Virus record (IMG/VR): IMGVR_UViG_3300033150_000513
Location: 1-38,554 of that record
DNA length: 38,554 nucleotides
Origin: a virus
Direction: 5' to 3' (one strand)
The notes beneath the pieces were generated by a model, which saw nothing but the letters and a program-made list of their open reading frames with translations, searched no databases and was not told where the DNA came from. Shown in pieces: positions 1 through 38,554 of this stretch (within the stretch, counting starts at the first letter, position 1; each line of letters starts with the position of its first letter). Both the position numbers and the translations under genes were made by a program.

Positions 1-114
1 CGCTTGAAAGTCAGTTTCGTCTCTGAACCGGATCCACGCCTCCACAAACGGCTCGATCTTCGGGTCTATCCTTGCGATCTTTCGACCGCGTAACAGGTTG
101 GCGATCACATCGTG
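1..114. repeat. Terminal direct repeat, left copy
   Basis: Bases 1..114 are identical to 38441..38554. The repeat lies inside a reading frame that continues across the join, so it is most simply the overlap left when a circular or terminally redundant genome was assembled, not a separate element. Removing one copy gives a circle of about 38,440 bp. Whether the virion DNA is circularly permuted or has fixed ends cannot be told from this. Confidence 0.95.
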
Positions 115-267
115 AACCTCTCGACCTCTCTCCATGGCCATCTGTGCTACCTGCCACCGATAGTAGTGCTCTTGGGGCCAGAGCATCTTCAGAACCGATG
201 TAACGCCGGGGACCCTCCGGTCCCCGACCATGTAGCTTCCGTCTTTCAACCGGACGATCTGCCTCAT
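1..267 (-). CDS. PD-(D/E)XK exonuclease, N-terminal part (continues at 38554)
   Basis: This is the start of the recombination exonuclease whose remainder is at 38105..38554. The ATG at 267 overlaps the stop of the gene at 264..1064 in an ATGA junction. Read around the join, the whole protein is 200 residues. This part carries the N-terminal GVTSVL segment (residues 21-26) and the RGREVH motif (47-52) common in Cas4/RecB-like phage exonucleases. The position right after a putative annealing protein fits an exonuclease/annealase pair used in phage recombination and end processing. The catalytic residues are in the other part. Confidence 0.85.
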   Translation of the reverse strand, partial: MRQIVRLKDGSYMVGDRRVPGVTSVLKMLWPQEHYYRWQVAQMAMERGREVHDVIANLLRGRKIARIDPKIEPFVEAWIRFRDETDFQA

Positions 268-1064
268 ATCAGCTTGCCCGCCTTCGTCTTGCCATTGGCC
301 TCAAGCCGGCGCTTGGCCTCTTCTACATCACTCCAATCGATGTTGTCGGGGCCAATATCCGCACGGATTTTCTTGAGGGCTGCCCACCCCTTATCGTGAT
401 CAATCCCGTGGGCGTCAAATAGCTTTTTCAGTTCTGTCATGGGATCGGTTCTAGCTCCATGTCCATTGGTCTTTTTTGGCTCCGGCTCATACTCGGTTTT
501 GGCGATAAGCTTCTGGACATGATTGGCTCGGAACTTGGCAGCATCGACCTCTCTCATGCGCCCCTGCTGAACGAAAAGCTCGACCATCATCTTGATAAAC
601 TCCTCGTCAAGGAAGTCTCGGATGGCATTGCGCTTTGCCTTCGAGAAGGCGATGCGGTCTGCGAACTGGTTCGGGTGTTGTCGCCGTGAATCAAAAAACA
701 TGGGCTGATACACCCGCCCCACGCCGATCATCCCAGTCGTCCGATCTTTAATCTGAACCTCGCATAACCAAGCGTCCCTGCCCTCGTCATAGCGATCCTC
801 AGTCGTCTCGAACTGGAGGTCATATGCCGGCCCTCCAGACTGCACCCGCTTGGCGCACTTCGCTCGGAGTGCCGCCGTGCATCCCGGCAAACTCAACCCA
901 TAAACGTCCCGAACTCCCGACTTGGTTTTGATCGGGATATGATAGACGTACGTCGCTATCTGCGTCTGACCCGCCACCATCGCATCGAATAGCTCCAGCT
1001 CCTCAGCCTGATCCATCGCTACGAATACTGTCTGCTCTTGCGTCGTTTTTGCTACTTCATTCAT
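264..1064 (-). CDS. Putative single-strand annealing recombinase
   Basis: A 266-residue protein with a GGAGG ribosome site 8 bases before its ATG. It overlaps the downstream exonuclease by four bases (ATGA). The central segment FADRIAFSKAKRNAIRD (about residues 134-150) resembles the A..KA.RNAI motif seen in several phage annealing proteins of the Rad52/Erf/Sak type. The C-terminal third, after a GHGARTDP linker, is a separate charged helical domain. Such proteins anneal complementary single strands exposed by a partner exonuclease during recombination and replication. The call rests on the motif and on the adjacent exonuclease. I cannot place it in a specific annealase family. The alternative is a conserved phage protein of unknown function. 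Confidence 0.55.
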   Translation of the reverse strand: MNEVAKTTQEQTVFVAMDQAEELELFDAMVAGQTQIATYVYHIPIKTKSGVRDVYGLSLPGCTAALRAKCAKRVQSGGPAYDLQFETTEDRYDEGRDAWLCEVQIKDRTTGMIGVGRVYQPMFFDSRRQHPNQFADRIAFSKAKRNAIRDFLDEEFIKMMVELFVQQGRMREVDAAKFRANHVQKLIAKTEYEPEPKKTNGHGARTDPMTELKKLFDAHGIDHDKGWAALKKIRADIGPDNIDWSDVEEAKRRLEANGKTKAGKLI

Positions 1065-1446
1065 TGTCGTTACCTCCGAAATACTTCTCTTCTAGCTCTG
1101 TCTCTTGCTTACGATCGCCCTCGGCCGCGGCATACCTGTCGTCCTCGCTGTCATCGAACTCGTCAGGCGTCTCATCCTCTTGGTCGCCGTCCGCCGTGTT
1201 TCCACACCAAATCATTCGTTGTAATCCCTCCAATATTTCCAAGTCCTCAAGCCGATGCTTTTCTAGGGTTGACAGAACCTCGTCCGTCTTCTCTGGCCCT
1301 AGCAGCTTCCGTAGATACTTAAGCTCCGACCCATAGCATCGGCTGGTAGTGTAGGTATCGACCGCCCTTGCTGTTGCCAGATGAAACACCTCATTGGACG
1401 CAAGTCGCCTCAATGTTGCCCGGTCAAGTCCGCCGCCTTCTATCAT
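1057..1446 (-). CDS. Acidic hypothetical protein upstream of the recombinase
   Basis: A 129-residue protein preceded by an AAGGAGG site. Its end overlaps the recombinase start. The first 80 residues look helical. The C-terminal third is very acidic, with runs of Asp and Glu (roughly 90-125), a pattern seen in DNA mimics and in tails that bind basic proteins. I do not recognise a family. Its place directly before the annealase and exonuclease suggests a DNA-metabolism accessory role, by context only. Confidence 0.7.
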   Translation of the reverse strand: MIEGGGLDRATLRRLASNEVFHLATARAVDTYTTSRCYGSELKYLRKLLGPEKTDEVLSTLEKHRLEDLEILEGLQRMIWCGNTADGDQEDETPDEFDDSEDDRYAAAEGDRKQETELEEKYFGGNDNE

Positions 1447-1823
1447 TGTTCTGCTGCCTCCTTTCTCAGCTTGCTCAATGCAACCGCTGCGCCCGCTCCC
1501 GGCCAGCAGGCAAACACGATAATGTCTGCAAGCGCCCCATGTTTATAGCTAACATGCAGAGCACAGACCTCTCGCTTTTCAGGCGAAACACCATCAAGCA
1601 ATCCTTTATCCGCCGGCCCGGTGCTGAGATATAGTCGATTGCGCCGATCCCGCCACAACCGCTCCAGACCCGCCCAATCCCGACTTTCGATCAGCCTGAT
1701 AGCTTTTGCCGGAATGGCAGACCTGACTCTACCGTCTGGTAGCTGCACTACTCGGAACGGCTGTCCCTCTCGGGCCATCTCGCCGTATCCTGTGATCCGA
1801 AAGTCGCCTGTCCTGACTACCAT
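1443..1823 (-). CDS. Hypothetical early protein
   Basis: A 126-residue protein with a GAGGAGG ribosome site. It overlaps the next gene by four bases. The N-terminal half looks like a small beta-rich domain (FRVVQLPDGRVRSAIP). The C-terminal part has a hydrophobic, alanine-rich stretch (about residues 98-118) that could be one membrane helix or a buried helix. No family recognised. Confidence 0.7.
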   Translation of the reverse strand: MVVRTGDFRITGYGEMAREGQPFRVVQLPDGRVRSAIPAKAIRLIESRDWAGLERLWRDRRNRLYLSTGPADKGLLDGVSPEKREVCALHVSYKHGALADIIVFACWPGAGAAVALSKLRKEAAEQ

Positions 1824-1827
1824 GGTC

Positions 1828-2238
1828 TCAATCCTCCTCTTCTTTCCACGGCTTGTAGCGATCGAGGTCTAGGCCTACCCGTCTCCAGTCCTGATAATCG
1901 ATTATGATCTTCGCAAGCACTCTTGGAGATATGTAGAGCCTGGCTATTGTAACTTCCGTGCCATCCCAGTATAGCTCGCATAAGGGCTCGACACTATCTG
2001 GCAGGTCAAGGTATATCTCCAGTTTGGAATCACGCACATACTTCACTGTAAGATAACCTGAATCCCTACGGCTTATGATCTCGAGCTCTGTCAGCGCTGT
2101 CCTGAAAACGTCCTCTAACAAGTCATACTTGTTATCGTTTGCGATAGTGCTCAGGGCATCGATCAGATAATGCGCCTGACTAACAGCGAGCTCTTTCTCT
2201 CTCGCCACCTTAGCTGTGATCTTCTCTAAGGTCTTCAC
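1828..2238 (-). CDS. Hypothetical early protein, GTG start
   Basis: A 136-residue protein starting at GTG with a strong AAGGAGGT site five bases before it. It has a helical N-terminus, then a beta-rich middle, and a basic and acidic C-terminus. No family recognised. The GTG start is preferred because of the ribosome site and the compact spacing with the gene before it. Confidence 0.7.
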   Translation of the reverse strand: MKTLEKITAKVAREKELAVSQAHYLIDALSTIANDNKYDLLEDVFRTALTELEIISRRDSGYLTVKYVRDSKLEIYLDLPDSVEPLCELYWDGTEVTIARLYISPRVLAKIIIDYQDWRRVGLDLDRYKPWKEEED

Positions 2239-2374
2239 TCTTTACCTCCTTCTTTTGTGTTTTCGGCCTCGAGCTGAACGGTATCGAGGTCTTGCCATTG
2301 AATACTCTCAGTAACACCTTCTCAGGGACATACGTCTCGACCGTCCCTCCCACCAGCTTCCGTCTTTTGCTCAA
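2210..2374 (-). CDS. Small basic protein, TTG start (54 aa)
   Basis: A 54-residue frame starting at TTG, seven bases after GGAGG within an AGGAGGTGA sequence that matches the anti-Shine-Dalgarno closely. It begins MSKRRKLVGG and is rich in Lys and Arg. It fills what would otherwise be a 166-base gap and overlaps the next gene by 29 bases, which is longer than other overlaps here. The ribosome site is the main support. No family recognised. Confidence 0.55.
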   Translation of the reverse strand: MSKRRKLVGGTVETYVPEKVLLRVFNGKTSIPFSSRPKTQKKEVKSEDLREDHS

Positions 2375-2404
2375 CTAATCACCTCCTCTCGTAACTCTTT
2401 CAGT

Positions 2405-2641
2405 TTACAGTCTATCCAGTCGTGAAAGCCTTTGCCGGAGACCTGAAATGTGTTCGTCTCGCAGACAGGATTCTTCTAGCTTATGCACCCGGTCGGCCAA
2501 CTTTTGGTGATCTTGACGAATACCAAACAGATCGTCCTCTCGGAGGAACTGGATTTGGTATTCGAGGTCCTCCTCAAGCTTTGATACCCGCTCAGCTAAT
2601 GTTGATAACTCTTCAATGAGTTTTCTGATCTCATCCGTCAT
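2405..2641 (-). CDS. Coiled-coil protein (78 aa)
   Basis: A 78-residue protein that is nearly all heptad-like helix (LSTLAERVSKLEEDLEYQ and KLADRVHKLEE), so a coiled-coil oligomer is likely. It is preceded by the 13-base leader GGAGGACAGGCGA shared with two other genes in this block. Function unknown. Confidence 0.65.
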   Translation of the reverse strand: MTDEIRKLIEELSTLAERVSKLEEDLEYQIQFLREDDLFGIRQDHQKLADRVHKLEESCLRDEHISGLRQRLSRLDRL

Positions 2642-2680
2642 GTCGCCTGTCCTCCTACTCGTTACGTTACGGCCTTCCTA

Positions 2681-3214
2681 CTAGAAAAGCGTATGGTTGT
2701 GCTCTCGTCTCTTCTGGCTATAACTATTGCGAATCTTTTCTCTCGCCTCTTCTCGATACCGAATGTTCTCTTCTCGATCGTCCTCATTCTCCAATTTCGC
2801 CGCCTCTGAGAAAAAGTGATCCAGACCCCGCCCACGCCTTTTCCCTTCGGCTGTGTGCATGTCCAGCACGTAATCCGGCACGGGGCTTGGCGGTTCTGCT
2901 ACCGCTACCAGATCATCAATCACTCTCGTCTTTTTGCAGCGACTCAAAAGAACTGCTGCCTGGACTACGAAAAGATGTCGATCCGATCCTTTGCCAGCTC
3001 GTCTCCACATCTGATATAGAGCCCAAATCTGCGCCGGCAACCCCGGTTCCGCAGGCCCCACATCCTCGGACATGATAACGAATAACCGGCTCCACATCGC
3101 TTCGGCACGTCCGGTTTTGGCCAGCTCGAGTGCCCACCCGGCGGCATCCCTTTCGAGACCCCGCCGGATAGCCTTCTGCAGGCCACTCATTGCAACCCAT
3201 AAATCCTGCATCAC
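2681..3214 (-). CDS. Protein resembling the C-terminal domain of RarA/MgsA
   Basis: A 177-residue protein. MSEDVGPAEPGLP (about residues 48-60), the hydrophobic helix LFVVQAAVLLSRCKKT (81-96) and PDYVLDMHT...GRGLDHF (113-133) match the general pattern of the tetramerisation and C-terminal region of RarA/MgsA/WRNIP1 AAA+ proteins, which act at stalled replication forks. The ATPase domain is absent: there is no Walker motif. A stand-alone tail could bind the replication fork or poison the host RarA oligomer. Start is GTG at 3214 or ATG at 3211; both sit near a GGAG. The similarity is by eye, so the family call is moderate. Confidence 0.55.
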   Translation of the reverse strand: MMQDLWVAMSGLQKAIRRGLERDAAGWALELAKTGRAEAMWSRLFVIMSEDVGPAEPGLPAQIWALYQMWRRAGKGSDRHLFVVQAAVLLSRCKKTRVIDDLVAVAEPPSPVPDYVLDMHTAEGKRRGRGLDHFFSEAAKLENEDDREENIRYREEAREKIRNSYSQKRREHNHTLF

Positions 3215-3474
3215 TCAGTCTCTCCACTTCCTATGGCCTTTAGCGTGTCCGCCATAGAGTGCATGCAGGCACTACCATCAACCGTGCCTTCGATGTTTGG
3301 AAGCCAATACGATTCTGCACGCTTTGCTTCGATCTCATCTAGAAGATCAATCTCGATCGCCTTGTTCAGAATCTCTCGTGCTTCCGCAACCGCATCCTGA
3401 ATGATGTTCATCTGGTCTTTGAACTGCCGTGAATAATACGCTCGCAGTTCGTTCAGTTCTGACGTTGTTCGCAT
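3211..3474 (-). CDS. Small helical early protein
   Basis: An 87-residue, largely helical protein. The start at 3474 is chosen over upstream codons because it follows AGGAGGACAGGCG at correct spacing; this leader recurs before two other genes. It overlaps the next gene by four bases. No family recognised. Confidence 0.65.
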   Translation of the reverse strand: MRTTSELNELRAYYSRQFKDQMNIIQDAVAEAREILNKAIEIDLLDEIEAKRAESYWLPNIEGTVDGSACMHSMADTLKAIGSGETE

Positions 3475-3499
3475 CGCCTGTCCTCCTGTTCTATTCTCT

Positions 3500-3790
3500 T
3501 TACAGTGCCTTCTTAGAAGCCTTGAAAGTCTGTTCAAACATCGCCTTCGCCTCGTTTTTCAGCTCCTCAACGACCTCTTTCGGGACGTAATCGGCGCCGA
3601 ACCAATGCCATTCCTTCCCGTCGTAGTAGCCGGAAGTCGGATACTTCTGGGAGCCAGCGATCCCGCCCGATCGGCTAGACCGATACCCGTTCACGTAAAC
3701 ACGCTTCCGGTTGCCTTTCTGCCATGGCCGCACTGAAAAGCCCTTGATCCCTTTTACTTCGGTTGAGAAATGATCTGCGTCAAACCACAT
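3500..3790 (-). CDS. First gene of the leftward early operon, hypothetical
   Basis: A 96-residue protein rich in aromatic and basic residues (WFGADYVPKEVVEEL in the C-terminal half). It is the first gene after the promoter at 3835..3864 and carries the GGAGGACAGGCGA leader. First genes of early phage operons often act on the host soon after infection, but nothing in the sequence shows this. No family recognised. Confidence 0.65.
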   Translation of the reverse strand: MWFDADHFSTEVKGIKGFSVRPWQKGNRKRVYVNGYRSSRSGGIAGSQKYPTSGYYDGKEWHWFGADYVPKEVVEELKNEAKAMFEQTFKASKKAL

Positions 3791-3834
3791 ATCGCCTGTC
3801 CTCCAGTAGTTAAAGTTAATTATCCAACGCCTTA

Positions 3835-3864
3835 ATACTAACTAATAGAGATAGAAATTGTCAA
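3835..3864 (-). promoter_or_regulatory. Sigma-70-like promoter for the leftward early operon
   Basis: A perfect -35 TTGACA (3864..3859), an 18-base spacer and a -10 TAGTAT (3840..3835, 4 of 6 consensus) lie 45 bases before the first early gene. It is the only good match at the left end of the 500-base gap and points toward the early genes. Confidence 0.6.
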
Positions 3865-4194
3865 GGAAAAAAGACACTGAATCTGCATGAATCAGCCCTA
3901 TTTTTTGCTGTTTTTTTGGTCTATTTTGGCGGGGATTGTCGTAAGTGCCGTCAGAATGGGCATTTTCGTCATTTCAGTTTTTTTGATTTCGTGTCATTCG
4001 TGATCGCCGATTTTGCCGATTTTGCCCCTGAATCCGGCCTTGTTGGTTCCGGAGTTCCTGTTATCTGTAAACTAACTGTGCATAACTGCCGCTGGAATAA
4101 GGAAAAACGATGTCTGCGAAAAGTTTATCATCTGGTATCCTTTATGATCCTACTATCCTGACGCCGGTCGTTGCCATGTCCTAGACCTACGATG

Positions 4195-4223
4195 TCCGAA
4201 AACCGAGTTGTATTCGCCCGGTT
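4195..4223 (-). terminator. Possible weak terminator after the lysis genes
   Basis: On the minus strand AACCGGG (4223..4217) can pair with CTCGGTT (4207..4201) across a 9-base loop, with one G-U pair, followed by a run of four T. It lies about 70 bases past the last late gene, where a terminator is expected. The T-run is short, so strength is doubtful. Confidence 0.3.
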
Positions 4224-4295
4224 GCCATCCGTGCTTTCACTCTTGTTTTCTGTATCATCTGTCAATGTGAAACGCTGATATCGCCATGTGCACAA

Positions 4296-4520
4296 TCACA
4301 TCCTATCCATTGCCCACAATACTATGCTCGTCAGAAGGCCCATCATTGCGATCAACAACGCCTTCCACACCTGACCCTGAAACTTGCTCAGACGTTGATC
4401 GACCACGCATGGCAACTTGCCCATCCGCATGTCCTCAAACGTCTTCTGGAGCTGGTCTAGCTTGCTCGATACCTCGCCTCGCCAACGCTCCCAGCCGTCA
4501 CCACTCGGCGGATGATCCAT
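4296..4520 (-). CDS. Small membrane protein, holin or lysis accessory
   Basis: A 74-residue protein with an amphipathic N-terminal region (about 1-48, coiled-coil-like around LDQLQKTFEDM) and one C-terminal membrane helix (ALLIAMMGLLTSIVLWAM, about 54-71). This layout resembles XhlA-type haemolysin/holin-associated proteins. It lies directly after the peptidase gene at the end of the late operon, which supports a lysis role. The family is not certain. Confidence 0.6.
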   Translation of the reverse strand: MDHPPSGDGWERWRGEVSSKLDQLQKTFEDMRMGKLPCVVDQRLSKFQGQVWKALLIAMMGLLTSIVLWAMDRM

Positions 4521-4521
4521 C

Positions 4522-4908
4522 TTACGGCCCCCACCTCCACGGAAGCCCCTCGTCTAGGCGACCGTGGCAACCGATGTGGATGCAATCTCTGTCCTCATAG
4601 GTGCCGATCCGCTTAATCAATCCTGAGAGCTCCTCTGCCGCCTCGATCACAACCTCTCGTGGGACACCCTTGACTATGATGTCCGCCGCCCAGCCGTATA
4701 GGTGATCGCTGTCGATCGCCCCTCCGACCATCTTGTTGTGGTTCGCACACCGATAGCCGGATGTTACGATGATCGGCTTGCACCCGATCATGCCCCGCAA
4801 CGCCTCGAGTGCCCGCACTAGCTTATCCTCAATCTTGACCCGATAGCAGCACGGGCACTGAAACTCCCGGAGGTTGAAGTGATCACTTACCTGAAAGTCG
4901 TTGATCAT
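4522..4908 (-). CDS. Endolysin, peptidase M15 (D-Ala-D-Ala carboxypeptidase type)
   Basis: A 128-residue single-domain protein. SGYRCANHNKMVGG (50-63) followed by SDHLYGWAADI (67-77) and IHIGCHG (110-116) give the zinc ligands His69, Asp76 and His111 of the M15 family. These enzymes cut peptide bonds in the peptidoglycan stem and commonly serve as phage endolysins. There is no signal peptide, so export would rely on a holin, and both neighbours are small membrane proteins. A CPCC near residues 18-21 is an extra cysteine cluster. Its start overlaps the upstream gene. Confidence 0.9.
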   Translation of the reverse strand: MINDFQVSDHFNLREFQCPCCYRVKIEDKLVRALEALRGMIGCKPIIVTSGYRCANHNKMVGGAIDSDHLYGWAADIIVKGVPREVVIEAAEELSGLIKRIGTYEDRDCIHIGCHGRLDEGLPWRWGP

Positions 4909-5165
4909 TTGTTCCTCGGCAGCCTTCTAGGCTTAACCAACTTTACGGCCTTCTTGCCCACTGCCACCCCGCCGATCGAGGTGAAGATGTCGCCCAGCAC
5001 CGGCACATACTTCACCAGCCCTGAGATGGCGCCGGTGATACCAGTCCCGATCAGCTTGCCCCACGAGAACTTCTCGCCCTCCTTGCGCTTCGCCAGGTAT
5101 CCCCCTACGGAGTAAAGGCACCCGCTTGCTGCGCCTATCACTAACAGTAACTCAAGTCCGCTCAT
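4905..5165 (-). CDS. Membrane protein, likely holin
   Basis: An 86-residue protein with an N-terminal hydrophobic helix (LELLLVIGAASGCLYSVGGY, about 4-23), a basic loop, a second hydrophobic region (about 41-70) and a basic tail KPRRLPRNK. It has a GGAGG site and lies directly upstream of the endolysin with a four-base overlap. Size, two hydrophobic segments and position fit a holin, which would let the endolysin reach the cell wall. No specific holin family is recognised. Confidence 0.6.
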   Translation of the reverse strand: MSGLELLLVIGAASGCLYSVGGYLAKRKEGEKFSWGKLIGTGITGAISGLVKYVPVLGDIFTSIGGVAVGKKAVKLVKPRRLPRNK

Positions 5166-5191
5166 AACACTCCCTCCTATAATGCGTTATC

Positions 5192-5521
5192 CTAATCGAT
5201 CACCGCTGGCACAATCGTCAGCTCGATGTCGTCTGACTTATCTATCGAATCACCTTGCACTGCCCGTATCTCGCCAACATACCGCTCTCCGCCTGTCAGC
5301 GGACTGACGTCGATCGGGCACGTAACGACTCCCTTATCTGCCTCGCTATGGTCAAAATCACCATCCTCAACCTTTATCAGACAGTCAGCATCGCTTTTCT
5401 TGAGCTTCACGCAAAAGGTGAATGTTGCACCCGTCATGTCTAGCGCTTCACCGGTCTGCTTATCCTTATACGTGAAGCTAATGGTCTTCTTTTCTCCCTC
5501 CTTGAGCACTATCTCGTTCAT
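5192..5521 (-). CDS. Beta-sandwich accessory protein, BppU N-terminal-like
   Basis: A 109-residue protein predicted to be all beta. The layout (an early TISFTYKD strand, LDMTGATFTF, then GERYVGEIRAV and a final ELTIVPAV strand) resembles the N-terminal domain of lactococcal-type BppU proteins and similar baseplate or fibre-attached modules. The gene at 9586..9957 has the same plan. It overlaps the fibre gene by four bases, so a fibre-linked structural role is likely. The family match is by eye. Confidence 0.55.
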   Translation of the reverse strand: MNEIVLKEGEKKTISFTYKDKQTGEALDMTGATFTFCVKLKKSDADCLIKVEDGDFDHSEADKGVVTCPIDVSPLTGGERYVGEIRAVQGDSIDKSDDIELTIVPAVID

Positions 5522-7671
5522 GCACTTACCTCCGTGCTCTCATGCCCCGTCTCAACTGTCACCTCAAGCTGCTTAATCCCAACCTCAACCTTTATTGGCT
5601 CCACCTCTACTTGGACGCTAGGCCCAGACCCGTCCACTTGCAGCTGTGGTCTCTCTACTAAGACCTCTACGCCGATCTCACTCACGACCCTGGGCTCATC
5701 TCCCGGCACCGTTACGTCCAAATACTGCCCGCAATCAACAATCTCACCCGTGCTCTCCTCACGCACGCTGGCCTGAATCCGGTAGGTCTTATACTGCGTG
5801 GGCGTGATGTGATATGTGTCAACCCGTGATTCGCCGGGCGCTAGGTCGCCGTATTCAGAATGCTCAGGCGTCAGCCCCAGATCGTCCACACACGAGCATT
5901 CAGAACGCACCGACCATGTGTCCGAGGCACCGCTGGCATCGACAGTAACCTCAAGCGTGTATTCGTGGTCTTTCTCAAGGTTGTCCTTGTCGCCGTCCAC
6001 CAACTCTATCTTGGTGATGGCAGGATAAACAGGCTCTCCAGTGGTGTCCACAATTATGTAATCCTTCATCGAATTCTGGATGTTTATTGCGGCCTCAAGG
6101 TAGGTTGTGCCATCCTTGCTGACCGTCAAGATGTGAGGTGTATATTTTGTCTTGATCACCTCACCGCTGGCAATTTTTTCTGACATCCAACCCCAACCAG
6201 AATTCATGGAATCGTCTTTCTCAAGGATGTATTCTAGCACGTCTCTAAGCCCGCCAGTTAGCTTGCCGTTTGAATCCGTTACATTACTGATCACAACATT
6301 CTCAAAAGCGTCTTTCAAGATAACTGAATATCCCTCAAGTATGTTGCCCTGAGTATCAACAAATATCGGGTCGAATTCATGCTCAAAATGAAGAGGTGGC
6401 AATAGTCCACTACCCCCAGCAACAAAATAGCAATGTATATCTTCGTTTTCCTGTCCTTTTGCATTGAAGTAACAATCTACAAGATGTTGAGGGAGAGCAG
6501 GAGATCCCACATATCCCCACCGCATGTCCACATTGCTATAGTATTCACTCCGGCAGCGGCGATATGTATTTTCTCCTATGACAGAATTCGTATATCCGAT
6601 CCAGAAACAGGTAGTTCGTGAACCAATCAAAGATATATCTTTTGCTTCATTCCCGTTATACATTGAGATACCAGAAAACCCTCCTATGCGCCTAGTGCGG
6701 GCAAGAAATCCGGAATCTCTTTTTGTAAAGCCATTGAAAGCATGAATTCTTGCATCGTCCCAGTTCACTATTGCATCAGATGAGGTGGACAAACCTAGTG
6801 CTATCCATGAATGATACTTATATCCCCTGCTTGAGCATCTATTGAAAGTGCCATACTCCTGTGAACCCGCAATAAACCGTGATCCATAGAAATTACATAT
6901 TCCGGCAAGTGTGATGCCGTTATGGCCACGAACTTCTAATTCACATCCTGCTTCTGGATACTTATCCCCGCTCTTTTCACCTAGTTGGAAAAGTTTCGTA
7001 TAAGTATCGCTGAATCGCATTGCACCAAGAACTATTATGCTTGAGTTTGTTTCTTTGAAATAGCAATCACTACTATCCCCGAAAGTAAGACTAGCATCTA
7101 TCACCCAAGTATTGGTCATTTGCGGTCTGGGTGAGCCTGCATTGTATTCAATATAAGGCTCAGCCCCTGCTCCTTTCACCCGCTTGCGGTCAACACGATT
7201 CCAGTCCCCAGCTACATCAGCATCGTAAATATCCTCAAAATCCAACGGCGTTGCAGCGCTGCCGCCTTCTACGATTATATTGGGCACGCCAGACGGTCGA
7301 TACCAAATTCTCATACTCGGCGATGGATTAGTATGAGTCCATGTAGTTCCCGATAAACCAAAACCATATTGGAAACTATGCTTGCCTTTTTCGTCATATT
7401 CGCCTGATACCTGCGTCATCAGGATCAGGTATCCGCATTCTTGATAAGGCGCAACTGGATTCCAGGATAGGTCAACTGCTGTTGCAGTAGGCCCTAAAGT
7501 ATGTGTAATTTCAGCTGCCCATGGGCTATCAATATAGGTGCTCCGGTAACCTCGCCCAGTAGCAAAAATACGATAATGCCAAGTGCTTCCAGGTGTTAAA
7601 TCACCTGCTTGGGCACTATCAGCTGCAGTAAATCCCGTCGGCGCCGGAAGCGTATCAATCGTTATTGCCAT
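5518..7671 (-). CDS. Tail fibre / receptor-binding protein (717 aa)
   Basis: The largest protein of the tail-tip region. Residues about 1-130 look like a fibronectin-III-type domain (PAPTGFTA..., SPWAAEI). Residues about 180-430 have short turn-rich repeats such as NNGITLAG-type rungs, consistent with a beta-helix. Residues about 430-530 contain a carboxypeptidase-regulatory-like segment (VDTQGNILEGYSVILKD). After that come an Ig-like part and a Val/Glu-rich C-terminal tail (about 665-710) with alternating strands. The stretch at about 6300-7150 is visibly more A+T rich than its neighbours, a sign of exchange of the receptor-binding part. The start overlaps the upstream stop (TGATG). The receptor is unknown. 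Confidence 0.75.
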   Translation of the reverse strand: MAITIDTLPAPTGFTAADSAQAGDLTPGSTWHYRIFATGRGYRSTYIDSPWAAEITHTLGPTATAVDLSWNPVAPYQECGYLILMTQVSGEYDEKGKHSFQYGFGLSGTTWTHTNPSPSMRIWYRPSGVPNIIVEGGSAATPLDFEDIYDADVAGDWNRVDRKRVKGAGAEPYIEYNAGSPRPQMTNTWVIDASLTFGDSSDCYFKETNSSIIVLGAMRFSDTYTKLFQLGEKSGDKYPEAGCELEVRGHNGITLAGICNFYGSRFIAGSQEYGTFNRCSSRGYKYHSWIALGLSTSSDAIVNWDDARIHAFNGFTKRDSGFLARTRRIGGFSGISMYNGNEAKDISLIGSRTTCFWIGYTNSVIGENTYRRCRSEYYSNVDMRWGYVGSPALPQHLVDCYFNAKGQENEDIHCYFVAGGSGLLPPLHFEHEFDPIFVDTQGNILEGYSVILKDAFENVVISNVTDSNGKLTGGLRDVLEYILEKDDSMNSGWGWMSEKIASGEVIKTKYTPHILTVSKDGTTYLEAAINIQNSMKDYIIVDTTGEPVYPAITKIELVDGDKDNLEKDHEYTLEVTVDASGASDTWSVRSECSCVDDLGLTPEHSEYGDLAPGESRVDTYHITPTQYKTYRIQASVREESTGEIVDCGQYLDVTVPGDEPRVVSEIGVEVLVERPQLQVDGSGPSVQVEVEPIKVEVGIKQLEVTVETGHESTEVSA

Positions 7672-8111
7672 CAGCCAGCCCTCATCCTACGCACAATCGC
7701 TTGAGCCATTTCGGTATCGGAGTTAAACTCACTGAGCACGTGATACGGCGGTCTCCGACTGCACATTGCCCAACCGGTCTCAGTGCGCTTGATGGGCATG
7801 TAGCTTCGCTCGGTGCCCAGTTTCTTGCTCAGTCGCTCGCTATTGCCCCAAGCTAGCATGTAGAACCCTTTGCCTGCTTGCTGAAGAATATGGACTATGT
7901 CCCCGATGTCTGGCCTGTCGAGGTTATCGATACTGATACTGGCAACAGGCTCCCCCAAGTCATAAGATATGTCCTCACGCTCCAGCGATGTATAATCTCT
8001 GGCCACGACAATAGACATCACACCAAACGCAAGCTTGGGCTTACCACCTCGCCACCGCACATGCGCAGCCTCGGAAGGATACAGGCCTAACCAGAGGTTA
8101 CTCACGCTCAT
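7671..8111 (-). CDS. Hypothetical protein upstream of the fibre
   Basis: A 146-residue protein. ATG at 8111 follows AAAGGGAG closely; GTG at 8105 has a better spacing and is a fair alternative. The protein is mixed alpha/beta (WLGLYPSEAAHVRW, then LAFGVMSIVVARDY). No family recognised. It lies between tail-tip genes and may be a fibre assembly or accessory protein, by context only. Confidence 0.6.
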   Translation of the reverse strand: MSVSNLWLGLYPSEAAHVRWRGGKPKLAFGVMSIVVARDYTSLEREDISYDLGEPVASISIDNLDRPDIGDIVHILQQAGKGFYMLAWGNSERLSKKLGTERSYMPIKRTETGWAMCSRRPPYHVLSEFNSDTEMAQAIVRRMRAG

Positions 8112-8460
8112 CTCTCCCTTTCTCGGCTCTTGCCCACCACTTGGCATGGTCTTTCTCTAGCTGTGGCTTGATGGTTGCCTCCAGCTCGATGCGTTCCTGC
8201 ACATCTGGGTTCTCAGCGTTGGCCTTGTCAATCATCTCGCAGACCTCCTCATAAGACCTCCCCGTGCGCTCCCACTTCTGCTTATATTCCTCTTTTGTGG
8301 GATGCGGCTCTGGCTCTGGCAACTGTGCAATTCGGGCATTGACCTCGTCAATGGCAGCTTGCAACTCTGCCAAGTTCACTGGGTAGTCAATCCGCACCCG
8401 CCGGACTATCGTCTTGGCCTTGTCAGCCCACTCATAGTGGGTTGAGTTCTTGTGGGACAC
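8098..8460 (-). CDS. Charged helical protein, GTG start
   Basis: A 120-residue protein of mostly charged helices (NLAELQAAIDEVNARIAQL and a Glu/Lys-rich C-terminal half). Start is GTG with GGAG nine bases before it. Its end overlaps the next gene. No family recognised; the make-up suggests a coiled-coil or chaperone-like role for the neighbouring tail proteins. Confidence 0.6.
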   Translation of the reverse strand: MSHKNSTHYEWADKAKTIVRRVRIDYPVNLAELQAAIDEVNARIAQLPEPEPHPTKEEYKQKWERTGRSYEEVCEMIDKANAENPDVQERIELEATIKPQLEKDHAKWWARAEKGRDERE

Positions 8461-8475
8461 TCTGTAACGCTCCTC

Positions 8476-8841
8476 TCAGCTCAATAACTCCTTTTGCTTG
8501 AGCGGCTTTTCGATGGGGATCAACGACAGATCGACATGACCGTCCTCAGTTAGAACGTTCACTCGCTGGTAGCTGGCATTGTCGTAGGGATCGCCCTCAG
8601 CCACCACGACTATCGGCAGGTGAGGGTCGTTGAGTATCCCGGCATATAAGACCGCATTCATGTACGCCTCTCTCGCCCTCGCCCACTCCGCCCGTGATGC
8701 CGGATCGTCTTTATCGTAACACTTGACCGGCATGTCCAACGAGTGATACTCAAAATCAACCCCGGCCTCGCTCAGTGCTTGCTTTAGCTCCTGGCACCCA
8801 GAGCATAACTTGCGCCCGAAGACTATGATCCTTCTCGCCAT
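8476..8841 (-). CDS. Glutaredoxin/NrdH-like thiol protein
   Basis: A 121-residue protein. RIIVFGRKLCSGCQELK places a CxxC (Cys13, Cys16) after the first strand, as in the glutaredoxin/thioredoxin fold. LPIVVVAEGD (about 75-84) would hold the cis-proline strand. An insertion of about 35 residues (KDDPASRAEWAR...) separates the halves and makes it longer than NrdH (about 75-80). Such proteins reduce disulphides or donate electrons to ribonucleotide reductase, but no reductase gene is in the genome. Its place among tail genes is odd. Confidence 0.65.
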   Translation of the reverse strand: MARRIIVFGRKLCSGCQELKQALSEAGVDFEYHSLDMPVKCYDKDDPASRAEWARAREAYMNAVLYAGILNDPHLPIVVVAEGDPYDNASYQRVNVLTEDGHVDLSLIPIEKPLKQKELLS

Positions 8842-8844
8842 GGT

Positions 8845-9009
8845 CTATCTCTTTCTCCCTCCGCCTCGACCGCCACCTGCTCCATGCCCCGGCCCTGAAC
8901 CTTTGCAAGGGCCGGTGTTACGACCACCTCGTCTGCCACCGGGCATGCCTTTGCCCTTACCACGCCCGTCATGAGGCCTAGGAATTCCTCTGGGGTTTCT
9001 GTCCGTCAT
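8845..9009 (-). CDS. Gly/Arg-rich small protein (54 aa)
   Basis: A 54-residue protein made largely of Gly, Arg and Lys (GRGKGKGMPGGRRGGRNTG, then GGGRGGGRKR). The start at 9009 forms an ATGA overlap with the lipoprotein gene's stop. The sequence resembles RGG-type nucleic-acid-binding tails and also some low-complexity bacterial DUF5320-like proteins. No fold is expected. Function unknown. Confidence 0.55.
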   Translation of the reverse strand: MTDRNPRGIPRPHDGRGKGKGMPGGRRGGRNTGPCKGSGPGHGAGGGRGGGRKR

Positions 9010-9476
9010 TGCTGTTCCTTTCTCTCCTTCTCTTTCGCGCCTGCATTGCAGGCGTCCATGATACCTGAAAAGAACGCTCTCAAATACATCATTTGCTCTG
9101 GCGTGCAATCCAGACTCGGCCCGAAAAGCTCATCGAGAACGTCCAGCGCAGGCTGAATATGCTCTTGCCAGTCCGGGAACCATTGCTGCGCCGCTGCCCC
9201 TAGCACAAATACCGCCTGATCTTTCAGCTTGATGTCTGCACAGGTTTGGTTCTGGAGCGCCGGCATTATGCCCTCCCTGACCAGTGGGCATATATACCCG
9301 CCCGCCTCAGGAACTCGCTTGAAGAGTGGTCGCACCGCCTCAAACGTCCCAGCCTTGAGCATCGTTGCCAATACCCGCTGGTCTGACTGTGGCCTCGTAA
9401 ACTGCAGTGCACAACCAGACATAACCGCCAGAAACATCAGTATCAGTAAAACCGCCACATACTCTCTCTTCAACAT
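9006..9476 (-). CDS. Phage lipoprotein, possible superinfection-exclusion factor
   Basis: A 156-residue protein with a signal peptide (positive MLKR, hydrophobic YVAVLLILMFLAV) and a lipobox-like MSGC with the lipidation site at Cys22. The mature part is helical with four further cysteines (near IC, TCAD, LDC and ACN), so disulphides are possible. Phage lipoproteins at the cell surface often block receptors against further infection (as Llp of T5 or Cor), or serve as outer spanins, but this one is long and not proline-rich. It starts inside the previous gene's stop. Exclusion is inference from the signal and family habits. Confidence 0.65.
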   Translation of the reverse strand: MLKREYVAVLLILMFLAVMSGCALQFTRPQSDQRVLATMLKAGTFEAVRPLFKRVPEAGGYICPLVREGIMPALQNQTCADIKLKDQAVFVLGAAAQQWFPDWQEHIQPALDVLDELFGPSLDCTPEQMMYLRAFFSGIMDACNAGAKEKERKEQQ

Positions 9477-9586
9477 CAGTCAATCGCCTCCCAATAGGTT
9501 GTTGAGTTTAGGTCTCGCAGCTTGCGATCGACATCGCAGCTGAAGACTGAACCGCTATTTTCCGTCGCAAAATCACGCTCGCTCAC
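9476..9586 (-). CDS. Very small coupled protein (36 aa), GTG start
   Basis: A 36-residue frame, MSERDFATEN..., starting at GTG that overlaps the previous stop (TAGTG) and ending in a TGATG overlap with the lipoprotein start. AGGGAG lies eight bases before the GTG. The double overlap is the same coupling style as the real genes around it, which is the main support. No function recognised. Confidence 0.5.
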   Translation of the reverse strand: MSERDFATENSGSVFSCDVDRKLRDLNSTTYWEAID

Positions 9587-9957
9587 TACTCTGACTCCCT
9601 CGCTGGTAGGTTCGCCGAAACGATTGCAATCGCTCCCTCACGATGCGGGAACGCCCGCTTACTACCATCCGCATACGTTGCCCAAACCAGTGCCCTTAAT
9701 CGCATCTCCGTCAAATCTGAGAACTCCAGCGTTGAGAACTCGCTTCCGTCCAGTCCAAAGCTGACAACCCCGTCTTTCGGATCGCTTTCGACCGAACAAT
9801 CCGCCTGTACATATAACCCGTCATAGGTCTCAGTTTCAACGAAAAATTGCACCGTTGAGGCATCGCTCAGATCAGCCGGCGAGCCGTCCTCATAGAGCCG
9901 CAGTCTCCGGCGACCTATCTCACCCTGCCGGATGTGCATCTGATTATAGCATACCAT
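9586..9957 (-). CDS. Beta-sandwich baseplate accessory, BppU N-terminal-like
   Basis: A 123-residue all-beta protein (RRRLRLYEDGSPADLS, STVQFFVETETY, then MRLRALVWATYADG). It shares its plan with the protein at 5192..5521: two paralogous small modules flank the fibre section. In BppU-type phages such domains attach receptor-binding parts to the baseplate. Start is ATG at 9957, eight bases after GGGAG. Confidence 0.55.
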   Translation of the reverse strand: MVCYNQMHIRQGEIGRRRLRLYEDGSPADLSDASTVQFFVETETYDGLYVQADCSVESDPKDGVVSFGLDGSEFSTLEFSDLTEMRLRALVWATYADGSKRAFPHREGAIAIVSANLPARESE

Positions 9958-9976
9958 CCTCTCTACTCCCTCTCTC

Positions 9977-10624
9977 TTATGGCCACGGCGTAGGGCTGTT
10001 ATATGTCAGCTCTATCTGCACCACAACCCGCAGTCGTATCGTGCTGGTCTTGTGAATCCAATCAGCCTCAATCAAGTGATTGCGGTTCAGGTATCGCCGA
10101 TACAAGTCGTCTGTGCCCTCGTCGTCGTTCAGCTCCAGACAGAACAACCCCCACTCCTTGATCCAGGCATCGTTGCAGTCCTCTGACCCGAATGTAAAGA
10201 ACATCGCCACGCTGATCTCCGTGTCCGAAGTCTTCTGTATCTGAACGGCCTCTTGCATCTGCGCCTGCCCCGGTGCGTAGTCCTCTCCATTCTTTGCCGT
10301 GCTTCCGTAAGTAGCCCCCTTCTTCATGATCGGATGCACAAGGTCATTTTTGGTGTTGTCGAGGTTTTCCTCTCCGTCGCCAACCGCTATCTGGCAGAAG
10401 GGCTGTGCTCGCTTTCCGTGCGAATGCCGGGGTGAACCATGCTCCCATGTCCGATTGTAATCCTCTCCATATCCCATCAGTTGCCAGAGCATAAACCGCC
10501 GGGCATCCTTGATCAGCACACATGAGTTCTTGCCCTTCTCCCACAGAAACTTGCCTGTCCGAGCGTCAAAGGCTCTGAACCGAGCCGAAATCTTGCGTAT
10601 CATTGGCAACATCACCATCGGCAT
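9977..10624 (-). CDS. Tail-tip protein
   Basis: A 215-residue protein. The start at 10624 is chosen because GAGG lies five bases before it and it overlaps the upstream gene; longer in-frame extensions read through that gene. It has a beta-rich C-terminal half ending IRLRVVVQIELTYN, similar to the end of the preceding protein (DIEALVRVQCRW), so the two may be related. Position after Tal suggests a baseplate or upper-fibre protein. No family recognised. Confidence 0.6.
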   Translation of the reverse strand: MPMVMLPMIRKISARFRAFDARTGKFLWEKGKNSCVLIKDARRFMLWQLMGYGEDYNRTWEHGSPRHSHGKRAQPFCQIAVGDGEENLDNTKNDLVHPIMKKGATYGSTAKNGEDYAPGQAQMQEAVQIQKTSDTEISVAMFFTFGSEDCNDAWIKEWGLFCLELNDDEGTDDLYRRYLNRNHLIEADWIHKTSTIRLRVVVQIELTYNSPTPWP

Positions 10625-11163
10625 TGAACCCTCACTAACGCCTCGATGTCCCCAGTTATGGTATAGCCGGGGCTTATCAGGCCTCGATTCAACGCCGTCC
10701 AACCCGTCTTCTCTGGGTCTGGTGTCGTCGAGATGCACCACTCGTTCACAGTCGTTGAATCGCCAGAATACGGTATCCGCACACGACCCGTCCACTCGTA
10801 GAAGTCTGCCCCTCCACCAAACACATTCGTATGCTGATTATCCCCTTTTGTTTCGATTTCACCTGCCGCCATATCGCCGTTAGAGCTCCGAAGGGGACAC
10901 TCCAGTCCGGTCATTGTCGGGTCTGTCGAACTATCGTCTGTCCCCAATGCCACGAACCGGAATGCCGGCGCCTCAAACATCCCAAGAGCTATCAGGTCTT
11001 TGAAAAGTCCGTAGTAGAACCTCTCATTCTCGACCTTGTGCTTAAAGAAGACCTCAACCGCCTTGTAGAACCCGGTGTAAAGCAGCGTGTTCTTGTGCCA
11101 CGTTATCCGGCCATGTTCGTCTGGCAGGCCAAGGGCCGCCGATAGTCCAACTCTCTCGTTCAT
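10612..11163 (-). CDS. Baseplate-associated protein
   Basis: A 183-residue protein whose start overlaps the Tal stop by four bases (ATGA). It contains FRFVALGTDDSSTDP and YEWTGRVRIPYSGDS, beta-strand segments typical of small phage baseplate and fibre-attachment proteins. The C-terminus resembles the next protein's. No named family. Confidence 0.6.
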   Translation of the reverse strand: MNERVGLSAALGLPDEHGRITWHKNTLLYTGFYKAVEVFFKHKVENERFYYGLFKDLIALGMFEAPAFRFVALGTDDSSTDPTMTGLECPLRSSNGDMAAGEIETKGDNQHTNVFGGGADFYEWTGRVRIPYSGDSTTVNEWCISTTPDPEKTGWTALNRGLISPGYTITGDIEALVRVQCRW

Positions 11164-12374
11164 TCTAGCGGTATGTTCAGCACGCATGATAGGTTCGGCT
11201 CCAATTCACACACTAGCGGGAAAGTGTAGAAAAATTCCTCAGTCGCCCCCTCGGTCAATAACTGTCTCATGGTCTCCTTCATTGACACCATCTCCGCAAT
11301 GATGTCCGGCGGCCTGTAACCCAACTTTGGCTGCACTATCAGCCCATTATCCGTTATCCGGTATCGGGTCTTAGTGATCTGGTAATACTGGTGCGCATCC
11401 GGCGGCACAAATACATGCACCATGCCCGATTGCGGCTCAAACAAACCAACATTCGGCACCACCTCTAAGTCAACCCTATCCTGTGGTTCTGCGAACTCCT
11501 CAAAAACGGCGTTCATGTATAACTCTGCCGCCGCTATGTCCCTTATGCTCGGCTCATTCCGTATTGCGAAGTGAATGCCATATTGCTCGATGCTATCCTC
11601 ATCTCGCCCTTCTCTGAAGAACCGATACTCTCGATTTGTAGTCGTCTCCTTTGCCGTGCCGCCCCGTAGTAGTATCCGGTTTATGATCTTGGACGCATCC
11701 AGAATTGGCTTGAACTCGGTGATCTCTTTCCCCACCTGAAGATTATGCGCTACCGTCTTCTCTCTCGGATAGCAGTAGAGCTGTCGTTGACCATCCACGC
11801 CCCACTGCCAGTTCCCCATTATGGTGCTCAGCGTCTTTATCGCACTGTATACGTTCGAGTATTTCATGGTGAACGCTGTCGGCGCATAGCCCTCCGAAGC
11901 AGTCGGGATGTCGTCAGAATCATCGACCCTGCCAAGCGTCAGCTGCGGGCAGTTATCGGAGGTCATGACGACTCTGAAAAGGTCTTTCACGATGTCCGAC
12001 CACTTCTCGATCGTAACCCCCGTTGCCGGTATCTGATCGCCATCCCGATACTGCCACTGGTGCGTTACATTCTTGAGATATAGCCCCCACCCTACGCACG
12101 TTAGCTCTATGCTCTCGCCCCTCTTAGTAATCACGTTCCGGATGCTCTCAATACGCCCCTGCCAAAGCGGGTTGTCAAGCACATCGAAGCGCACCGGCCA
12201 ATAGATGTAGGCCTTGCTCAGCTGCTTATACGACTCAACCTTCCACGGGATTGTAAACCGACCGAGACCGCACCCACCAAACAGGTCTAATTCGCACTCG
12301 CCCTCGTTGACCTGCAGTTCATAAGTCTTCTCAAGCGATACCGGATCGAGCAAATAGAGACCGAAATCCGTCAT
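11160..12374 (-). CDS. Tail-associated baseplate hub (Tal / Gp37-like)
   Basis: A 404-residue protein directly after Dit with an ATGA overlap. The segments LWQGRIESI (early beta-barrel), YSAIKTLSTIMGNWQWGVDG and the later DIAAAELYMNAVFEEFAEP follow the gp27-like hub layout of siphovirus tail-associated proteins (for example the ReqiPepy6 Gp37-like family). It would form the trimeric hub that closes the tail tube. No lysozyme or peptidase domain is attached; the protein ends soon after the hub. Start at 12374 fits the overlap. Confidence 0.7.
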   Translation of the reverse strand: MTDFGLYLLDPVSLEKTYELQVNEGECELDLFGGCGLGRFTIPWKVESYKQLSKAYIYWPVRFDVLDNPLWQGRIESIRNVITKRGESIELTCVGWGLYLKNVTHQWQYRDGDQIPATGVTIEKWSDIVKDLFRVVMTSDNCPQLTLGRVDDSDDIPTASEGYAPTAFTMKYSNVYSAIKTLSTIMGNWQWGVDGQRQLYCYPREKTVAHNLQVGKEITEFKPILDASKIINRILLRGGTAKETTTNREYRFFREGRDEDSIEQYGIHFAIRNEPSIRDIAAAELYMNAVFEEFAEPQDRVDLEVVPNVGLFEPQSGMVHVFVPPDAHQYYQITKTRYRITDNGLIVQPKLGYRPPDIIAEMVSMKETMRQLLTEGATEEFFYTFPLVCELEPNLSCVLNIPLE

Positions 12375-13213
12375 GGTAGCAGCCACCGGTTACGCCATGT
12401 GAAGGTTACCTGAGCGGTTGAATCTATCCTTGCGCCGGGTGTTGCTAGTTCAAATGTTGTTGTGCCCGGCCCGCTGCTGAAGAAGTATCCGTTGAAATGC
12501 TCCAGCTCATTCGTGCAGTCGGCATTATCCGTCTCAATCGTTCGGTAGTCGTCTCTGGGATCATATTCGATAGTCGTGCCGCCCACGTTTGCCTGACAGG
12601 TTTCGTCCCCGAATCGCCAATAACCACGCCCCGTCCGGGCGTTAAGGTTCACATCCTCTACGCGGATTGTATCGAATATGTCCCCCGCTGGCATCGTGAT
12701 CTCCACACGCACGGGTGTTGGCATAGAACCACCGATGTTGATCTCAGCGCCCGGTCCGTTCAGCACAACATCCTGAACAGAAGACGAGTCCTCAAGGTCA
12801 TACCAGTACGGATCGAGTGCGATAAAATTCAAATCATAGGGCACCTCTTGTAGCACGACCCGACCCTCCGGCCACTCGGAACTTTCGATCCGAACCTTCG
12901 CCCGCCTGTCGGTGTATTTGTAGAGATAGAATGTCTCATCTTGACGCATAAACCGGCCAGAGAACGTGTCTCTGATCGTCTCATTCGTCTCGAGGTCAGC
13001 ACTCCCGATCGAGCCTTGCACGTGTATCTCCATCACTCCGAGAGGCCCGGAGAGAAAGCACTTCGCCCCGTCCCTCCGAGGCACTGTCTCTGGCTTGTGT
13101 CGCCGGCTGTGCCGCACATCAAACTTCAGCAACGGTCTGTAGTCAGGATTCGTCAGCTCAAACGAATCTGAGCCGTCCAGTGTCGTGATCTTCGGGCAGT
13201 ATGTTCGGCTCAT
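12371..13213 (-). CDS. Distal tail protein (Dit)
   Basis: A 280-residue protein directly after the tape measure (ATGA overlap) and before the hub. The N-terminal half is beta-rich with YLYKYTDRRAKVRI and a central LNFIALDPYWYD, a segment characteristic of Dit N-terminal domains. The C-terminal half is a galectin-like beta domain (about 140-280). Dit forms the hexameric hub to which fibres attach. Gene order and length support the call. Confidence 0.75.
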   Translation of the reverse strand: MSRTYCPKITTLDGSDSFELTNPDYRPLLKFDVRHSRRHKPETVPRRDGAKCFLSGPLGVMEIHVQGSIGSADLETNETIRDTFSGRFMRQDETFYLYKYTDRRAKVRIESSEWPEGRVVLQEVPYDLNFIALDPYWYDLEDSSSVQDVVLNGPGAEINIGGSMPTPVRVEITMPAGDIFDTIRVEDVNLNARTGRGYWRFGDETCQANVGGTTIEYDPRDDYRTIETDNADCTNELEHFNGYFFSSGPGTTTFELATPGARIDSTAQVTFTWRNRWLLP

Positions 13214-15402
13214 AGGTTCAGCCCCCGACCTAACTCGGCGTCAACATAGTCGCTAAGGTCTTTCAATAGTGCTCGTGTGTCATAGCTCCCTCGTAGCTCG
13301 GTGTTCACGACTAGCTGATCAACCCGTATCGACTGACCGCCGCCACCGACGCCGGCCATTGCTGGCTCCAATGCCCCGATGCCCGTCAAGCCACGGATAA
13401 GGTCCGCAATCGTTTTCGCTGGTGTAACGACCTCCCGCGGATGCAAGAATACCGCTCCCGCCTCCTTCGTGATAGCACCAGACTGCGCACTAACTAGACC
13501 AGCGCCAAACGATGATGCACCGGCCCCCGCACCCGCACCCGCACCGGCTCCGGCGCTAGCTCCCGCACCTCCGCCTATCGCACCAAACAATCCAAGCAGC
13601 GCTCTCAGAATCATTGCCTTCATGATCGCCTCTATTAACCACGCTATCAGAGACCGAAAGAACTTGCCCCACGCCTGCTTCGCAGTCAGCGCCCCCGTCA
13701 TTAGCCCCGAAATCCAACTCGCAGTTTGCGCTGCAAGCCTTTGCAATCCCGAACCAATCGTCTCAGCGAACGACTCCCAAAGCTCCCGGCCATCGTCTAT
13801 TTGGTCAGCGATCACACCCATAAACGTTGATCTTCTGTCCACTTGGGGAGCCTCTGGTTCAAACCGCGAACCCCAGTCCTCTTCTGGGATGTTCTCCGGC
13901 ATCCCCGGCGGCTTTCGGCCAACCTCAGGCTTGTGCTCCTTCATCCAATCTGGAGTCTCAAACATATTCTTGAGCCGCTCATACTCCATGATCAGCTTCG
14001 TCACATCGTCAGCCATGTCCTTCCAGACCTTGTGCCAACGTGAACCGAGGCTTTCGACCGGCTTCTGAAGATAGTAAATGTTGCGCTCTATCTGCTTGAC
14101 CTGGCGTTTCGCTTCTTTCTCGATGGCCTCTAGCTCTTTCCAAATCAGTGGGCCAATAATCGTCTTGAAAGGCTTCAGTAGCATTGTGAAGAGATGGACC
14201 ATCTTTTGATATATTTGCGCCAGCAGGGAATCGACTGCTTGTCTGATCCGGGCGATCATCATATTCTTCAATTCAATTGCCCAATCGTAAGCCCATTTGG
14301 CCGTAGCCACTATCAACCGGCCTAGACCTTTGATGTCCACCCACAATAGCTTCACGCCCAAGCGGAACTTATCAGAGTATTTGTAGGCCGCCGCAAACGC
14401 CGCCGATAATGCGATTGCGATCGCCATTAGCGGATGGGCCGCGATTAACGATCCCAGCTTCGACAGAGCTCCAGTTCCGACCAGGCTAAAGGCAGTGATA
14501 GCAGTTGTTACGGCGCTTATTTTCCCTGGCAAACCGCTAAGGCTATTGTTCCATTTGATCGTCGCCATTATATTCTTATTCAGCCAATCAACGATACTTT
14601 GTAGCGATGGCAATAGCTCGTTAGCAACCGCTATACTAACCCCCCTTAAGCCGTATTTCAGGGTTGTCATTGCATCATCGAACTTCTTAGCTGCCCTCGC
14701 ATTCTTATCGCTAAGCGTTATACCGAGAGCGTCCGCCTCTTGATAGAGTGCGGTGATCTGCTCTTTACCAAGCTGCAAGAAGGGTATCAGCTCGCCCCCC
14801 GCACGACCGAATAGCGTCAAAGCCATTGCCGCCCGAGCTGTGCTATCCTTGGTTTTGCGCATCCACTCCGCTATCTCTGCGAACACCACCTCCGCCGAAC
14901 GTAAACGCCCCGTCATGTGATCGATCGGATCGATGCCCATCTCCTTGAACGCCTTCGCATACTCCGAGCTCGGCGAGATGATGCAGTATTGCATCGTGCG
15001 AGATAGCTTGACGAGCGACTTCTGAAGGATGTCGATACTGGCATGCTCTTGCTCAGCAGCGTACGCCATGCGAGACAGGGCTTGAGCCGACATCCCGGTC
15101 TGCTTCATCATCTTGTCGATCTGCACACCGTAGCTGATCGACCCCTTGACCATCATGCCCAAGACGCCGATTATCGCCAGACCCGCAATCTTAAACGCCC
15201 GTGCGTGCGTCCGGATCGTCTTGTTCAGCTTCGTGAAGCTCTTGCCGATCCTCGCAAAGGCCGACCTGACCCTACTCGCCGTCTTGTTCGCCCGATCGCC
15301 GATCTTCTTCAGCGAATCTACCGTCTTTTGCGTCGCAACCTGAAGCTGCTTGACGTCCCCTACGAACTTGATAACGAGCTCTTCAAGCGTTATGCCGGCC
15401 AT
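13210..15402 (-). CDS. Tape measure protein (730 aa)
   Basis: The largest tail gene. The N-terminal 70 residues are coiled-coil (DSLKKIGDRANKTASRV). A hydrophobic segment follows (IAGLAIIGVLGMMV, about 72-85), then typical tape-measure text (AFKEMGIDPIDHMTGRLRS). Membrane-like helices lie at about 295-335 and 580-605. Near 605-630 is an (Ala-Gly)n tract, visible in DNA as a run of GCN/GGN codons (13530-13580). The tape measure sets tail length; 730 residues suggest roughly a 100 nm tail by the usual 1.5 Å per residue rule. It overlaps Dit by four bases. Confidence 0.9.
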   Translation of the reverse strand: MAGITLEELVIKFVGDVKQLQVATQKTVDSLKKIGDRANKTASRVRSAFARIGKSFTKLNKTIRTHARAFKIAGLAIIGVLGMMVKGSISYGVQIDKMMKQTGMSAQALSRMAYAAEQEHASIDILQKSLVKLSRTMQYCIISPSSEYAKAFKEMGIDPIDHMTGRLRSAEVVFAEIAEWMRKTKDSTARAAMALTLFGRAGGELIPFLQLGKEQITALYQEADALGITLSDKNARAAKKFDDAMTTLKYGLRGVSIAVANELLPSLQSIVDWLNKNIMATIKWNNSLSGLPGKISAVTTAITAFSLVGTGALSKLGSLIAAHPLMAIAIALSAAFAAAYKYSDKFRLGVKLLWVDIKGLGRLIVATAKWAYDWAIELKNMMIARIRQAVDSLLAQIYQKMVHLFTMLLKPFKTIIGPLIWKELEAIEKEAKRQVKQIERNIYYLQKPVESLGSRWHKVWKDMADDVTKLIMEYERLKNMFETPDWMKEHKPEVGRKPPGMPENIPEEDWGSRFEPEAPQVDRRSTFMGVIADQIDDGRELWESFAETIGSGLQRLAAQTASWISGLMTGALTAKQAWGKFFRSLIAWLIEAIMKAMILRALLGLFGAIGGGAGASAGAGAGAGAGAGASSFGAGLVSAQSGAITKEAGAVFLHPREVVTPAKTIADLIRGLTGIGALEPAMAGVGGGGQSIRVDQLVVNTELRGSYDTRALLKDLSDYVDAELGRGLNL

Positions 15403-15407
15403 ATCGT

Positions 15408-16156
15408 CTAGCCTTTGCCCTTCTCAGCCTTTTTCGGATTGCCAAACTTGACGTCAGGGATCACGATGCTCTTATAGCCAGAACGCTTCCCCGTCACGAA
15501 CGCCACACTAGGCCCTTTGGTTGGCGTCTTGGACTTCAGAAATTTTGGTGGTGCTACAACCGGCTTGACCACTATCTTGCCTCCTATTCGCTTGCCTTTG
15601 TCCACTAGCTTCTTGAGCTTTTCGCTCGCTTCCTTCGTGAAAGCAGCGACAATCGCAAAGCTCATAGCCGCCATTTGCTCCACCTTCGCCCGCTCCGACC
15701 GAGCTAACAGCGCTGCAACCAGCGGCAACGGCGCCGTCCAGAGTTCCTGAACCGACAGCCGGCTATCGATCGCTAGGCTTACTAGCCCTTCGAGTTCGTC
15801 TTCAGGTCGGACTTCCCGATCGCTCGTTCTATCCGTTTCTGAAGTGCCAAAAAACGGGGCAGCACCTCCTCGAGCTGCGAAATCTTGGCAATCGTCTCCA
15901 CAATCGCAATCTCGTCTATCAACGACAGTTTCTCAAACCACTCAGGCTTCTTGCCACATAGCTCTGCGAGATGGGCTGGTGCTTTCAACATCGTATCGAC
16001 CATCCCCGGCCCGGTTTTCACCCCACCCGCAGCGTTTACCTCTCGCAGTAGAGCACGTAAGACCTTGAGGTTCAGGGGTCGAATCCGAAGCGTCTCGCCG
16101 GTGCTCAATGTGATCTCTTCATAGCCCTCGATTGCTGCCCCTACTACATCCGTCAT
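15408..16156 (-). CDS. Tail assembly chaperone, -1 frameshift fusion (G-T type)
   Basis: Ribosomes that slip back one base at 15848..15854 leave the upstream chaperone frame and continue to the stop at 15408, giving a fusion of about 249 residues. After the slip the frame reads FFGTSETDRTSD, then DELEGLVSLAIDSRLSVQEL and PLPLVAALLAR. It is open without a break from the slip site to the end. The downstream part has no ATG of its own and no ribosome site; its first possible start is an internal TTG. In siphoviruses the G and G-T proteins coat the tape measure during tail assembly and are absent from the virion. The position just before the tape measure fits. Confidence 0.85.
15782..16156 (-). 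CDS. Tail assembly chaperone G (unshifted product)
   Basis: The 124-residue product made without frameshifting. The start at 16156 is preferred over an upstream ATG because it follows GGAGG by five bases. The protein has a beta N-terminus (YEEITLSTGETLRIRPLN) and a helical remainder (LRALLREVNAAGG, IAIVETIAKISQL), typical of tail assembly chaperones. It stops at TAG 15782, 22 codons after the slip site. Confidence 0.8.
   Translation of the reverse strand: MTDVVGAAIEGYEEITLSTGETLRIRPLNLKVLRALLREVNAAGGVKTGPGMVDTMLKAPAHLAELCGKKPEWFEKLSLIDEIAIVETIAKISQLEEVLPRFLALQKRIERAIGKSDLKTNSKG
15848..15854 (-). promoter_or_regulatory. Slippery site T TTT TTG for -1 frameshift
   Basis: In the frame of the upstream chaperone the codons read CGT TTT TTG. 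This gives the canonical X XXY YYZ heptamer T TTT TTG. Slipping back one base re-pairs both tRNAs on TTT TTT and enters the open frame that runs to 15408. Heptamers of this type are conserved in tail chaperone genes of many siphoviruses. Confidence 0.8.
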
Positions 16157-16186
16157 TCTGTCCTCCATTGTCAAATGTTGTGCTTA

Positions 16187-16795
16187 TCATAACTCTAACA
16201 GTTTGTCGCGAATCCCGAACAACAAACCTTTGGTCTCGAACCCACTCATATCAAAGCACAGATTCATGTTCAGCGTCAGATCCAGAACCGCTTCCTCTTC
16301 AACTTTATAGTTGATGTCGCCTACAGACATCAGCGCTGCCTTCGGAATCAGTATCTCCCGCTGATAGTTCTTGCTGCCCCATGTGAAGGGCGTCACAAAT
16401 AGCGCAGTCAGATACGGCTCAGCATATTCACCCGTGATGCACAGCTGATCGATCAGCCCCGAACTCACATCAACATGGAAGTTTGGATTCAGGTAGCCGA
16501 ATGTCATGTTGAATGGCGTTAGTTCCTGCAGCTGAAACTTAAACGTGTGCTTCTTGGTGTGCACGAACGTCCTCAGCGGACTCGTAAACTGATCCGCCAT
16601 GATCTCACGAGCGTCATACTCCGGCGTGAAGACCATGCCTTCGCGGCTATACAGCCCTAACTCCTGCAATGTCGTGTCTTCTGTGACCGGATGGAAAGCA
16701 GCATACAACTTCCCCGAACCAATGAAAATCGTCTCAATGTCATAGGCTCGATCTGCCGTCGCATACGTCCATTCCGAAAGATCGCAATCTGCCAT
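16187..16795 (-). CDS. Major tail tube protein
   Basis: A 202-residue protein rich in beta strands (TFKFQLQELTPFNMTFGY, VLDLTLNMNLCFDM) with the length and position of a siphovirus tail tube protein: after the tail terminator and before the chaperones. It would polymerise as hexameric rings around the tape measure. The call is from position, size and composition. Confidence 0.75.
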   Translation of the reverse strand: MADCDLSEWTYATADRAYDIETIFIGSGKLYAAFHPVTEDTTLQELGLYSREGMVFTPEYDAREIMADQFTSPLRTFVHTKKHTFKFQLQELTPFNMTFGYLNPNFHVDVSSGLIDQLCITGEYAEPYLTALFVTPFTWGSKNYQREILIPKAALMSVGDINYKVEEEAVLDLTLNMNLCFDMSGFETKGLLFGIRDKLLEL

Positions 16796-16799
16796 CCTC

Positions 16800-17336
16800 T
16801 TACTCCTTTCTTGTCTCGTCTGAACCGGTGAATGCCAACAGCTTGACCTCCGCTCGCATCAAGCCCGCACTCAACCGGCCTATCAGGTCTTGTCGTGACT
16901 CAAATATCTCGGTCGCATCGAAGCTGACGCTAGTTCGCCTCGCCACTATCAGCTTCGCATTGCCTTTCAAGCCTGCCTCCGGCATAAGCATCCTATCTCC
17001 CCAGTCGTATCTCGACCAAATCATGTCGAGCTTGTTGATCCATTCATGCATCGTTAGCGCCGTTACCTCGTTAGACTCGTATCTCCTGAAGAGATATAGC
17101 TCGATCGGATACACCTGCACCTCCGGCCCCCGCACGCTGTCACTCCGGCGCTCAGGAAAGTCGATGCTTGGCAAAACGACCAGCAACATCGGCAGCCAAC
17201 TCGACAGCTTCGTGCTGTCGCTTGGTATCAGACTCAAATCACCGAAGCTGATCGTCTTCAGGCCGAGCTTCGCTTGAATGCCCTTCTCGGCCAATAGGTC
17301 GCATATCCGCTTGTAAATTGCGATGCTATGGATCAT
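16800..17336 (-). CDS. Tail terminator / tail completion protein
   Basis: A 178-residue protein with MIHSIAIYKRICDLLAEKG (N-terminal helix), then strands (MLLVVLPSIDF, EVQVYPIELYLF) and a C-terminal strand (RAEVKLLAFTG). This is the alpha/beta plan of tail terminator proteins of the lambda gpU type. It lies just before the tail tube gene, as expected. It caps the tail at the end that meets the head. Confidence 0.65.
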   Translation of the reverse strand: MIHSIAIYKRICDLLAEKGIQAKLGLKTISFGDLSLIPSDSTKLSSWLPMLLVVLPSIDFPERRSDSVRGPEVQVYPIELYLFRRYESNEVTALTMHEWINKLDMIWSRYDWGDRMLMPEAGLKGNAKLIVARRTSVSFDATEIFESRQDLIGRLSAGLMRAEVKLLAFTGSDETRKE

Positions 17337-17554
17337 GCCTTATCCTTGCGACTCCTGTATCGCTTTGTCTTTTTTACACTGCGCTTTGCCTTTGCCTTTA
17401 CAATAGGTTCTGCGCTCTCGTTATGCACCTCGCTAGGCTTTGGAGTCTTGATTTCCGACTTGGCCTTTTTCGCCCCTTTTGCCAGTCGATAAAGGCCTGC
17501 AATAGTCTGAACGTATCCCATGTCCTTCAACCTCTCTTTTGTTTCTGGTTTCAT
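17333..17554 (-). CDS. Small basic protein after the glycosyltransferase
   Basis: A 73-residue protein with a short helical N-terminus (ETKERLKDMGYVQTIAGLY) and a highly basic Lys/Arg tail (KAKAKRSVKKTKRYRSRKDKA is the last part, given here in shortened form as KRSVKKTKRYRSRKDKA). A GGAGG site precedes it. Histone-tail-like composition suggests nucleic-acid or acidic-protein binding, or a ribosomal-protein-like N-terminal tag (YVQTIAGLYRLAKG). Function unknown. It is the only gene between the glycosyltransferase and the tail terminator. Confidence 0.55.
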   Translation of the reverse strand: MKPETKERLKDMGYVQTIAGLYRLAKGAKKAKSEIKTPKPSEVHNESAEPIVKAKAKRSVKKTKRYRSRKDKA

Positions 17555-17568
17555 TCGTCTAGCGCCTC

Positions 17569-20421
17569 CTAGCTATCATTCCGCTTGACGATGTGGAGCT
17601 TGGGGTCTTTCGGCGTCCCCCGAAGGCGCTGCATATACTCCATGTTTTCAAGTCGTTTCGCTGTTTCCTGCTTGAATAATTCAGCCGTTGTCGGATCACT
17701 TGCAAGTCGGAACATTGTAGCGCCGCCCTCGTGAATCGCTTTGGCATTGACAGCCAGCACCACTTCCCAGCCTCGTGCCCTTGCCCGCAGACAATACTCC
17801 TTGTCCGAGCTGTATTGCGGGAAGTGTTGCGCATCAAGCAGCCCAATCTCATCGACCATCTGCCGATTCATCAGCACGCAACAGAAGCCCGCCCAATCCA
17901 TGCGGAGCAGCCCGTTCCTGATGGGTTCCGGATCGGATACTGTCTCCGCATGCGCCGCCAAGTCCATGCCTGTAAAGCTGTCCAAGTGCTGTGAACATAC
18001 TATCCCGATGTGCCCACGCTGCCGCATCGCTACGCTCAGCTCTCTCACAAGGCATTTGTCGGCGATCGCGTCGTCATTGAAGATCAGAATGTCGTTGCCT
18101 TCCTTTGCCGCCTGCATGCCCTTGTTCACGGCTGCACTGAACCCTCTCCGCTTGTCGTCCTGAAATACTTTGATGTGCTGGGCAATCTCTGCCGAAGCCC
18201 CCGCCAATATCTTATCAACCGCCCTCTCGGTTTCTGGGTGCTTGCCGTCTATAACGATGATGATCTCACCCACTTGGCCCTCCAGCGATTGCACCGCCGC
18301 CATTAGCTTTCGCGGGTTTTTCACAGTCGGAATTACGGCACTCACCTTCTCGATCCGCTGTGGAGGTTTCCGGTCATGGCGTTCTATACGCATGTCGCCG
18401 TTTAGACCGATCTCAGTGAAGCGGCGCTCTTTCACGTCCACATCCCGGATCTTCGTTACCAGCGGTGCTCGCAGCCAACGCCACCTCTGATGATGATGCT
18501 TGTTGCTCACGACAGCCCTGATGGTGTGCTCAATACCTCTCCGCCTCGAGGCGACACTGCCGACATGCTCGGCCAGCTTGAGCGACCCCGGTATAACACC
18601 AGCATTGACGCCCGCTAGATGCGCTCTAGCCACATAGTCGCTGTCAAACCCATGCCATATGAAGCTTTCGTCAAAGTAGCCAAGCTTAGCAAGGGCGTAC
18701 GCCGAAATCCCGATAACGGCTGAGGCAAACCCGTTCTTGTATCCAAGATTGGGGAACCTCTCGCCGAAATCAGCGAACTCCATGCCCCACACGTGAAGGT
18801 GCATCTCCTTCGCCCGTGTGATCAGCTTCGCAAGCCAGTCGGGCTTGAAGTTGATCACATCGTCGTCCATCAGCACATACCAATCGACAGGTTCCTCCTG
18901 TTGCCACAAGGCTAATAGATCGTTGTATGGCACCGGCGGGAACTTCATCTTTTCTGCATGCACCGCCCCGATGTAGAGCGAGCCTTCCGGCCCCTGAATC
19001 TTTTTCGGTATCGCCGTCTTCTGCCCGTTGTTCAGAACCGTTATCCGACAGTCGTCAAATGCCCGTGTTGTATGCGCCCTAAGTAAGTCCCCAAGCTGTC
19101 GTTCAAGCAACTCTTGCGGTGCTCCACCATGAATGATGCCCAGTTGAACACTCGTTTCTACCATCTCTCGTGATACCTCGAAGTGCTCTTCTGGCCTCCA
19201 AACTCGATGCACTACGGCTTGGACATGCTGGTTCCGGTGCAACGTTTCCGGTGAATGTTTCTCATTCTCAAGTCCAAGTAGCTTCACGGCCTTATCGAAT
19301 ACTAACTCCGGCGTGATTGCCGCGAGACACGGACTCCAGCCACCGCTTTCCTTGTTCTGAATCGCACGGATGCACGGCTTGAATGCCCCATCAAAACATG
19401 GCTGACAGTGGAACCTCTCTGTGCCTATCGCCGGGCCGTTCTCAAGAACGTGGATGTGTGGACTTTCACCATGACCACAGCGAGTTGCTGCGTTCACCGG
19501 ACCATACATGACGATGGCCTCTTTCCCGATCGCATCGCAAACATGAGCAAAGGAACTATCTGGCCCGATAAAGAGATCACACTCGCTTATGAGCGCCGCC
19601 GCATCAGACCAGCATCGTGTCTGGTTCACGAAGTTGAATACGCCCGGACATACCGTTGCGGCTTTTCTCAGCATGTCATAACCGGGCACTTGCGCCGGGA
19701 ATTGGCCGACCAAGAAGACATCAACACCCGGTATCGATGCCAGCCCTGTGAAGAGCTTTATCGTGTTGTGCAACGGCCATGTCCTGCGCAAGCTAGAACC
19801 AGCGACTTGGATCGCTATCCGTTTGACGTCCCGTCTTAGAACGCCGTCCCCTATCAGTCGCCGTATCGTCTCGACTGCCTGTCTATCTACGTGGTATTCA
19901 GGGCGCCGGCTCGACAGCTCCGACAGCTCGATCTCCATTTGCTCGCCGAATATCTCGGTCCCGGTCTTGGTTGTGAACTCATCTTTCTCGATGGTTTTGT
20001 TGAACCAGTACACCCGGTCATAGCTCCGAAGCCAGTTGATCGGCACGTAGCTCGTGGGGATAATTTTGTTGATGTGCGGGTTGCTGCGGATTGCATCCAC
20101 AAAGTGCTTATCAATTGCGCAGTCGATCGTGGCCGGAATGAACGCCTCTTTCAGGTATCGTATCAGCGGCGTCAGCATCAGCCAATCGCCGAAGCCCCCG
20201 TGCCGCACAATCAGAATGCGTTGACCGTCCTCAGGCCGGCGATTTGCCTTGTGCCTAATATCCTCAGGAACTTCCTCGACATTCTCTATGCTATGCACGT
20301 TCTCGTTTCGCGCCGCCTCCACAAGGCCGTTTGGCACCAAGTAAGCGACGTGTGGGTCGAACTGCTTTGTGGGCGGATTGCCCAATCTGACCTCGATCTT
20401 GAATGTGATACTCTTCATCAT
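17569..20421 (-). CDS. Three-domain glycosyltransferase (GT9-like + two GT2-like)
   Basis: A 950-residue protein, the largest in the genome. Residues about 66-395 resemble GT9 (ADP-heptose transferase type): ILIVRHGGFGDWLMLTPL (about 68) and FIGPDSSFAHVCDAIGKEA (about 285-305). Residues about 480-640 contain a GT-A fold with VLMDDDV (about 512) and a WHGFDSDYVARAH segment. Residues about 690-920 are a second GT2-type domain: VSAVIPTVKNPRK, IIIVIDG, ILIFNDDA (about 778) and DKEYCLRARARGWEV. Phages use such enzymes to glycosylate DNA, capsid or tail proteins. The gene lies inside the structural operon between the connector and tail terminator, which favours a virion protein as substrate. I see no sugar-nucleotide synthesis genes, so it would use host donors. 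Confidence 0.85.
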   Translation of the reverse strand: MMKSITFKIEVRLGNPPTKQFDPHVAYLVPNGLVEAARNENVHSIENVEEVPEDIRHKANRRPEDGQRILIVRHGGFGDWLMLTPLIRYLKEAFIPATIDCAIDKHFVDAIRSNPHINKIIPTSYVPINWLRSYDRVYWFNKTIEKDEFTTKTGTEIFGEQMEIELSELSSRRPEYHVDRQAVETIRRLIGDGVLRRDVKRIAIQVAGSSLRRTWPLHNTIKLFTGLASIPGVDVFLVGQFPAQVPGYDMLRKAATVCPGVFNFVNQTRCWSDAAALISECDLFIGPDSSFAHVCDAIGKEAIVMYGPVNAATRCGHGESPHIHVLENGPAIGTERFHCQPCFDGAFKPCIRAIQNKESGGWSPCLAAITPELVFDKAVKLLGLENEKHSPETLHRNQHVQAVVHRVWRPEEHFEVSREMVETSVQLGIIHGGAPQELLERQLGDLLRAHTTRAFDDCRITVLNNGQKTAIPKKIQGPEGSLYIGAVHAEKMKFPPVPYNDLLALWQQEEPVDWYVLMDDDVINFKPDWLAKLITRAKEMHLHVWGMEFADFGERFPNLGYKNGFASAVIGISAYALAKLGYFDESFIWHGFDSDYVARAHLAGVNAGVIPGSLKLAEHVGSVASRRRGIEHTIRAVVSNKHHHQRWRWLRAPLVTKIRDVDVKERRFTEIGLNGDMRIERHDRKPPQRIEKVSAVIPTVKNPRKLMAAVQSLEGQVGEIIIVIDGKHPETERAVDKILAGASAEIAQHIKVFQDDKRRGFSAAVNKGMQAAKEGNDILIFNDDAIADKCLVRELSVAMRQRGHIGIVCSQHLDSFTGMDLAAHAETVSDPEPIRNGLLRMDWAGFCCVLMNRQMVDEIGLLDAQHFPQYSSDKEYCLRARARGWEVVLAVNAKAIHEGGATMFRLASDPTTAELFKQETAKRLENMEYMQRLRGTPKDPKLHIVKRNDS

Positions 20422-20424
20422 CTC

Positions 20425-20985
20425 CTAGATCCTCCGTGCGTCTCGTTGCATTCGTTGAAGATTCTGTTTCAGTGCTGGCCTCAGGAACGGGTGAATGCTC
20501 TTAGCCCCGCCAACCATGAAGCCCCTTATCTTACGTCTCGACTTCCAATCTACATGCCGGTATGAGCGTCTTGCGCTAGTTCGTGAAGTATGTCCGATTG
20601 AGCTGCCGACCCGGCTCCGGCCTGTGGATCTCGAGCTGTCGATCTGTGCCCAGCTCAACTTCAGGCGCCTATGTGCCCAGCCTGCGAAATCCGGATGTCC
20701 CGCAAATGGAAGGAAGTGCCTTCTCGGCACAGTCGGATACCCCTCGACCCATCGAGCATACTTCGTATTCGTGCCGACCCGCATCTCTACTCGTGAACCC
20801 CGTATCTCATTTTGCGCTGCGATACTTCCCGCTAGTCGACCTGTATCTCGACCACCGTGCGCCCTCGTTAGTCGCCGTTGTGCGTCGCCTACTATCTTCA
20901 AGCCCCACACATGGAGCCAGCGGTTGAGTCGTTCTGGCAACTCTTTGTCTGTATAGCGTTTCAATCGCTTACGAACATCGGTCAT
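20425..20985 (-). CDS. HK97 gp10-like head-tail connector/neck protein
   Basis: A 186-residue protein. HVWGLKIVGDAQRRLTRAHGG...DTGRLAGSI (about 28-55), VGTNTKYARWVEGYP (about 72-86) and IHPFLRPAL near the C-terminus (about 165) are the standard pattern of the HK97 gp10 family. A 50-residue Arg/Ser-rich insert (SSRSTGRSRVGSS) is unusual. The start at 20985 overlaps the upstream stop (ATGA). Confidence 0.75.
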   Translation of the reverse strand: MTDVRKRLKRYTDKELPERLNRWLHVWGLKIVGDAQRRLTRAHGGRDTGRLAGSIAAQNEIRGSRVEMRVGTNTKYARWVEGYPTVPRRHFLPFAGHPDFAGWAHRRLKLSWAQIDSSRSTGRSRVGSSIGHTSRTSARRSYRHVDWKSRRKIRGFMVGGAKSIHPFLRPALKQNLQRMQRDARRI

Positions 20986-21386
20986 GTCAACCGCTCCAAG
21001 TAGAACGTATCGAAGCACTCGTTGTCAGACGCTTGTTCCACGACCAGAAACTCCTCGCCGCTCATGTCCTCGCCGCTCGGTCTGCGACCTTCCACAATGC
21101 GCACCCTATCATTGACCTTCGGGTATGCTTCCCGCATCAGCCACGGGCTAATAGTTCTGTCCGACCTGGGCTGGCAATACATCTTGTCTGTGAATGCGAT
21201 CTCGATGCCCATCCGGCTGATCATCTGTGTCTGGGGTGCGTTCTCCAGCATGCACCTGAATGCAGGCTCCTTGAGCTCATATTTCGGCGTCTTGGGTTGG
21301 AGGGACGTCCCCTGATCGACAAGCTTCAGCGTTTGGAACTTGTGCGTCCACACCCTCGGAACAAGCGACATCCGGTTTCTACGCAT
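20982..21386 (-). CDS. Head closure / stopper protein
   Basis: A protein of about 134 residues (start uncertain: GTG 21395, ATG 21386 or ATG 21371). The C-terminal half reads VNDRVRIVEGRRPSGED then EFLVVEQASDN, a small beta-barrel typical of head-closure proteins between the adaptor and gp10-like protein. The assignment is from order and fold impression. Confidence 0.55.
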   Translation of the reverse strand: MRRNRMSLVPRVWTHKFQTLKLVDQGTSLQPKTPKYELKEPAFRCMLENAPQTQMISRMGIEIAFTDKMYCQPRSDRTISPWLMREAYPKVNDRVRIVEGRRPSGEDMSGEEFLVVEQASDNECFDTFYLERLT

Positions 21387-21798
21387 CGATCTCACTCATA
21401 TAGTCGTTGGCCCGCTCGATGTATTCACGCTCGCTGTCCTCGCCCGTATCGATCTCGATCACTTCGGTTCGTGGCTGGTATTCCTCAGACTTTTGCTGGT
21501 AGTGCTCAGCCAACTCCCGGATGGCTACCTGGTAGTTCTCTCCATAGGTTCCGATCTTGAAGCTGACCATCGTTGCCTTCTTATCGGCAAGAAGTGCGAA
21601 TAGTGCCGCCGCCGCAGCGCCGTAAAAGTCCCCGCCAGCATCCTCAAGGAACCCCTCGAGCTCCTCATCGGCGAAATACACCGTCTCCGATCGCCGATCG
21701 ACCTCGCCCGTTACGTCAAGATTGACGTCCCGTATCAGTCTGCGCAGCTTGAAAACGTCCGGGTTTACAACCGGATCATACGTATAATGCAGCGCCAT
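21379..21798 (-). CDS. Head-tail connector (adaptor) protein
   Basis: A 139-residue mainly helical protein with FKLRRLIRDVNLD near the N-terminus and GDFYGAAAAALFALLADKK (about 56-74). It is the first gene after the major capsid protein, where the gp6/gp15-type adaptor that docks on the portal is normally found. A good GGAGG site is present. Confidence 0.65.
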   Translation of the reverse strand: MALHYTYDPVVNPDVFKLRRLIRDVNLDVTGEVDRRSETVYFADEELEGFLEDAGGDFYGAAAAALFALLADKKATMVSFKIGTYGENYQVAIRELAEHYQQKSEEYQPRTEVIEIDTGEDSEREYIERANDYMSEIDA

Positions 21799-21898
21799 AT
21801 ATCCCTCCGTATTACTCCGAGTATGAGGCCGCCTGGGTTATCCCGTCGGCAGCCCCATACAACGGAGGATCTCGGCCCTTGGCGAGGCCTATTTACTG

Positions 21899-23164
21899 TC
21901 AATCATAGGGGTTATTTTGGCTCTCGCCCGAACCTGGTTGGAATGCCGGGATCAATGCCGCCGTCCCCTCCCAAATCTGGGCATTGAGCTTTGCCGTCTC
22001 CATGACCAAGAACGTCCGCTTCAGGAACAAATCGAAGTCCTCGATCATGTTGCTCCCGGTCTTGACCTTCCAGTCCCCGCGGCTCATTGCCAGAATCGGT
22101 CCACGTCCCGTGCCCTCGAGATACACCATCGTCAGTGCTGGCGTATACTGCTTCGGGTCAGTGAAGACGTAGACGTTATCGCAGCTCCCGCCCGCTAACT
22201 CGTCGAGATACGGATCGAGGATCAGCTGCATTCCGAGGTCGGCATACTTGCGCATCGGGTTACTGACCAGGTTGCCTGCACCATCGGGGACCATCTCGTC
22301 ATTCAACAGGTGCCACACCAGAACCCACTGGTTCAACCCGACCACCATATACTTGGGCGGATTCGAGATCAGGTTGCCCTGCTTGATGCCGCTCTTGGGG
22401 TCTTTCTGCGAGTCACGCTGCTGCATCGGGATGTTACAAAGCGTCTGAAGCAGGTTCGCACTGTCGAGGTTGATACCGGTTATCCCACTTGGCAGAACGT
22501 TCAAATGATCATAGCACCACATCTGGAACCCATCGTAGGGCGAGTGGATGTTATTGACCATCGCATCGGCCACCTCACGAGCCAGCGTGCGCAGTGCCGC
22601 TACACCCATGCGCTCGCTCAGCGTCTTCAGCCGGCTGATGTCGTCATTGATCTGAGCCTCGAAGCTCAAGTGGAATGTCCGGCCCCGCTTCCCGGTCCTG
22701 ATCAGCCAATCTCGCCGATTCAGTTTGACCGCATCCTGGAACTCAGCGTTCTCCGCCACCACCGGCAGATCGGGGAACGAGTCCTCGTCACTTCGCTCGT
22801 GTGGCCGGAAGTTATCGACGTCCTCCTCACCGACCCACAGCTTCCAAGACGAGTCTGCCGGCAGCTGCTTTGAGACGGTATAGATCGTCCGTGCCTTCTC
22901 GATGTTGCTCTTGGAGCTTTCCAGATCGCTACTGTCTGCGCTCTCTCTGAATAAGGCGCTGACAGCACTCTGCGCAAGCTCTGCCTCGTGAAGACGCCTG
23001 AAGAAGGCCGTCCGTGCAACCTCTTGCAGGCTGACTAAGACCTCATCCCAAAAGGCTTCCGGTCCGGCTTTCTGGCCATATTCGCTCACATAGCCACGTA
23101 GCAGGCTGTGCAAATCCCGCTTCTGGCTGAACCCTAATATCTGATCAATCGCAACTGCTCTCAT
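21899..23164 (-). CDS. Major capsid protein
   Basis: A 421-residue protein following the scaffold/protease and decoration genes. It has an N-terminal helical region (about 1-110) and a central part with PYDGFQMWCYDHLNVLPSG (about 212-230) and LISNPPKYMVVGLNQW (about 270-285), fitting HK97-fold capsid proteins of the larger type. The C-terminal part has GPILAMSRGDWKVKTG and FLKRTFLVMETAKLN, as seen in capsid P- and A-domains. No separate delta domain is obvious. A GGAG site precedes the ATG. Confidence 0.75.
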   Translation of the reverse strand: MRAVAIDQILGFSQKRDLHSLLRGYVSEYGQKAGPEAFWDEVLVSLQEVARTAFFRRLHEAELAQSAVSALFRESADSSDLESSKSNIEKARTIYTVSKQLPADSSWKLWVGEEDVDNFRPHERSDEDSFPDLPVVAENAEFQDAVKLNRRDWLIRTGKRGRTFHLSFEAQINDDISRLKTLSERMGVAALRTLAREVADAMVNNIHSPYDGFQMWCYDHLNVLPSGITGINLDSANLLQTLCNIPMQQRDSQKDPKSGIKQGNLISNPPKYMVVGLNQWVLVWHLLNDEMVPDGAGNLVSNPMRKYADLGMQLILDPYLDELAGGSCDNVYVFTDPKQYTPALTMVYLEGTGRGPILAMSRGDWKVKTGSNMIEDFDLFLKRTFLVMETAKLNAQIWEGTAALIPAFQPGSGESQNNPYD

Positions 23165-23168
23165 ACTA

Positions 23169-23576
23169 TCAGCTCCTTCCCTGTGCAGAACGGCTCAGCT
23201 CCATCACAAAGAAGCCGCCGCCGCTGTCATAGCTCGTGTTATACCCAGCCTCCCAATCTCGGACACACTTGCCGATAAATATGTCCGCCGTGGAATCTGA
23301 GAGATAGCCCTCTGCCATGCCGTGCGCATGGTATCCGGCCTCCGGGTGGAAGTACACATCATCTCCAAAGGCAAACTGAATCGTTGAATCGAACATCCAG
23401 CATCCGCCGATCGCAAAGCCGACAGGCTGACCGCTCATGTCGTCAGCCATTATCACGCCGACCATACCCTTTGACCCACTGGTCTGGTGATAGTAAAGAT
23501 CGCCGCTGTTGAGGCTCTCGACAACAGGCTTGATTGTCAGGATGTCTCGATAACCCTGGTCATAGTTCCAGGCCAT
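23169..23576 (-). CDS. Capsid decoration protein, DUF2190-like
   Basis: A 135-residue beta-rich protein (DLYYHQTSGSKGMVGVI, GDDVYFHPEAG, IGKCVRDW) with the layout of DUF2190-type cement proteins that stabilise expanded capsids. It lies between scaffold/protease and capsid genes as usual. Confidence 0.6.
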   Translation of the reverse strand: MAWNYDQGYRDILTIKPVVESLNSGDLYYHQTSGSKGMVGVIMADDMSGQPVGFAIGGCWMFDSTIQFAFGDDVYFHPEAGYHAHGMAEGYLSDSTADIFIGKCVRDWEAGYNTSYDSGGGFFVMELSRSAQGRS

Positions 23577-23577
23577 A

Positions 23578-24771
23578 TCACTCGCTCCTCTCTTCTTGCT
23601 TCATTATTGGTTCCGTCTCCAGCCCGAAGGACTCACGCACCATCCCCCGGAGTTCCTGATCCCGCTCTGACCTTTCTTTCCTCAGGCCTTTCAGGTCAGT
23701 TTCAGCTAAGCCACCGATCACTCTGCCCGGTTGCGCCGTCTCCTTCAGGTAGTTTCGCTCCGCCTCGACAGTCTTCTCGAACACCTCGTCTAGCTTGACC
23801 TTCGGGTCTCGCCTAACGGCCTCAACCACAGTCTCCGTGATCCTCTTTTTGGTTGCGTCGGGCAAGTCTGTTAGGTCGCTGACCCGCTTCTCAACCACTC
23901 GCTCCGTCAGGACGACTCGGTTGAGTGTCTCCAGTCTCGCCACTCGCTGCTTGAGTTCGTTCAATTCCTTGCTCCTCTCCTCATTCAGACGTTGGGTTTG
24001 CTCCGCAAATTGACCTCCTTGCGCAGCGCCGAAAACCATGTCGACGCTTTTTGGTGTGAATGCCACAACGGTTTCTCGTGGTTCGCCGTCAACCACCTCG
24101 ACTTGCCTGTCGCCAACCGCCGATAGACTGAACTGCACCAGTCGCCGATAGGCGTCGTCTTGGCATTCTACGGCTCGGATGGGGTTCGTTATATGGAAGT
24201 CGGCGAATATGCCTCGGGCGACTTTGCCAGAAGGCATGAGCCTCTCCTCAAACCGCGGGTTCGTGAGATAGCCCATCATATCCGCCGGGTCTCGATGATC
24301 CTCATCCTCGCCCTCTTTCGCATGGTTGTCGTAAACCTTCAGCCCCTCGAACTGGGGCACGGCCTCGATTAACAGCTCCTCCGGATAGCATCGGTTAGCA
24401 CCGCAGCCGGCCTCGATTGCTAGGACAGGCCAGACCTTGCGGGCATTGTCATACTGCATCGCTTTAACCGGAACCGTTTCTGAGAACCTCAGAATCGTGG
24501 GTTGCGATGCGATCTCGTTGGTTTCGCTGGTCTTTGCTGGTTCAAACAATTTCCCCTCATGCTCCTTACAGTGTTGTCGTGCCTGGGCCTCCGTCCACGT
24601 ATCCTTCGGGTAGCGGTAGGCCTGTTCTGTCATTGTATCTTGCCCCTTCAAACGACCTACTATGATGTGATATTCCTTTCCCTCGTGTTTCCTGGTCATT
24701 CGGCGCATCGAATCTGGCTGAAAGTCGCTCGGATCCCTGAGCCGACAGCTGTGCTCATTCGGATACGGCAT
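23578..24771 (-). CDS. XkdF-like domain + prohead protease + scaffold fusion
   Basis: A 397-residue protein. Residues about 20-80 match the short N-terminal module seen before XkdF-type proteases (YHIIVGRLKGQ, then WTEAQARQHCKEHE). Residues about 95-260 carry the protease: His150 in VYDNHAKEG and Ser215 in LVQFSLSAVGD fit the catalytic His and Ser of the HK97/U35-like fold. Residues about 265-397 are coiled-coil (ELNELKQRVARLETL), a scaffold that would be removed during capsid maturation. One gene thus supplies both functions. It has a clear GGAG start. Confidence 0.75.
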   Translation of the reverse strand: MPYPNEHSCRLRDPSDFQPDSMRRMTRKHEGKEYHIIVGRLKGQDTMTEQAYRYPKDTWTEAQARQHCKEHEGKLFEPAKTSETNEIASQPTILRFSETVPVKAMQYDNARKVWPVLAIEAGCGANRCYPEELLIEAVPQFEGLKVYDNHAKEGEDEDHRDPADMMGYLTNPRFEERLMPSGKVARGIFADFHITNPIRAVECQDDAYRRLVQFSLSAVGDRQVEVVDGEPRETVVAFTPKSVDMVFGAAQGGQFAEQTQRLNEERSKELNELKQRVARLETLNRVVLTERVVEKRVSDLTDLPDATKKRITETVVEAVRRDPKVKLDEVFEKTVEAERNYLKETAQPGRVIGGLAETDLKGLRKERSERDQELRGMVRESFGLETEPIMKQEERSE

Positions 24772-24787
24772 CTCTATATCTCCTTCC

Positions 24788-25570
24788 TCATGCGTTTGCT
24801 ATGACGTTCTCGATCGCAGCGGTCGTCGGCACCCACGAGCCTGTGTGGTTCGGATGCAGTCCCGTCTCGATACTTTCTGCCTCATCGACCGGGTAGGGGT
24901 TGTTCGCAATCACATCTTGGCACTCCTCGCAGTCTGGGCTACAGCCCACGAGCTCGACTTGCATGGCGCCCACCTCGGTCAGCTCCGCAATCTTGCCCAA
25001 GTTGTAGGACTTCACGACTGTCGTTCTGGCAATCGTCTCCGCCCGGCCAAGCGTTGCCTCCCCCTTCGCTTTCAGTGCTTCTTGCATGTCCCGAATACTC
25101 CAGCCTTCACGCATCCCTTGCTCGATAACCTCTCCCACCGTCGCCTTAACAGTAGTGCTCATTTGATCCGTTAGCCACTCTGCTAGCTCTTCTGCTTTTG
25201 CTTTGAGCGTCTCGACGCCCCTCACATTCACAATGTCGTATCCTATGACCTTGTTCAGACCATCAGTCGCATCGGTGGCTCCGAGCATGTATCCCTTGAC
25301 GGCGAACGTGGTGGTCAACTTCTTGAGTTCGCTGACGAATCGCTCGAACGGCGGCCTCTTGGTCTCCAGTAGACCGGCGTCTCTCATTGCGTCTCTGGCG
25401 ATGGTATTCCAGAACCGACCATACAGCGAGCGGATTTTGCTCAGAAGGGCGAACTCCAGCTTCAGCCTGGCTCTCCAGTTTATCGGCACGCCTCGACGAG
25501 CGATGCGGCCTATGGAGCGCTTCTCGCCGTCCCCGATCTCGATCGCCTCTATGAGCTCTTCAACCATCAT
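24788..25570 (-). CDS. MuF / SPP1 gp7-like head morphogenesis protein
   Basis: A 260-residue protein right after the portal (overlapping stop). The C-terminal part has RAETIARTTVVKSYNLGK (about 183-200), CSPDCEECQDV with a CxxC-like pair, and LHPNHTGSW (about 243), the conserved elements of the phage Mu F-like domain. These proteins enter the capsid with the portal and help DNA handling. ATG at 25570 or 25567. Confidence 0.85.
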   Translation of the reverse strand: MMVEELIEAIEIGDGEKRSIGRIARRGVPINWRARLKLEFALLSKIRSLYGRFWNTIARDAMRDAGLLETKRPPFERFVSELKKLTTTFAVKGYMLGATDATDGLNKVIGYDIVNVRGVETLKAKAEELAEWLTDQMSTTVKATVGEVIEQGMREGWSIRDMQEALKAKGEATLGRAETIARTTVVKSYNLGKIAELTEVGAMQVELVGCSPDCEECQDVIANNPYPVDEAESIETGLHPNHTGSWVPTTAAIENVIANA

Positions 25571-27048
25571 ACTCGCCGTCCCAATACGTTGCGCACGATC
25601 GTTGTGGCACCCGCCTCGCCGGTGTCAGGATCGTCCTCAAACGGCAACACGCCAACTGTCGCCGCATTCGTTACTGCCGTAACCATCGGCGGGATGTCGT
25701 CTTCAATCATCGGCGGGAAGCTCGCCTGGCACATACCAGCCTTCTCCTTGAAGCGTGTCCATAGCACGAATTGGCACACTCCCTCGTAGAGAGCCCGTAG
25801 TTGGGCCTGCCACATCCGAGCGTGCTTTATGACTGGCAGTTCCATGCTTTTCGCGGTTGCAAGCGTGCCCTGACTGATGTCCCCGGTCAGGTAGTTGTGG
25901 GGTAGGCCCGTGCCGGCGCCGATCATGAGCTCGATGCGTTTGCCCAAGTCGCTGGCGATCTGGATGCCACCGGTCGGTGTGTGTATCGGAGCATTCTCGA
26001 CATTCTGGCTTTCCATGAGGCTACTGCCCGCTACCGCTTTGGTCGCAAGCTGCCGATAGACCTTCGTGATAAATGCCCGCTCTCTCGCCATCTGGCTCTT
26101 GGTGCCCGGCTTGACCTTCCGCTTCCATGCGAACTGCAACAGGCTCCTCAAGAACTGCATGGCGTCCCTGAAGACCGTGTCATGCTTCTCCAGCCAAGCG
26201 ACAATGCGAGCGGTTGCAGGCCAACCCCGGTTCTCCAGCGGGTCGGAGCCGAAGGTCTGGTGATAGACCCAGACGCCCCGCTGAACTCGCTTGACTATGC
26301 CGTTCACGAACGCTTTCCTGTCGTGCGGGAATTGCCCATATCGCTGGGCGAGCGTTGTGCTTGCATACAGGACGGAGTTACCTTCGTTGCGGTTCACGCC
26401 GGGTGAATCGAGATTGAACTCAATCTTGTGATGTCGCTTCCAATATGCCAGCTCGGTCGCTGAGTCGTAGGGGTCGGTTACGATCGGGTCTCGGATGTCG
26501 AAGGTATCAAACAGGCGGATCGACACCACATCGGTTATCGGTTGCCTTATGGTCGGATCAGAGTTACCGAATAAGGCCACAAACAGCTCGCCATCGTATT
26601 GCAGCTTGTCGGACACCTGGTATTGCGCAACGGAACTGGTGAAGATTTTCTGGTTGATCTTGTCGTTCCAGAACTCCTCGAGGTATTCCTGTTGCTGGTC
26701 GACGGTGCTGTCGTTGCCCTGTGGTAGTTGCACGGTAGGGCACTTTATCCCGCCGTCTCCTAGAGCAAACTCTGTGGAGTGCCGTATCGGACTATATCCG
26801 AGCGACTTCGAGAAGTAGGCGGCTCGTGTCCGGGTTACAGCCTTCTCTCGTGTGTCCGTATCACTCGCAGAGAAGCCATGCTCGCCAACATTGCCACCGA
26901 TAATCCTGAAGCCTTGAGTGTTCATAGCTTCGGCGAGCTGTATCGCTGTGCTCTCAGCGAGCTGGTCGAGGTCGTCCTCTGCGGCCTTGTTGACCTCTTG
27001 GATGATGTCATCTACAATCTTGCTAACTCGCTTCTCACTAAGCCACAT
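25567..27048 (-). CDS. Portal protein
   Basis: A 493-residue protein between terminase and MuF genes. The start at 27048 is preferred because GGAG lies six bases before it. Segments such as YDGELFVALFGNSD, VVSIRLFDTFDIRDP and LPHNYLTGDISQGTLATAKSME (the last in shortened form LPHNYLTGDISQGTLA) fit phage portal proteins, which form the dodecameric ring for DNA entry and tail docking. A Gly/Thr-rich C-terminus completes it. Confidence 0.85.
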   Translation of the reverse strand: MWLSEKRVSKIVDDIIQEVNKAAEDDLDQLAESTAIQLAEAMNTQGFRIIGGNVGEHGFSASDTDTREKAVTRTRAAYFSKSLGYSPIRHSTEFALGDGGIKCPTVQLPQGNDSTVDQQQEYLEEFWNDKINQKIFTSSVAQYQVSDKLQYDGELFVALFGNSDPTIRQPITDVVSIRLFDTFDIRDPIVTDPYDSATELAYWKRHHKIEFNLDSPGVNRNEGNSVLYASTTLAQRYGQFPHDRKAFVNGIVKRVQRGVWVYHQTFGSDPLENRGWPATARIVAWLEKHDTVFRDAMQFLRSLLQFAWKRKVKPGTKSQMARERAFITKVYRQLATKAVAGSSLMESQNVENAPIHTPTGGIQIASDLGKRIELMIGAGTGLPHNYLTGDISQGTLATAKSMELPVIKHARMWQAQLRALYEGVCQFVLWTRFKEKAGMCQASFPPMIEDDIPPMVTAVTNAATVGVLPFEDDPDTGEAGATTIVRNVLGRRV

Positions 27049-28309
27049 AGTCCGCTCCAAACATTGCGTCAATCTCCGGGTCTGGCCCCATGACGGCTAG
27101 CTCTTCTGTCGGTTCCTCTAATAACTGGGCTTCGGCTTCTGCCTTCGCCATAGCAGTTACGAGGTATCGCAAGGCGTCCATAGCGTGGTCGTTGATTTTG
27201 AGGGGGCGCTCGTTCTTGCCGAACATATAGCGCTTAATCTCCCAGAGCGTCTTCTCGCATGACTCATCGATGCGTATCCTGTCGTGGTCGAGCCAGTTCT
27301 TTACGGTCATAATGCCCTTGTGCACGTTCTTGTCGGGCGACGATACAGCCGGCAAGCCATGCCGTATCAGTTCCTCTACGAGCTCCGGGGCCTCGCTATC
27401 CACCACCACGAGTGCTGGGGCGATGTCGGATTGTTCGCATATGGCCACGATGTCTGCTTGCGTGTATGAGTCGCCATAAACCTCGTCATAGACCGTCAGC
27501 ACTCGCCCGTCGTAGTCGCAGAACAAGACCGCCGCTGCGCTACTATAGGCGGGGTCAATCGCTATGAGGCAGTTATCGGGTTTGTAGTCAGAGACAACGT
27601 GCTTGACTGGGTCGAACTCGTGATAGATAAGCCCCGTCAGCACTCTGAGGTCTCCGCCAATGCGCCGTGCGAATACGTCTCTCGCCAGACTATTCTCGAG
27701 GGCTTTGATTTTGGGATCGTCTCTGCCCAGCGGATAGACCATGCTGTTAGCCCATGCAGGGAACACGGCCACCTCAGCTTCCGGGTCTTTGCTCCAGTCT
27801 CGATAGACCCGATAAATCCAGTCGTATCCGGGATGGCTTGGTTCAGGGACGTTGGTTCCGAGCTTCAGTGTGCCATTACGAACGTTGCAGGCGATCTGAC
27901 AGTTCACAAAGGCCGTCTCTGGGCAAAGCGATGCCTCGTCAAGGATAACGAGATCGCAGTCCCAACCTTTGATGCTTTCGGGTTTCTCACCTGTCTTGAA
28001 CTGGATCATGCCGTTGGAGGGCGTAATCCACACATGCTCCTGCGAGTTGTGATTGACCAACACGCCGATCTGGCTCATGTAGTTCGTGAGCTGCTCCATG
28101 ATCGGGCGCATCACGGGGAAGTTCGGCCCCACATAGTAGCATCTTGCACCGGGTAGGCGTAAGGCCACGTCTACGAGCTCTCGTGTGAACTCAAAGGTCT
28201 TACCACTTCGCTGGGCGCCGATGTAGAGCTGACGCTTGGCCATGCTGGTGAACATCCGCATCTGTATCCCGGTGAACTCAGGACTGTCAATCGCCATTCT
28301 TCTTGCCAT
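27038..28309 (-). CDS. terL: Terminase large subunit
   Basis: A 423-residue ATPase-nuclease. Walker A GAQRSGKT (31-38), Walker B LVILDE (120-125), and the nuclease acids Asp252 (AIDPAYS), Asp304 (VVDSEAPE) and Asp378 (NDHAMDAL) are all present. It packages DNA through the portal and cuts it. The start overlaps the small terminase gene. Another ATG at 28297 is possible. Confidence 0.95.
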   Translation of the reverse strand: MARRMAIDSPEFTGIQMRMFTSMAKRQLYIGAQRSGKTFEFTRELVDVALRLPGARCYYVGPNFPVMRPIMEQLTNYMSQIGVLVNHNSQEHVWITPSNGMIQFKTGEKPESIKGWDCDLVILDEASLCPETAFVNCQIACNVRNGTLKLGTNVPEPSHPGYDWIYRVYRDWSKDPEAEVAVFPAWANSMVYPLGRDDPKIKALENSLARDVFARRIGGDLRVLTGLIYHEFDPVKHVVSDYKPDNCLIAIDPAYSSAAAVLFCDYDGRVLTVYDEVYGDSYTQADIVAICEQSDIAPALVVVDSEAPELVEELIRHGLPAVSSPDKNVHKGIMTVKNWLDHDRIRIDESCEKTLWEIKRYMFGKNERPLKINDHAMDALRYLVTAMAKAEAEAQLLEEPTEELAVMGPDPEIDAMFGADYVA

Positions 28310-28694
28310 CCTCTACTTCCCCTCGCAGCTCCGCCTTAAGCCGGGTCATCTCTACTGCTGTTAGCCGGGGGACGATAGCTCCACCGGTCAGGTCGAGCTC
28401 CTGAACTACCCGGTCAACCGCCTTACCTTCTGTCCTGTCGAGAAATATCTTGATCGCCTCAAAGTGATACTTGTCGTTCGGATTCAGCGCAGCCCGGATG
28501 ATGCCCAACGCTATCGCGTGGCTATATGTGATGTCTTTACCGCCGGGGCCTTTCATCTTCTTCTTGCCCAGCCGATAGAGCCAGTCCGATACCGTCCGTC
28601 CGGGCTTCCGCCCTCGGGGGCCTCTCACCTCGCCGGGCTTGATGGGCGGCATTAGATTCTTCAGACTGTTAGGATGCATGCGACGTTTAGCCAT
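28287..28694 (-). CDS. Terminase small subunit, DUF5681-like
   Basis: A 135-residue protein. KPGEVRGPRGRKPGRTVSDW (about 19-38) and YHFEAIKIFLDRTEGKA (about 76-92) are the usual pattern of the DUF5681 phage family, thought to be the small terminase. It would recognise the packaging site. It overlaps the large subunit and is the first gene after the late promoter at 28747..28776. Confidence 0.75.
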   Translation of the reverse strand: MAKRRMHPNSLKNLMPPIKPGEVRGPRGRKPGRTVSDWLYRLGKKKMKGPGGKDITYSHAIALGIIRAALNPNDKYHFEAIKIFLDRTEGKAVDRVVQELDLTGGAIVPRLTAVEMTRLKAELRGEVEDGKKNGD

Positions 28695-28746
28695 CGGCCC
28701 TCTTATCGAGATTACATACGATCATTTCCCACTACACTCCACTTTG

Positions 28747-28776
28747 ACCATAGAGGCCGCGTAGAGGGTATGTCAA
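28747..28776 (-). promoter_or_regulatory. Promoter of the packaging and structural operon
   Basis: TTGACA (28776..28771), an 18-base spacer and TATGGT (28752..28747), about 50 bases before the small terminase. The same boxes and spacing occur at 32333..32362. With 5-bp tract A just upstream, it leads the whole late operon. Confidence 0.65.
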
Positions 28777-28845
28777 GCCGGTGGGATGGTTTTTCTTGAC
28801 TTTTACGGATTCGCGGGATTCACAATGGTGCGGGTGGGTTGGAAA

Positions 28846-28935
28846 AATCCTTGACTTGTCATGTCGCGCCTGGCCGCACCTGGCCACGCCCGGCCACGCC
28901 AAGCCCAGCCTAGTCCGGCCCAGCCTCGTCTTGCC
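28846..28935 (-). repeat. 5-bp periodic tract A (18 units)
   Basis: Eighteen five-base units in exact phase. In transcript sense the unit is GGCNN with GAC/GTC variants; the first units are GGCAA GACGA GGCTG. It ends in CAAGGATT. It lies between the zinc-finger gene and the late promoter. No coding frame is likely, since a 5-base period does not fit codons. Confidence 0.85.
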
Positions 28936-28952
28936 GCGATGTCGTTACAGTA

Positions 28953-29228
28953 TCACAGAAAGATTGTCAAAGTCAACACTGACCGTTTGCCCTCGATAAG
29001 GCTTTCGGGTCTGAAGACCGACTCGTCCTCAACACCCTTTTTCCTCATGATCTTCTCTCTGCACTCGGTCGAGCAACATCGTATCTGATGCCGTTCGTCA
29101 AACCACGCAGTTTGGGCATGGCATCCCTCGCAGTAGTAAGGGATTGGACTACGGAACATGCGAGGCTCGACGCCTTCCGGCGTGCTCTCGCCGATCCGAG
29201 TGTTAGGGTATAGGTCGTCGAACTTCAT
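28953..29228 (-). CDS. Small zinc-finger-like protein (91 aa)
   Basis: A 91-residue protein starting at 29228 in an ATGA overlap with the RuvC-like gene. YYCEGC (Cys33, Cys36) and CCSTEC (Cys51, Cys52, Cys56) form a probable zinc site, similar to HNH- or treble-clef-type knuckles, but no HNH catalytic residues follow. It may bind nucleic acid or assist the nuclease it is coupled to. Family unknown. Confidence 0.65.
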   Translation of the reverse strand: MKFDDLYPNTRIGESTPEGVEPRMFRSPIPYYCEGCHAQTAWFDERHQIRCCSTECREKIMRKKGVEDESVFRPESLIEGKRSVLTLTIFL

Positions 29229-29749
29229 TGAGCGACTTGCCTGCCTTGCGCTTTTCGTCTGCCCCACTCTGCTATCAGAATGGCGTCAAACTCGCCGTCC
29301 TTCGTCTTTCTGAACGAGTGGTAGGGGAATAATCGCCTCGCCGCCTCAAAGGCTTGGAGCTTGCTCTTGCCCTTCTGTGGCGTAAAGAACTCAGCCTGCC
29401 ACTTTCGGGCGGTTACGATCTGGTGTGGGATTTCGAGAGCCTGGAGCAGCATGAGCCATAGACCATACCCGAAGCCGGTTGTGAAGATGGTGTTGCCACC
29501 TTGTAGGACGCCAAGTATCTTCTTGGTTTTCGGGTCTCGCCTTACTGCGGGCATAGGCTGTTGCCGTTCGATGGCTACCAGGTCCATCTTTTTGAGTTCG
29601 TGGCCTATGTCTGCCATAGCCGCGAGGTCGTAAGCCTGGTGCCCCTTTTCGCCTGCGATCAGCGGGGTTGGCATGACCTTGAGTATCGCTCCTGTGTCCC
29701 TGAGGATTGCGATCGCTCCGTGTTTTCCTGGATCAATCCCTCCGTACAT
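29225..29749 (-). CDS. RuvC-like Holliday junction nuclease
   Basis: A 174-residue protein. GGIDPGKHGAIAIL (Asp6), LVAIERQQ (Glu61) and KDGEFDAILIAEW (Asp151/Asp155) are the acidic motifs of the RuvC/RNase H-like resolvase fold. The start at 29749 has AGAGGAGG seven bases before it. It would resolve branched DNA before packaging. It follows the helicase gene and is coupled to a small membrane protein gene by TAATG. Confidence 0.8.
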   Translation of the reverse strand: MYGGIDPGKHGAIAILRDTGAILKVMPTPLIAGEKGHQAYDLAAMADIGHELKKMDLVAIERQQPMPAVRRDPKTKKILGVLQGGNTIFTTGFGYGLWLMLLQALEIPHQIVTARKWQAEFFTPQKGKSKLQAFEAARRLFPYHSFRKTKDGEFDAILIAEWGRRKAQGRQVAQ

Positions 29750-29871
29750 TATCGTGCCTCCTCTATAATTGCGCAAATCACTGCGCATCCAATGAAACTA
29801 AATGCCGCTATAAATACAAGACCTAGTATCACCCCAATGACCCATTTGAAGCCTTTTTCAACAGTTTTCAT
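29749..29871 (-). CDS. Very small membrane protein (40 aa)
   Basis: A 40-residue frame: a short basic start (MKTVEKGFKW) and a membrane helix (VIGVILGLVFIAAFSFIG). GGAGG lies seven bases before the ATG; the stop overlaps the next start (TAATG). The hydrophobic helix and coupling on both sides make it credible. Function unknown. Confidence 0.6.
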   Translation of the reverse strand: MKTVEKGFKWVIGVILGLVFIAAFSFIGCAVICAIIEEAR

Positions 29872-29873
29872 GG

Positions 29874-31241
29874 TCAGTCCTCCGTCTCGTTAGTTACCCA
29901 ATCTGGTAAACGTTCTTGCTCTCCTTCGGCTGCATTTTTGAATGATGTGAATGCTCGTTGGAACATCAGCATAAAGGTCCCGGTTGGTCCGTTACGTTGT
30001 TTGGCCAGAATACATTGTATCGGAATGTTTGGTTTCTCACTTTTGCTTTTGCTATGCATTTCTGGGTTGTGAAGAAATAGCACTAGGTCTGCATCCTGCT
30101 CTAGGGACCCAGTTTCCCGTAAGTCTGATAGTCGCGGTCGGCGATTCTGTTGCTCACTAGCCCTCGTTAGCTGGGAAAACGCCACCAGTGTCACATTCAG
30201 TTCGCGTGCGATAGCTTTCAACGATCGGGAGATAGCTGTCATCTCTTGCTGTCTGTTTTCACTTTTTTTGGGATATTCCATCAGTTGGATGTAGTCAACC
30301 ATAATCAACTGAATCTTGAATTGCGCACAGGCGAGTCGAGCCTTAGCCAGCAGTTCGATAGGCCGGAGTCTTGGCGACTCGTCAATGTAGATCGGCATTT
30401 GAGCGAGCTGTTCCTGCGCTTCATGGATAGCGTATCGAGTTTGTGGACTGATCTGGCCAGCTCGCAAGCTCTTCAATGAGATGGGGGTCTGAGCTGCGAC
30501 TAACCTGTTGCCGAGTTCTGTCTTAGACATTTCGATTGAGAATATCAAGACGCCAGTATTTTGTTGCGCAACATTTCGCGCAATGTCAAGCATTAGTGAA
30601 GTCTTACCGACGCTAGGTCTGGCACCCACGATTATTAGTTCGCCTGGATGCAAACCTTGTGTGCGCTTGTCGAGCTCGATAAATCCCGTAGGAATACCAG
30701 GCGTCTTCTTTATCCCAGCAGCGATGGCTTCTGCTGACTCGACCGCTTCTAATGTAACGTCAGAGATGGGGCTTAGTTTGCGTTGCACACGTTCAATTGC
30801 TACATCAGCCGCTGCACGCTGCAAAATCTCCGATGCTTTTTCGCCAGAAATAGGATCGCCGGAGACTTTGTCGTAAACCATTCCCGAGGCGTCCATCACT
30901 TGTCGAACACGGTATCTGTCCTCAACTAGCTGAGCATAGTACCGAATGTTGGTAACAGCGGACACATCCATGGCCAGCTCGGATAGATAGACTTTGCCGT
31001 CCGTCCCACCTAGCCAGCCACGCTTCTCCAGCTCCGCTCGCACCAGAATGTAGTCAATTGGAATGCCTTGCTTGAACAGCGACAGCATCACGGTGTAAAT
31101 ACGCTCATGTTTTGGTAGATAGAAAAATCTGGGCTCAAGCGTCTCGACTACCTCAGAAATCCGATCCCCATAGAGTAGAATGCCGCCTAATACGGCACGC
31201 TCTGCCTCAAGATCGTGAGGAGCTATCTTGGCTTCTGGCAT
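29874..31241 (-). CDS. dnaB: Replicative DNA helicase, DnaB type
   Basis: A 455-residue protein. The start at 31241 follows GGAGAA by seven bases. PHDLEAERAVLGG (about 8-20) begins the N-terminal DnaB domain; Walker A is GARPSVGKTS (about 206-215); the Walker B region is IMVDYIQLM (about 297); LSDLRETGSLEQDADLVLFL (about 365-385) holds the arginine-finger region of the RecA fold. It unwinds DNA at the fork. It follows the initiator gene with only one base between. Confidence 0.93.
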   Translation of the reverse strand: MPEAKIAPHDLEAERAVLGGILLYGDRISEVVETLEPRFFYLPKHERIYTVMLSLFKQGIPIDYILVRAELEKRGWLGGTDGKVYLSELAMDVSAVTNIRYYAQLVEDRYRVRQVMDASGMVYDKVSGDPISGEKASEILQRAAADVAIERVQRKLSPISDVTLEAVESAEAIAAGIKKTPGIPTGFIELDKRTQGLHPGELIIVGARPSVGKTSLMLDIARNVAQQNTGVLIFSIEMSKTELGNRLVAAQTPISLKSLRAGQISPQTRYAIHEAQEQLAQMPIYIDESPRLRPIELLAKARLACAQFKIQLIMVDYIQLMEYPKKSENRQQEMTAISRSLKAIARELNVTLVAFSQLTRASEQQNRRPRLSDLRETGSLEQDADLVLFLHNPEMHSKSKSEKPNIPIQCILAKQRNGPTGTFMLMFQRAFTSFKNAAEGEQERLPDWVTNETED

Positions 31242-31242
31242 G

Positions 31243-32211
31243 TCATTCTTCTCCATATATGTCATGCAGCTTATCACGAGAGTTGTTCTGTAAACAGCTC
31301 TTAAGGAAGTTGTTGGTTTCAAATCGAGTATTGGAAACCCTCGTGGCTCGTGCCATCGTTTCAATGAGTGTCTGGTGATCGACTACCGGTACCTCCTGCC
31401 ACTTATATTTGCCGATCGACTTCCCGTCAGCCAATAGTAGCAGCTCATTGAGTATCGACAGTAGATACGTAGTATCCCTGAGAGTGCCATGCTCAAGGAA
31501 TGGGCCTCGGTTATGTGGCGTGAGGCAGTGGGCAATATACTCGATGACTACCCGACGTTCTTTTCTCTTGAACTTCTTAATCAGGTTCATTGCCAAGCAC
31601 TTTGCCTCCGAACCATCGTGTGTACGTACGCCTGGACTAGGTTCTTGAGTAAGAGGAAGTATATCAGGTCCGGATGGTTCCGACAATCTGCGTTTAGCAG
31701 ATTCGGTCGGGACAATAGATACAGATACATCCGAAGGTACAGCTACATCTACATATACATATACAGGGGGGAGCACGCTCCCCTTTTTGGGGAGCACGCT
31801 CCACAATTTGGGGAGAGCATTCTCTAATTCGGGGAATGCCTTCTGCGTCTCTGCTGGCAGCTCATCCCATTTGGGGAGCGGGCACTGTAAATCCCACTTT
31901 CGTTTCTTTGGGGTGATCTGATACTTAAGATGCTTAGGGAGCAGCAATATCTCCCCATCCTTGGAGGGATAGCGGTAGGCAAGTCTGAGCTTCGTCGTAA
32001 TCATGTCGAGCGCCTTATTGACTTTCGCCTCGGTCGATCCGATGTGATGTGCGAGCTCAAATGCATCAATCTTCATGAGTCCCAAGTCATCACTCTTCAA
32101 GATACACTCCAGAAAGATGATGCGCTGCTCAAAGCTAAGACGTAACACCCGTCCGTCTTCATTGAAGTTGTTCGGGATGATCGTGAACGAACGCTTGATG
32201 TATTTAGACAT
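31243..32211 (-). CDS. Replication initiator with N-terminal winged helix
   Basis: A 322-residue protein. The N-terminus (about 1-110) is a winged-helix-like domain: IDAFELAHHIGSTEAKVNKA, then YPSKDGEILLLPKHLKYQ. A low-complexity linker follows (about 120-165), ENALPKLWSVLPKKGSVLPP and VYVYVDVAV, encoded by tandem DNA repeats. The C-terminal third is helical and basic. The order initiator then DnaB resembles lambda O/P and DnaD-type systems, where the first protein binds the origin and loads the helicase. The origin itself may lie in the linker DNA. AGAGG precedes the ATG. The family is uncertain. Confidence 0.7.
   Translation of the reverse strand: MSKYIKRSFTIIPNNFNEDGRVLRLSFEQRIIFLECILKSDDLGLMKIDAFELAHHIGSTEAKVNKALDMITTKLRLAYRYPSKDGEILLLPKHLKYQITPKKRKWDLQCPLPKWDELPAETQKAFPELENALPKLWSVLPKKGSVLPPVYVYVDVAVPSDVSVSIVPTESAKRRLSEPSGPDILPLTQEPSPGVRTHDGSEAKCLAMNLIKKFKRKERRVVIEYIAHCLTPHNRGPFLEHGTLRDTTYLLSILNELLLLADGKSIGKYKWQEVPVVDHQTLIETMARATRVSNTRFETNNFLKSCLQNNSRDKLHDIYGEE
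31718..31842. repeat. Iterons and hexamer run inside the initiator gene (candidate origin)
   Basis: GGGGA recurs at exactly 21-base intervals at 31768, 31789, 31810 and 31831. The first three units each hold an inner inverted repeat; the first is GGGGAGC-AC-GCTCCCC. Directly beside them (31718..31765) are eight hexamers of form NNTACA, one degenerate, giving an A+T-richer flank. Iterons next to a melting region inside the initiator gene are what lambdoid origins look like. Confidence 0.6.
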
Positions 32212-32323
32212 CGGTTTCCTCTGGAGATAAACCAGGGCCTCGGGTCGCTATGAGCCAGTCCACCTGAACGGAAGGATACCCTCGGCCCTGATAATACCAG
32301 TATAAACCTGTGAACTTACTCAT
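32204..32323 (-). CDS. Possible leader peptide (39 aa)
   Basis: A frame of 39 codons starting MSKFTGLYWYYQ and ending in a stop that overlaps the initiator's start. It lies directly after the promoter, so its mRNA leader would be almost nothing, and the only ribosome site is a weak GGTGG. It could be a leader peptide or chance. Confidence 0.35.
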   Translation of the reverse strand: MSKFTGLYWYYQGRGYPSVQVDWLIATRGPGLSPEETDV

Positions 32324-32328
32324 AGCGA
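32245..32328. promoter_or_regulatory. 10-bp inverted repeat beside the replication promoter
   Basis: TCGCTATGAG (32245..32254) and CTCATAGCGA (32319..32328) are exact inverted copies 64 bases apart. The right arm starts five bases past the -10 box. A second pair, AGGGCC (32234..32239) and GGCCCT (32284..32289), lies within the same leader. This may be an operator pair for a looping repressor or an RNA structure. Confidence 0.5.
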
Positions 32329-32332
32329 GTCC

Positions 32333-32362
32333 ACCATATCACACGTCTTTTGCCGTTGTCAA
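32333..32362 (-). promoter_or_regulatory. Promoter of the replication operon
   Basis: TTGACA (32362..32357), an 18-base spacer and TATGGT (32338..32333). It has the same boxes and spacer length as the late promoter. It reads into the initiator, helicase and nuclease genes. 5-bp tract B ends 18 bases upstream. Confidence 0.65.
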
Positions 32363-32379
32363 GTCCTTTTGACGAATAG

Positions 32380-32454
32380 TTTCCTTGCCTTGACTTGCCA
32401 GGCCCCGCCCTGCCCCGCCCTGTCCTGCCGAGCCGGGTCCAGCCCCGCCCCACC
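32380..32454 (-). repeat. 5-bp periodic tract B (15 units)
   Basis: Fifteen units in exact phase, transcript sense GGTGG GGCGG GGCTG and so on, ending GGCAAGGAAA. It faces the inverted tract B' across a 31-base gap. Confidence 0.85.
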
Positions 32455-32485
32455 TCGGTGCAATAATCCGTCCTCTATTCGATTG

Positions 32486-32630
32486 GGCAAGGTCTGGGGA
32501 GGTCTGGCTTGTCGCAACGGCATGGTTAGGTTTGCCTCGGCTTGCGCTGTCGCTTCGGCTAGGTCTGCTCTGGGTTGTAATGTCATTTGGCCTGGCTTGG
32601 GTCGGAATTGACAGGACTGGAATGTCGCTC
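32486..32630 (+). repeat. 5-bp periodic tract B', opposite orientation
   Basis: A more degenerate tract whose GG lies on the plus strand: GGCAA GGTCT GGGGA GGTCT GGCTT, with three-base and two-base phase breaks later. It touches the end of the gene at 32629. In the minus transcript it reads as C-rich units that can pair with the G-rich tract B, giving a long imperfect hairpin. Confidence 0.65.
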
Positions 32631-33291
32631 AGTCTAGCTTCGTCAACTCAACCACCTTGAACCGTCCATAACCCTGACTGCGTGAAGCGCCTAGACCACC
32701 ATCTTGCGCCAACGATAATGTTCTTGCAAGCGCTTTTTTCGTGAACTTCGTCTGTCCCTTCAGTATGCAGACCCTGAACTTCAATAACGGTCGCTCGACA
32801 TAGTCGTTGCGCTTCAGGATGTTGCGAGGCCCTTGGGGACCGGTGATGTGTCCGCACGTGTCGATGCTGCTCAATGGGGTATTCGGGTCGGTGCCCAAGT
32901 AGATGCGGTCTTGATCCCATGGTCGTTCAGGGTTCTCATCTTCATCTGGGAACACAAATAGGGCGTGCTGGAGTATCTGTTTACTGCCACGCTCCGTCCG
33001 GGTGATGCCAAGCACTTTTGCATTCTCCTTGATCATGGCCTTGATCTGCCTGGTCTCGATGTAGTGCCCACGCTGCTCGTCAACCTTGAAGCCTGACCAT
33101 GCCCAGTCCTCTGCTTCTGTTAGGTCCACCTCGCTGACCGTCTCGTCTGTCCTGTCGGTTATGCCTCTGGCCTCCAGCCAGTTCTTGATCAGCTTCTCAT
33201 TGCGGGGGACGCCGCCAAGCAGCTTGTCCTCAAACTTGATCGCCACTCGATAGATGTCATACAGCTCCTTCCGATCTGCTAACTCTCTCAT
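32629..33291 (-). CDS. RAMP-like protein with C-terminal glycine loop (220 aa)
   Basis: A 220-residue protein with an AGGAGG site. The C-terminus LSLAQDGGLGASRSQGYGRF (192-211) is a glycine-rich loop followed by a final strand KVVELTKL. This matches the GxGxxRxxGxG(R/K)F loop of RAMP proteins (Cas5, Cas6, Cas7, Csm3/4 and similar), which bind RNA. The N-terminal segment LYDIYRVAIKFEDKLLGG begins with a strand as RAMP folds do. No Cas gene or CRISPR array is in the genome. The preceding gene ends in a similar loop. RAMP membership is inferred by eye from this loop. Confidence 0.55.
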   Translation of the reverse strand: MRELADRKELYDIYRVAIKFEDKLLGGVPRNEKLIKNWLEARGITDRTDETVSEVDLTEAEDWAWSGFKVDEQRGHYIETRQIKAMIKENAKVLGITRTERGSKQILQHALFVFPDEDENPERPWDQDRIYLGTDPNTPLSSIDTCGHITGPQGPRNILKRNDYVERPLLKFRVCILKGQTKFTKKALARTLSLAQDGGLGASRSQGYGRFKVVELTKLD

Positions 33292-33323
33292 ACTACCTCC
33301 TACTTCTGTGTTGGTGAATTATG

Positions 33324-33418
33324 AATCCTTGCCTTGCCTTGCCCAGCCAGGTCAAGCCTTGCCCGGCCTTGCCACGCTGAGCCGCATCCCGCCCTGCCAC
33401 GCCTCGCCCGGCCTTGCC
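33324..33418 (-). repeat. 5-bp periodic tract C (19 units)
   Basis: Nineteen units without phase breaks, transcript sense GGCAA GGCCG GGCGA GGCGT, ending GGCAAGGATT. It lies 33 bases before the start of the RAMP-like gene at 33291, so it is in that gene's 5' leader. Confidence 0.9.
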
Positions 33419-33435
33419 ACATGTGAGTAGTAGTG

Positions 33436-33510
33436 CGTCCTTACCTTGTCTTGCCAGGCCCCGCCCGGCCTCGCCAAGCCTCGCCCTGCGCGGCCTTGCC
33501 CGGCCAGGCC
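33436..33510 (-). repeat. 5-bp periodic tract D (15 units)
   Basis: Fifteen units, transcript sense beginning GGCCT GGCCG GGCAA and ending GGTAAGGACG. A 17-base non-periodic spacer separates it from tract C in the same orientation. It follows the stop of the gene at 33529. Confidence 0.88.
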
Positions 33511-33528
33511 ACGTTGGATTGAACTAAA

Positions 33529-34104
33529 CTACATTTCTTTCACTTTATTCTCCCACTTGAACTTAACCGGCCTATACCGACCATACAGCCCGCTTTGACG
33601 TGGGCGCCAGCGACCGATCCCAATGAACTGCCCGGCCTCTCTGAGATGGTGCTCAAATACCTCCGGCGTGATCGTATCATCCAGAATGTTATACGTTACT
33701 TTGCCGCTCCATTCCGGGATCACTGGGAAGCACTTTTTCACACGCTTGGTGCCGCCCCTCTTGCCGTCCGCAGGAACCAGAAGCCACTCGCCCTTGACCG
33801 TCTCTCTCGTCTCAGGCAGCGTCAGGCCTTCCATCACCATCACTCCAGCTTCAAAATGCTTGGTGTAGGTGTTCTTACCCCTGCCCGGTATCTTAATACC
33901 GAGAAACTTGGCCACCTCCTCGAGGGACTTCTTGAACTGCATGGGCGGGATGAAGATGTGTCCTGTCTCATCGTAGTGCGCCCGCTCCCGCCAGGTGCGT
34001 CTCTCGTATGCGTCTGAAGTCTCCTTGTTCAATTTCGGGGTATCATGGAACCTCGACTGCGAATACGGTGATATGCTTACCAACTCCACAACAACTGATC
34101 TCAT
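33529..34104 (-). CDS. RAMP-like conserved phage protein (191 aa)
   Basis: A 191-residue protein with GGAGG five bases before the ATG. N-terminal SISPYSQSRFHDTPKL (about 10-25), then IFIPPMQFKKSLEEVAKFLG, and at the C-terminus FIGIGRWRPRQSGLYGRYRP (160-179) before a last strand. The loop shares G-x-G-x-x-R...G-x-Y-G-R with the next gene's, so the two look like paralogous folds. I associate the N-terminal pattern with a conserved phage family of unknown function. An RNA-binding role would follow if the RAMP reading is right. Confidence 0.55.
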   Translation of the reverse strand: MRSVVVELVSISPYSQSRFHDTPKLNKETSDAYERRTWRERAHYDETGHIFIPPMQFKKSLEEVAKFLGIKIPGRGKNTYTKHFEAGVMVMEGLTLPETRETVKGEWLLVPADGKRGGTKRVKKCFPVIPEWSGKVTYNILDDTITPEVFEHHLREAGQFIGIGRWRPRQSGLYGRYRPVKFKWENKVKEM

Positions 34105-34147
34105 TTCGTCCTCCGTCTGTTTTTTGCCTAATCCTAACTCAAATCAA

Positions 34148-34237
34148 AGTCCTTGTCTTGACTTGCCATGCCTCGCCCCGCCTTGCCGGGCCTCGCCATG
34201 CGCGGCCTTGCCGAGCCCGGCCAAGCCGCGCCGCGAC
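34148..34237 (-). repeat. 5-bp periodic tract F (18 units)
   Basis: Eighteen units, transcript sense GTCGC GGCGC GGCTT GGCCG, ending GACAAGGACT. It starts directly after the gene at 34241 and ends 44 bases before the start at 34104. Confidence 0.88.
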
Positions 34238-34240
34238 GAT

Positions 34241-34744
34241 TTACATCCTCTCTAACGCTTCCAACACATGCCCGTAGGGCAGAACTTTCTGTGCCTGCAC
34301 AACCCTCCCTTCAATCTGTTTAAGCGCTTTCGGTCTGGCCATCGCTTCCTGCACCATAAGCAGGCTCTGCGTGCCCAGCCATTTGATGCGTTGGGCCTCT
34401 GTGAGTTCCTCATCGTCAACGCAAGTGCTTTTGCGTAGCCCACGCCTGGCTGTGCGACCGATATGCTTCACATCACTTTGCAACGACTCGACTGTCTCGG
34501 CGCTATTCGCGCGACGCAGACCTACGCTCCGTATCGTTACGAAGTGTATGCGATCCTCTCGCATGAGATACCGCCGTGCCGAAGTCAGTGCGCCACGCCG
34601 CTTGCGAACGTCGCTGCCGATCGCCTCCGATAGCTCCTCATACATGATTGGTTCGCCTGGGCTGACCTTTCGCAGCTTCTCGATCAGCTTCAGCGTGTCA
34701 ACCGTTCTGCGGAACATCGGTTGCCGTTCTAGGTTTTTGGTCAT
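34241..34744 (-). CDS. Winged-helix-like regulator candidate
   Basis: A 167-residue protein. EPIMYEELSEAIGSDVRKRR followed by GALTSARRYLMREDRIHFVT (about 30-70) looks like a winged helix-turn-helix. The rest is helical and basic (HIGRTARRGLRKST). It sits alone between tracts E and F. It could regulate early transcription. AAAGGAGG precedes the ATG. The family is not recognised. Confidence 0.6.
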   Translation of the reverse strand: MTKNLERQPMFRRTVDTLKLIEKLRKVSPGEPIMYEELSEAIGSDVRKRRGALTSARRYLMREDRIHFVTIRSVGLRRANSAETVESLQSDVKHIGRTARRGLRKSTCVDDEELTEAQRIKWLGTQSLLMVQEAMARPKALKQIEGRVVQAQKVLPYGHVLEALERM

Positions 34745-34778
34745 TCTATCCTCCTTTCTGTCTTAGTATTACAATGAA

Positions 34779-34878
34779 TGTCCTTGCCTTACCGCGCCAG
34801 GTCTTGTCTTGCCGAGCCGTGTCCAGCCTGGCCGTGTCCTGCTTCACCCGGCCACGCCCGGTCCGGTCCCGCCTCGCC
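34779..34878 (-). repeat. 5-bp periodic tract E (20 units)
   Basis: Twenty units, transcript sense GGCGA GGCGG GACCG GACCG GGCGT, ending GGCAAGGACA. It lies between the small membrane protein gene and the start of the gene at 34744 (35 bases away). Confidence 0.85.
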
Positions 34879-34896
34879 GCAGCCAATCTCTATTCC

Positions 34897-35076
34897 TCAT
34901 TGTCTTTGTGCCAACCATAACAGCACGTTCAGTATCAGCCCGCACGCCAGGCCCCAAGCGAGGCCCTTACTGAATGCCTTCTCCTCGAGGTCTTTAACGT
35001 AAAGGGCGATCCAGTTGGGATCACGCTGGCTCAGAAGCCACGTTAGAATCTCAATCGTGGTCGCATATTTCGTCAT
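34897..35076 (-). CDS. Small membrane protein (59 aa)
   Basis: A 59-residue frame in an ATGA-like overlap with the previous stop. It begins MTKYATTIEIL and has a C-terminal membrane helix (GLAWGLACGLILNVLLWLA). Its overlap and hydrophobic end make it a likely gene. Function unknown. Confidence 0.6.
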   Translation of the reverse strand: MTKYATTIEILTWLLSQRDPNWIALYVKDLEEKAFSKGLAWGLACGLILNVLLWLAQRQ

Positions 35077-35468
35077 TTGTTCTTACCTTTCCATCTAGGA
35101 TCGCCCTTGAGAAACTTGATTACGGCTTCCGCCAGCTCATTCTTTCGGGGTTTACACTCTACGCTATACGGCTCGTAGCACACCATGAGGCTTGAGAGGC
35201 CGCATTGGCAGTTCTCTTGGCCTGGTGACTTACCGTATAAGCCGATATAATTGTTGGCTTCGAGATACTGCTTGACGATTTCCTCGACGATCAGGGGTTT
35301 GCCCTCTGGCTGCGACGTGTTGCTTCTGTAAGGTCTGCAAATATTGACAAGGGCTTCGCAGTGCGTCATAAGATCGCCGAGGTGGCAGGTGCAGTCCCCG
35401 AAGTAAGACCGCAGCCCAACATACCCATGCTGCTCAAGATATTTCTTGACGATGCTTCTAACGTTCAT
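35073..35468 (-). CDS. Protein with two CxC zinc-type repeats
   Basis: A 131-residue protein; the start at 35468 follows AAGGAGG and overlaps the upstream stop (ATGA). It holds two copies of one domain: residues 2-47 (Cys26, Cys28, Cys37, Cys44) and 59-107 (Cys87, Cys89, Cys97, Cys105). Each is IV..YL...GY.GL...C.C.L..L followed by two more cysteines and a Pro. The spacing suggests a small zinc-binding module. A third copy ends the neighbouring upstream protein. Confidence 0.7.
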   Translation of the reverse strand: MNVRSIVKKYLEQHGYVGLRSYFGDCTCHLGDLMTHCEALVNICRPYRSNTSQPEGKPLIVEEIVKQYLEANNYIGLYGKSPGQENCQCGLSSLMVCYEPYSVECKPRKNELAEAVIKFLKGDPRWKGKNK

Positions 35469-36022
35469 GATTCCTCCTTCGGCTTTTGTGCCCCATACAT
35501 ATACTCGCAGCTGTCGCCGAACTTCTGCTTCCATCTATAATCAGCGGGAACCAAGTACCCCGGCCGACAATTGCCCGGATTCTTACATGACTTCTTTACG
35601 AATAGTGATCCCAGACTGCAGCCACACGGCTCCAAAGGATTGTAAAGCCCCTCATAGCCATGCTCGTCAAGCCACTGTGTTACGATGGCACGAACATCCA
35701 TATGTTTCTGTTTTGATGGCGTGTCCAGTCCCATCATTTGCTTGAAGACTAGCACGAAGGCGGACACCGCAGAATCGAACTGCCTCAGCCAGGCCTCATC
35801 CTTGTCGGGGAATAACTTGCGTAGTTCTGCTAACGTCATAACTTCTCCTTTCTGCTTCTGTGAGCTATGTTGTTCTCGTAACACCTTCAGCTGCCGTATG
35901 ATAGCGCCAATCATCCGATCAGCCTGCCAAAACCACTCCTCATGCTTACAGGGCAAATCCTCACGCAGCTCCCTCATGTCGATCATCACTTCTTGCCTAT
36001 TTTTCCTGCCTCTAAATCCCAT
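35465..36022 (-). CDS. Modular protein: duplicated helix module + CxC domain
   Basis: A 185-residue protein. Residues 13-49 and 62-97 are two related helical segments (ELREDLPCKHEEW and ELRKLFPDKDEAW). Residues 108-156 hold the CxC domain (Cys133, Cys135, Cys146, Cys152) found twice in the next gene. In front of Met62 the DNA has AAAGGAG five bases before ATG, so an internal start at 35839 is likely, or this is the scar of a gene fusion. Function unknown. Confidence 0.65.
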   Translation of the reverse strand: MGFRGRKNRQEVMIDMRELREDLPCKHEEWFWQADRMIGAIIRQLKVLREQHSSQKQKGEVMTLAELRKLFPDKDEAWLRQFDSAVSAFVLVFKQMMGLDTPSKQKHMDVRAIVTQWLDEHGYEGLYNPLEPCGCSLGSLFVKKSCKNPGNCRPGYLVPADYRWKQKFGDSCEYMYGAQKPKEES

Positions 36023-36353
36023 GTTCAGCCTCCTTTCCTATGTCTGGTATGTAATCCCCTTTTTTCTCAGCTATACGTTGGAGCGGCGACCGCAGATGGC
36101 CGTGCTCAGGATGCTCGATACATAGATACTCACGGCACATTCTCGGTCGCCGGTCATAGATAGAGCATTTCCCATCTTTGAATGCGATGCATTGTATCGC
36201 CCCACTCTCCGTAACCCGCTGCTTCATGCGCTTCACCCCGTCTCGAGTGATTTCAATCATCTCTTCTGGCACGTCTTGACCATCGTCATAATCCATCTCA
36301 AGGATCAGACGCTGACAGCATCGACCACATTGCAGACATTTGTAGCTGGTCAA
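36012..36353 (-). CDS. YkgJ-type cysteine cluster protein
   Basis: A 113-residue protein with CLQCGRCC near the N-terminus and QCIAFKDGKCSIYDRRPRMC with CREYLC, the pattern of YkgJ/PF03692 proteins, which bind iron or zinc through cysteines. A TTG start at 36353 is preferred: GAGGT lies seven bases before it and it overlaps the upstream stop. A GTG at 36389 is possible but poorly spaced. Function in phages is not known. Confidence 0.75.
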   Translation of the reverse strand: MTSYKCLQCGRCCQRLILEMDYDDGQDVPEEMIEITRDGVKRMKQRVTESGAIQCIAFKDGKCSIYDRRPRMCREYLCIEHPEHGHLRSPLQRIAEKKGDYIPDIGKEAEHGI

Positions 36354-37234
36354 CTTCTTGACCTCATAGCTTTTGGCACTTGCGTCCACACCTTCCCATC
36401 CGTCTCAATTGGCGGCGTGTGAACAATCTCCCCGGTTCCGTCCTCTGATGGCAGATATTCCGGCCACTCAGAAATATGGGATGGTTTACAGTACAACTGC
36501 TTCACAAAGAACGGGACGCCGGCAGCAATACACTGATCTCTCAAGCTCCGCACCCAGTCCAAGCGTGTCGGCCTCGCTCCCGGCCCTGACTCGCAGCCTA
36601 CAATCACCCAGTCAAATGCCTTTAGCCATTCTTTGCGCAGAATAACCGGGCCAAGTAACGGCTCGAGGGATACAAACTTGTGCCCCGGCCAGTTCTCAAT
36701 TAGTTGGGGTATTCGTATGTCTGCCCAATGCTGGTTCTCCACTGATACGCCAATCCATACACAATGCTTGATAAGATTGTATGCCCTATCATAAATCCCT
36801 TTCTTAGCGTCTATCAGTTGCTCATATGTCAATGCAATCTTGCAAATCCTACTCATGTTGGCGGGTCGTTTGGTCAGTATGAGATAGCTATGTTGTGGGG
36901 CATTGATCATAATTTGGAGCGCCTCAAATAGCCTCGTAGTTAGCACCTCATCGTGAAAGATGTCGCTCATACTCCCCACGAATATCCGCCGCCCACTCTT
37001 GGGCTTCACTGCCCGCCGCAAGGGCTCGAGCTCAACGTTGATACGACCCGTCCAGCGTAAGCGCCCACCCACCTTCTCTACTACCCCCTCGTAGCGTTTG
37101 GCCGTCGCTTGGATGTGGGCTAGTCTATAAGCTCTACGCAAGGCATAGCAGTTCTCGCAACCCTCGGAGACCTTCTGGCAGCCAAACGTGAAGTTGCAGC
37201 TATCGTCTGTCCAATCAATCTTGCTTTTGCTCAT
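36350..37234 (-). CDS. Gp37/Gp68 family protein (DUF5131)
   Basis: A 294-residue protein. IDWTDDSCNFTFGCQKVSEG and CENCYA (Cys13, Cys19, Cys26, Cys29) open the family, followed by IFVGSMSDIFHDEV, LILTKRPANM, WIGVSVENQ, FVSLEPLLGP and WVIVGCESGPGARP. The cysteine cluster and barrel-like repeats suggest a radical-SAM-like fold, though the CxxxCxxC motif is not standard. The family is common in phages; its substrate is unknown. An AGGAGG site lies 11 bases before the ATG. Confidence 0.85.
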   Translation of the reverse strand: MSKSKIDWTDDSCNFTFGCQKVSEGCENCYALRRAYRLAHIQATAKRYEGVVEKVGGRLRWTGRINVELEPLRRAVKPKSGRRIFVGSMSDIFHDEVLTTRLFEALQIMINAPQHSYLILTKRPANMSRICKIALTYEQLIDAKKGIYDRAYNLIKHCVWIGVSVENQHWADIRIPQLIENWPGHKFVSLEPLLGPVILRKEWLKAFDWVIVGCESGPGARPTRLDWVRSLRDQCIAAGVPFFVKQLYCKPSHISEWPEYLPSEDGTGEIVHTPPIETDGKVWTQVPKAMRSRS

Positions 37235-37261
37235 GTCTAAAGATTCCTCCTATGTAGTGCA

Positions 37262-37321
37262 GCTGTGCCCGGCCTGACTGACAGGCGATGATATGAGGTA
37301 GGGTCAATGACCGGACACAGC
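37262..37321. promoter_or_regulatory. Imperfect inverted repeat in the leader of the Gp37/Gp68 gene
   Basis: GCTGTGCCCGG (37262..37272) and CCGGACACAGC (37311..37321) match in 10 of 11 positions as inverted copies, with 38 bases between. It lies in the 100-base gap before the Gp37/Gp68 gene and may be an RNA hairpin or protein site. No promoter of good quality is beside it. Confidence 0.4.
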
Positions 37322-37334
37322 ATAGTAACTGGGT

Positions 37335-38108
37335 CTATACTCCTTTGCTTTTTGCTTGCAGCCGCTTGAATACTCTCACGCCGGGGATCGGCATCGTGTC
37401 CTTCGTCGCCAGCACCTGTCGCTTCAGAGCCGCCCGGTCAATCGTAAACAGCGCCCGTAGGTGCGGATGTGAGGTTGCCGCCGCCTCGAGTAGCTTATCC
37501 TGATCCAGAATCTCATAGTCCCAGACCTCGGCCATCACAACTCCTTGCGGCGTCTCTGGCTTGGGCACGATGTTCGGCACAATCGCTCTGGCCTTTGCCT
37601 CGTGCTCCTCAGCCCTAGCCTCGTCCCGCTCCGCCGCTCTCAAAAGCTTCTCACGCTGCTTGGCTTCCCGTGCCTTCTCGGCCTCCGCCCTCTGTCGATC
37701 TGCTCGCTCCTTCGCCTCCGCTGCAATTCGCAAACGCCGCTCTCGCTCGGCCTCAGCTCGCCGCTCTTCTCGGAGCTGTTGCTGGCGTCTCTCCTCTAAC
37801 AGCCGCTGGGTGTAGGCAGTCATCTGCTTGCTGACGATCTCCGCCGCCTTCTTTAACGTCTTGATCGAGGGGTTGAAAAGGGCGTCAATCTGGCGACCAG
37901 CCTCAAGGACTGGCTTCTTAAGTTTTCGCCTAATCGCTTCGATCGCCTTCGCCTTCGCTACCCATTCGTTTCGGATGTCCGCCGCTCGCTGATTCGTCAA
38001 TGCGCTATCCACGACAACCTCTTGTGCAGCCGCCAGCGCAGTCTCTGCCTCCTTGCTGACCTCTACTGCTTGCTGCTTAGCCTCGCTCAGCGCCAATTCC
38101 ATGCTCAT
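37335..38108 (-). CDS. Coiled-coil protein linked to the recombination genes
   Basis: A 257-residue protein; the start at 38108 is chosen because GGAGG lies six bases before it and it overlaps the exonuclease stop. Residues about 20-85 are helical, 100-185 are a long Glu/Arg/Ala coiled coil (RRAEAERERRLRIAAEAKER), and the C-terminal domain (about 195-257) ends TMPIPGVRVFK. Phage proteins of this plan, ending in IPGVR, often accompany annealase/exonuclease genes. Their exact role is unknown. Confidence 0.7.
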   Translation of the reverse strand: MSMELALSEAKQQAVEVSKEAETALAAAQEVVVDSALTNQRAADIRNEWVAKAKAIEAIRRKLKKPVLEAGRQIDALFNPSIKTLKKAAEIVSKQMTAYTQRLLEERRQQQLREERRAEAERERRLRIAAEAKERADRQRAEAEKAREAKQREKLLRAAERDEARAEEHEAKARAIVPNIVPKPETPQGVVMAEVWDYEILDQDKLLEAAATSHPHLRALFTIDRAALKRQVLATKDTMPIPGVRVFKRLQAKSKGV

Positions 38109-38554
38109 CTGATACCTCCGTTGATCGCTTTGTAAACGTTCAAACAACTCAGAAACAACGATAAATCTCGCCTGTCTCGCATCGGCTCAATCCGATACTG
38201 ACCGTCTTGACCTAACAGAATCGCAAATCGCCCTATATGCCTACCTCCCTTCAGCTCGTGATATGCCTGTTCGTATGCCGCCAACTGTGGCCCCACACTT
38301 ATCGTTATGTGTGGAGCATTCGACGTTTTCCAATCAAATACCGCCCGCCTGGGCGCATTGGTCTTGGTCATAACCCCAACCGCATCAAGCGTCCCGGCAT
38401 AACCGTAAGTCAGGCTGTAAACCGGCTCTTCAATCACTTCCGCTTGAAAGTCAGTTTCGTCTCTGAACCGGATCCACGCCTCCACAAACGGCTCGATCTT
38501 CGGGTCTATCCTTGCGATCTTTCGACCGCGTAACAGGTTGGCGATCACATCGTG
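38105..38554 (-). CDS. PD-(D/E)XK exonuclease, main part (start at 267 across the join)
   Basis: The remainder of the gene that begins at 267. The full protein is 200 residues. LDAVG (Asp108), VFDWKTS (Asp125, Lys127) and QLAAYEQAYHELKGG (141-155) form the PD-(D/E)XK core and the downstream Gln-Tyr motif of RecB/Cas4-like nucleases. Its likely role is 5'-to-3' or end resection that produces single strands for the neighbouring annealing protein. GTG at 38548 is only an internal codon. Some such proteins carry an Fe-S cluster, but the required cysteines are absent here. Confidence 0.85.
   Translation of the reverse strand, partial: HDVIANLLRGRKIARIDPKIEPFVEAWIRFRDETDFQAEVIEEPVYSLTYGYAGTLDAVGVMTKTNAPRRAVFDWKTSNAPHITISVGPQLAAYEQAYHELKGGRHIGRFAILLGQDGQYRIEPMRDRRDLSLFLSCLNVYKAINGGIR
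38441..38554. repeat. Terminal direct repeat, right copy
   Basis: Identical to 1..114; see the left copy. The exonuclease frame reads through without a change, which confirms the two ends join. Confidence 0.95.

Follow-up and report, generated by a model that had tools for sequence, protein, structure and literature searches.

A putative three-domain glycosyltransferase encoded among the virion genes of an IMG/VR virus, and a recurrent glycosyltransferase position in uncultured phages

A 950-residue glycosyltransferase is encoded within the virion operon

The DNA analyzed here, 38,554 bases long and hereafter referred to as the window, corresponds to an entire IMG/VR virus record. It is classed as linear and carries nearly all of its predicted genes on the minus strand. 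A reading frame of this strand at positions 17569..20421, stop codon included, encodes a 950-amino acid protein harboring three glycosyltransferase (GT) domains. The frame exists at exactly the coordinates given by the initial annotation, which had left the strand unstated; the plus strand across the same interval is full of stops, and the frame is open on the minus strand only. In the direction of transcription, the GT gene is preceded by the genes for the terminase (27038-28309), the portal (25567-27072, minus strand) and a head morphogenesis protein, a gene at 23578-24771, the major capsid protein gene (21899..23164, minus strand; PF25209, 5.9e-18; phrog_133), two small genes and, directly upstream, a gene for a neck or HK97-gp10-like protein (20425..21018, minus strand; PF04883, phrog_5). 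Directly downstream lie an ORF whose 73-aa translation is Lys-rich (17333..17554, minus strand), an ORF of 178 aa (16800..17336, minus strand), the gene for the major tail (tube) protein (16187..16795, minus strand; phrog_476, 1.6e-9; phrog_2175), two small genes and the genes for the tape measure (13210-15402) and Dit (12371-13213).

The neck gene upstream and the major tail protein gene downstream thus bear out the proposed placement of the GT inside the virion operon. The narrower proposal that it lies between connector and tail terminator stands as far as its first half is concerned, given the neck gene. As to the second half, the 178-aa ORF, from which the GT gene is separated by the Lys-rich ORF, bears the terminator label by position only; it matched no Pfam or PHROGs family, and its hhalign probability against the terminator profile of other phages was 0.1, so that its identity as a tail terminator was rejected as unproven.

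The spacing of the gene is coupled to that of its neighbor, as had been noted. Three bases separate the neck stop codon (20425-20427) from the GT ATG at 20421, and an AGGAG ribosome-binding site overlaps that stop; the ATG of the 73-aa ORF, at 17554, is 14 bases past the GT stop. With a GC content of 0.548 and a codon-use correlation with the other virus genes of 0.87, the highest among 31 tested, the GT gene shows no sign of recent arrival.

The protein comprises a GT9 domain and two GT-A domains

Domain 1 (residues 60-395; 19237..20244, minus strand) is a GT9 domain of the GT-B type according to Pfam, profile matches and motifs. PF01075 (GT9) matched residues 191-311 at 28.4 bits, the Pfam gathering score being 22, and a profile made of domain 1 and two viral GT9s from locus L020 matched the GT9 structures 3tov (4e-13) and WaaF 1psw (3e-10). 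The domain displays GGFGD (75-79), GPDSS (286-290) and CxxC (339-342) motifs as well as C365; a GD..LMLTP..R.LK motif, a D-S motif and three cysteines are common to it and to the two L020 proteins. The N-terminal GD and C-terminal D-S motifs are presumably the catalytic and donor-binding places of the GT9 family. Where the GT9 family usually has D-T/S-G, the C-terminal motif of domain 1 has DSS. Alike by profile and Pfam to the GT9 heptosyltransferases (WaaC, WaaF, PDB 3tov), domain 1 differs from them in being fused to two GT-A domains and in scoring far from the NCBIfam equivalog cut-offs for LPS heptosyltransferases I, II and III (38.9, 29.2 and 42.9 bits vs 185.3, 134.6 and 170.2, respectively).

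The view that GT9-type domains are uncommon in phages agreed with our searches: of 50,697 phage records queried by tblastn with the GT9 domain, just 19 gave a match at a cut-off as lenient as E ≤ 10, and bacterial contigs and chance matches were among them. The GT9s of Caulobacter Bertelyvirus and of Synechococcus phage Sf-FS3 aligned too poorly and were left out of the domain 1 comparison. Within positions 4876-12321 of Sf-FS3 (L008), the GT9-like gene is found beside genes for carbamoyltransferases, a cytidyltransferase, a PfkB kinase and a phosphoheptose isomerase, a neighborhood suggestive of a cyanophage cassette for activated heptose. Within positions 7913-9309 of Caulobacter phage C1 (L007), the GT9-like gene, annotated as hypothetical, adjoins an FkbM methyltransferase gene and is conserved in Bertelyvirus and CcrSC/CcrBL9 phages.

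Domain 2 (residues 396-684; 18370..19236, minus strand) matched no Pfam family at E ≤ 0.1, GT2 included, and was recognized as a GT2-like GT-A domain by other means. Residues 455-608 match phrog_2456, 'glycosyltransferase', with an E-value of 7e-13, and an HMM of domain 3 and viral GT2 domains from which domain 2 had been excluded matched it at 3.5e-8, the best of 2000 shuffled copies reaching 0.34. An AlphaFold2 model computed with 15 viral GT2 rows, an alignment that may favor the GT-A fold, had a mean pLDDT of 71.8 and a core of ~90; Foldseek searches with this model returned GT-A enzymes such as WrtF and RmlT. Fold and motifs thus both point to a GT-A domain, the acidic motifs being DDD (519-521) and GFDSD (591-595).

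Domain 3 (residues 685-950; 17572..18369, minus strand) is a GT2 domain by Pfam, alignments, pLDDT and Foldseek. PF00535 (GT2) matched residues 694-812 with 46.2 bits against a gathering score of 23.3. Its motifs are FNDDA (781-785) and SDKEYC, which contains the acidic D873; in alignments with plasmid and viral GT2s, N782 and D784 are invariant across 23 rows, and D873 aligns with acidic residues. The 23-row alignment omits L020, whose GT9 rows an earlier alignment had placed on domain 3, and also L030, L105 and L051. Foldseek returned GalNAc-T2, GlfT2 and TarP, and a similarity to rhamnosyltransferase models fell below cut-off. The AlphaFold2 model of the full-length protein (mean pLDDT 52.6) was of low quality except in domain 3 and a portion of domain 1, with pLDDT values of about 85-96 over most of residues 691-800.

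Three GT domains in one protein, as first annotated, are therefore supported by PF01075, by phrog_2456 together with the HMM, and by PF00535; the domains proper extend over roughly residues 65-385 (GT9), 450-635 (GT-A) and 690-910 (GT2). A loss of catalytic residues, named at the outset as an observation that would speak against the annotation, was not seen; acidic motifs, which we take to be the catalytic places, are kept in all three domains.

The fusion is unique within the databases searched

The initial annotation had called for a search for the same fusion in other phages. The 950-aa protein yielded no tblastn match at 1e-5 in 50,697 phage records. Among 72,556 plasmids, 28 records matched, none over 80% of the protein, and the 20 of them that were listed matched domain 3 only, at 24-30% identity. 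Single-protein pattern scans of IMG/VR and GTDB contigs, which detect close relatives only, retrieved no relative. In the absence of a full-length match in these phage, plasmid, IMG/VR and GTDB searches, the GT9-GT-A-GT2 protein is unique within them. A GT9 scan of IMG/VR viral contigs found two loci, L119 and L120, the latter being the L020 contig, and the nearest domain combination seen is a 565-aa GT2-GT9 fusion at L020 12388-14082. L020 is a 95-kb viral contig on which a second GT9 gene lies near the fusion. One apparent phage match to domain 3, MT836753 (L009), was set aside as it looks like a bacterial polysaccharide cluster.

Portal and terminase searches found no close relative of the virus itself. 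The archaeal Methanoculleus virus L4768/Blf4 has a portal distantly similar, at 25%, to that of the window, and the window virus could have an archaeal or a bacterial host. Neither Methanoculleus virus L4768/Blf4 nor L003-L006 had a match to phrog_2456, tblastn giving chance matches only in L003-L006. None of the 13 loci found with a capsid alignment had a GT2 label nearby. The nearest relative by gene order, L140, in which terminase, portal, capsid and tape measure were recognized, has no labelled GT; the GT gene would thus be dispensable, an optional addition in that lineage.

Glycosyltransferase genes recur beside the tail terminator in uncultured phages

A scan with the 950-aa protein and four plasmid GT2s, made irrespective of gene position, yielded 26 viral-contig loci, in which PHROGs-named genes of L019, L027 and L030 served as queries to label the remaining loci. 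The GT closely followed the tail terminator, either immediately or after one or two intervening ORFs that were small or antisense, in 13 of the 26 (L017, L018, L019, L021-L028, L030 and L031). For L015, no terminator was called, and its GT falls between the adaptor and the tape measure; the other 12 loci were of a different type or not judgeable. Near copies within the set are L018/L019, L026/L027 and L030/L031. In L019, for example, the gene directly between tail terminator and major tail protein (5323-7611) encodes a 763-aa protein which has a GT2 at its N-terminus and a match to phrog_1574 in its C-terminal portion, with no assignment for the stretch separating them. Proteins with several domains were found elsewhere as well: three GT2 stretches in L014, where the gene follows a virion structural gene, two each in L029, L033 and L038, and a GT2 with a methyltransferase in L023.

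A second set was selected by head-tail adaptor. An alignment of seven adaptors retrieved 151 related stretches, the best 80 of which were labelled with local HMMs; as the query rows came from GT-bearing loci, this sample represents one broad lineage rather than all phages. Terminator and major tail protein were both present, in order, in 29 of the 80 contigs, and a GT2 lay between them in 17 of the 29, or 13 of 25 when the query-donor contigs L022, L040, L042 and L064 are left aside. The junction was empty in none of the 29, all of which have one or more genes of at least 150 aa there. Forty of the 45 GT2-labelled genes of the set were situated between connector and tail genes and five elsewhere, two of the latter in L056, which is the contig of L015 and has neither a connector nor a terminator call. 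Across 33 representatives, 26 GT2 genes of at least 100 aa were inside the junction and one outside, compared to 38 and 190 of the other genes of this size that carried no virion label (Fisher p = 6e-17, a value inflated by relatedness and seed contigs). L044, L046 and L047 encode a 738-aa GT2-labelled protein upstream of the adaptor, and L044 and L047 also carry other large unlabelled junction genes.

Pfam searches of 31 unlabelled junction genes from cluster representatives revealed mainly methyltransferases among the 25 of 36 families listed, with up to seven of the genes matching one methyltransferase family; a sugar C-methyltransferase, a GFO_IDH_MocA oxidoreductase, hexapeptide transferases, GT4 and HNH/NUMOD3 were also listed. 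Ten chosen neighbors included, in addition, a second GT, methyltransferases and a UDP-sugar dehydrogenase. The HNH/NUMOD3 endonuclease-like genes adjoin junction GTs at L026 1538-2440 and L017 9978-10676, and possibly are a vehicle for the spread of the GT cassette.

Among cultured relatives, tblastn with the L019 adaptor matched 18 phage records, and none of the seven named relatives inspected had an annotated GT between terminator and major tail protein. Six of the seven are siphophage-like, with terminator and major tail genes mostly adjacent; the seventh, Komagataeibacter phage phiKM1, is a myovirus whose comparable stretch contains a transposase. With the L022 junction GT, matches at 1e-8 were limited to six phage records, and none extended over 80% of the protein. 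From these two results, the arrangement looks rare or absent among the cultured phages of the collection.

The junction GTs (L017, L019, L022, L023, L030 and others) and the L014 protein resemble the window protein in that they carry a GT2 homologous to domain 3 and are encoded in virion operons. They differ from it in having no GT9 domain and in belonging to another phage lineage, and the junction GTs lie behind the tail terminator, whereas the window GT comes before the terminator position, one gene earlier. No protein of the junction lineage was matched at E ≤ 1e-3 by the connector, portal or tail proteins of the window, and the window terminase matched only that of L029; the window virus is thus a separate case.

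Virion proteins as candidate acceptors, and alternative readings

Virion glycosylation and three-domain viral GTs are already known. Chlorovirus PBCV-1 A111/114R is, like the window protein, a single virus-encoded protein with three GT domains, of ~300 aa each, and is proposed to add three sugars to the glycan of the major capsid protein (PMC7826918). PBCV-1 is an algal virus and not a tailed phage, the glycan concerned is an N-glycan on a jelly-roll capsid protein, and the domain families, as assigned by the authors, differ from those of the window. Mycobacteriophages are reported to add sugars to both capsid and tail tube through GTs of their own (Che8 gp110, Corndog gp38), and cluster O phages have three tandem GT genes downstream of an O-methyltransferase gene; these sets of several GTs and a methyltransferase are separate genes, in contrast to the single fusion of the window, and in two cluster F1 phages the GTs are described as right-arm genes, remote from the structural ones. 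A GT encoded within a structural module is gp41 of Cellulophaga phage phi18:1, whose dsDNA genome is 39 kb; it is described as a single GT (PMC11946311). The literature covered, mostly papers outside subscription, contained no account of GTs maintained at the junction of tail terminator and major tail protein, and nothing on the point of fused phage GTs; the fusion, unique in the GTDB, IMG/VR, plasmid and phage searches, and the recurrent genomic place appear to be new.

We consider the window protein to be a putative soluble three-step GT, made late with the neck and tail proteins, whose most likely task, held with about even confidence, is the addition of a short glycan to a virion protein. 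The three domains would work in order on one glycan. From what is known of the families, the donors would be nucleotide sugars of the host cytoplasm, domain 1 would function as a GT-B enzyme and domains 2 and 3 as metal-dependent inverting GT-A enzymes. The acceptor would be cytoplasmic, and by neighborhood and precedent the first candidates are the tail tube protein (16187-16795) and, as an alternative, the capsid protein. Recurrence of GTs and methyltransferases at nearly the same junction lends indirect support to virion glycosylation. Speaking against it are the position of the window virus outside the lineage in which the junction was counted, the placement of its GT one gene ahead of that seen there, the lack of a labelled GT in L140 and of any other sugar gene among 20 window proteins scanned with Pfam, and the presence of HNH/NUMOD3 endonucleases at the junction, which could be a cargo site.

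A strong rival, quite possible in our judgment though short of probable, is that the enzyme acts in the cytoplasm on a glycan, either lipid-linked or of the host surface, and by modifying it prevents other phages from adsorbing or helps progeny to escape receptor debris. GT9 enzymes are relatives of LPS heptosyltransferases, and domain 3 has the sub-threshold resemblance to rhamnosyltransferases mentioned above. The GFO_IDH_MocA, hexapeptide and C-methyltransferase genes of the junction would also suit a surface glycan. Moreover, the GT among the virion genes of gut 'Gratiaviridae' phages is read by its authors as capsule modification (PMC8008677) and pelagimyophage GTs as O-chain modification (PMC7029224). 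On the other hand, the maximal 19-residue mean hydropathy of the 950-aa protein is 1.51, no membrane segment is seen, and the protein is predicted from hydropathy to be soluble; a value of 1.8 was passed by four of 85 GT2-labelled genes in the loci examined. The membrane-spanning partner or domain of phage O-antigen conversion (Gtr) systems was accordingly not found in the protein, nor was there any GtrA, GtrB or GtrC match among 30 window proteins scanned with PHROGs. A late operon position suits surface exclusion poorly, and the junction beside the tail-tube gene is kept although its gene content varies.

Glycosylation of the viral DNA on a modified base is very improbable. Phage GTs acting on DNA exist (cited in PMC12619734), but no hydroxymethyl-pyrimidine synthase or other base-modifying enzyme was detected among the 30 PHROGs-scanned and 20 Pfam-scanned window proteins, and the GT gene sits in the virion operon.

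Returning to virion glycosylation, we raise only tentatively, and consider on the whole unlikely, the broader proposal that many uncultured siphophages use the junction from head-tail connector to tail tube as a locus dedicated to virion decoration, in which a variable set of GTs, methyltransferases and sugar-modifying enzymes, sometimes fused into multi-step enzymes such as the GT9-GT-A-GT2 protein, serves to glycosylate the tail tube. The junction might instead be a neutral landing site in which GTs are frequent cargo and their place is unlinked to the acceptor, an improbable explanation to our minds. Homing-type HNH/NUMOD3 genes and the phiKM1 transposase would fit such a site; the uneven partition of GT2 and other genes across the junction (26/1 vs 38/190, inflated by related and seed contigs) and a junction content that is mostly glycan-related do not. 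Since a cargo site explains no function by itself, it is compatible with either the virion or the host-surface reading. Were the tail tube indeed the acceptor of the junction GTs, glycosylated virions would be common in uncultured siphophages and not confined to some mycobacteriophages, and a fused three-step GT would offer a compact means of producing defined glycans. The recurrence of the junction makes the question testable in any cultured phage that has one, and this recurrent GT place deserves a proper census.

Other genes of the window

Three further minus-strand genes of the window were noted. The gene at 5518-7671 encodes a 717-aa protein with no PHROGs or Pfam match; its composition is atypical (GC 0.473, GC3 0.443, codon correlation 0.54), and it may be a recently gained host-contact protein. 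A DUF5131 protein (PF07505, 220 bits; phrog_2045) is encoded at 36350-37234, and the product of 8476-8841 has a glutaredoxin/thioredoxin-like N-terminus that scores below the Pfam cut-off.

Follow-up and report, generated by a model that had tools for sequence, protein, structure and literature searches.

A viral locus with six GGYNN tracts that very probably encode VIPR guide RNAs, and a second Vipr-like RAMP gene beside them

Introduction

VIPR was described in a 2026 preprint (PMC13142463) as a CRISPR-like system with a noncontiguous RNA guide code, and is thought to be older than CRISPR. According to the main text of that preprint, the guide is a phage-encoded RNA (vrRNA) in which GGY triplets alternate with variable dinucleotides (NN) over 9–16 units; the protein that binds it, Vipr, is a RAMP of ~20 kDa that has a glycine-rich loop, and an accessory vap gene is adjacent to the vipr gene. 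The NN pairs recognise double-stranded DNA with one base skipped between pairs, and the complex represses transcription; the natural targets mapped by the authors are mostly satellites or prophages. Seven VIPR types are distinguished there, some with 'staggered arrays' or 'a related consensus', and type II combines Vipr with the DNA-binding Vap1. Array architecture is stated to vary between types, and a structured 3' tail of the vrRNA is shown for the SUSP1 clade (PMC13142463, main text). In the published model phage, SUSP1 (KT454805), genes encoding 196 and 146 aa lie between the GGYNN tracts, and we take these to be vipr and vap1, respectively, from the preprint's description together with homology.

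Here we describe a locus in the viral record IMGVR_UViG_3300033150_000513, all 38,554 nt of which were analysed (the window). A preliminary description of this DNA had listed seven 5-bp periodic GGCNN tracts in one region of about 6 kb, and had likened them to no standard phage element. They do have a described counterpart outside the standard repertoire, namely the GGY/NN guide RNAs of VIPR, and we conclude that six of the tracts are very probably vrRNAs of such a system.

Results

Six GGYNN tracts with a constant 3' end

The six vrRNA-like tracts are all on the minus strand and read (GGYNN)15–20 in transcript sense. Tracts A (34779..34878, 20 units), B (34148..34237, 18 units, immediately following the stop codon of vap1), C (33436..33510, 15 units), D (33324..33418, 19 units) and E (32380..32454, 15 units) form the main cluster, and tract F (28846..28935, 18 units) is away from it. 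These positions agree exactly with those first listed; the seventh tract of the preliminary description (32486-32630, plus strand) is real but is another kind of array, discussed below. All six are intergenic, as had been proposed, and have the same sense as the minus-strand genes. Lag-5 self-identity is conspicuous only in this region in a window-wide scan, which agrees with the earlier statement that the tracts are confined to it. With a period-5 weight matrix the six tracts score 43.7–52.5 bits per 50 nt, the highest score among 100 shuffled windows being 6.7 bits, and the same matrix finds no further full GGYNN tract in the window. Tract F is located between an HNH-like ORF and a small gene upstream of the terminase.

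Conservation within the units is sharply divided. Of the 105 units, 96% have G at position 1; at position 2, 81% have G, 15% A and 4% T; and 89% have C at position 3, where all 99 units left after exclusion of the terminal GGA unit of each tract have C or T. The NN pairs are near random, with an entropy of 3.70 of 4 bits in the interior units of the tracts. The guide positions of tract A, for example, read (5' to 3') GA GG CG CG GT CG GA AG AC CA TG AC TC AA AA CT GC AA AA CA. This pairing of an invariable pyrimidine with nearly free NN bases upholds the earlier proposal that selection acts on three of every five positions and that slippage of a single unit is not responsible.

The 3' ends depart from this variability, as each tract closes with two or three GRCAA units followed by GGA; in the last three units before GGA, NN is AA in 16 of 18 cases across the six tracts. 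This repeat-shaped constant end, (GRCAA)2-3-GGA, is probably a built-in 3' handle. A structured tail was not found after any of the six tracts, where fold z-scores range from -0.8 to 0.6 and no fold is shared, and only 17 nt separate the end of tract C from the start of tract D, which is scant space for one. In two related records (L012 and L089) the tracts are followed by pronounced hairpins, with z-scores of -2.7 to -7.4.

A promoter-like site (TTGACT-16-GATACT, with TG before the -10; 28949..28976, minus strand), recognised by consensus match only, ends 14 nt before tract F. The other tracts may perhaps be cut from an operon mRNA.

Vipr and Vap1 homologues between the tracts

The gene at 33529..34104 (minus strand) is identified as vipr by homology and predicted fold, and encodes a 191-aa RAMP protein belonging to PHROG 4652. 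It matches SUSP1 Vipr in phmmer with E=4e-5 and array-adjacent ORFs of other phages with E-values down to 3e-75. Its AlphaFold2 model has a pLDDT of 88, and the top 50 PDB matches of the model in Foldseek are all CRISPR RAMPs, the best being a type VII Cas7 (E=4e-8). Near-invariant residues of Vipr include W132 and, in the glycine-rich loop, G158, G162, R167 and G175. The vap1-like gene (34241..34744, minus strand) encodes a predicted DNA-binding accessory protein of 167 aa, and an iterated HMM seeded with this protein recovers the 146-aa neighbour of SUSP1 vipr at E=6e-28 together with about 20 array loci. Both genes are situated between tracts. Megablast identified no near relatives of the phage in INPHARED. 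There are no close relatives of the 191-aa Vipr in the GTDB genomes, so we propose no host.

The association of tracts with Vipr extends across viral contigs. A search with the pattern (GGCNN)6GGC, which uses no protein information, gave at least 120 stretches. Among the matches listed, a homologue of SUSP1 Vipr, used as a single sequence, lies near 74 of 120 stretches, whereas the 17 control loci, collected through DnaB similarity, have none, and an iterated Vipr profile raises the former to 82 of 120, again with 0/17 in the controls. The single-sequence figure is the cleaner of the two because the profile was built from the same loci. A pattern scan alone can recover VIPR loci in bulk. Some of the stretches lacking a Vipr homologue among the matches listed are plain simple repeats.

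The form of the tracts, the Vipr and Vap1 homologues and the cross-phage association point to a system of the SUSP1 kind, type II, and the locus is an independent member of VIPR with very clean repeats and no structured tail. The missing tail lowers only the claim to the SUSP1 clade of type II and not the claim to VIPR, since the main text of PMC13142463 gives the structured tail for the SUSP1 clade and an architecture that varies by type.

A second RAMP gene with a punctuated array

A second, divergent Vipr-like RAMP gene (32629..33291, minus strand; 220 aa) is recognised through weak Pfam similarity, profile–profile comparison and predicted fold. The Pfam matches, RAMPs at E=0.024 and Cas6_C at E=0.04, are both below cut-offs, but hhalign aligns the protein to the Vipr family with P=96% and E=2.9e-9, and a Vipr profile search finds it at E=2.5e-4. 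Cmr/Csm RAMPs lead the Foldseek matches (E=1e-6) of a model whose pLDDT is only 66. Relatives of the protein are encoded by viral contigs L147–L157 and by Microcystis phage Mae-JY09 (32%, E 1e-21).

The seventh tract belongs with this gene. Its description as a looser, inverted GGCNN tract was correct in its 5-base period, but the array (32481..32640, plus strand) is of (GNNNN)n form broken by 8-nt GTCGNNNN elements, and lies antisense to and just downstream of the 220-aa RAMP gene. The same placement is seen in L147, L148, L152 and L181, and in L153, L155 and L156 the antisense array is upstream of the gene instead. These arrays share a period of 5, a G in first position, interruption by GTCGNNNN, free last bases and a third base with no fixed pyrimidine, although the unit parse rewards G at position 1, so that information comes only from positions 3–5 and from the spacing. 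Over eight records including the window, 42 of 70 intervals between consecutive GTCG anchors are 3 mod 5 in length, compared with a shuffled mean of 18%; it is this pooled count that constitutes the evidence, as single shuffles with very few anchors reached 100%.

It is possible, and we put it forward tentatively, that two separate VIPR-like systems are arranged back to back, and that the guides of the second form one continuous opposite-strand array in which GTCGNNNN interrupts the 5-base repeats at intervals of 8 + 5k bases, each such punctuation closing one guide and opening the next. This format is not detailed in the main text of PMC13142463, and the second system may be a little-described VIPR variant. 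Alternatively, the two RAMPs could be subunits of one system, the product of 32629-33291 being a partner or processing subunit for tracts A–F. Both RAMP genes are indeed in one gene cluster among the tracts, and the 220-aa protein has the weak similarity to a Cas6 C-terminal domain noted above. This arrangement is nonetheless rather unlikely, as the relatives of the second RAMP have their own GTCG-punctuated array where examined, all 11 other records that encode the second RAMP lack the first Vipr, and the second RAMP is missing from all 41 other records searched, the majority of which bear Vipr, several records in both counts being fragments or near duplicates. From the same two counts the co-occurrence of both RAMPs in this phage looks unusual and the independence of the two modules is likely. 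The locus points to the possibility of two VIPR lineages in a single phage, and Mae-JY09, as an isolated phage with a member of the second family, makes the guide format directly testable.

Regulatory and structural readings of the tracts

Tracts A, B and D end 33–44 nt before start codons, with Shine–Dalgarno-like sequences there, and run in gene sense. They might accordingly be cis-acting mRNA leader elements, in which Vipr or another oligomeric RNA-binding protein coats the GGY repeats and controls translation downstream. The obvious parallel is the trp RNA-binding attenuation protein (TRAP), an oligomeric protein that coats 11 NAG repeats; its sites likewise consist of triplets separated by two free bases, with the difference that the triplet here is GGY and not (G/U)AG. 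We consider a leader function decidedly unlikely. The distance to the following start codon is ~150–170 nt for tracts E and F, which also precede promoter-like sites; PF02081, the TRAP family, has no member in this genome or in 29 other records with arrays; and the NN bases carry guide information in the related SUSP1 system. Regulation by the TrpBP protein itself was rejected on the absence of PF02081 and on the triplet. Among Rfam families, including hammerheads, none matches at gathering score; a permissive scan gave one chance match (E=0.04; score 20 bits, cut-off 70).

The preliminary description had instead pointed to two-quartet G-quadruplexes or R-loops, an intergenic secondary-structure element for which a GG every five bases on one strand is the attraction. 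This now seems very improbable, as just 25 of the 81 four-unit windows retain all four GG pairs: position 2 is at times A or T, whereas position 3, irrelevant to a GG quadruplex, is invariably a pyrimidine. Neither the constant AA units at the 3' ends nor the linkage to a RAMP gene would be explained. That the tracts are functionless, decayed microsatellites left by slippage of GGCNN units is hardly credible, for although some neighbouring units repeat (e.g. GGCAA runs at the 3' ends), GGY is held while the interior NN bases vary almost freely, and the same form recurs in unrelated phages, in at least 120 stretches of which the majority lie beside Vipr.

The skip rule in SUSP1 and searches for targets

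If the tracts are vrRNAs, the published one-base skip provides a rule by which guides can be matched to DNA. Four SUSP1 guides were scored at skips of 0–3 against E. coli chromosomal satellites that share a baseplate gene with SUSP1; satellites were found via SUSP1 tail genes and none via its capsid genes. Against one SUSP1-related satellite of E. coli (L206), three guides match at 27/30, 20/22 and 20/22 positions with a skip of 1, for which the shuffled maxima are 22, 18 and 18, respectively, and at skips of 0, 2 and 3 the guides are within or at the shuffled range. The one-base skip rule thus holds for SUSP1, the same phage that the preprint's authors studied, and is independently reproduced here from fetched data.

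For the guides of the present phage, no targets were found with 8-unit exact seeds from tracts A, B, D and F in IMG/VR and from A in GTDB genomes; there were 45 matches, and every one extended at chance level. Genuine targets can escape exact seeds, as the best match of SUSP1 itself has three mismatches in 30. No skip length was prominent when 373 guides were compared all-against-all with 3 Mb of DNA on both strands, which is expected with so little target DNA. Within its own genome, the six guides have no matches much beyond those of shuffled guides, and this fits outward targeting. Tract E has a self-match of 17/22 at skip 1, compared with a maximum of 16 in 40 shuffles, which we did not accept as a real target.

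Discussion

In the mechanism that we propose, the tracts would be transcribed in the minus sense, and a row of Vipr (RAMP) subunits would bind each of them, gripping the GGY triplets, and the constant closing repeats (two or three of GRCAA, then GGA) would probably serve as a 3' handle. The NN pairs would then read double-stranded DNA, one base being skipped per pair, and the complex would silence the matching gene, most likely that of a competing phage or satellite. We infer expression, RNA binding and the kind of target from the family to which the locus belongs, and by the same analogy guide-directed silencing of a competitor by this phage is likely.

The RAMPs of class 1 CRISPR systems (Cas7/Csm3/Cmr) share with the Vipr described here the predicted fold and the glycine-rich loop, and differ in that the guide here is noncontiguous; a CRISPR repeat–spacer array was not found, and no other cas genes are among the neighbours scanned, which are phage replication and packaging genes. 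TIGR-Tas is a further example of phage-borne, RNA-guided DNA targeting with tandem arrays. The tracts do not have what we take to be the TIGR format, and the effector beside them is presumably the RAMP.

The closest described system is VIPR type II of the SUSP1 clade (PMC13142463, main text), with which the locus has in common a RAMP-type Vipr, Vap1, intergenic GGY/NN tracts with hypervariable NN, and carriage by a phage. Compared with that system, the tracts are slightly longer (15–20 units rather than the 9–16 published), nearly all Y are C, and a handle of last repeats (GRCAA-GRCAA-GGA) takes the place of a structured 3' tail. The locus also holds six tracts spread across 6 kb, of which two neighbour replication and terminase genes, and it encodes a second RAMP. 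The second module recalls the VIPR types with 'staggered arrays' or 'a related consensus', having likewise a Vipr-like RAMP and an array readable as overlapping guides; its GTCG-punctuated opposite-strand blocks of 8 + 5k nt may or may not be the staggered arrays that the main text of PMC13142463 mentions. VIPR as a kind has been known since 2026, and what this locus adds is a tail-less form and a second module paired with it.

Sequences flanking the guide-like tracts and elsewhere in the window

The region's top two promoter-like sites, both TTGACA-18-TATGGT on the minus strand, lie just downstream of two of the vrRNA-like (GGYNN) tracts: one (32333-32362) follows tract E and precedes the DnaD-like gene, and the other (28747-28776) follows tract F, ahead of a small gene upstream of the terminase. 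Within the DnaD-like gene there are tandem repeats of 21 bp (GGGGAGCACGCTCC...; 31768-31844) that encode a short, repeated linker. Far from the tracts, short low-complexity repeats occur at 13517-13569, where GCACCC recurs in a large coding frame, and at 3927-4026, where the period is 9 bp around position 4006.

A small minus-strand open frame (34890-35073) separates tract A from the gene upstream; it includes a hydrophobic segment and possibly codes for a one-helix membrane protein. In the adjacent minus-strand genes 35073-35534 and 35465-36022, a motif with cysteines (YLEQHGYVGL...CxC...LGDLM...C) occurs three times in all; it appears to represent a small, internally duplicated domain, for which Pfam returned no match.

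Relatives in other phages

Phage DSL-LC04 (OR003939) likely encodes a homologue of the guide-binding protein Vipr at 2815-3432, a product labelled in that record as a helix-turn-helix transcriptional regulator. In Microcystis phage Mae-JY09 (PP395641), an unannotated GTCG-punctuated guide-like array of ~500 bases (4724-5240) comes after a gene annotated as 'hypothetical protein', which is a Vipr-like RAMP.

Follow-up and report, generated by a model that had tools for sequence, protein, structure and literature searches.

What do two neighbouring genes for RAMP-like proteins, set among periodic DNA tracts, do in a virus? The sequence-only reading of this locus saw in the gene pair and its tracts its best candidate for a new system, in which RAMP-like proteins would bind a periodic RNA. 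The window (the whole stretch of DNA that was analysed) is a 38,554-base virus record that encodes terminase, portal, head, DnaB and resolvase proteins. Its portal (region 25567-28309, minus strand) is closest to that of a Methanoculleus virus (25%), and the best matches of the terminase in the same region include a haloarchaeal virus (27%), both being distant matches. A DnaD-like helicase-loader ORF contains 21-nt tandem repeats (31768-31844). Two neighbouring minus-strand ORFs (35073-35534 and 35465-36022) contain a cysteine-rich motif around YLxxxGYxGLY, counted by eye as three copies, and a DUF5131 protein (36350-37234, minus strand; E 3e-65) also matches two PADLOC candidate-defence models. 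The features of the RAMP locus are as follows.

34781-34878, minus strand: vrRNA-like tract A (GGYNN), preceding the gene for the vap-like protein
34241-34744, minus strand: 167-aa vap-like accessory protein, a conserved neighbour of vipr
34150-34232, minus strand: vrRNA-like tract B (GGYNN), in the gap that separates vipr from the vap-like gene; its 3' units are constant
33529-34104, minus strand: vipr, 191-aa Vipr-like RAMP protein, with a match to SUSP1 Vipr, a Csm3-like model and a GIGRxRP...GRY glycine loop
33438-33513, minus strand: vrRNA-like tract C (GGYNN), between the 191- and 220-aa ORFs
33326-33418, minus strand: vrRNA-like tract D (GGYNN), between the 191- and 220-aa ORFs
32629-33291, minus strand: 220-aa RAMP protein from a second family, found mostly in viruses (structural model; Pfam RAMPs 0.024; 52 viral loci)
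32486-32626, minus strand: array of the 220-aa system, GAC plus 5-nt units, in four elements with 24 of 25 full units ending in C
32382-32459, minus strand: vrRNA-like tract E (GGYNN), after the 220-aa ORF
28848-28935, minus strand: vrRNA-like tract F (GGYNN), lying 3.4 kb away from the others

Both RAMP ORFs (33529-34104 and 32629-33291, minus strand) were confirmed as real, and the C-termini claimed for them are present in sequence and in predicted structure: the 191-aa protein ends in GIGRWRPRQSGLYGRYRPVKF and the 220-aa protein in GLGASRSQGYGRFKVVEL, each with a glycine loop followed by the last strand of its model. Structure prediction of each protein alone, followed by structural search, recovered in both models a RAMP core, the fold of class 1 CRISPR-Cas effector subunits. 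The 191-aa model (pLDDT 94.3) matches best 6ifk_E of a type III-A Csm complex (Z 12.3, rmsd 3.5, 163 residues aligned), and the 220-aa model (pLDDT 82.5) matches best 8yhd_O of a type VII complex (Z 12.8, rmsd 4.9, 164 aligned); we take these chains of large complexes to be Cas7 subunits. Csm3-titled entries reach Z 11.7 in the match lists of both. By Z score both models are nearest to Cas7-type subunits, and both proteins are predicted to be Cas7/Csm3-like RAMP proteins, in line with the fold first proposed for them. Sequence libraries detect the glycine-loop part alone, as Csm4, Cas6 or RAMP, and under the cut-offs where any exist (e.g. Pfam RAMPs at 0.024 on the 220-aa protein).

A preprint of April 2026 (PMC13142463) is the one relevant paper found in literature searches on Vipr, on vrRNA with RAMP, and on RAMP with tandem repeat and Cas7. 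Its main text describes VIPR, in which the single-RRM RAMP protein Vipr is paired with vrRNAs of 9-16 YNNGG repeats and a 3' tail; dsDNA is recognised by skipping a base for every NN pair, and competing phages are repressed. Binding of vrRNA by Vipr is shown there for SUSP1 and P. fulva VIPR only, and the 1-nt skip rule and repression for SUSP1. Alone, the 191-aa protein matches PDB entry 36pp_D, "SUSP1 Vipr", at E 7e-4; a profile of 27 viral sequences that excludes SUSP1 matches it at E 6.4e-8, and an HMM built from five sequences picks out the ORF of SUSP1 from its phage record (2.5e-6). A stronger match from another profile (1.1e-37) was set aside as circular, because that profile includes the SUSP1 row. 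Judged by these matches, the 191-aa protein is a Vipr homologue.

The periodic tracts of the earlier reading are likewise real. A window scan for in-phase GGY triplets gave six GGYNN tracts, each on the minus strand and each with 11 to 15 in-phase units, whereas dinucleotide shuffling (1000 rounds per tract) never gave more than 7; the 9-16-repeat tract with variable NN described for VIPR is thus present six times. At their 3' ends, two or three near-constant AA units are followed by GGA. In the SUSP1 control record, the scan placed one tract upstream and three downstream of vipr, in agreement with the main text of the preprint (PMC13142463). Tracts B and C (34149-34223 and 33437-33511) are 83% alike across 75 nt, and the two guides may therefore share ancestry or a related target. 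Tracts E and F are each closely followed downstream by a promoter-like site (32362-32333 and 28776-28747, minus strand), with TTGACA, 18 nt and TATGGT in both.

Tracts of this kind recur beside Vipr homologues. Searching viral contigs for Vipr returned 33 loci. Of 31 distinct proteins, 29 were aligned, excluding L027 and L041, which are truncated at one end; in 28 of the 29 rows a tract lies within 1.6 kb of vipr, the exception being L005. Among these 28 the scaffold is GGY in 10, CGY in 13 and GAY in 5. In one locus (L004, 4761-5950), CGYNN vrRNA-like tracts alternate with a recurring hairpin-rich spacer (GGGTGCCCAGCACC and GGTGGGCAACCACC). Vipr residue 19 (F19 in the window) sorts G-first from C-first scaffolds nearly perfectly, a separation matched by 0 of 500 plain label shuffles and resting on one supported (four in all) independent tree contrasts, too few for a test; a role of residue 19 as scaffold reader is kept as an idea. 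No column of the alignment stands out as tied to the second scaffold base (162 of 500 shuffles).

A homologue of the neighbouring 167-aa protein (E<0.01) turned up in 32 of the 40 Vipr-hit locus records, a set that counts the window, duplicates and phage records. No firm Pfam domain was found in the protein. It bears a weak likeness to SUSP1 Vap1 (prob 25, E 7.6e-4) and may bind DNA. On homology, the 191-aa Vipr, its Vap-like neighbour and the six minus-strand GGYNN tracts form a VIPR system, which is already known (PMC13142463, main text). The claim of a new system accordingly fails for the GGYNN part, and the suggestion that a RAMP steps along a periodic RNA coincides with the published mechanism of the Vipr family; what the literature searches and the main text of the preprint did not show is the 220-aa RAMP neighbour.

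The 220-aa protein belongs to a separate RAMP family that is almost purely viral. Relatives were found at 52 viral loci. A scan of 84,980 species, each represented by a single cellular genome, added three loci; one host family contributed 2 of its 394 genomes, and of 50,697 phage records a single one, that of Microcystis phage Mae-JY09, has a relative. When Mae-JY09 and the L001 contig were searched for Vipr, neither matched, which is a weak negative. Alignment of the 220 family with the Vipr family by hhalign (E 7.4e-7, prob 92; with fewer rows, E 2.5e-5, prob 75) suggests that the two are remotely related; against SUSP1 Vipr alone, the 220-family profile A6 reaches prob 3. Ahead of the array described next, 24 of 50 loci of the 220 family share an upstream ORF family, no member of which was seen in the window.

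Two bases past the stop codon of the 220-aa gene begins an array of a different and equally regular kind, which rules out reading this stretch as a degraded GGYNN tract. Its four elements (32626-32585, 42 nt; 32584-32552, 33 nt; 32551-32514, 38 nt; 32513-32486, 28 nt) consist of GAC followed by five-base units, and the GAC-anchored score of 25 is reached by 0 of 5000 shuffles, whose mean is 0.67. Such arrays were first noticed by eye after three genes of the 220 family, as GAC and then five-base units ending in CC, and were tested in 50 distinct loci of the family with the element regex C[GA]AC followed by four NNNYC units. This regex is met by one of the window elements, and all four are recovered under the GAC reading. 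Across the 50 loci it has 229 matches on the strand of the gene versus 17 on the opposite strand, and same-strand versions with units of 3, 4, 6, 7 and 8 bases have 13, 3, 19, 7 and 5 matches. Bare CGAC anchors in the flanks of the gene number 1061 on its strand versus 363 on the other. Near the gene and on its strand, the frequency of C after CGAC rises to 0.58-0.64 with each fifth base, as far as offset 30; this period is absent on the other strand, beyond 1.8 kb and inside the gene. Successive elements are spaced by 3 modulo 5 in 55 of 112 cases, because GAC contributes three bases.

Within the units (1063, excluding the first unit of each element), bases 1 and 2 are nearly flat (each base 0.22-0.30), base 3 is C in 0.46 and G in 0.24, and bases 4 and 5 are YC as imposed by the regex. 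The free dinucleotides avoid TA (observed/expected 0.55), which singles out no reading frame because viral DNA avoids TA in every phase; their pooled G+C lies under that of every coding phase, nearest to positions 1-2, and codon-phase tests of the arrays did not single out positions 1-2. Hammerhead ribozymes, named as a VIPR variant in the main text of the preprint (PMC13142463), were not found between elements in an Rfam scan of 12 sources. In L044-L048 the units after the gene seem to end in AC rather than YC, and the second scaffold may therefore vary too. Two loci (L060 and L063) have GAC elements on the opposite strand as well (4 and 8 matches), unlike the other loci.

Each kind of repeat keeps to one of the two proteins. 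With the window excluded, a GGY, CGY or GAY tract on the strand of the gene occurs in 0 of 49 loci of the 220 family versus 29 of 33 Vipr locus records (some contigs having been fetched twice), and at least two GAC elements occur in 35 of the 49 versus 1 of the 33 (L024). At least one element occurs in 38 of the 49, and at this regex none in the other 11; two of the three cellular loci (L095 and L096) have elements beside the gene. The window carries both kinds. The GGYNN tracts thus seem to go with the 191-aa Vipr and its Vap-like neighbour and the 220-aa protein with a different array, so that the idea of one common set of tracts serving both proteins does not seem to hold. Nor is the 191-aa/220-aa pair a conserved gene pair: none of the 38 other Vipr-hit locus records shows the pairing. 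Of the two outcomes named beforehand as refuting the earlier reading, neither occurred, since both folds contain the RAMP core and most homologues of either protein lie near repeats of their own kind.

Because of these separate associations, and of the four-element array beside the 220-aa gene itself, we read the window as holding a pair of neighbouring RAMP systems, each with guide-like RNA of its own kind. They are probably single-RAMP, RNA-guided virus systems, VIPR and a 220-aa RAMP with its GAC array, that follow the same logic with different RNA. In the first, to which the VIPR mechanism is carried over because of homology, the 191-aa Vipr would bind short transcripts of the GGYNN tracts (vrRNAs), each 5-nt unit probably taking up about one subunit. 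The GGY triplets would form the scaffold, and each NN pair would read two bases of the DNA target before one base is passed over; once bound, the complex would block transcription of a gene of a rival element, assisted by the Vap-like protein. In the second, the 220-aa RAMP, a putative remote relative of Vipr, would bind transcripts of the adjacent GAC-(NNNYC)n array, in whose units the first two bases vary freely and the end is YC, with a 3-nt phase shift from GAC wherever one element (about 28-48 nt) gives way to the next. We infer that tracts and array are expressed and bound in this virus. That the 220-aa system is RNA-guided at all, with the array as guide, is suggested by its free dinucleotides, its fixed strand and its link with the RAMP gene. 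The targets are probably genes of rival viruses or mobile elements, which would be shut down.

How new the second system is depends on the preprint, and the two-system reading itself leaves the VIPR type of the 220 family open. With nearly an even chance, the family is one of the seven VIPR types of the preprint, e.g. one with staggered arrays, in which case the juxtaposition alone would be novel; this overlaps with the two-system reading. The main text of PMC13142463 gives GGY/NN or a related consensus for all seven types and mentions staggered arrays with overlapping vrRNAs, and the remote relation of the 220 family to Vipr points the same way. Against this, neither a GAC-punctuated NNNYC array nor two RAMPs in one VIPR locus is described in that main text, although the supplement may differ, and the 220 family is nearly absent from cellular genomes, whereas the VIPR set is given there as 56% proviral. 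We tentatively propose instead that the 220 family represents a hitherto undescribed class of viral RAMP guided by RNA, with a lone Cas7-like protein and a CRISPR-like GAC-(NNNYC)n row that stores information in free dinucleotides, kept almost only by viruses and joined here to VIPR, giving one virus two gapped guide codes.

It is unlikely that the locus is instead one composite VIPR, in which the 220-aa protein would be an extra subunit (a cap, like Cas5/Csm4) acting on the GGYNN RNAs. The 220-aa gene does lie within the same minus-strand row, between GGYNN tracts, and its best matches in defence libraries are Csm4 (Cas5-like) models; yet its model is nearest to Cas7-type subunits, it is missing from all 38 other Vipr-hit records, and its relatives have GAC arrays and in none of 49 loci GGYNN-type tracts.

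The tracts could also be protein-binding or replication elements (iterons or leader repeats) rather than guides, which we consider very improbable. They do sit in intergenic gaps before genes, and no target was found for the guides: exact NNx patterns (9 or 10 units) of four of the six window guides (B, C, D and F) had 0 matches each in the viral contigs, and in a local test of 107 distinct guides against the fetched loci the 1-nt skip gave no more matches with real than with shuffled guides (one of each at 0.85 or above). The 3-nt skip row of this test is trivial because the tracts themselves are found, and the top 32-base match (25 of 32, the guide of L030 in L029) was inspected and taken as chance. 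On the other side, variation falls on the NN bases and spares the scaffold, the strand is fixed relative to the RAMP gene, each kind of repeat tracks its own RAMP family, and the SUSP1 tracts are demonstrated as vrRNAs in the main text of PMC13142463. A plain class 1 CRISPR-Cas system was rejected, with no identical-repeat array in 27500-38554 and no other Cas protein among ten neighbours scanned, where the 220-aa protein alone matched, weakly, as Csm4/Csm3.

If the 220 family is RNA-guided, the reading of two systems would mean that gapped guide codes exist in several forms and with more than one scaffold, i.e. GGY, CGY or GAY in Vipr relatives and YC with GAC breaks in the 220 family. Two distant RAMPs with their own RNAs in one virus would offer a direct test of the residue-scaffold reading and would bear on the origins of Cas7-type subunits and CRISPR arrays; rows of elements split by a short constant motif resemble a CRISPR array more than single vrRNAs do.

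Compared with known systems, the first of the two resembles the VIPR of SUSP1 and P. fulva (PMC13142463, main text) in its Vipr homologue, its 11-15-unit GGYNN tracts with near-constant 3' units, its phage-borne state and the small conserved gene adjoining vipr, with no cas operon seen in the window. It differs from VIPR as described there in its six tracts, mostly in gaps of the gene row, and in the second RAMP and different array next door, and from SUSP1 VIPR in the tail of its tracts. The 220 array shows a 5-nt period with two free bases, but its scaffold is YC with GAC breaks rather than the GGY of the VIPR consensus. Both proteins are like the class 1 subunits Cas7/Csm3 in predicted fold (Z about 12) and glycine loop, and repeated subunits on RNA are likely for them too; unlike the continuous spacers of class 1 CRISPR, the tracts of the window hold variable dinucleotides. 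The glycine-loop region of the 220-aa protein also resembles type III Csm4/Cas5, matching Csm4 models at E 4e-5 to 8e-4 over about 40 residues only and far under the NCBIfam cut-off (18.7 of 55 bits).
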